From the NCBI GenBank assembly GCA_903916765.1, contig CAIWXV010000125.1:1-32008 (forward strand): a DNA stretch of 32,008 bases, read 5' to 3'. The stretch's first letter is position 1, and each line of letters opens with the position of its first letter. The position numbers and the translations under genes were made by a program. Below are positions 1 to 32,008 of the stretch, one piece after another. A model generated the notes under the pieces. The model was not told the DNA's origin. It saw nothing but the letters and a program-made list of their open reading frames with translations, and ran no database searches. The DNA is from an uncultured Dehalococcoidia bacterium. Its GTDB lineage: Bacteria > Chloroflexota > Dehalococcoidia > Dehalococcoidales > Fen-1064.

Positions 1-216
1 ATTCTCGTTTACATAGTTGATATCCGATTCTATTCCTCGCCCATCTTGCAATTGATTCGGATAAAGTTGCGCGGTGCTGTTATCTATGGAAACTGGAGCA
101 GGACGCTCGATGTGGATGACATCCGCACCTAGGTCGCCGAGTAGTCTACCCGCGAGCGGGCCCGCTATAACCGATGCCGTCTCAATAATCCTGATGCCCT
201 CAAGACCGGATGTCAA
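1..216 (-). CDS. CaiB/BaiF family (class III) CoA-transferase, N-terminal fragment running off the window edge
   Basis: Minus-strand translation from a TTG start at 216 reads (M)[54 protein letters not shown]..., typical of the CaiB/BaiF N-terminus. AGGAGG lies just upstream (about 224-229). Not in the ORF track because it is truncated. Confidence 0.85.
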
Positions 217-366
217 GTTTCTAACCTCCTTTAGGACACGTTCTTGAAAGTGAATGTTAATTAGTGCATAGCTTTAGATTTAATCAAAGACACCTGCCTA
301 GAATATATCAAACTTGTGTTATTAAAACAACGGCAGTAGTGACCATTTTGAATCAATCTTGTTTCT

Positions 367-717
367 TGGTGGAGACGGGGGAGAGTTGAACTCCCCGTCC
401 AGAAAAGATTGCGCAGAGTTTACTACAAGCTTAGTCAGCTCTTTGTTTCGCCCGGTAAGCCTCTGCAGACCGAGTATTACCGGGTCAGCCGATATTTTTT
501 TCACTGCTCTTATCGGCGTCAGAATAGTGGCACCTCAACTTTATTTCACCTACTCCCAACCCGTTGAGGTGGGGTCAGGGTAGATGTGTCGCCTTTATTT
601 AGGCGGCAACCAAAACTGGTTCTTTGGCAATTATTTTTTGCCACCGGTTTTACGAGGGTGATGGCACCTCGGCTTGCAACTCTGTAGCTAACCTCCCCTG
701 TCGAACCACGCGTCCCC
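367..717 (-). ncRNA. ssrA: tmRNA (transfer-messenger RNA)
   Basis: The minus strand starts GGGGACGCGTGGTTCGACAGGGGAGG...GTTGCAAGCCGAGG and ends GGACGGGGAGTTCAACTCTCCCCCGTCTCCACCA. The 7-bp acceptor stem GGGGACG/CGTCTCC pairs with one G-U, and CCA is encoded. Pseudoknot PK1 and a tag ORF ending VAA-stop are recognisable. It lies next to smpB. Confidence 0.95.
599..628 (-). other. tmRNA proteolysis-tag reading frame, predicted tag AKEPVLVAA-stop
   Basis: GCC AAA GAA CCA GTT TTG GTT GCC GCC TAA, starting 10 nt after the 3' arm of PK1 (TGCCA 662-666 pairs with TGGCA 639-643). Confidence 0.8.
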
Positions 718-726
718 ATATTATTT

Positions 727-747
727 CCTCTCTCTTGAGGAGAGAGG
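727..747. repeat. Perfect 8-bp hairpin between smpB and ssrA
   Basis: CCTCTCTC-TTGAG-GAGAGAGG. No clear T-tract follows on either strand, so a terminator role is uncertain. Confidence 0.6.
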
Positions 748-754
748 ATTGGCT

Positions 755-1219
755 TTATTTACCCTTGATGGTTCTCGTTTTGATGACTCTATCAAGATTA
801 CGCTTGGTCTCACGCTGGGTAATCGTTTCGCGTTTATCGTAGAGTTTTTTACCCTTGGCAAGTGCGATTTCCAGTTTGGCGTAACTATCTTTAATATACA
901 GTCGGATGGGTATCAGTGTAAAGCCTTTTTCCCTTGTCTGTCCCATCAGTTCGCGGATTTGCTTACGGTGCAGGAGCAATTTTCGGGGTCGGATGGGGTC
1001 ATGTCCCAGATAACTGGCAGCATCGTAGCGGGCAATGTGAGCATTAATAAGCCAGAGTCCACCCTGGTCGGGGCGGACATAGGCATCTCCCATGCTGATA
1101 TTTCCTGCTCGTATTGATTTTATTTCCGAGCCGGTAAGCACAATGCCGGCCTCCACAGTTTCCATGATGTGGTATTCGTGATAGGCCTTACGATTCGTGG
1201 CAATAGTTTTAATCGTCAT
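755..1219 (-). CDS. smpB: SsrA-binding protein SmpB
   Basis: 154 aa: ATNRKAYHEYHIMETVEAGIVLTGSEIKSIRAGNISMGDAYV...LLLHRKQIREL...LIPIRLYIKDSYAKLEIALAKGKKLYDKRETI. Classic SmpB. Confidence 0.97.
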   Translation of the reverse strand: MTIKTIATNRKAYHEYHIMETVEAGIVLTGSEIKSIRAGNISMGDAYVRPDQGGLWLINAHIARYDAASYLGHDPIRPRKLLLHRKQIRELMGQTREKGFTLIPIRLYIKDSYAKLEIALAKGKKLYDKRETITQRETKRNLDRVIKTRTIKGK

Positions 1220-1287
1220 CTTAGCGATTTAATATTAACACAACAGATGGGGAATTCTAAATGATAAAACTGGATATAAGGACGGGG

Positions 1288-1320
1288 AAAATAAAAAGAG
1301 GGGGTTTGGGACCCCCTCTT
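1288..1320 (-). terminator. Rho-independent terminator of the hdr operon
   Basis: Minus strand AAGAGGGGG-TCCCAAA-CCCCCTCTT followed by TTTATTTT: 9-bp stem plus U-tract, 24 nt past the stop codon at 1344. Confidence 0.92.
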
Positions 1321-1343
1321 AAAATTCTGACCGGCATTACGTC

Positions 1344-2492
1344 TTAAATCGAGTCGGCTACCAATTCGACGATTTCCTTAACTTCCAGAACACTGCCCTT
1401 ATCCATACTTAAAACACTATCCTCGAAGTTAGCCATGCAGTAAGGACAAGCCACCGCCAGCGTATTTGCACCGGCATCGATTGCCTGCTGGATGCGGATA
1501 TCGGAGAAGCGTTCGCCTCTCTTGGTATCTGCCCAGATTCTGCCGCCGCCGCCACCACAGCATAAACCGTTTTCGCGGTTATTCAGCATTTCCACCAATT
1601 CCACGCCGGGAATGCTCTTCAGGACGTTACGCGGTTCATCATAGACATTATTGTGTCTGCCCAAGTAGCAGGAATCGTGCAAAGTGACCTTCTTTTTGAA
1701 CTCTTTAGAGGGTTTGATTTTCTTATCTTTAATCAGCTCGGCAACAAATTGGGATGAATGTACCACTTCGAATTTAGCGCCAAGCTCAGGATACTCATTC
1801 TTGAGGGTATGGTAGCAATGTGGCGAGGAAACAACTATTTTGGTGACTCCTGCTTTATTGAAGGCATCGGCGTTGCTCCGGGCGAGAGTCTTGAATAGTT
1901 CTTCATTTCCGGTCTTGCGGATGCTCTCTCCGCAACAACTCTGTTCATTACCGAGAATGCCGAAGCTGACGCTGGCCTTTTCCATGATTTTTGTCATGGC
2001 TTTGGCAACACGAATCAGTTTGGGGTCGTAAGAATTGAAACAGCAGGGGAAGAAAAGAACATCCATTCCTTTGGTAAATGGTTTGATGCCCATGTCTTTT
2101 GCCCAATCCGTGCGTTTTTCTCTTGCCTCACCCTGCGGATTGCCGACACTGGAGATATTTTTAGCTGTAATGCGTACCGAATCAGGCACGCCTCCGATGC
2201 CCATTTCCACAATCGCGCGACGGTAGGATTTCCAAACATCGATGATGCCCACACCACGCGGACAGCGGTCGACACACCACTTGCAGGTAACACACAACCA
2301 CATATCCTCGCTCTCGAAATCGGGTAAGCCGAGTTGTCCCTGGTGCATTGTCTTACGTACCGGGAAGCTTCTGACCAAATTCCATGGACATGTGGCAGTG
2401 CAGGTCCCGCACTGATAACACAACTTACAGGTTTCGCCGCCTTCTTCTTTGATAATGTCTATTGCGTCCTGAAACGGTCCTACTGCTTGCAT
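1344..2492 (-). CDS. HdrD-like Fe-S protein: N-terminal [4Fe-4S] ferredoxin region plus two CCG domains
   Basis: CKLCYQCGTCTATCP and CVTCKWCVDRCPRG, followed by CCG modules (FFPCCFNSYD...SCCGES...SPHC and DSCYLGRHNNVYDEPR...CCGGGGG...CPYC). Confidence 0.88.
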   Translation of the reverse strand: MQAVGPFQDAIDIIKEEGGETCKLCYQCGTCTATCPWNLVRSFPVRKTMHQGQLGLPDFESEDMWLCVTCKWCVDRCPRGVGIIDVWKSYRRAIVEMGIGGVPDSVRITAKNISSVGNPQGEAREKRTDWAKDMGIKPFTKGMDVLFFPCCFNSYDPKLIRVAKAMTKIMEKASVSFGILGNEQSCCGESIRKTGNEELFKTLARSNADAFNKAGVTKIVVSSPHCYHTLKNEYPELGAKFEVVHSSQFVAELIKDKKIKPSKEFKKKVTLHDSCYLGRHNNVYDEPRNVLKSIPGVELVEMLNNRENGLCCGGGGGRIWADTKRGERFSDIRIQQAIDAGANTLAVACPYCMANFEDSVLSMDKGSVLEVKEIVELVADSI

Positions 2493-2516
2493 CGTAACTT
2501 CCCTCTCTATACTACT

Positions 2517-3383
2517 CTAAATAAGATTCTGTGCTTTTAATATGCCGATGGGGCTATTGATATGTCTCTTCAACCATACATCATATTCTTTTTTCTCTGC
2601 GCCCAGTGCCAATCCCAGCAATTCACTGAAATGTAGAATCGGGACATGTGTACCACTCTGCCTTGTATCCAGATTTGCCATGCAGAGCGGACAGGCAGTG
2701 ACGATACCGACAGCGCCGGCATCGGTTGCCGCTTTGCAGATGTCGGTTGCCAGCTTTACCACGATATCCATTCTTGCGAGGAGGAGACTGCCACCACAAC
2801 ACTCCACCTTATGCGTGTATTCCACTGGTTCAGCGCCGATAGCACTGAGCAGGTTATCTATCATCTGCGGGTTTTCGGGATCGTCGAAATTGGTAATTTC
2901 AGGTGGTCTCACCAGATAACAGCCGTAATAAGCGGCAAGTTTCAAGCCTTTTAATGGTTTCCTGACACGCTTTTTAATTTCATCCAAGCCTACTTCATTG
3001 GCGAAAATATCAACCAGATGTTTGACTTCAACATTCCCGCTGTAAGGCATATCAATCAGTTTCTCGACCTTATTTCGTAACTCATCGTTAGCTTTGAGGT
3101 CGTGATTGGTCTGTTTGAATCTGAGGAAGCAGGCGGCGCAGGCGACTGCCACATTATTCAGTTTGGCTTTTTCTGCGATTGCCAGATTACGCGCTGGTAA
3201 TGCCAGCGAAAGCTCGTAATTGGTGCTGTGTCCTGATGAAGCGCCGCAGCAACTCCAATCCTCTAGCTCTACCAGTTCCACGTCAAGCAGTTTTGCCGTA
3301 ACTTCGATGGATAAATTGTATTCTTTCGCCGTGGTTTCCAGTGAACAGCCGGGGTAATAGCCGTACTTTATTGTTTTTCCCAT
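2517..3383 (-). CDS. HdrB-like CoB--CoM heterodisulfide reductase family subunit B
   Basis: YGYYPGCSLETTAKEYNLS...WSCCGASSGHS...ACAACFLRF and YYGCYLVRPPEI...VECCGGSL...ACPLCMANLD: two complete CCG motifs. Confidence 0.93.
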   Translation of the reverse strand: MGKTIKYGYYPGCSLETTAKEYNLSIEVTAKLLDVELVELEDWSCCGASSGHSTNYELSLALPARNLAIAEKAKLNNVAVACAACFLRFKQTNHDLKANDELRNKVEKLIDMPYSGNVEVKHLVDIFANEVGLDEIKKRVRKPLKGLKLAAYYGCYLVRPPEITNFDDPENPQMIDNLLSAIGAEPVEYTHKVECCGGSLLLARMDIVVKLATDICKAATDAGAVGIVTACPLCMANLDTRQSGTHVPILHFSELLGLALGAEKKEYDVWLKRHINSPIGILKAQNLI

Positions 3384-3386
3384 ATT

Positions 3387-3971
3387 CTAACCTGTCTTCT
3401 CGGATAATTCGAAGATACGTTTAATGTTGGCTTGTCCTTTAATATGCGGAGGTAAAATTGCCAGTTTGCCTCTGGTGAACATATTGATGCCCAGCTTGAT
3501 AAGACTGGGTAATTCCTTGATTTTAAAAAGGTCGCCGCTCTTAACCATATAGAACATAATCAAACCAAGCTCATAGGTCTTGCCCCCGAATTTCACCATC
3601 GATAGGAAGGTGTTATGGAACAAGGGGAGGTGTGTCGAGTCCTTGCGGTTTTCTTTGAGTGCCATTTCTCTCAGTTGGTCCATTACGAGCACAATCTCGA
3701 CGTTATTGGGGCAGCGGGTGGCACAGGTTTCGCAACTGAGGCAAATCCAGAAAGTGTTGCTATTCAATACCCTGTCTTTCAATCCCAATTGAACCATTCT
3801 CAGTAATTGGTGAGGTGGATAGTCCATCTGATAAGCGCTCGGACATCCGGAGCTACAGGCGACACACTGGTAACACCGCTCCAGATGAGCGTGGCTTTTG
3901 TCCATCACTTCTTTAGCGAAGGACGGGTCGCACTTCTCTTTACCTTTATTGGTAACCAGTTGAGTCGTCAT
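3387..3971 (-). CDS. HdrC-like 4Fe-4S subunit
   Basis: CYQCVACSSGCPSAYQMDYPPHQLLRMVQLGLKDRVLNSNTFWICLSCETCATRCPNNVEI. Start overlaps the previous gene by 4 nt (ATGA). Confidence 0.92.
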   Translation of the reverse strand: MTTQLVTNKGKEKCDPSFAKEVMDKSHAHLERCYQCVACSSGCPSAYQMDYPPHQLLRMVQLGLKDRVLNSNTFWICLSCETCATRCPNNVEIVLVMDQLREMALKENRKDSTHLPLFHNTFLSMVKFGGKTYELGLIMFYMVKSGDLFKIKELPSLIKLGINMFTRGKLAILPPHIKGQANIKRIFELSEKTG

Positions 3972-5098
3972 TTCTCTCCTATCTGCTCGAATTCCTTCTC
4001 TTTGAAAGCAGTAGCGGGTAGAGATTCTTCCAAACTGCGCCCCGGCACATAACTGAATAGTTCCTGAACTTCACTGCCGGCGAGCTGGAAGATTTTGAGC
4101 AGTGGTATATCATTAGGGCAGGCTTCTTCGCAGGCACCACAGCCCACGCAGGAGTTGCCCATATGATTCATTCTGGTAAGGTGGAAAAGGAGGGTATCGG
4201 AGGGCATTCTGAGAGCGCCTTTCTTTTCTGCTTGTCTGAGATACCGGTCTGCATCCAATTCAAAGGTCGGTGAAATGAAGAAGCATTCCCGACAGTAGCA
4301 TACCGGGCAAGCCTGCCGACAATTCTGGCACTTGATACACTGTGCAAAAACTTTGCTGAGTTTCTCGATACCGCCTATTTCCCGTTTGGTTTTCTCGAAG
4401 AATTCCTTACGTCTTTCTTTGATTTCACCGGCGAATTTAGTGATGGCTGTTTGCCGTTTCTGTGCTAAATCGCTATCGATTTCCAGACTCATGCCGGCTT
4501 TACTCAAGATTTCTTCACCCTGAGCTGAATTTGCTTGAATAAGAATTTGTTTGCTCGGGTCTAATCCCAGCATTCCGATTGTAATATCGGCGGTTAACGG
4601 ATAAGGATATTCGCAAATTTGGCAACCGGTTCTCAACATCGTATCTTCAGCCCATTGGAAGCCGGCTTTTACGAAGTCGTCCGATTTCTTTTCAGCGGCG
4701 AATTTGGGGTAATTATTAACAGCGTAGGCACCGGGGCAATCGATACCGATGAGAACGAGTTTATCCAGCTGTACCTGTTTCAACTTTGCCAGTTCGATTA
4801 AGGCTCTCATTTCGCAAGGGCGTAGTACTACGGCAGTTTTTCGGTCAACAGTGGTGAGCCGGGTTATCGATTGGATGAGACGGGCGGAATTTACCGGCAT
4901 CACCGGTGCAAAAACATCGGCTTTGTCGACAAAAACAGCTTTGGTCACAAGTGCCTGCACAACATTCGTACCAGCCGGATGAGCCAGTGGTACGAGCATT
5001 GCATCGATTGTCTTTTTATTGAACAGCTCTTTCAGGAAGCTATTAACAGCTTCCCGTATCTTGCCGTCTTTTACTGATAATGTCACACTCTTTGTCAT
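3968..5098 (-). CDS. FdhB/FrhB-like (coenzyme F420 hydrogenase/dehydrogenase beta subunit family) Fe-S flavoprotein
   Basis: VVLRPCEMRALIELAKLKQVQLDKLVLIGIDCPGAY, CIKCQNCRQACPVCYCRECFF and CVGCGACEEACPNDIPL. Confidence 0.87.
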   Translation of the reverse strand: MTKSVTLSVKDGKIREAVNSFLKELFNKKTIDAMLVPLAHPAGTNVVQALVTKAVFVDKADVFAPVMPVNSARLIQSITRLTTVDRKTAVVLRPCEMRALIELAKLKQVQLDKLVLIGIDCPGAYAVNNYPKFAAEKKSDDFVKAGFQWAEDTMLRTGCQICEYPYPLTADITIGMLGLDPSKQILIQANSAQGEEILSKAGMSLEIDSDLAQKRQTAITKFAGEIKERRKEFFEKTKREIGGIEKLSKVFAQCIKCQNCRQACPVCYCRECFFISPTFELDADRYLRQAEKKGALRMPSDTLLFHLTRMNHMGNSCVGCGACEEACPNDIPLLKIFQLAGSEVQELFSYVPGRSLEESLPATAFKEKEFEQIGEK

Positions 5099-5109
5099 TC
5101 TTCCGTCTC

Positions 5110-5544
5110 CTATATCGCCCAGTCGTTTGCCATTGAACTAGGTCCCTGTTTCCTGGTCTCTTCCGTAATCTGGTTCATAAATTTGGCGAACTCGGGACCT
5201 TCACTGGCACTAATCCAGCGTGCCCAGACACGATTATCATCCAACCCCAGCGATTTAAAGATTTGTTTTAACATTGCGACACGGCGCCGTGCTTTGTAGT
5301 TACCGGAAACATAATGACAGTCACCCGGGTGACATCCGCCCATCATTACACTATCGGCACCGGAAAGTAGAGCTTTAATCATATATACCGGGTCGACAGT
5401 TCCGCTGCACATCACTCTGATAGGGTGGACGTTAGGTGGATATTGTGCTCTGGTAGTGCCGGCGAGGTCGGAAGCAGCGCCGGTGCACCAGTTACACAGG
5501 AACCCGATTATCTTCGGTTCGAATTGTTCTTTTGTTTCAGCCAT
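5110..5544 (-). CDS. MvhD-like hydrogenase iron-sulfur subunit
   Basis: FLCNWCTGAASDLAGTTRAQYPPNVHPIRVMCSGTVDPVYMIKALLSGADSVMMGGCHPGDCHYVSGNYKARRRV; matches the MvhD family. Confidence 0.93.
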   Translation of the reverse strand: MAETKEQFEPKIIGFLCNWCTGAASDLAGTTRAQYPPNVHPIRVMCSGTVDPVYMIKALLSGADSVMMGGCHPGDCHYVSGNYKARRRVAMLKQIFKSLGLDDNRVWARWISASEGPEFAKFMNQITEETRKQGPSSMANDWAI

Positions 5545-5570
5545 ATTGTTCTCCTTCTATCGAGTGGTAA

Positions 5571-8500
5571 CTAAAAAGCGGCATCAATCATAGAGAAGAC
5601 CTGCTTATCTTTCAAGCTCCTCAGTTTAGCAGCACCGTTCGGACATGCGGTAGCACAGATGCCGCAACCCTGACAGAGTATCTCTTTCACTACTGCCACT
5701 TTATTGTCTTCATCGAGATATCTTGCTTCGAATGGGCAAACTTCAACGCATATTCCGCAACAACTGCATCTGTGGGCATCCACCTCAGAAATGACACGCC
5801 CCGACTTTATCTTGTCGCGTGATAGTAAGTTAGCAGTGCGCTGAGCGGCGGCTTGAGCCTCAATGATTTTCTCCCCAAGATTTCTGGGAGCATTTGCCAG
5901 TCCGGTAATGAAGATACCGTCGATGATCGTATCGACAGGGCGGAATTTGGTGTCTACTTCCTTGAAGAATCCGTCTGCAGTCAGTTCCAGCGAGAGCATT
6001 TTTGCCAGTGTTTGGTTATCCTCTGCAACGTAACCGGTGCTCAGAACGAGCAAATCGGTTTCTATCTCCAGCTTGCCGGGCAATCCAGGGTCATTTACTG
6101 CCACTGTCAGAGTCCGGTTACTGGTATTTACCTCTGGCTCTTTACCTGCTTCGTAACGTTGAAAGAGGACACCTGCCTCTCGGGCTTTAGTATAATTCTG
6201 TTCTTTGAAACCGTAGGTCATAATATCCCGGTTCAGGATGAAGACCTGAGTATCCGGGCTTTTTTCCTTTATCTTGATGGCATTGGCGATTGCTTCGGAA
6301 CAGCAGACACGGTTGCAATAGGGGTGTGCATTATTCCGTGAGCCGACGCATTGAATCATCACCACTGTCGACGCTTTGTCTAATTTCCATTCAGCCAGTC
6401 GTTTCTGGAGTTCATGCTGGGTGATGACTCTCTTATCTTTACCATAGAGGTATTCGGTAGGCTGGTAGTCTTTAGCACCGGTGGCGATGATAATCGCACC
6501 ATGATTTGTCTCGGCGATTTTGCCATCGGTTGATTTTATCCGTGCTTTGTAATTACCTGCATTTCCACTAATGCCAATCACTTCGCTATTCAGATTGATT
6601 TTAATTTTCAGGTTGTTATTAACCTTTTCTATGATACCTTTAACAAATGACTGCGGACTATCGAAATAAATTTGACGGCTATGTCCGCCGAGTTCACCGG
6701 TTCGCTCTACGATATCGACTTCAAAACCCTGCTCTGCGAGGAAAAGGGCAGAAGTTAATCCAGAGATGCCGCCGCCGACTATCAAACATTTTGGGGTAAC
6801 TGCCATCACCTGTGCCGTAAGGGTTTCCTGAGTTCTAAGACGGTCAACTGCCATTGCCAGCAGGTTTTGCGCTTTGGCGGTTGCTAAATCCCTCTTATCT
6901 TTATGCACCCAGGCGAGTTCCTCTCTGAAATTGACCAATTGCCACATCGAGGCATCGATGCCGACTTCATTTAGTGTATCGTTGAACAAGCGGTAGTAGT
7001 GGTAGGGAGCGCAAGCTGCCATGATGACGCGATTAGCGCCTGTTTTGGTTACAGACCGTTTTATTTTCTCCAGAGTTTCCTTTTGACAGAGAAAACCTAC
7101 ATCCTCGACTGTTACCACATTCAGCAACTTCTTAGTAGATGCTAATGTTTTTTCAAAATCTACGACAGCGCCGATTTCTTCACCGCAATGACAAACAAAG
7201 ATAGCGATTTTAGCCTCTTCATCCTGTTCTGCTTTATGTTCGTGCTCAGACGTTTTAGTTTCTGACTGGTGCCGTGCAGATGAGATAACGGTGGCGGCTT
7301 CACAGGCGGCAGCACTGGATTTGAGTACGGTTTCACAAATGTCCGAAGGTCCCGATGCTGACCCGCTAACAAAGATACCATTATGGGAGGTACGTGTCGG
7401 GTAGAATTCCGGCGTTTCCACGAATCCCCACTGGTTAGTATGGATGTTCAAAATTTTTCCAAGTTCTGAAAGATGAGGTGAAGGACACTGTGCGGCAGAC
7501 AGCACAACCATATCATATTCACTGCTGATTGACTTACCGTCTTCGGCACGTGCCAGCAGGAATAGGTTCTTCGATTTCGGGTTTTCCCGGATACGTGAAA
7601 CACGGCATCTCGCAAATTTCACTCCGGAATCTTGTGCCCGGAGGTGGTAGCGGTAGTAATCCTTACCGAAGGCGCGGATGTCCATGTAAAAAATGGTAAC
7701 TTCCGTATCGGGATACTGTTTTTTGAGCATGATGCTCTCTTTGAGAGCATACATACAGCAGACTTCACTGCAATAGTTGCGTTCCGTGTCTCTGCTTCCG
7801 ACGCATTGCAAAATGGCGATTTTATTTGGTGCCTTTTTATCGGAAGGTCGGAGAAGTTCGCCTCCGGTCGGTCCCGTATTTGCCAGTAAGCGTTCCAGTT
7901 GGATATTGGTCAAAACATTAGCGTAGCGGCCGTATCCATATTGTCCTATCCGGGAAACATCGAATTCGTTTGAACCGCTGGAAACTATCACTGCTCCGAC
8001 GGCTAGTTCACGTTTCGTATCCGGCATATTAAGTGCGATTGCCTTTGTTGGGCAAATAGTCACACACTTGCCGCATTTAGTACAGTTTTCATGGTCTATG
8101 GAGTAGACGTTGGGGACTGATTGCGGATTGCGGACGTAGATTGCTTTGCGTTTCTGCAAACCGCGGTTGAATTCATCATCAACTTCGACGGGGCATACTC
8201 CGGCACATAGGCCGCACGCAGTACATTTTTCTTCAATTACCCAGCGCGATTTAATATTTAGCGTTGCTTTGAAATTACCGGGTTCGCCAGTGAGTTTAGT
8301 GACACTGGAATTGGGTATAAGCTCGATATTAGGGTGTGATAGGTCGCGACGGAGACAGAACTGAGAGCATTCGTCGCGGTTGAATACCGGTAATAGTTTA
8401 CATAATTCACACTGGTTATCGGGGAACCATGTCTCGAGCTGGTAGAGTGTTCCACCAATGCCGGGACTGCGGTCGGTAAGATAGACCTTAAAGCCCGATT

Positions 8501-8576
8501 CGGCAAGGTCGAAGGCAGTTCTGATGCCTCCTACCCCGCCGCCAATCACTAAAACAGCTCCAACTTTCTCTTGCAT
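5571..8576 (-). CDS. Double-length HdrA-like FAD/Fe-S protein (two HdrA-type flavin modules plus C-terminal 2x[4Fe-4S])
   Basis: 1001 aa with two Rossmann motifs (VLVIGGGVGGIRTAFDLAESG; CLIVGGGISGLTSALFLAEQG), two HdrA cysteine signatures (CVGSRDTERNYCSEVCCMYALK; CVGSRNNAHPYCNRVCCSEAIA), and a C-terminal CSCCGICVEVCP/CQGCGICATACP ferredoxin. Confidence 0.92.
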   Translation of the reverse strand: MQEKVGAVLVIGGGVGGIRTAFDLAESGFKVYLTDRSPGIGGTLYQLETWFPDNQCELCKLLPVFNRDECSQFCLRRDLSHPNIELIPNSSVTKLTGEPGNFKATLNIKSRWVIEEKCTACGLCAGVCPVEVDDEFNRGLQKRKAIYVRNPQSVPNVYSIDHENCTKCGKCVTICPTKAIALNMPDTKRELAVGAVIVSSGSNEFDVSRIGQYGYGRYANVLTNIQLERLLANTGPTGGELLRPSDKKAPNKIAILQCVGSRDTERNYCSEVCCMYALKESIMLKKQYPDTEVTIFYMDIRAFGKDYYRYHLRAQDSGVKFARCRVSRIRENPKSKNLFLLARAEDGKSISSEYDMVVLSAAQCPSPHLSELGKILNIHTNQWGFVETPEFYPTRTSHNGIFVSGSASGPSDICETVLKSSAAACEAATVISSARHQSETKTSEHEHKAEQDEEAKIAIFVCHCGEEIGAVVDFEKTLASTKKLLNVVTVEDVGFLCQKETLEKIKRSVTKTGANRVIMAACAPYHYYRLFNDTLNEVGIDASMWQLVNFREELAWVHKDKRDLATAKAQNLLAMAVDRLRTQETLTAQVMAVTPKCLIVGGGISGLTSALFLAEQGFEVDIVERTGELGGHSRQIYFDSPQSFVKGIIEKVNNNLKIKINLNSEVIGISGNAGNYKARIKSTDGKIAETNHGAIIIATGAKDYQPTEYLYGKDKRVITQHELQKRLAEWKLDKASTVVMIQCVGSRNNAHPYCNRVCCSEAIANAIKIKEKSPDTQVFILNRDIMTYGFKEQNYTKAREAGVLFQRYEAGKEPEVNTSNRTLTVAVNDPGLPGKLEIETDLLVLSTGYVAEDNQTLAKMLSLELTADGFFKEVDTKFRPVDTIIDGIFITGLANAPRNLGEKIIEAQAAAQRTANLLSRDKIKSGRVISEVDAHRCSCCGICVEVCPFEARYLDEDNKVAVVKEILCQGCGICATACPNGAAKLRSLKDKQVFSMIDAAF

Positions 8577-8585
8577 GGGAACTCC

Positions 8586-10574
8586 CTATTTAGCTAAACC
8601 AGCAAAGTCTTTGGTCGCTTCGTCGATGACATCTATCAATTGTTTATGTGTGAAGTTCTTTAATTGCATTGCTTTAGAAGGGCAGGTCGCCGCACAGGCG
8701 CCGCAACCCTTACAAATGGCTTCGTTAACCTTCGCCAGTTTGGTTTTAGGATTCACTTCGATAGCACTGTAAGCACAAATCGATTCACAGACGCCACAGC
8801 CGGCACAAACCTCTTCATCGACAAAGGCAGTAGCGGATTCTATGTCTACTCTGCCTTTGCTGATTAATTCGAGTGCTCTGGCGGCGGCGCCGGTTGCCTG
8901 TGCTACAGTATCGCCGATATCTTTAGGTCCATGACAGCACCCGACGGCGAAAATGCCATCGAGCATGGTACCTACCGGGTCGAGTTTGGGATGGCGTTCC
9001 AGGAAGAAACCGTCAGCACTGCGTCCCAGTAAGAAGGCACGTGATATGTCTGCGGTATCCGCTCGCGGTTTCATCGCAACACTCAGAACAACCATATCTA
9101 CTGGCACTCTTATCATCGAGCCCAGTAAACTGTCTTCGCAGACGACTACCAGTTTGCCTTTTTCTTCATCGGTTATCGTTTCGGTAGAAATCTGTCCGAT
9201 TTTGCCGCGGATAAAATTCACACCTTCTTCAGAAGCCTGTTTATAGAATTCTTCATGTCCTTTGCCGAAACAACGCATATCGATATACATCTGATACACA
9301 TTGGTATCAGCACCGAGTTGCTGTTTGATGAGTCGGGCATATTTCAAACTGTACATACAACAAACCCGTGAGCAGTACTGATGATAATTCTGGTCGCGGC
9401 TCCCGACACAATGGGCAATTGCTACGCTCTTGGGAGTAGCGCCGTTTTTCATCACAATCTTACCGCCGGTGGGTCCGTCAGGATTGAGCATACGCTCAAA
9501 TTCAGGGCTGGTGACCACATTATCAATTTTACCGTAGCCCAATTGTGTGATGGGTGAGGGGTCGAAGGTATCATAGCCGGTGGAGATAATGCAGGCACCG
9601 GCATCTATTTCTATCTTTTTATCTTCCTGTTTGAAATCGATAGCTTTAGTGGGACAAACTGATTCGCATGCTTTACAACTGCCATCGATGAAGTATTTAC
9701 AATTTTTTCGGTCGATTACAGGAATCTTCGGGACGGCTTTAGAAAAAGGTATATAGATTGCCTTCCGTTTTCTCATCCCATAGTCGAATTCACTCGGGAC
9801 TTCTACCGGACATTTTGCCCAGCATTCCCCGCAACCGTTACATTTAGTTTCATCGACACAGCGGGCTTTTTTATTGATAGTAGTCTTGAAATTCCCGATG
9901 TACCCGCCAATCTCGGCAATCTCGCTGTAAGTCAATAATTCGATGTTAGGGCTGGTTTTCACCATTTCCATCCTGGGTATAAGCAGTTCTTCGGTGGAGT
10001 CGAGATCAGGGAATGTTTTGCCTAGTTGTGCCATACGGCCGCCGATGCTGGGTTCTTTTTCCACCAGATAAACTTTCTCGCCGGCACTGGCAATCTCCAG
10101 CGCTGTTTGAATACCGGCAATCCCACCGCCGACAATGAGTGTATTCGGATTGACGGGTGCCCATTTGGCTTCCAGAGGATTACGATAGAGCACACGTTTC
10201 ACTCCTGCCGCAATGAGTGCCATCGCTTTTTCTGTCGCTGCTACTCTATCATGGCTGTGTACCCAACTGCTTAGTTCGCGGATGGTTGCCATTTCACAGA
10301 GATGCGGATTCAAGCCTGCTTCGGCACAGGCGGCTCGGAAGGTACGCAAATGCAGTGTAGGAGAACAGGAACACACCAGCACACCATTCAGTCCTAATTC
10401 TTTGATATCTTTTTTTATCATGTCCTGGCCGGGGTCGGAGCACATAAATGAGTAATGCCGTGCCACGACTACATAGGGGAGGGTAGCGGCATAATCGGCT
10501 GCTTTGGCAACATCCAGATAGCCAGCGATGTTAGACCCGCAGTGACAGAGATAAACTCCGATTTTCCTTTTCAT
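8586..10574 (-). CDS. HdrA-like subunit, canonical length
   Basis: 662 aa: VYLCHCGSNIAGYLD N-terminal module, TLIVGGGIAGIQTALEIASAG, HCVGSRDQNYHQYCSRVCCMYSLKYA, C-terminal CAGCGVCESICAY/CKGCGACAATCP. Confidence 0.94.
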   Translation of the reverse strand: MKRKIGVYLCHCGSNIAGYLDVAKAADYAATLPYVVVARHYSFMCSDPGQDMIKKDIKELGLNGVLVCSCSPTLHLRTFRAACAEAGLNPHLCEMATIRELSSWVHSHDRVAATEKAMALIAAGVKRVLYRNPLEAKWAPVNPNTLIVGGGIAGIQTALEIASAGEKVYLVEKEPSIGGRMAQLGKTFPDLDSTEELLIPRMEMVKTSPNIELLTYSEIAEIGGYIGNFKTTINKKARCVDETKCNGCGECWAKCPVEVPSEFDYGMRKRKAIYIPFSKAVPKIPVIDRKNCKYFIDGSCKACESVCPTKAIDFKQEDKKIEIDAGACIISTGYDTFDPSPITQLGYGKIDNVVTSPEFERMLNPDGPTGGKIVMKNGATPKSVAIAHCVGSRDQNYHQYCSRVCCMYSLKYARLIKQQLGADTNVYQMYIDMRCFGKGHEEFYKQASEEGVNFIRGKIGQISTETITDEEKGKLVVVCEDSLLGSMIRVPVDMVVLSVAMKPRADTADISRAFLLGRSADGFFLERHPKLDPVGTMLDGIFAVGCCHGPKDIGDTVAQATGAAARALELISKGRVDIESATAFVDEEVCAGCGVCESICAYSAIEVNPKTKLAKVNEAICKGCGACAATCPSKAMQLKNFTHKQLIDVIDEATKDFAGLAK

Positions 10575-13333
10575 ATTGTCCCCGCATTATTAGCTTTGCT
10601 TACCTCAGCTTTTTTAGCCTTTTCACCGCGTGAAACCAGTACGATTGCTTTGGCAGCGGCGCCGATTGCCTGCGAGACTGTATCAGGAATATCTTTGGGT
10701 CCCTGATTACAACCGGCTATGAAAATACCGTCGGTCAGTGTTCCCATCGTGTCCAGTTTGTAATGTTTTTCTTGGAAAAAACCATCGGCGCTGTGCTGGA
10801 TGCCGAATAATTTGCCTACATCAGCCGCATCGGAACGCGGTTCTACGGCGACATTTAAAATAACCATATCTACCGGCAATCTAATCATTGAGCCCAGTAG
10901 AGTGTCTTCACAGACCACTATCAACTTGCCTTTTTCTTCGTCACCTTGGGTGATATCGGTAACTTGTGCTACTTTCCCGCGGATGAAATTAATACCTTCA
11001 TCGGAAACACGCTTGTAGAATTCCTCATAGCCTTTGCCGAAACATCGCATATCGATGTAACACTGGTAAACATTGGCTCCGGTTTTCTCTCTGATGAGGT
11101 GAGCGTGTTTCAAGCCGTACATACAGCAGATACGCGAGCAATATTCATGGTAATTGCGGTCACGACTACCGATGCAGTGGATAATCGCCGCACTCTTCGG
11201 TGTCGAGCCGTCTTTCAGTTGGATGTGTCCTTCTGTGAAGCCTGTGGAACTGACCATACGTTCGAATTCGAGGCTGGTATAAACATTGGGATATTTCCCG
11301 TAACCAAATTGAGTCATCGGCGTGGGGTTGAGTAAATCATAACCTGTGGTAACGATAATTGCCCCCACATTCAGTTCAACATCTTCGTCTTTCATTTCGT
11401 GATGAATTGCCTTGCGTTCACAGACAGCTACGCAGGCAAAACATTCCGAACAAACGCCGCAGTTAAGACATCGTTTTGCTTCTTCTACGGCGGATTTCTC
11501 ATCGAAACCAAGCTCTACTTCGCTAAAGCCTTTTCTATCTTTCGGCTCTACTGCCGGCATTTTGGCTCGGGCTTGTTTTACAGCACCCTCTTTATCGACA
11601 TCTTTGACACGTACCCTCGGTTCAGGTCTACCTGCTTTAAGATCGGTGCCAGTGAGGTATCGGTCAATCGAGATAGCGGCTTCTTTACCCTGAGCAACCA
11701 CGTGGATGACATCGGCGGGACCTGTAACGATATCGCCACCGGCGAAAACGCCTTTGATACTGGTTTGCATTGTTACTGGGTCAGCTTGTACGGTACCACC
11801 CTTACTTAGTTCCAGATTACCGGGCAATTTGTTTTTGTCTACTGTTTGCCCGATCGCCATGATGACGTTATCGACATCGATGTTAAACTCGGATCCTTTG
11901 ATGGGCACAGGACGGCGTCGGCCGCTGGCATCAGGTTCACCGAGTTCCATCTTAATACATTGAATACCTTTTACCCACCCGTTTTCAGTAATGACTTTGG
12001 TCGGATTGGTCAGGATGGCCAGCTTGATGCCTTCATGCTCGACTTCTTCGACTTCTTCTGCAGCAGCGGGCATTTCGGCGCGGGAGCGGCGATAAATAAT
12101 AGTTACCTCTTTCGCTCCTATACGCAAAGCGACTCTAGCAGCGTCCATAGCGGAGTTACCGCCACCGACGACGGCGACTTTCTGCCCTATTTCTACCTTC
12201 TCACCCGCATTGGCTCTCCTCAGGAAATCGAGGGCGTCCATCACGCCTTTACTATCTTCGTCGGGGATTCCCATCTTCTGACTGCTACCGGCACCGGTGG
12301 CGAGGTAAATTGCTTCATAACCCTGATTGAACAGGTCTTCCAGTTTATTTACAGGGGTGTTGAGCTTAATCTCTACACCGAGTTCCTGAACATAGCCGAT
12401 TTCGTTATCGACGATATTATTGGGCAGGCGGTATTCGGGGATACCGTAGCGTAATAGCCCGCCGACTGCCGGAGCGGCTTCAAAAACCGTTACTGCGTAG
12501 CCCATCCGGACAAGGTCGTAAGCGCAGGCAATACCGGAGGGACCGGAACCAACCACAGCGACCTTTTGCTTTTTTGTGATAGGTAGCGGTTGTGTCTTTT
12601 CCCTGCCGTTTTTCATTTCGTAATCAGCCATAAAGCGTTTCAGGAAGCGGATGGCAATCGGTTCGTCGACTTTACCTCGTTCACATTCTCCTTCACAGGG
12701 ATGAGTGCAGACACGTCCGCAGACACCGGCAAAGGGCATCGTCCTTCTTAAAACTTCGAGGGCTTCTTTGAATTTACCCTGCGAGATTAAAGCGATATAG
12801 CCTTGTGCATTGACGCCGGCAGGACAGGTAGCGCGACATGGCGGCAGACCCCTCTTATCGATTGTGAAGACATTGGGGACGGCTTGCGGGAAAGGACGAT
12901 AAACCGCTTTTCTCTCTGCCAAACCCATCTGCCATTCGCTGGGATGAGAGACCGGGCAAACCTTGGCACACTCACCACAAGCCGTGCAGTTGCTGATATC
13001 GACAAACTTCGATTTTTTGCGAACGGTTATTTTGAAATTACCGGCATAGCCGGAGACCTTTGTTACTTCGGAACAAGTGAGAAGGTTGATGTATTTATTT
13101 GATCCTACCTGACTCATTTTGGGGGTGCCGATACAGGCGGCGCAGTCCATTGTCGGGAAGGTCTTATCCAACTGCATCATTCGCCCGCCGACTGTGGGTA
13201 GTCTTTCTACCAGATAAACCTGATGTTCGGAATCAGCGACTTCCAGAGCCGCTTGCATGCCGGCAATTCCGGCGCCAACTACGAGCACCGCAGATTTATT
13301 GGACGCATCACGAAGTCCGGATTTATCCTCCAC
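10571..13333 (-). CDS. HdrA-like protein with an inserted GltD/NfnB-type pyridine-nucleotide oxidoreductase module
   Basis: HdrA N-part (VLVVGAGIAGMQAALEVADSEHQVYLVERLPTVGGRMMQLDKTFP), then GltD-like (GLPPCRATCPAGVNAQGYIALISQGKFKEALEVLRRTMPFAGVCGRVC...VAVVGSGPSGIACAYDLVRMG...VAVVGGGNSAMDAARVALRIGA...GVFAGGDIVTGPADVIHVVAQG), then HdrA again (IHCIGSRDRNYHEYCSRICCMYGLKHAHLI). GTG start with upstream AGGAGG. Confidence 0.93.
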   Translation of the reverse strand: MEDKSGLRDASNKSAVLVVGAGIAGMQAALEVADSEHQVYLVERLPTVGGRMMQLDKTFPTMDCAACIGTPKMSQVGSNKYINLLTCSEVTKVSGYAGNFKITVRKKSKFVDISNCTACGECAKVCPVSHPSEWQMGLAERKAVYRPFPQAVPNVFTIDKRGLPPCRATCPAGVNAQGYIALISQGKFKEALEVLRRTMPFAGVCGRVCTHPCEGECERGKVDEPIAIRFLKRFMADYEMKNGREKTQPLPITKKQKVAVVGSGPSGIACAYDLVRMGYAVTVFEAAPAVGGLLRYGIPEYRLPNNIVDNEIGYVQELGVEIKLNTPVNKLEDLFNQGYEAIYLATGAGSSQKMGIPDEDSKGVMDALDFLRRANAGEKVEIGQKVAVVGGGNSAMDAARVALRIGAKEVTIIYRRSRAEMPAAAEEVEEVEHEGIKLAILTNPTKVITENGWVKGIQCIKMELGEPDASGRRRPVPIKGSEFNIDVDNVIMAIGQTVDKNKLPGNLELSKGGTVQADPVTMQTSIKGVFAGGDIVTGPADVIHVVAQGKEAAISIDRYLTGTDLKAGRPEPRVRVKDVDKEGAVKQARAKMPAVEPKDRKGFSEVELGFDEKSAVEEAKRCLNCGVCSECFACVAVCERKAIHHEMKDEDVELNVGAIIVTTGYDLLNPTPMTQFGYGKYPNVYTSLEFERMVSSTGFTEGHIQLKDGSTPKSAAIIHCIGSRDRNYHEYCSRICCMYGLKHAHLIREKTGANVYQCYIDMRCFGKGYEEFYKRVSDEGINFIRGKVAQVTDITQGDEEKGKLIVVCEDTLLGSMIRLPVDMVILNVAVEPRSDAADVGKLFGIQHSADGFFQEKHYKLDTMGTLTDGIFIAGCNQGPKDIPDTVSQAIGAAAKAIVLVSRGEKAKKAEVSKANNAGTI

Positions 13334-13657
13334 GTTGGAACCTCCTGGGCATTGATGTCTGTTGGTTTAGTCAAGCCTTAACGAGTATGGAGAAAAAGTC
13401 ATTAAAATAAATAACTTGAGCGTACTTTTCCCTAATATTATATTACTCCAATGGTCAAATAGTCTGCCAGTAAATTGAATTAAACGGGTATAAGCCTTTC
13501 GGCGTAGGTGGTCGTTATCGAGCGTATTTTGTAAATTATGGTTGTACGAAATGTGTCAGGCTTGCCCTGAATATGCCGAATGGGGTAGAAGCTCCAGAAT
13601 TATTCCCATGTCTTCCGAGGGGAGATTTAGAGGGGTGTTGAGCTCCTCCTAGTATAA

Positions 13658-13692
13658 AATATTTCCCCGTCCTGTTAGGGCGGGGAAATATT
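13658..13692. terminator. Long hairpin, possibly bidirectional terminator or repeat, between the 77-aa gene and the hdr operon
   Basis: AATATTTCCCCGTCCT-GTT-AGGGCGGGGAAATATT: 16-bp stem with one wobble and a 3-nt loop. On the minus strand it is followed by TTATACTAGG. Confidence 0.6.
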
Positions 13693-13797
13693 AGTGGGTC
13701 GCTTGCCCTGAGCGAAGTCGAAAGGGTTGTGTGATTAAAGGTTGGATACGTATGTAAATCTTGTGATTATACTTTAAACCGAATTAGAACTTGACCA

Positions 13798-14031
13798 TTA
13801 TAGCCCCTGCATCGCCTTCTTCAGTTTTTGTGCTAATTCTTTTTTCTTCTTATCGTCGGTCAGCCATTCTTCCTTCAGTTTCTTCCATGTGGCGGGACAT
13901 TGGCATCCTTCCGTGTGTCCCATCCCGACGATTTGATGAAAAGCCTCGTCGATTTGTTTTCTGTTTTTTGCGGTAACCTCAATGTCGGCTTCAGCAAGGA
14001 TATCCTTCAAACTATGGAAATAACAGGACAT
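13798..14031 (-). CDS. Small uncharacterised soluble protein, 77 aa
   Basis: MSCYFHSLKDILAEADIEVTAKNRKQIDEAFHQIVGMGHTEGCQCPATWKKLKEEWL. Strong AGGAGG upstream of the ATG at 14031. Confidence 0.8.
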   Translation of the reverse strand: MSCYFHSLKDILAEADIEVTAKNRKQIDEAFHQIVGMGHTEGCQCPATWKKLKEEWLTDDKKKKELAQKLKKAMQGL

Positions 14032-14160
14032 ATTTTTACCTCCTGTGCAGAAAGCCTGTGAATACTCTATCTTAGCAAGACGATATTGTAAAGCTTTTGA
14101 TGCTGAGTTTCTAATCGCCAGTTTGACAGCTAAGCTTGATAATCTCTATACTGCTATTGA

Positions 14161-14181
14161 GGCTGGAAGTTATTTCCAGCC
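14161..14181 (+). promoter_or_regulatory. Leader hairpin upstream of the carboxyltransferase gene
   Basis: GGCTGGAA-GTTAT-TTCCAGCC, perfect 8-bp stem, about 33 nt before the ATG. Function unknown. Confidence 0.45.
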
Positions 14182-14214
14182 TTCAGTAAATAGCTTGCCA
14201 ATCCGAGGAGTGTC

Positions 14215-15612
14215 ATGACAGCTATAAAAAATCCGGTGAAAATTACCGATGTAACCTTCCGCGATGGACATCAGTCTCTTTTTGCTACTCGTATGCGTAC
14301 CGAGGATATGGTGAACATCGCATCGGAAATGGATAAAATCGGTTTCTATTCGATGGAAGTCTGGGGAGGAGCAACCTTCGATGTTGCCATTCGTTTTTTG
14401 AACGAAGACCCATGGGAAAGACCGCGTATATTAAAGAAATTGATGCCGAATACCCCATTACAGATGTTGCTTCGCGGACAGAATCTCGTTGGTTATCGTC
14501 ATTATGCCGATGATGTAGTTGATGCCTTCGTAAAACATTCCGCAGAAGTCGGCATCGATATTTTCCGTGTCTTCGATGCTCTGAACGACGAGCGCAATAT
14601 GGAAGCTAGCATCAAGGCAATCAAGAAAGCCGGCAAACATGCTCAGTTGACTATCAGTTATTCTCTGACCGAGCGCAAAATGGGCGGATCTGTGTATAAC
14701 CTCGATTACTATGTCAATAAAGCAATAATCCTGCAGGATATGGGCGCTGATAGCATTGCCATCAAAGATATGGCAGGGCTGATTGCTCCCGATGATGCTT
14801 TTAAACTGGTCAAGGCACTGAAAAAGGTCATCGAGGTTCCTCTGCAATTGCACACTCACTATTCCAGTGGGATGGCATCTATGTCCTGTCTGAAAGCTAT
14901 TGAGGCAGGAGTGGATGTTATCGATACTGCCCTTGCTCCGTTTGCCCTGCGGTCATCTCACCCTGCGATTGAGCCGATTGTGGTTGCTCTGGAGGGAACG
15001 GATAGGGACACAGGAATTGACCTTAATCAGTTGCTCGAAGTAGGAGAACACTTTGAGTCTATTGCGCCGAAGTACCGCGAGTTTCTGAATCAAACATCTC
15101 TATCGGTCATCGATGCCGGTGTATTGGTACATCAGATTCCCGGCGGCATGATTTCCAATCTGGTTTCACAATTGAAACAGGCAAACGCACTTCACAGGTT
15201 AAAAGAAGTGTACGAGGAAATGCCCCGTGTTCGTAAAGAACTGGGCTACCCGCCGCTGGTTACACCAACCAGCCAGATTGTCGGGGTGCAGGCGGTTCAG
15301 AATGTGCTGGTAGGGAGATATAAAATCATTTCCAAGCAGGTGATGGAGTATTGTTGTGGGTTGTATGGACGCCCGCCGGCTCCTATCGACCCGGCAGTAA
15401 TGGAACGGGTGTTCAAGTATTACAAGAAGAATGCCAATGTGATTGATTGCCGTCCAGCAGATTTGCTAAAGCCTGAGATGTATACCGCCAGGGAACTGGT
15501 CAAGGATTTCACTCAGGATATCGGCGATGTTCTTATTGCAGCTATTTATCCGATTACCGGCTTGGCTTTCCTGAAAAAGAAATACGGTTTAGAATCTCCA
15601 CCACAGAAGTAA
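14215..15612 (+). CDS. Carboxyltransferase subunit (oxaloacetate decarboxylase alpha/pyruvate carboxylase subunit B-like), no biotinyl domain
   Basis: ITDVTFRDGHQSLFATRMRTEDM...MEVWGGATFDVAIRFLNEDPWERPRILKKLMPNTPLQMLLRGQNLVGYRHYADDVV...HTHYSSGMA. RBS CGAGGAG. The ORF ends without an MKM biotin motif. Confidence 0.93.
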   Translation: MTAIKNPVKITDVTFRDGHQSLFATRMRTEDMVNIASEMDKIGFYSMEVWGGATFDVAIRFLNEDPWERPRILKKLMPNTPLQMLLRGQNLVGYRHYADDVVDAFVKHSAEVGIDIFRVFDALNDERNMEASIKAIKKAGKHAQLTISYSLTERKMGGSVYNLDYYVNKAIILQDMGADSIAIKDMAGLIAPDDAFKLVKALKKVIEVPLQLHTHYSSGMASMSCLKAIEAGVDVIDTALAPFALRSSHPAIEPIVVALEGTDRDTGIDLNQLLEVGEHFESIAPKYREFLNQTSLSVIDAGVLVHQIPGGMISNLVSQLKQANALHRLKEVYEEMPRVRKELGYPPLVTPTSQIVGVQAVQNVLVGRYKIISKQVMEYCCGLYGRPPAPIDPAVMERVFKYYKKNANVIDCRPADLLKPEMYTARELVKDFTQDIGDVLIAAIYPITGLAFLKKKYGLESPPQK

Positions 15613-15626
15613 CCTGTTTTCTCTTG

Positions 15627-15690
15627 TCATTCCTGCGCCGACGGGAATCCATAATAATTATTCTGGATACCGACTTTCGTCGGTACGGTT
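15627..15690. repeat. Inverted-repeat (MITE-like) element of the GTCATTCCNGCGNNGNCGGGAATCC...GGATACC...CGTCGG type
   Basis: GTCATTCCTGCGCCGACGGGAATCCATAATAATTATTCTGGATACCGACTTTCGTCGGTACGG. Contains nested inverted repeats and lies between the convergent genes. Confidence 0.7.
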
Positions 15691-15697
15691 TTCTTCT

Positions 15698-16114
15698 TTA
15701 CACCCTTACCGTCACACCCGTTGCTTTTGTAATCAACTTGCCTGTCTGGTTCGTAACCGTGATTTCGGAGATGCCTGCCCGTTTACTACTGTGCAGCACT
15801 ATGCATTCTGCGGTGAGTTCGTCCGATGGCCCTGCGGCATTAATGAAATTGATGTGGAATTGGGTAGCAACACTGGGATGCGCCACTGAGTTTGAGCCGT
15901 AAGCAAATACCTGGTCGGCAAGCGCCACAATAATTCCGCCAAAGACATAGCCGTTAAAATTCTGGTGTTTAGATTTTAACTTCATCGTGACTTTGGCATA
16001 ACCCGGTTTCAGTTCTACCAGCTTCATACCGAGGAATTTGGCAACAGGTTCGTCTATTGCAGAGGCTTTTAGTTTAACTATCGTTTCGGAATGTTTTTTA
16101 TCTTCAGCGGGCAT
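15698..16114 (-). CDS. PaaI-like hotdog-fold thioesterase
   Basis: FLGMKLVELKPGYAKVTMKLKSKHQNFNGYVFGGIIVALADQVFAYGSNS...FINAAGPSDELTAECIVLHSSKRAGISEITVTNQTGKLITKATG. Confidence 0.88.
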   Translation of the reverse strand: MPAEDKKHSETIVKLKASAIDEPVAKFLGMKLVELKPGYAKVTMKLKSKHQNFNGYVFGGIIVALADQVFAYGSNSVAHPSVATQFHINFINAAGPSDELTAECIVLHSSKRAGISEITVTNQTGKLITKATGVTVRV

Positions 16115-16141
16115 GACAAACCTCCTGTGTAAAATACCCCT

Positions 16142-16268
16142 ACTGTCGTTGCGAAGCTACGAAGTACCCGAAGCAATCTAAAGCCCTTATATTTGAGATT
16201 TCCACGTCCTTTGGCCGAAGGATTCGCAATGACATTTATATCTGGATCCCCACTTTCGTCGGGATGGT
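16142..16268. repeat. Composite repeat: GTCGTTGCGAAGC...GAAGCAATCT / AGATTT...ATTCGCAATGACA inverted repeat, plus a GGATCCCCACTTTCGTCGGGATGG unit
   Basis: TGTCGTTGCGAAGCTACGAAGTACCCGAAGCAATCT and ATTTCCACGTCCTTTGGCCGAAGGATTCGCAATGACA are arranged as terminal inverted repeats. The trailing unit resembles the end of the 15627-15690 element. Confidence 0.65.
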
Positions 16269-16279
16269 GAAGAAAACGA

Positions 16280-17467
16280 TTATTTTAACCCGTATTTCTT
16301 TGCAGTCTTGTGGAAACCCTCGAGTGCGCCTGACAAAGTGCGGTCGTCGGTACAATAAGAAATGCGGAAATGTCCCGGTCCCCCAAAGCCGACACCTGGC
16401 ACTGTCAGCACCAATGCTTCTTGCAAAGTCCGCACAAAAGCGACATCATCCGCAATCGGTGACTTGGGGAACATATAGAAAGCTCCCTGAGGCGTGACCA
16501 GCGAATACCCCATTTCTACCAGATTTTTGTAGAGGAAATCGCGCTTTTTCCTGTAGTCATCGATTGAAACGGTAACGTCCTGAAGAGAGCGGACAATTCT
16601 CTGCATCAGTGCCGGAGCATTAACGAATCCCAGTGTCCGGTTGCAATAGATAAACCCATCAATCAATTCCTGTTTCTGCGGGCACTCCGGATGGATGGCG
16701 ATGTAGCCGATGCGCTCGCCGGGCAAAGCCAGGTCTTTAGAATGAGATGTGGCGATAATTGTTCTCTGATGAAATAGTAAAGGCGAGGGGTATTTCAATA
16801 CATCGTAAATCAGCTTACGGTAAGGTTCGTCGCTGATAAGATAAATCTCCGTGCCGTACCGTGATTCTTTCTTACGCAGAATTTCCCCGATTTGCCCCAT
16901 CAGTTTTTCACTGTAAATCACGCCGGTAGGATTATTCGGCGAATTAACGATAATTGCCCTAGTTTTCTTGCTGATAGCTTTCTCCAGAGCGTCGAGTTTT
17001 GGCTGAAATTGCTCATCGGTCGGGACTATTTTAGGAACGCCGCTGTGATTATCGACGTAGTTCAAATATTCCACAAAATACGGTGCAAAAATGATGGTTT
17101 CTTCGCCTGCATTGAGAATGGTTTTCAAAATGACATTCATTGCCCCGGCAGCACCGCAGGTCATTACAATGTCTCCGGCGGTCAATTTCAAGCCTGTTTC
17201 TTTGGATAGCTGAGTGGCAACTGCTGCTCTGGTATCCAAGTAACCGGCATTCTCCATATAACGGTGCATGCCCAGTGCAGGATATTCTGCCAGTTTCTTT
17301 AACTCACGAACAAATTCCGCCGGCGGTTCGATAATCGGATTACCCAACGTCAGGTCGAAGACTTTGTCCGCGCCGTATTTCTTTTTCAGGATGTTGCCTT
17401 CGTCGAACATCCGTCTTATCCATGAACCCTCTGCCATACCCTTGCGGATTTTATCCGACATGAACAT
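16280..17467 (-). CDS. PLP-dependent class I/II aminotransferase
   Basis: VFDLTLGNPIIEPPAEFV...VMTCGAAGAMNVILKTILNAGEETIIFAPYFVEY...IIVNSPNNPTGVIYS...ISDEPYRKLIYD...SHSKDLALPGERIGYIA. Start moved to ATG 17467 (MFMSDKI), preceded by AAAGGAAA; the ORF track starts at 17494. Confidence 0.93.
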   Translation of the reverse strand: MFMSDKIRKGMAEGSWIRRMFDEGNILKKKYGADKVFDLTLGNPIIEPPAEFVRELKKLAEYPALGMHRYMENAGYLDTRAAVATQLSKETGLKLTAGDIVMTCGAAGAMNVILKTILNAGEETIIFAPYFVEYLNYVDNHSGVPKIVPTDEQFQPKLDALEKAISKKTRAIIVNSPNNPTGVIYSEKLMGQIGEILRKKESRYGTEIYLISDEPYRKLIYDVLKYPSPLLFHQRTIIATSHSKDLALPGERIGYIAIHPECPQKQELIDGFIYCNRTLGFVNAPALMQRIVRSLQDVTVSIDDYRKKRDFLYKNLVEMGYSLVTPQGAFYMFPKSPIADDVAFVRTLQEALVLTVPGVGFGGPGHFRISYCTDDRTLSGALEGFHKTAKKYGLK

Positions 17468-18056
17468 TTTTGATTTCCTTTGCACCCAAATCAAATGCGG
17501 TATTATTGAGCTTCAAAAACTTCGACGGCAGATGCTGGGCAATGACTTCTTGCCATGTCTCCAATTTAAACGACAGGAAAGCAGCGAGGCACCCCAGCAT
17601 AAAGATATTCAACGTTTTGACATTTCCTAGTTCTATCACCCGTTTGGTGCCTTCGACAAAATAAATATGTTCAGTGCGTTGTTTTAAGATTTGATTCACT
17701 TCTTCATTGCTGGGGTACTTATCTATACCTAGATTGACAGAGAGCGGCGGTAGAGCGTGATTATTAATGATAACAATAGCACCGGGCTTTAAGTACCTTG
17801 CCCAGCGAACTCCCTCCAATTTTTCGAAGGCAAGGAGAATATCGACCTCACCCTCTTTAATTAGCGGTGAAAAGACTTTTTCAGAAATACGGACATGGCT
17901 GATGACACTACCGCCTCTCTGTGCCATCCCTAGGGTATCGGTCTTTTTAACATCGAAACCGGCGGCAAGTGCGACCTCACTGACGATGTCGCTTGCCAGA
18001 ATATTCCCCTGACCGCCGACTCCGGTAATAAGCAGATCTATTTTAGGTGTATTCAT
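17451..18056 (-). CDS. iorB: Indolepyruvate ferredoxin oxidoreductase, beta subunit
   Basis: MNTPKIDLLITGVGGQGNILASDIVSEVALAAGFDVKKTDTLGMAQRGGSVISHVRIS. The start at 18056 gives an ATGA overlap with iorA; the ORF-track start is 28 codons too far upstream. Confidence 0.92.
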   Translation of the reverse strand: MNTPKIDLLITGVGGQGNILASDIVSEVALAAGFDVKKTDTLGMAQRGGSVISHVRISEKVFSPLIKEGEVDILLAFEKLEGVRWARYLKPGAIVIINNHALPPLSVNLGIDKYPSNEEVNQILKQRTEHIYFVEGTKRVIELGNVKTLNIFMLGCLAAFLSFKLETWQEVIAQHLPSKFLKLNNTAFDLGAKEIKNVHVG

Positions 18057-19870
18057 TTCTTTGCCTCTGCTTTTGCTTGAGACATTGGCCCGATTGCCTG
18101 TTTGGGACAAACCTGTTGGCAGATGGTGCAGCCGGTACACATTGTCACGTCGATAATGGGCTGTTTACCTTCGGTTTGAATTGCCGGACAACCGATGAGC
18201 AAGCAGATACCGCACTGATTGCACTTTCCGGTATCGATTTTACGCGGTACATCATGTTTCGGAACGCGCACGGCACAAACGCCGCGTACGATAATTACGG
18301 AAAGTTCCTGCCTTTCCAGCGAGTCTTTAACTGCGGTTCTAATCTCTTTAATATTGAAAGAGTCGACTATTTTCAGGTATTTAACGCCGATTCCTTTAAT
18401 CAGATCTTCCAGCACCACTTTTCCGACTCCCTGTCCCTGTACTGAAATACCTGTACCGGGATGTTCCTGATGTCCGGTCATTGCCGTGGTGCCGTTATCG
18501 AGAATTACGATGGTAATTTTGCTTTGGTTATAAACGGCGTCCACCAGAGGTGTAATACCTGAATGCAGAAAAGTAGAGTCCCCGATGACCGCTACTATCT
18601 TGTTACGCGAGCCTGCTTTTTCCATACCGATGGCATGTCCGATACTGGCGCCCATACAGGCGGTAGTATCCATCGCATTCAATGGTGGATAAGCACCGAG
18701 TGTATAACAACCGATGTCGCCGGTAATGGTCAAGCCGGATTCTTTCGGTATCTTATCCTTAGCACCGGGTAATTTGAGGCGTTGCCCCATGCTGGCGAGG
18801 ACATAAAATAAGCCGGAATGTGGACATCCGGAACACAGGAGAGGCGGGCGTTTGGCCAAATCGGTGCTTACGGTTATCTTTTCCCGCGGTGGTGTATTTA
18901 TTAACTCCATTTTTCTGCCGACAGATTCGATAATGTCGGTATTTAATTCCCCGACACGCGGGATAAACTGCTTACCATCGACTTTAATACCCATTGCCTT
19001 GATATGCTCTTCTAGGAATGGGTCAAGTTCTTCTATTACCAGAATCCTATCGACCTGTGACGCAAACTCCCTGATGAGTTTTTCCGGCAGGGGATAGGTC
19101 ATTCCTAATTTCAAAAATGAAGCTTTGGGGAAAACTTCGCGGGCATATTGGTATCCAATGCCGTTAGCAATGATACCTAGGCTCCGTTCCCCCGGTTCGA
19201 TTTTATTAAAGGGGAAAGACTCAGCAAAAGCAGCGAGTTTCACCATCCGTTCTTCCATCAAGGGGTGTCGGGTACGGGCATTAACCGGCAACATTACGTA
19301 TTTCTGAACATTGCGTGAGAAACCTGGTTTCCTTTTTTGCATAACATTAATTTCTTTGACATCTACTAATGATTTTGAGTGAGAGATGCGGGTAGTGGTG
19401 CGTACCATCACAGGGGTATCTAGTTGCTCACTGATTTCAAAGGCATAAGCCATCAGGTCATAAGCTGACTGGCTATCGGTTGGCTCCAGAATGGGAACTT
19501 TTGCCAGTTCGGCAAAATGCCGGTTATCTTGCTCACCCTGTGAACTATGAATACCGGGGTCATCTGCTGAAATCAACACCAAGCCTGCATTGACACCGGT
19601 GGTCGCCACTGCTAAAAACGGGTCGGCGGCGACATTTAACCCCACCTGTTTCATCGAGACCAGTGCCCGTGCACCCTCATAACAGGATCCCATTGCCACT
19701 TCCATCGCCACTTTTTCATTGACGGACCATTCGGCGTAAATATCCTTGAAGTGAGCGAGAGCTTCCATAATTTCCGTGCTGGGAGTTCCAGGGTAAGCGG
19801 TCGCAACCGCGATGCCGGCATGATAAGCACCTAGTGCCAGAGCCTCGTTTCCTGAGAGTAGTTTTTTCAT
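18053..19870 (-). CDS. iorA: Indolepyruvate ferredoxin oxidoreductase, alpha subunit
   Basis: LLSGNEALALGAYHAGIAVATAYPGTPSTEIMEAL...LCSGCPHSGLFYVL...GDIGCYTLGAYPPLNAMDTTACMGASIG...CNQCGICLLIGCPAI...CTGCTICQQVCPKQAI. Confidence 0.95.
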   Translation of the reverse strand: MKKLLSGNEALALGAYHAGIAVATAYPGTPSTEIMEALAHFKDIYAEWSVNEKVAMEVAMGSCYEGARALVSMKQVGLNVAADPFLAVATTGVNAGLVLISADDPGIHSSQGEQDNRHFAELAKVPILEPTDSQSAYDLMAYAFEISEQLDTPVMVRTTTRISHSKSLVDVKEINVMQKRKPGFSRNVQKYVMLPVNARTRHPLMEERMVKLAAFAESFPFNKIEPGERSLGIIANGIGYQYAREVFPKASFLKLGMTYPLPEKLIREFASQVDRILVIEELDPFLEEHIKAMGIKVDGKQFIPRVGELNTDIIESVGRKMELINTPPREKITVSTDLAKRPPLLCSGCPHSGLFYVLASMGQRLKLPGAKDKIPKESGLTITGDIGCYTLGAYPPLNAMDTTACMGASIGHAIGMEKAGSRNKIVAVIGDSTFLHSGITPLVDAVYNQSKITIVILDNGTTAMTGHQEHPGTGISVQGQGVGKVVLEDLIKGIGVKYLKIVDSFNIKEIRTAVKDSLERQELSVIIVRGVCAVRVPKHDVPRKIDTGKCNQCGICLLIGCPAIQTEGKQPIIDVTMCTGCTICQQVCPKQAIGPMSQAKAEAKK

Positions 19871-19878
19871 TAGCCATC

Positions 19879-19884
19879 ATTATA
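19879..19884 (-). promoter_or_regulatory. Extended -10 element (TGGTATAAT) of iorA
   Basis: Minus strand TATGGTATAATGATGGCTAATG; TATAAT ends 8 nt before the iorA ATG. Confidence 0.5.
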
Positions 19885-19977
19885 CCATAGAGAATAATTT
19901 TCAAAGAACTTGATGATTCCGTTTGTCAGACCTGCTATAATAACCCCTACAAGCAGTTGAAGAGAGGAGGTGCTACG

Positions 19978-20280
19978 ATGCCGATTTATGTGATGCTGAC
20001 CACGTTAACCGATGCCGGACGCAAAGCTATTCAGGAAGAACCGGAGAAACTTAGGGAAATCAATAAAGAGACCGAATTTATGGGTGCCAAAATCATCGAC
20101 CAATATGCCTTACTGGGGCAATACGACTTTGTCAATATTTTGGAAGCTGCAAGTAATGAGGAAATTGCCAAGCTGGCAATCCGTATGAGTGCCAGAGGCA
20201 CCACCCAGACTCTAACGTTAGCTGCAATTAATATCGAAGACCTGATTCAGGCATTGAAGCACAGGGAATCTCCCTGGTAA
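19978..20280 (+). CDS. GYD domain protein
   Basis: MPIYVMLTTLTDAGRKAIQEEPEKLREINKETEFMGAKIIDQYALLGQYDFVNILEAASNEEIAKLAIRMSARGTTQTLTLAAI. RBS GAGGAGGTG; start at 19978 rather than 19957. Confidence 0.9.
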   Translation: MPIYVMLTTLTDAGRKAIQEEPEKLREINKETEFMGAKIIDQYALLGQYDFVNILEAASNEEIAKLAIRMSARGTTQTLTLAAINIEDLIQALKHRESPW

Positions 20281-20388
20281 AGTGAAATCTAATTGAGATA
20301 TGAACTTTTTCTTCAAAGAAATTCCGTTACGTAAGCAACATATTCTGGAAAACACCCCAACTAGTAGTCAATTCGGGAGTAATAATTG

Positions 20389-21780
20389 ATGAAAAAGAAC
20401 CTTTTCTTCTGGTTTGCGATATTTGCTTCGGCATTGGTTTTCATATTTTTAGCCTGGGCTTTTAGTCTGCACGGAACAATCGGGCTCTTTCGTGTCAATG
20501 GAATATTACGTCTTGCATTTATCGCTTTAGCTCTGTTTGCTATTGTCTTGCTCATCCTTTGCATACTGGAAAGATGGTGGCTATCGAAGAAACAAACCGG
20601 TTGGGTTCGTGTCTTATCATGGCTGGTGCGTATTATGACAGTGTTGGGGATAATTATTCCCATCCTTGTCTTTGTTTACATTGGTATTCCCGGTTCATTC
20701 GCTGCAAGTGAATCGCCACAATTATTGATGATGGACGGGATAGGCTCAAATGATGTGCCGGATATGGCAGTCGTTTTCAATACTATTAATTCCACGACTA
20801 ATTCGGTTAAATGGGGTTCGGGAGATACGAGCGCAACTTTCAGCGAAGAAAAGCCGTTGAAGCAGCATGTTTTTATGCTGAGGGATTTACAACCGGATAC
20901 CGAATACTGGTATCAAGTCAATGACAGTCAAACCTATCGTTTCAAGACTCCGTCGGTTGACGGGCAATATCTCCATTTTGCTGTTTTCAGCGATGCACAC
21001 TTCGGCGATGCTGCAAGCCGTAATGATCTTTCGAGTAAAATGTTTCAGTATATCGCAGACCCGGCAAATCGCTTTAATCTGCTTTTCTCACTGGGCGACC
21101 TCGTCGATTACGGATTCAAAGATAAACAGTGGCAGGAAGCATTTAAAGTATTGTCACCTATTACTTCGGTTATTCCGACGAAATATGCGGCGGGTAATCA
21201 CGATACACTGTTAGGTGGGTTAAAACGCTACGAAACTTATTGTTATCCCGTTGGTATGGAACTTCGGACGGGTACACGCCTCTGGCAGAGAATCGATGTT
21301 GGTAAAGTCCATTTCCTGGTGATTGACCTTGAATGGAGTGCGGAAAGTTATACCCATGAGCAAAATATTTGGCTGGAGACACAATTAGCAAGTATCCCGA
21401 AAGATGACTGGACAATTGTGATGGGCCACGGATTCTATTATGCCTCCGGCTCTGTTATCGAAGGCTGGCAATGGTATGATAACCCCGAGACAATTCAGAA
21501 ATTAACTCCTCTATTTGAAAAATATGGGGTGGACATGGTGTTCTCCGGGCACGCTCACCAGCTGGAACTACTTCAGAAATCTGGGGTGACATATGTTATC
21601 TGTGGTGCTTTTGGGAGCGGCAGTGAGCCCGAACGTCAATACATATCACCGGAAAGTGTCTGGTATTCGATTAACCATTTTGCATTTGTCGATGTTACGG
21701 TTAATGGTTCGGAAGCCAGACTGGTTTTCCGTGACTCCGATTACAATGAATTGAACAGTTTCATCATACCCAACAACTAG
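20389..21780 (+). CDS. Membrane-anchored metallophosphoesterase with FN3/purple-acid-phosphatase-like N-domain
   Basis: Three predicted N-terminal TM helices, then LRDLQPDTEYWYQVNDSQTYRFKTP, then FAVFSDAHFGD...SLGDLVDYG...AAGNHDTL...MGHGFYYASG...FSGHAHQLEL. Confidence 0.88.
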   Translation: MKKNLFFWFAIFASALVFIFLAWAFSLHGTIGLFRVNGILRLAFIALALFAIVLLILCILERWWLSKKQTGWVRVLSWLVRIMTVLGIIIPILVFVYIGIPGSFAASESPQLLMMDGIGSNDVPDMAVVFNTINSTTNSVKWGSGDTSATFSEEKPLKQHVFMLRDLQPDTEYWYQVNDSQTYRFKTPSVDGQYLHFAVFSDAHFGDAASRNDLSSKMFQYIADPANRFNLLFSLGDLVDYGFKDKQWQEAFKVLSPITSVIPTKYAAGNHDTLLGGLKRYETYCYPVGMELRTGTRLWQRIDVGKVHFLVIDLEWSAESYTHEQNIWLETQLASIPKDDWTIVMGHGFYYASGSVIEGWQWYDNPETIQKLTPLFEKYGVDMVFSGHAHQLELLQKSGVTYVICGAFGSGSEPERQYISPESVWYSINHFAFVDVTVNGSEARLVFRDSDYNELNSFIIPNN

Positions 21781-21932
21781 GAAATTATCATTCTATTCTC
21801 ATCAATGGCGAGTAAAAAATATTATCCCGATGTCGGTAATGACAGTGTAGTTGATACTTGCCAAAATAACTGTTAAAGTATAGCTACAGCATCAGTAGCA
21901 CGCTCGACCTCTGAATATAATGGAGGTGTAGT

Positions 21933-22766
21933 ATGCAACATACGGAAGGTAAGTTCTCCGGACGTAAAAATTTCAATCTCTATTATCAGTATTGGTTGCC
22001 TGATGGAATTCCTTACGCTGTGTTGTTAGTCGTGCATGGTCTGGCAGAACACAGCGGGCGCTATTCGAATCTGGTGAACTACTTTGTCCCCAAAGGATAC
22101 GCTGTCTGTTCATTCGACCTACGGGGTCATGGGAAGTCCGAAGGTTTGCGGGGTTATGTCGAGCGCTTCTCTTATTATCTCGATGACTTAAAAACATTTT
22201 GCGATATGGTCCGTCATGACCACAAAAATACCAAGATTTTCATGGTTGGGCATAGTATGGGGGGCACTATCACTACTGCTTATACACTTAAACATCAGCA
22301 AGAACTGGATGGGCTGATATTGTCTGCGGCAAGCTTGAAGGCAGGTGCCAGTATTACCAGTCGGATTATATTGGCAGCTAGAATATTATCACTAATTCTA
22401 CCTAAGATGGGTGTCCAGGTACTCGATGCCTCAACTATTAGTCGTGATAAGGCGGTAGTTGATGCCTATGTCAACGACCCGCTGGTGTATCGTGGAAAGA
22501 TTGGAGCTCGTATGGGGGCTGAACTTATTAATACAATGGAGAAATTACCATCTGAAATGTCTAAGATGTCTCTGCCGATTCTAATTCTATATGGCTCCGA
22601 TGACCGACTGTCTAACCCTGACGGCAGTAAGATGTTGTTCGAGCGAGCCAGCTCTAATGATAAGACTCTGAAATCTTACGAAGGTTTTTACCACGAAATA
22701 TTTAACGAACCGGATCGCCAAAAAGTCTTTGCTGATATGGAAATCTGGCTCAAACGGCATATATAA
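21933..22766 (+). CDS. Alpha/beta hydrolase, monoacylglycerol lipase/lysophospholipase-like
   Basis: YYQYWLPDGIPYAVLLVVHGLAEHSGRYSNLVNYFVPKGYAVCSFDLRGHGKSEGLRGYV...FMVGHSMGGTITTAYTLKH. RBS GGAGGTG. Confidence 0.9.
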   Translation: MQHTEGKFSGRKNFNLYYQYWLPDGIPYAVLLVVHGLAEHSGRYSNLVNYFVPKGYAVCSFDLRGHGKSEGLRGYVERFSYYLDDLKTFCDMVRHDHKNTKIFMVGHSMGGTITTAYTLKHQQELDGLILSAASLKAGASITSRIILAARILSLILPKMGVQVLDASTISRDKAVVDAYVNDPLVYRGKIGARMGAELINTMEKLPSEMSKMSLPILILYGSDDRLSNPDGSKMLFERASSNDKTLKSYEGFYHEIFNEPDRQKVFADMEIWLKRHI

Positions 22767-22831
22767 GGCTTGAGTTATCCAGCCTGACGAAAACACAGCG
22801 AAGAACATCCTGATAGTGCTATGATATTTCT

Positions 22832-22939
22832 ATGGAACTGAATGTGAATTGTACCTGTCCCAAGATAAAATACGAGGAATGCAGGGAGCACCACGGTTCA
22901 AAACCACCTCGCTGCGAGCGTACAAAAGAAAAGAAGTAG
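22832..22939 (+). CDS. Unlisted 35-aa Cys-rich small protein, putative metal-binding
   Basis: ATG GAA CTG AAT GTG AAT TGT ACC TGT CCC ... TAG = MELNVNCTCPKIKYEECREHHGSKPPRCERTKEKK. It ends 2 nt before the ATG of the next gene. Confidence 0.55.
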   Translation: MELNVNCTCPKIKYEECREHHGSKPPRCERTKEKK

Positions 22940-22941
22940 TG

Positions 22942-23832
22942 ATGCAGCAATTAATCTACGACTCGGTCAAATCCGGGCAAAGAATGACTATCGTCTGTTT
23001 CGTTTCGGGTTCGGGCACCAACTATCGTAAAATAGTCGAAAGAAACCCTGAACACGATTATCTGGTATTTACCAATCGACCGGATTGTGGTGGAGTAGCC
23101 ATTGCCCGGGAAAATAAGCACGAAGTAATTGCACTCAGTCATGTCCCTTATCTCGAAGAAGCCAGGAAAAAATACGGCTCAGGCAAAATCCCCAGAAACT
23201 GCCCCGAAAGAGTGCAGTACGAACAGCAAATTTCCCGTTTAATAGAAAATAAGTATGGCAGACAGACTGATTTAATTTGTCTGGCGGGTTATGACCAGTG
23301 GAATTCCGATTGGCTGGTGGATAAATACTTCCCCAGATTATTGAATGTTCATCCCGGGGATACGACCAAAGGTTACGACGGATTGCACGGGGTACCCTCG
23401 GCTAAGGCAATACTGGCAGGGGATACGACAGTCAGGTCGACCCTTTTTATCGTTGATAAAGGGGAAGATACGGGACCTGTATTGGTACAATCGAAGCCAC
23501 TTGACATAAAACAAACATTAGAAAAATTGGAGTCAAGGGGCACTACGGGATTATTAGAAGGGCTAAAACGGGTAACTGATTTTGCTACAGAGTGTAATAT
23601 AACAACTTATAAAGGCTTTACGGAAAAAGCCAGTAATGAACTGATGGTAATGATGGCACGTGTCTGTAGTAGTTTGCAGGATACCCTGAAAGTGAAAGGC
23701 GATTGGGCGATTTACCCGTTTGCGGTGCATGGCTTGATTGGGCAGGGACGTGTCGCTGTATCCGGTAGGTCAGTGTATATCGATGGGAAGAAAATGCCGG
23801 AGCACGGGTACAGACTCGATGAACACAGATAG
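22942..23832 (+). CDS. PurN-like formyltransferase-fold protein (phosphoribosylglycinamide formyltransferase family, divergent)
   Basis: MTIVCFVSGSGTNYRKIVERNPEHDYLVFTNRP...LICLAGYDQWNSDWLVDKYFPRLLNVHPGD...LFIVDKGEDTGPVLVQ. Start assigned to ATG 22942 because 22849-22939 is occupied by the small ORF in another frame. Confidence 0.75.
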   Translation: MQQLIYDSVKSGQRMTIVCFVSGSGTNYRKIVERNPEHDYLVFTNRPDCGGVAIARENKHEVIALSHVPYLEEARKKYGSGKIPRNCPERVQYEQQISRLIENKYGRQTDLICLAGYDQWNSDWLVDKYFPRLLNVHPGDTTKGYDGLHGVPSAKAILAGDTTVRSTLFIVDKGEDTGPVLVQSKPLDIKQTLEKLESRGTTGLLEGLKRVTDFATECNITTYKGFTEKASNELMVMMARVCSSLQDTLKVKGDWAIYPFAVHGLIGQGRVAVSGRSVYIDGKKMPEHGYRLDEHR

Positions 23833-23841
23833 ATGGATGGC

Positions 23842-24417
23842 ATGAAAAAAATCATATTGGCTTCAGCATCACCACGGCGAAAGGAATTACTCGAAAAAAT
23901 CGGTCTTAAATTTGAAGTCGAACCGGGTGATGGTGAAGAAATGCCGGACTCAAGTATCGATCCTCACAAACTTGCCCTGAAAATATCTCTTAAAAAAGCC
24001 GAATCGGTAGCTGCAAAACACAAAAATGCCATCATTATTGCCGCCGATACATTTGGAGTGTTTAACGGTAAGATACTTGGTAAGCCGCACACCGAAAACG
24101 AAGCGCGAAAAATGCTGGCGATAATCAGCGGCAGGTCACATCTTGTCATTACAGGTTTTAGCATCATAGACACTGGTACAAATAAAGTGTACTCCGAAAC
24201 AGTAGAAACGAAGGTTTATATTAGAAAATTGAGCTCGACGGAAATAGATGCCTATGTGAAGTCGAAAGAACCTCTGGACAAGGCGGGAGCCTATGCCATA
24301 CAGGGGTTGGGTTCTATGATTGTGGAAAAGATTGAGGGCGACTATTTCACTGTGATGGGTCTGCCTTTATGTGCTCTGACGGAAGCCTTGAAAGATTTTG
24401 GTATCAATGCCCTGTAA
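23842..24417 (+). CDS. maf: Maf-like nucleoside triphosphate pyrophosphatase
   Basis: MKKIILASASPRRKELLEKIGLKFEV...IIIAADTFGVFNGKILGKPHTENEARKMLAIISGRSHLVITGFSII...EPLDKAGAYAIQGLGSMIVEKIEGDYFTVMGLPL. Confidence 0.93.
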   Translation: MKKIILASASPRRKELLEKIGLKFEVEPGDGEEMPDSSIDPHKLALKISLKKAESVAAKHKNAIIIAADTFGVFNGKILGKPHTENEARKMLAIISGRSHLVITGFSIIDTGTNKVYSETVETKVYIRKLSSTEIDAYVKSKEPLDKAGAYAIQGLGSMIVEKIEGDYFTVMGLPLCALTEALKDFGINAL

Positions 24418-25732
24418 GAACATAAGCGGCGGCATGTTCACCGGCGACATATCCGGTTGAGAAAGCCGCTTGCAAGTTGTAGCCTCCTGTCGAGGCATCG
24501 ATGTCCATTACCTCGCCGCAAAAATAAAGCCCTTCAGCCAGACGTGAACCCATTGTGTGCGGGTCGATTTCTTTTAAAGAAATGCCTCCGGCAGTCACCA
24601 TTGCTGTGGACAGCGAATATGGCCCTTTGATATTGAAACGGAGCGATTTTATCAGGGATGACAGTCGTTCTCGCTCCTCTGTTGTTATCTGGTTGCCCAA
24701 TTTTTCCGGCGGTACCCGGGTCATCTCCAAAAACGGCCCGACCAGCTTAGATTGCAGGATTTCAGAGAGAATGTTTCGGTAGCTCCGCTTGGTATAACGG
24801 TCGAAATCACGTTGCAGTTGTTCCCGAAGGTCATCAGCACTAACCTCCGGTTTGAGGTCGATAGAGACGCTGACAGGTCCGTTTTTCAGACCATCCACGA
24901 TTGCTAGGCTCATTTCCAACGCAATCGGGCCGCTGAGTCCGAAGTGGGTGATAATAGCGTTGCCGGTGCGGTTCTCGATTACAGGCGGTTTTGGACGCTT
25001 GCCGGGAATACCACGCCCTACGTCTACTATTGGAATCAGGGATGTGTCGATTTTATCAGCCGTGCAGCCGAATGCGGTCAGCCGGATATTACTCAGGCTG
25101 ACACCTTGCATGCTTTTAGCTCGCTTGGTTTCCGTGACTAGCAGCGGCACCAGTCCGGGACGGATTTTGATAATCGTGTGACCTATTTCAGCCGCTATGC
25201 AATAACCGTCACCAGTGGAGCCGGTCTGGGGATGTGAAGCACCGCCGGTTGCTAGGATTACCGCTGAGGCAGGATATATATTTGTGAGGGTTTGTACACC
25301 AACAACCCGCTTGTCTTCCACCAGCAGATGGCTGATACTAACACCGGTCTGTATCTGGACTTTATTGTCAGTCAGGTAGTGTTGAAAAGCTCTGACGATT
25401 TCCCGTGCGTTTTGAGAAACAGGGTAGATTTTACCATCGGGCTCGGTCGTAGTCTCCACATCATAACGTTTTAAAAATGCCAACAGGTCATCTCGAAAAA
25501 ACTGATTGAAAGCGCTATAGAGAAAATGGCCGTTTTCACCGTACATCTCGATGAAACTGTCCAATTCCCGGTTGTTGGTCAGGTTACAGCGTCCATTGCC
25601 GCTGATGAGGATTTTCTTACCGGGGTGGTCTGTTTTTTCCAGAAGTAGTACGTCAGCACCTAGTTCAGCAGCACATCCTGCCGCCATCATACCGCCGGCT
25701 CCCCCTCCGATAACGATAACCTGTTTCTTCAT
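24404..25732 (-). CDS. NAD(P)/FAD-dependent oxidoreductase, BaiN/HI0933 family
   Basis: VIVIGGGAGGMMAAGCAAELGADVLLLEKTDHPGKKILISGNGRCNLTNNRELDSF...FCGEVMDIDASTGGYNLQAAFSTGYVAGEHAA. Confidence 0.93.
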   Translation of the reverse strand: MKKQVIVIGGGAGGMMAAGCAAELGADVLLLEKTDHPGKKILISGNGRCNLTNNRELDSFIEMYGENGHFLYSAFNQFFRDDLLAFLKRYDVETTTEPDGKIYPVSQNAREIVRAFQHYLTDNKVQIQTGVSISHLLVEDKRVVGVQTLTNIYPASAVILATGGASHPQTGSTGDGYCIAAEIGHTIIKIRPGLVPLLVTETKRAKSMQGVSLSNIRLTAFGCTADKIDTSLIPIVDVGRGIPGKRPKPPVIENRTGNAIITHFGLSGPIALEMSLAIVDGLKNGPVSVSIDLKPEVSADDLREQLQRDFDRYTKRSYRNILSEILQSKLVGPFLEMTRVPPEKLGNQITTEERERLSSLIKSLRFNIKGPYSLSTAMVTAGGISLKEIDPHTMGSRLAEGLYFCGEVMDIDASTGGYNLQAAFSTGYVAGEHAAAYVLTGH

Positions 25733-25831
25733 TGCCCTAATGGTCAGTGTGCAGGAGAAAGACAGCGATTGTCAAGGGTATAACGTTTTTCTTGTCTCTT
25801 TTGCCTCCATCGTGATACTATCAAAGTAGTT

Positions 25832-27622
25832 ATGGAAAACATCAGAAACTTTTGTATCATCGCACATATCGACCATGGCAAATCTACCCTCGCCGACCGC
25901 ATTCTGGAACTTACCGGTGTGATTCACACTACGGAAAATGCACAGGTGCTGGATAGTATGGATTTAGAGCGTGAGCGTGGCATCACTATCAAGGCTAAGT
26001 CGGTGAGGATGCCTTATAAATCGCAGGACGGTAAAGAGTATATCCTGAATCTCATCGATACGCCGGGGCATGTAGACTTCAACTACGAAGTCTCGCGCAG
26101 TCTGAAAGCCTGTGAAGGCGCTGTTTTGCTGGTGGATGCCTCTCAGGGTGTCGAAGCCCAGACGATTGCCAACGCTTATCTTGCCATCGATGCCGGACTG
26201 GAAATTATTCCGGTCATAAATAAGATTGACTTGCCGAATGCGATGATTGACGAGTGTCGTCAACAACTGGAAGATTCATTGGGTTTGCCGGGTAAGACTG
26301 CCTTACTGGTTTCTGCCAAAGACGGTACCGGCGTCCCTGATTTATTGGAAGCGATTGTTACCCTCGTACCACCGCCGAAAGGCAGTATCGAAGAACCATT
26401 GAAATGTCTTATTTTCGACTCATTTTATGATACTTACCGTGGTGTTATTCCGCATATCCGTGTCTTTTCCGGTAGCCTGAAACACGGCGATAAAATTATG
26501 ATTAAGTCCACCGGTCAAATCCATGAGGTCGATGAAGTCGGCTATTTTACGCCGCAACTGACTCCCAGCGAAATTCTATCGGCGGGAGAAGTCGGTTATG
26601 CGGGCGCTATCATCAAAAAGGTGGGCAGTATCCATGTCGGTGATACCATTATTTCACCCGACCATCCTGAAACCGAAGGTATACACGGCTTCAGACACAC
26701 GCAACCGATGGTTTTCTGCGGTATCTATCCTATCAACACCAACGACTATGTCAAACTGACGGCTGCATTGGAGAAATTCCAGCTTAATGACTCCTCGATT
26801 GTCTATGAGAAAGAAAGTTCTGCGGCTTTGGGCTGGGGCTACCGTCTAGGATTTATGGGTATGTTGCATATGGAAATCACGCTCGAAAGATTGAAGCGGG
26901 AATACGGGCAGGAACTGATTGCCACGATGCCCTCGGTCATTTACAAAGTCTATACTACCGATGGGGAGTTCCAGTTAATCGATAACCCGTCGAAGTTTCC
27001 CGACCCTGGCCGTATCGACCACATCGAAGAGCCGATTGTCACCTTGCGTGTGATTGTGCCTAATGAATTTGTAGGGCCCATTATGGAATTATCCGATGCC
27101 AAGCGTGCCAAGCTGGAGGGGATGGAACATTCGGATAAAAGGCGTGCCCTGTTGACTTATGAATTCCCGCTGGCGGAAATGATTACCGGCTACTACGATA
27201 AGCTCAAGAGTGTCAGCCGGGGATATGCCAGCATGGATTATGATTTCCTCGGTTATCGCAGCGGGGATTTCGTTAAAGTGGATATACTGGTAAAAGAGAA
27301 TCAAGTTGATGCTTTATCCTTTATTTCCGTACGTGAAACTGCCCAATCCAGGTCCAGGGTACTGATTCATAAACTGAGGAAACTTATTCCCAGACAGATG
27401 TTTGAAATACCTCTGCAGGCGGCAATCGGGAGCAAAGTGATTGCCCGTGAAGATATTGTTGCGCTTAGAAAAGACGTTCTGGCAAAATGCTACGGCGGCG
27501 ACATCACGCGTAAGCGTAAGCTTCTGGAAAAGCAGGCTGAGGGCAAGAAGAAAATGAAGATGGTAGGGGCAGTGGAAGTGCCGCAGGAGGCATTCCTCTT
27601 ATTGTTGAAGATGGAGGAGTGA
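25832..27622 (+). CDS. lepA: Elongation factor 4 (LepA)
   Basis: NIRNFCIIAHIDHGKSTLADRILELTGVI...DTPGHVDFNYEVSRSLKACEGAVLLVDASQGVEAQT...RETAQSRSRVLIHKLRKLIPRQMFEIPLQAAIGSKVIAREDI. Confidence 0.98.
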   Translation: MENIRNFCIIAHIDHGKSTLADRILELTGVIHTTENAQVLDSMDLERERGITIKAKSVRMPYKSQDGKEYILNLIDTPGHVDFNYEVSRSLKACEGAVLLVDASQGVEAQTIANAYLAIDAGLEIIPVINKIDLPNAMIDECRQQLEDSLGLPGKTALLVSAKDGTGVPDLLEAIVTLVPPPKGSIEEPLKCLIFDSFYDTYRGVIPHIRVFSGSLKHGDKIMIKSTGQIHEVDEVGYFTPQLTPSEILSAGEVGYAGAIIKKVGSIHVGDTIISPDHPETEGIHGFRHTQPMVFCGIYPINTNDYVKLTAALEKFQLNDSSIVYEKESSAALGWGYRLGFMGMLHMEITLERLKREYGQELIATMPSVIYKVYTTDGEFQLIDNPSKFPDPGRIDHIEEPIVTLRVIVPNEFVGPIMELSDAKRAKLEGMEHSDKRRALLTYEFPLAEMITGYYDKLKSVSRGYASMDYDFLGYRSGDFVKVDILVKENQVDALSFISVRETAQSRSRVLIHKLRKLIPRQMFEIPLQAAIGSKVIAREDIVALRKDVLAKCYGGDITRKRKLLEKQAEGKKKMKMVGAVEVPQEAFLLLLKMEE

Positions 27623-27623
27623 G

Positions 27624-28823
27624 GTGAGAGGGCTTTACGTCCATATCCCTTTCTGTGTCAAAAAGTGCAGTTACTGCGATTTTTATTCCTTGCCAGGACG
27701 TTTGGATTCGCTAGGGCCATATGTTCAGGCAGTGATGAAAGAATCGCATAAATATGCGAAAATGTCTTTCGACACCCTCTATCTCGGTGGTGGCACCCCA
27801 AGCCTGCTCGGGGCTAAAAATCTTAAATTACTTATCGATGGACTTGGTGTAGAAAGTTCCTCTCCCCTTGCGGGAGGGGATTCATGTGAGGGGGTAAGGA
27901 TGAATAAGTTTCACTCTCACCCCGACCTCTCTCATCAAGGGAGAGGAAAGTTACAAAATAATTTTACTGAAGCCACGATTGAAATGAATCCGGAATCTAC
28001 TACTCCCGAGTTTCTGGAGACAGTCAAAGAGACTGGTTTTAATCGGGTATCGATTGGTGTGCAGTCCTTGTCCGATGACGAACTCAGAAGCGTCGGCAGA
28101 ATTCACACAGCGGCTCAAGCAATTTCTGCTGTGAAACGGGCGCAAAAAGCTGGTTTCCATGCTGTTTCCACCGACTTAATTATCGGACTTCCCGGACAAA
28201 CATGGAAGATCCTGAATAAAACACTGGAGACACTGGTCGGACTGGGTATCCATCATCTTTCCGTGTATTGTTTATCACTTGAAGACGGAACGCCTTTAGC
28301 TAAGAATCCACCGGATAATTTACCCTCCGATGACACTCAAGTTGAACTTTATGATAAGACCAGGACGTTCTTAATCGGACGAGGCTTTATTCATTATGAA
28401 ATTTCCAATTTTGCTCTCAAAGGATACGAGTGTAAACACAACCTCAATTATTGGCACGGCGGTGAATACCTCGGGCTTGGTCCATCAGCTGCCTCTCATC
28501 TCGATGGGAAAAGATTCAGAAATAATGCTGACCTGAATACTTACCTCCAAAATCCCATCGGTCAAATCGAGTATATCGAAGAATTGAATGCTCAGAATAA
28601 AGCCGCCGAGGAAGCGATGTTACGTTTGCGTTTGTTGGAAGAAGGATTGGATACCCATGAATTGACAACAAAATACGGGGTTGAGAATGTTCAGGATGTC
28701 ATTAGCCGACTCGATGGTATGGTTTGCGAAGGTTTACTCACTTGTGAAAACTCGAGGTATCGCCTGTCACCTTCCAGAATAATGACCTCGAACCCCATCT
28801 TTGCCAGAGTCCTTCTGAAATGA
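27624..28823 (+). CDS. hemW: HemW-like radical SAM protein (coproporphyrinogen III oxidase-like) with in-frame repeat insertion
   Basis: GTG start: RGLYVHIPFCVKKCSYCDFYSLPG...TLYLGGGTPSLL...IEMNPESTT...GFNRVSIGVQSLSDDELRSVGRIHTAAQA...HNLNYWHGGEYLGLGPSAASHL. Directly downstream of lepA. Confidence 0.94.
   Translation: MRGLYVHIPFCVKKCSYCDFYSLPGRLDSLGPYVQAVMKESHKYAKMSFDTLYLGGGTPSLLGAKNLKLLIDGLGVESSSPLAGGDSCEGVRMNKFHSHPDLSHQGRGKLQNNFTEATIEMNPESTTPEFLETVKETGFNRVSIGVQSLSDDELRSVGRIHTAAQAISAVKRAQKAGFHAVSTDLIIGLPGQTWKILNKTLETLVGLGIHHLSVYCLSLEDGTPLAKNPPDNLPSDDTQVELYDKTRTFLIGRGFIHYEISNFALKGYECKHNLNYWHGGEYLGLGPSAASHLDGKRFRNNADLNTYLQNPIGQIEYIEELNAQNKAAEEAMLRLRLLEEGLDTHELTTKYGVENVQDVISRLDGMVCEGLLTCENSRYRLSPSRIMTSNPIFARVLLK
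27857..27949. repeat. Palindromic repeat element inserted in frame inside hemW (about 93 bp)
   Basis: TTCCTCTCCCCTTGCGGGAGGGGATTCATGTGAGGGGGTAAGGATGAATAAGTTTCACTCTCACCCCGACCTCTCTCATCAAGGGAGAGGAAA: nested hairpins, outer arms mutually reverse-complementary. Encodes about SSPLAGGDSCEGVRMNKFHSHPDLSHQGRGK. Confidence 0.85.
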
Positions 28824-28849
28824 TACTGATGGTATATAAAAGGAGCGAG

Positions 28850-28877
28850 TCCCGACTTTCATCGGGATGGCATTGCG
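28850..28877. repeat. Repeat remnant/hairpin TCCCGA-CTTTCA-TCGGGA just upstream of the radical SAM start codon
   Basis: TCCCGACTTTCATCGGGATGGCATTGCG. Same family as CCACTTTCGTCGGGATGG at 16248-16266 and CCGACTTTCGTCGG at 15670-15683. Confidence 0.6.
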
Positions 28878-29813
28878 ATGTCAGAATTTAAAAGACCGGA
28901 AATTATACGTCCCCCGAGTGAATGGAGGAGCTATTATCTGCCTTTAACCGCCGGCTGTTCTAATAACACCTGTACATTCTGCAATAGTTACGGTTCCAAG
29001 TTGCAAATTAGAGACGTCGATGATATCAAAAAGGAAATCGATGCGCTTGCTCTCTATATGGAAAGTAACATTTCTTTACCAGAGATTCACTGGATTGTTT
29101 ATGCCGTTGCTCGGGAGTGGGATGGGGAGAGGGTGTTTCTTCAGGACGGGGATGCTCTGGCATATCCCTTCCTGAAGTTAAAAGAGATATTGACTTATAT
29201 TCACCTGAAGCTTCCACATGTACAAAGGATAGCCACTTATGCCACGACTCAGGATATTTTGCGTCGTAGTATCGATGAACTGAAAGAGCTAAGAAAGCTC
29301 AATCTGGAGATTCTCTATATCGGGCTCGAAACCGGTAGCGATGAATTGTTAAAGAAGATAGGTAAAGGCGTTGATTCCCGACAGGAAATCGAAGCAGTTC
29401 ACAGAGTTAAAGAGGCTGGTATCCTGACTTCGGTGACGGTCATCCTGGGCATCGGTGGTAAAGAAAATAGTAAAAAACATTCACTGGAAACGGCAATGGT
29501 TCTCAGTGAGATGGACCCCGACTATGTCGGTGCTCTGACATTAACGCTGGTACCGGGGACGCCGTTGTATCAAGACTGGAAAGCGGGCAAATTCTCTTTA
29601 ATAACGCCGTTTGAATCGCTTGTGGAATTAGTGACCATCCTTAAGAATTCCAGCTTCACCCGTTGTTTCTTCAGTTCGATGCATGCGTCTAACTATTTCT
29701 CTATCAGAGGCACTCTGCCGCAGGATAAAGAAAAGATGATTGCGGAACTGGAGCGAATCATTCAGCGTGGAAACGAAGGTTTGCTCAGACCGGAATTTCT
29801 GAGGGGATTGTAA
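28878..29813 (+). CDS. Radical SAM protein
   Basis: YYLPLTAGCSNNTCTFCNSYGSKLQIRD...RVFLQDGDALAYPFLKLKEIL...LEILYIGLETGSDELLKKIGKG...GGKENSKKHSLETA...VPGTPLY. Confidence 0.88.
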   Translation: MSEFKRPEIIRPPSEWRSYYLPLTAGCSNNTCTFCNSYGSKLQIRDVDDIKKEIDALALYMESNISLPEIHWIVYAVAREWDGERVFLQDGDALAYPFLKLKEILTYIHLKLPHVQRIATYATTQDILRRSIDELKELRKLNLEILYIGLETGSDELLKKIGKGVDSRQEIEAVHRVKEAGILTSVTVILGIGGKENSKKHSLETAMVLSEMDPDYVGALTLTLVPGTPLYQDWKAGKFSLITPFESLVELVTILKNSSFTRCFFSSMHASNYFSIRGTLPQDKEKMIAELERIIQRGNEGLLRPEFLRGL

Positions 29814-29885
29814 TAGAGATGTCCCTGATTAATCGCTTATGTTATAATCCAGAGAATTGCACTAAATTAGTCGGAGATTAAAGTG

Positions 29886-30389
29886 ATGAAGACGTGGAAT
29901 ATCGTTTTACTTGCGGGTTTGTTGCTGAGTACCATGTTGTTGACTGGTTGCGGGGCAAAAACTGCAAAAGAGGGAGACACTGTTAAAATAGAGTATACAT
30001 TGAAGCTGGAAGACGGCTCTGTTTTCGATACTTCGGTAGGAAAAGATCCCTTCGAATTTACGATAGGTGAAGGACAGGTGATTACTGGCTTTGAAGATGC
30101 TGTCAAAGGGATGAAGGTTGGAGAATCGAAGGCCGTCACTTTATCTCCTGCTGAAGCTTACGGCGATTATGATGATAGCCTTTTAACTGTGGTGGATCGC
30201 ACCCAATTGCCTGAAGATTTAGACCCGAAGGTTGGTGACCAATTACAGGCAACTCATGAAGACGGCACAACCGCTATGGTTACGGTAATTGAAGTTTCTG
30301 ATACGACAATCACCGTCGATGCCAATTCTGCTCTGGCAGGAAAAACACTGACATTCGAGTTGAAACTCATGGAAATCGTGAAAAAATAG
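29886..30389 (+). CDS. FKBP-type peptidyl-prolyl cis-trans isomerase, lipoprotein (SlyD-like)
   Basis: Signal peptide with lipobox LLTGC; VKIEYTLKLEDGSVFDTSVGKDPFEFTIGEGQVITGFEDAVKGMKVGESKAVTLSPAEAYGDYDD. Confidence 0.92.
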   Translation: MKTWNIVLLAGLLLSTMLLTGCGAKTAKEGDTVKIEYTLKLEDGSVFDTSVGKDPFEFTIGEGQVITGFEDAVKGMKVGESKAVTLSPAEAYGDYDDSLLTVVDRTQLPEDLDPKVGDQLQATHEDGTTAMVTVIEVSDTTITVDANSALAGKTLTFELKLMEIVKK

Positions 30390-30415
30390 ATTTTATCTAT
30401 TGTTGGTAGAAGTGC

Positions 30416-30456
30416 AAGAAGAGGAGGGGCAAATGCCCTTCCTCTTCTTTTTATTA
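30416..30456 (+). terminator. Rho-independent terminator after the FKBP gene
   Basis: AAGAAGAGGAGGGGC-AAAT-GCCCTTCCTCTTCTT then TTTATTATT: 15-bp stem, one G-U. Confidence 0.95.
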
Positions 30457-30526
30457 TTCCCATACCTATCGTAGAAAGTAATGGGGGTAAAATTGCCGTA
30501 CAAATAGGGTTGAATTTATCCCCAGT

Positions 30527-31261
30527 TTATTTTGCTGCCAGTTGACTGATTAACCGTTTGATTTCCTCCCGGAAGCTGTCGGTGGTTGCTGTAGATGTGT
30601 CGATTGTTATGTTTCCGTGGCTATCGATTGTGTATCCGAACTGGCTTTATTGCTTATCGAGATATGCGGGGGAAAGGGGATGTTCTGCTGAAGGGAAGAT
30701 TGCCCTATCATTAGTCGATGTCGTAATTGCTGAAACCTCCGTGACGCCTTCTACGATTCTCATCGATTGTGCGGCCGTTTGTACAATACTGCGTTCGTAT
30801 CCTGAGGCTGTTCTACAGGCTTCATCAATTAGTGATATTGCTCCCGAAGATACTTCCAGAGGAGCGATTGCTGTACCTTTGAACGGTTGTGCCATTACAT
30901 GCGAAGGCTCAGCCATGGCGAAGGAAGTGCCTGCCAGCAGTACCAGGAGGAATGAGGTCGCTCCAACCAGTATCGCTTGTCGAATGCCTGCCGGTAGCCG
31001 TGGTATTCTAAAAGGTTTAGGTTTGCTTCTCTCCGACATGTACTTATCGGCCAGGCTGGATAATTGGATTACCTCTTCGGCGAATGGGTTGTTGGACCTT
31101 ACGGCATATTGTTTTGCCGTGAGGAACTGGTTATAGGTATGTCGTCTATTAGGGTTGGACAAAACCTGATAAGCCTCATCGATATCGTCGATTAACAAGT
31201 AATTTTGGCATGAATGGTTTAGCCGTCTGTAAGCCGTGGCAATGTCTTGTGTTGTGTCTTA
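30527..31261 (-). pseudogene. J-like domain/TM protein interrupted by in-frame TAA codons (ORF track shows only 30647-31198)
   Basis: Minus strand: ILLGNHKQ*DTTQDIATAYRRLNHSCQNYLLIDDIDEAYQVLSNPNRRHTYNQFL...AILVGATSFLLVLLAGTSFAMA...SPAYLDKQ*SQFGYTIDSHGNITIDTSTATTDSFREEIKRLISQLAAK*. Protein-like sequence continues in the same frame past both TAA codons; HPD is absent. Confidence 0.6.
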
Positions 31262-31326
31262 TTGTTTGTGATTACCAAGCAGGATTCAGTTAGCTATGAA
31301 GGAATAGCATGGACTTATTTACATAC

Positions 31327-31379
31327 TTGACAGGGGGAATAGTTAAGTGATAACTTGGAATTAGTTAGGTATGACCTAA
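31327..31379 (+). promoter_or_regulatory. Putative promoter and operator of the MarR gene
   Basis: TTGACA at 31327-31332, a GATAAC/ATAACT -10-like hexamer at 31349-31355, then palindrome TTAGGT-ATG-ACCTAA at 31365-31379. Confidence 0.5.
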
Positions 31380-31398
31380 TTATTAGGAGGTAACTAAC

Positions 31399-31875
31399 AT
31401 TAATATAAAACAGAATAATTCGGTAGAACAAGAGAGTAAATCCATAGTTCGCCACATTTTGAAATTATCCAGCGATATTTTTCAGTCGATCAAGCTTGCT
31501 ATTCCATCCGAGTGGCTGGCGTCTGATATGACGGTAGCCCAACTACGGGTTTTATTGCTATTACATTCTGAAGGCTCAAGCCGGATGAGTTTCATAGCTT
31601 CTTCTCTTGGTATTACTTTATCGACTGCTACCGGTATTGTGGATAACCTGGTTAAAAAAGAACTGGTCGTGCGGGGAGCTGACTCTGAGGACCGTCGACT
31701 GGTTATTTGTGCATTATCTTCCCAGGGTCAGGAGATAATCAATCGGATGTGGGAACTCGGGCAACTCCAGATGGAGAAACTACTGGATGGTTTGTCATTA
31801 GAAGAACTCGGAAAGTCGCATGAGATCGCTGAGATTTTACTTCATAACGTAAGATCGAAAGTTAACCCTGTCTAA
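31399..31875 (+). CDS. MarR-family transcriptional regulator, probable non-canonical ATT start
   Basis: SDMTVAQLRVLLLLHSEGSSRMSFIASSLGITLSTATGIVDNLVKKELVVRGADSEDRRLVICALSSQGQEII. The frame stays open upstream of TTG 31459 to ATT 31399, which sits 8 nt after AGGAGG; TTG 31459 has no visible SD. Confidence 0.75.
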   Translation: MNIKQNNSVEQESKSIVRHILKLSSDIFQSIKLAIPSEWLASDMTVAQLRVLLLLHSEGSSRMSFIASSLGITLSTATGIVDNLVKKELVVRGADSEDRRLVICALSSQGQEIINRMWELGQLQMEKLLDGLSLEELGKSHEIAEILLHNVRSKVNPV

Positions 31876-32008
31876 GGGTATTGAAAGGAAGGGGGAAAGG
31901 AGGCAAAACTATGTTTTCCTGATGTTGATGTTGATTTTTCTGACTGTCTACCTGTCATTAACAAAAGTTTAATAGGATCATCATTAATGATAGGAAGAAT
32001 ATAGGGTC

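Follow-up and report, generated by a model that had tools for sequence, protein, structure and literature searches.

An eight-gene operon of uncultured Dehalococcoidales with three HdrA architectures: a probable HdrA-based electron-bifurcating complex with a GltD port

An operon of an uncultured Dehalococcoidales bacterium combines three HdrA genes with genes for MvhD, an FdhB-like protein, HdrC, HdrB and an HdrD-like protein. We propose, with a probability of roughly 0.6, that its products assemble into one soluble complex, built on HdrA and either bifurcating or confurcating electrons, in which P0001 and P0002 form a heterodimer and a GltD module is the port for NAD(P)H. Domain content and the conserved operon both support a modular Hdr-type complex, as a first-pass annotation had suggested; assembly into one complex, bifurcation, direction and acceptor are what we infer here.

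All eight open reading frames are intact and tightly packed on the minus strand at 1344–13333 of the window (the whole stretch of DNA analysed, 32,008 nt), and Pfam and NCBIfam agree on the family of every protein, bearing out the products assigned earlier. The operon and its context are:

10571..13333, minus strand: P0001, 920 aa, GTG start, type III HdrA with a GltD/NfnB-type insert
8586..10574, minus strand: P0002, 662 aa, type I (ordinary) HdrA
5571..8576, minus strand: P0003, 1001 aa, type II (double) HdrA
5110..5544, minus strand: P0004, 144 aa, MvhD/FlpD
3968..5098, minus strand: P0005, 376 aa, FdhB-like, candidate adaptor
3387..3971, minus strand: P0006, 194 aa, HdrC with two [4Fe-4S] motifs
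2517..3383, minus strand: P0007, 288 aa, HdrB with two complete CCG motifs
1344..2492, minus strand: P0008, 382 aa, HdrD-like (HdrC-HdrB fusion)
1296..1320, minus strand: Rho-independent terminator-like stem-loop, 3' of the operon
755..1219, minus strand: SmpB gene (context; in G007 also downstream of the operon)
367..717, minus strand: tmRNA (context)

Spacing within the operon runs from −4 to +26 nt, in keeping with the single transcription unit on one strand described before. Both 4-nt ATGA overlaps are real, at 3968–3971 (P0005/P0006) and at 10571–10574 (P0001/P0002), the latter having been placed at 10568–10574. The terminator noted earlier corresponds to a 10-bp stem at 1296–1320 with TTTATTTT after it, on the same strand as the operon. 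The earlier count of three HdrA proteins holds for genes, but the HdrA cores number four: P0001, P0002 and the two halves of P0003.

Gene content at the locus, checked by tblastn, is identical and identically ordered in all seven relatives with a complete region (G005, G006, G007, G009, G010, G012 and G013; protein identity 60–86%), which together represent one family of uncultured Dehalococcoidales, so the eight-gene set is not due to chance. Operon fragments in G001, G008 and G011 are consistent with the same order. In three congeneric genomes (G002–G004) the locus is absent or was not found, and it is thus not essential to the lineage. This neighbourhood survey had been proposed with the first-pass annotation, which would have yielded to an operon already characterised, or to homologues always lying beside hydrogenase or formate dehydrogenase genes with a single functional HdrA; we found neither.

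The three HdrA genes differ in architecture. P0001 is a type III HdrA in which a GltD/NfnB-type NAD(P)H-FAD-[4Fe-4S] module (~residues 163–628) lies inside the inserted-ferredoxin domain; Cys197, E356 and K409 are present, and the N-terminal cluster domain and C-terminal ferredoxin domain are missing. P0002 aligns with the HdrA of 5odc along its whole length, with an N-domain, an uninterrupted inserted ferredoxin domain (8 Cys), E356, K409 and a C-terminal ferredoxin domain, and carries Glu instead of Cys at position 197 (Asp in orthologs). P0003 matches 5odc_A twice, in permuted order, so the double HdrA is real: its N-half has Cys197, an inserted ferredoxin domain with two clusters, E356 and K409 and no N-domain, and its C-half has the N-domain, C-terminal ferredoxin domain and HA3 cysteines and lacks Cys197 and the inserted ferredoxin domain. 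In this C-half E356 is replaced by Q and K409 by A, both lost together and in the operon's family only. In gene trees, P0001 and P0002 both fall within the long type III clade; strong evidence for them as sister duplicates was rejected, the sister branch being unstarred with supports of 90/91 and 75/64 in two trees.

Between P0001 and P0002, one partner has the N-domain without Cys197 and the other the reverse, and this complementarity of N-domain, Cys197 and C-terminal ferredoxin domain holds in every ortholog. The halves of the double HdrA are also complementary in every copy examined, from the operon's family to Jordarchaeia, Cys197 not being assessable in two truncated copies. Such complementary losses predict that P0001 dimerises with P0002 and that the two halves of P0003 pair with each other, and the HdrA parts should work only in pairs. 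P0001 and P0002 would form an obligate heterodimer, with Cys197 of P0001 supplying the fourth ligand of the N-terminal [4Fe-4S] cluster of P0002, and P0003 would unite a further pair of this kind in a single polypeptide. To our knowledge, the heterodimeric HdrA proposed for ANME archaea has never been tested.

The GltD module of P0001 would be the entry or exit for NAD(P)H. It is a close match to structures of the NfnA type and of the Nfn large subunit and retains the GGGNSA...YRRS pyridine-nucleotide site, which makes NAD(P)H, one of the substrates linked to the locus at first pass, plausible, with GltD its likeliest port. The cofactor is presumably NADPH rather than NADH; for archaeal type III HdrA, by contrast with the GGGNSA/YRRS site here, NAD has been argued (PMC12054007). 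In favour of the proposed reading, the HdrA of Moorella, into which this same module is inserted, has an NADH:viologen activity of 190 U/mg (quoted in PMC9430772). A plain ferredoxin domain replaces the ferredoxin/GltD module in the same operon slot of G006, between flanking TrxR halves that are ~85% identical; GltD can accordingly be assigned to the port where ferredoxin is exchanged. Shared slot and genus point to an exchange of GltD for ferredoxin in G006; the gene tree was rejected as proof of GltD loss there, grouping with its own genus not being rejected (p-AU 0.31). No Complex1_51K protein was found in the operon's own genome, which therefore has no NuoF/HydB and probably no RnfC.

The remaining subunits include the parts expected of the bifurcating family: HdrC, an HdrB with two complete CCG motifs (C13-CC45/46-C82xxC85 and C155-CC195/196-C231xxC234) and P0004, the only MvhD in the genome, with five invariant Cys. 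P0008 has two [4Fe-4S] motifs and one complete CCG motif (C275...C352), the second being degenerate, with SPHC replacing CxxC. That family's electron input, an MvhAG hydrogenase or FdhA, is missing. As first annotated, the window contains no hydrogenase or formate catalytic subunit, nor do the loci of the seven full-operon relatives; such NiFe enzymes as the operon's own genome has are encoded on other contigs. This genome lacks any molybdopterin oxidoreductase, which excludes formate as donor in it. Several relatives have molybdopterin oxidoreductases, never adjoining the operon.

Within the proposed complex, ferredoxin would react at the inserted-ferredoxin domains that no module interrupts, those of P0002 and of the N-half of P0003. 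MvhD would dock on the C-terminal ferredoxin domain of P0002, of P0003 or of both, and P0005 may sit on MvhD as an Fe-S adaptor rather than an F420 enzyme. Electrons would pass from HdrC to HdrB, whose two CCG sites are predicted to serve a disulfide-type acceptor, and the HdrD-like P0008 could be a second, partly degenerate outlet. DsrC trisulfide was rejected as acceptor (no DsrC in 15 genomes), and a partner role for a reductive dehalogenase was rejected too, since a search of family members found none. A fuller picture, which we offer only tentatively, has two HdrA pairs, each obligately asymmetric, in one complex whose three bifurcation-competent flavins would couple NADPH, ferredoxin and a pair of distinct CCG (disulfide-type) outlets. 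The bacterium would do so with neither F420 nor NADH-linked Nuo nor Rnf, and GltD would be a port exchangeable in evolution for a ferredoxin port.

It is possible, though we rather doubt it, that the HdrA units are co-transcribed yet belong to at least two separate enzymes, such as one made of P0001:P0002 and HdrD and another of P0003-MvhD-FdhB-like and HdrCB. HdrD indeed adjoins a long type III HdrA, apart from the remaining parts, in other Dehalococcoidia, and locus L069 has a double HdrA with MvhD, an FdhB-like gene and HdrB or HdrC and no type III, while L059 holds a strand-separated set; strict order conservation, the 4-nt overlaps of P0001/P0002 and FdhB-like/HdrC, and one MvhD gene for two C-terminal ferredoxin docking sites argue against such a division. 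Four HdrA cores share one hdrB, one hdrC and one mvhD, which we counted against a single complex.

A conduit whose HdrA cores merely relay electrons among NAD(P)H, ferredoxin and thiol/disulfide without bifurcating them is unlikely. E356 and K409, which have been proposed as markers of bifurcation (PMC12054007, PMC9430772), persist in P0001, in P0002 and in the N-half of P0003, as well as in every ortholog where they are readable, and the full HdrA signature (FAD-type core, HA3 CX(n)CX3CC, E356, K409) occurs in three of the four cores. The P0003 C-half, which keeps HA3, is the one core in which both residues are lost, and a Sporomusa Hdr-type complex with one E/K-type flavin was not seen to co-reduce either NAD(P) or ferredoxin (PMC9430772); both points would suit a relay.

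We consider it improbable that the locus supplies electrons to a Moorella/Sporomusa-type methylene-THF reductase whose acceptor, MetFV, is encoded elsewhere. HdrCBA-MvhD adjoins metVF in both organisms, with a GltD-inserted or double HdrA (PMC9430772), and the operon's own genome, whose only MvhD sits in the eight-gene locus, encodes a 538-aa MetF-MetV fusion on contig C89. However, no relative has metF or metV in or beside the operon; G007 carries the full operon and a separate Moorella-like cluster of hdrC, hdrB, a 1488-aa HdrA, metF and metV, and HdrA and MetV genes also lie next to each other, at a similar spacing, in G005 and G009, so two systems coexist. The Moorella thermoacetica HdrCBA-MvhD-MetVF does share with our operon an HdrA whose N-terminal part is interrupted by a GltD module, along with a second HdrA half, HdrC, HdrB and MvhD, but there the GltD-HdrA and second half form one 1487-aa chain (a GltD-inserted double HdrA; PMC9430772), whereas here they are separate genes, metVF is missing, and a double HdrA, FdhB-like and HdrD-like protein are added. 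Sporomusa ovata HdrA, with two TrxR domains, resembles P0003 in having E/K in one core only and a C-half without inserted ferredoxin domain; the P0003 N-half adds an inserted ferredoxin domain with two clusters, and metVF is again missing here.

Bifurcation that depends on F420H2 and runs through the FdhB-like protein, a scheme put forward for ANME clusters that combine type II HdrA, HdrBC, MvhD and FdhB, at times with type I HdrA and HdrD (PMC12054007), is highly improbable despite the similarity of P0005 to methanogen FdhB (6e-35), because no F420 ligase was found in 21 genomes searched with positive controls and P0005, which has an FrhB_FdhB_C domain and [4Fe-4S] Cys motifs, has no FrhB_FdhB_N (PF04422) match even at E=10, whereas a control methanogen FdhB fragment matches that domain at 73.7 bits. 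The GGAVTA-type motif is also missing from P0005, that stretch differing from FdhB. F420, a substrate suggested at first pass, is on these absences very unlikely. An AlphaFold model of P0005 was of low confidence (pLDDT 51.8) and was set aside.

Known systems share most of the parts. For ANME archaea, the published forms include GltD/NfnB-insert HdrA, double HdrA and paired HdrA proteins that have lost Cys197 and the N-domain in complementary fashion (PMC9012536, PMC12054007); the HdrA paralog clusters of ANME-1 and ANME-2 (HdrA 3-6 and 9-13, Chadwick et al. 2022, PMC9012536; types I, II and III, PMC12054007) thus show the same three architectures with HdrBC, HdrD, MvhD and FdhB as companions. 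The operon described here differs in being bacterial and F420-less, in having no FdhA-like Molybdop gene, and in uniting all three HdrA types with MvhD, FdhB-like, HdrBC and HdrD in one operon; the half with the N-domain comes first in ANME fusions (PMC9012536) and second in P0003. Methanogen HdrABC-MvhAGD and HdrABC-FdhAB (5odc, 7bkb, 8rvu) share MvhD, HdrC and HdrB, an HdrA like P0002 and an FdhB homologous to P0005, whereas our operon has four HdrA cores, no hydrogenase or formate catalytic subunit and no F420. Two Jordarchaeia/Freyarchaeota loci (L037, L041) hold HdrC, HdrB, HdrD, double HdrA, MvhD and type I HdrA in one run (in L037 with an in-frame TGA at Cys197 of the type I HdrA), but at ~39% identity and with neither type III HdrA nor FdhB-like gene.

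The complex was therefore called undescribed with only partial justice: all three HdrA types are published, from ANME, Moorella and Sporomusa, and the parts are known from other microbes, while the eight-gene combination, not found for Dehalococcoidales in the literature searched, does not appear to have been described before. Descriptions of unusual HdrA proteins have come mainly from uncultured ANME archaea, and the same logic is seen here in Dehalococcoidales without F420. G006, with no GltD in the same slot, is a natural experiment on the role of that module. Close type III HdrA relatives adjoin hdrD in complete genomes of a family that is probably Dehalococcoidaceae (likely Dehalogenimonas), so a cultured organism for tests may be available. 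The proposed complex would also bear on how NAD(P)H and ferredoxin are balanced in Dehalococcoidia without Rnf and Nuo.

The eight Hdr genes are intact, all lie on the minus strand (1344-13333) with intergenic gaps of -4 to +26 nt, and are followed on the 3' side by a terminator-like stem-loop, smpB and tmRNA. Pfam, NCBIfam and PDB sequence matches assigned the products as type III HdrA with a GltD insert (P0001), type I HdrA (P0002), type II double HdrA (P0003), MvhD (P0004), FdhB-like protein (P0005), HdrC (P0006), HdrB (P0007) and HdrD-like protein (P0008). The window is contig C125 (32,008 bases) in its entirety, and the source genome (1.37 Mb, 149 contigs, 96.6% complete) has uncultured Dehalococcoidales MAGs as its nearest named relatives. 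The neighbourhood survey proposed in the first-pass annotation recovered the same eight genes, in identical order on one strand, in seven relatives (G005, G006, G007, G009, G010, G012 and G013; 60-86% identity), and contig-end fragments of G001, G008 and G011 are consistent with this order; the locus was not found in G002, G003 and G004, which are placed in the same genus. The operon is thus real and conserved, and the relatives' loci, like the window, show no hydrogenase or formate dehydrogenase genes. Elsewhere in the window, an aminotransferase adjoins a two-gene 2-oxoacid:ferredoxin oxidoreductase (16280-19870; POR gamma plus a TPP enzyme bearing POR_N and Fer4 domains), probably of the indolepyruvate type and a source of reduced ferredoxin close to the operon, and two adjacent radical SAM proteins (27624-29813) lie downstream of a LepA gene.

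Alignment to the methanogen Hdr structure (5odc, whose numbering is used for HdrA residues) shows P0001 as two HdrA blocks (residues 16-161 onto 146-291; 628-905 onto 293-570) split by a GltD/NfnB-type module at ~163-628, while P0002 matches over its entire length and P0003 matches twice (8-378 onto 146-510; then 453-626 onto 2-175 and 858-1001 onto 505-650). Invariant cysteines of the operon proteins were tabulated across orthologs. P0001 has Cys194/197, E356, K409 and HA3 and is without N-domain and C-terminal Fd; P0002 has N-domain, inserted Fd, E356, K409, HA3 and C-terminal Fd, with Asp or Glu at 197, a split common to all orthologs readable at those positions. Across all double HdrAs examined, the N-half is without N-domain and C-terminal Fd and has Cys197 where readable, and the C-half has both domains and is without Cys197 and inserted Fd. 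Within the operon's family, the C-half also carries E356 to Q along with K409 to A/T/I/V, replacing two proposed bifurcation markers that most double HdrAs outside the family keep (except L066, which has P and R, and L059, which has D and K).

In other Dehalococcoidia, the long type III HdrAs carry all these features on one chain, and P0001 and P0002 both fall inside their clade (100/100 support). A gene duplication with later, complementary losses would account for both the shared clade and the split, although the sister relationship lacks firm support. Type III HdrA is common in bacteria, as relatives match in 94/393 Dehalococcoidia genomes (E<=1e-150), some over the GltD part only. Five complete genomes (L104-L108; G126, G141, G254, G265, G181), probably Dehalococcoidaceae and likely Dehalogenimonas, hold a two-gene pair of HdrD-like protein and long type III HdrA (1117-1131 aa). 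In a Jordarchaeia HdrA (L037:13945-15810), an in-frame TGA falls exactly at the Cys197 position and is likely selenocysteine.

One relative, G006, has a 459-aa gene without GltD in the P0001 slot (L056:16421-17800) of an operon otherwise identical in layout. Identity to same-genus members is 85-86% and 85% over its two TrxR halves, against only 60% and 40-43% over the two stretches of the ferredoxin domain, which suggests that an uninterrupted ferredoxin domain replaced the ferredoxin/GltD module rather than that GltD was cleanly excised; an assembly error is a lesser possibility.

Among candidate substrates, F420H2, proposed earlier, is very unlikely: no F420 ligase was found in 21 genomes (methanogen and Haloferax controls positive), and P0005 gave no FrhB_FdhB_N match even at E up to 10, against 73.7 bits for a control methanogen FdhB fragment. 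NAD(P)H holds up as a putative partner through the P0001 GltD site (GGGNSAMDAAR...YRRS); the motif reads as favouring NADPH, yet the choice is left at NAD(P)H because the Moorella HdrA oxidises NADH (PMC9430772). The genome contains an NfnAB-like pair (C70), a hydrogenase that we read as HupL-like (C28) and a hydrogenase set with NAD-binding and Fer4_22 domains (C20) resembling, in our reading, group 3b NAD(P)-linked enzymes; it yielded no molybdopterin oxidoreductase and no Complex1_51K protein. On the acceptor side, HdrB has two complete CCG motifs and the HdrD-like protein one, and the trisulfide of DsrC can be discarded as acceptor, since 15 genomes contained no DsrC.

Beyond the family, sets of double HdrA, MvhD and FdhB-like protein come with different modules: G016 has an FdhA-like molybdopterin protein, G027 a 683-aa gene of untyped family in the equivalent slot, and G051 and G055 an AsrA-type Fer4_22 protein and/or NAD-binding FNR-type protein. 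This variety suggests that the FdhB-like protein may be an adaptor joining MvhD to each lineage's own input. G007 holds, besides the eight-gene operon, a Moorella-like cluster of hdrC, hdrB, a 1488-aa type III double HdrA, metF and metV (L129, contig C97); in the source genome, a 538-aa MetF-MetV fusion (L128:3655-5271, contig C89) adjoins response-regulator-like genes.

We found no description of the eight-gene operon in the open-access literature searched, and one may exist elsewhere. Its modules have precedents. HdrA types I-III have been defined; within methane-metabolising archaea, type III is reported from ANME-1 and Bathyarchaeota only (PMC12054007). For ANME, Chadwick et al. 2022 described HdrA paralogs that carry NfnB inserts, HdrAs in tandem or fused whose Cys197 and N-domain are complementary, HdrD-like companions and, in ANME-1, FdhB-only clusters (PMC9012536). 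Moorella has an HdrA interrupted by GltD and Sporomusa one with two TrxR (PMC9430772), and marine Chloroflexi have Hdr-MvhD-MetVF and Hdr-FdhBA (PMC5736913). Of the earlier proposal of an undescribed complex, the new combination of modules therefore stands but the enzyme kind, given the ANME, Moorella and Sporomusa precedents, is not new: the operon probably encodes an Hdr-type bifurcating complex, a function predicted from sequence, whose novelty is its combination of known modules.
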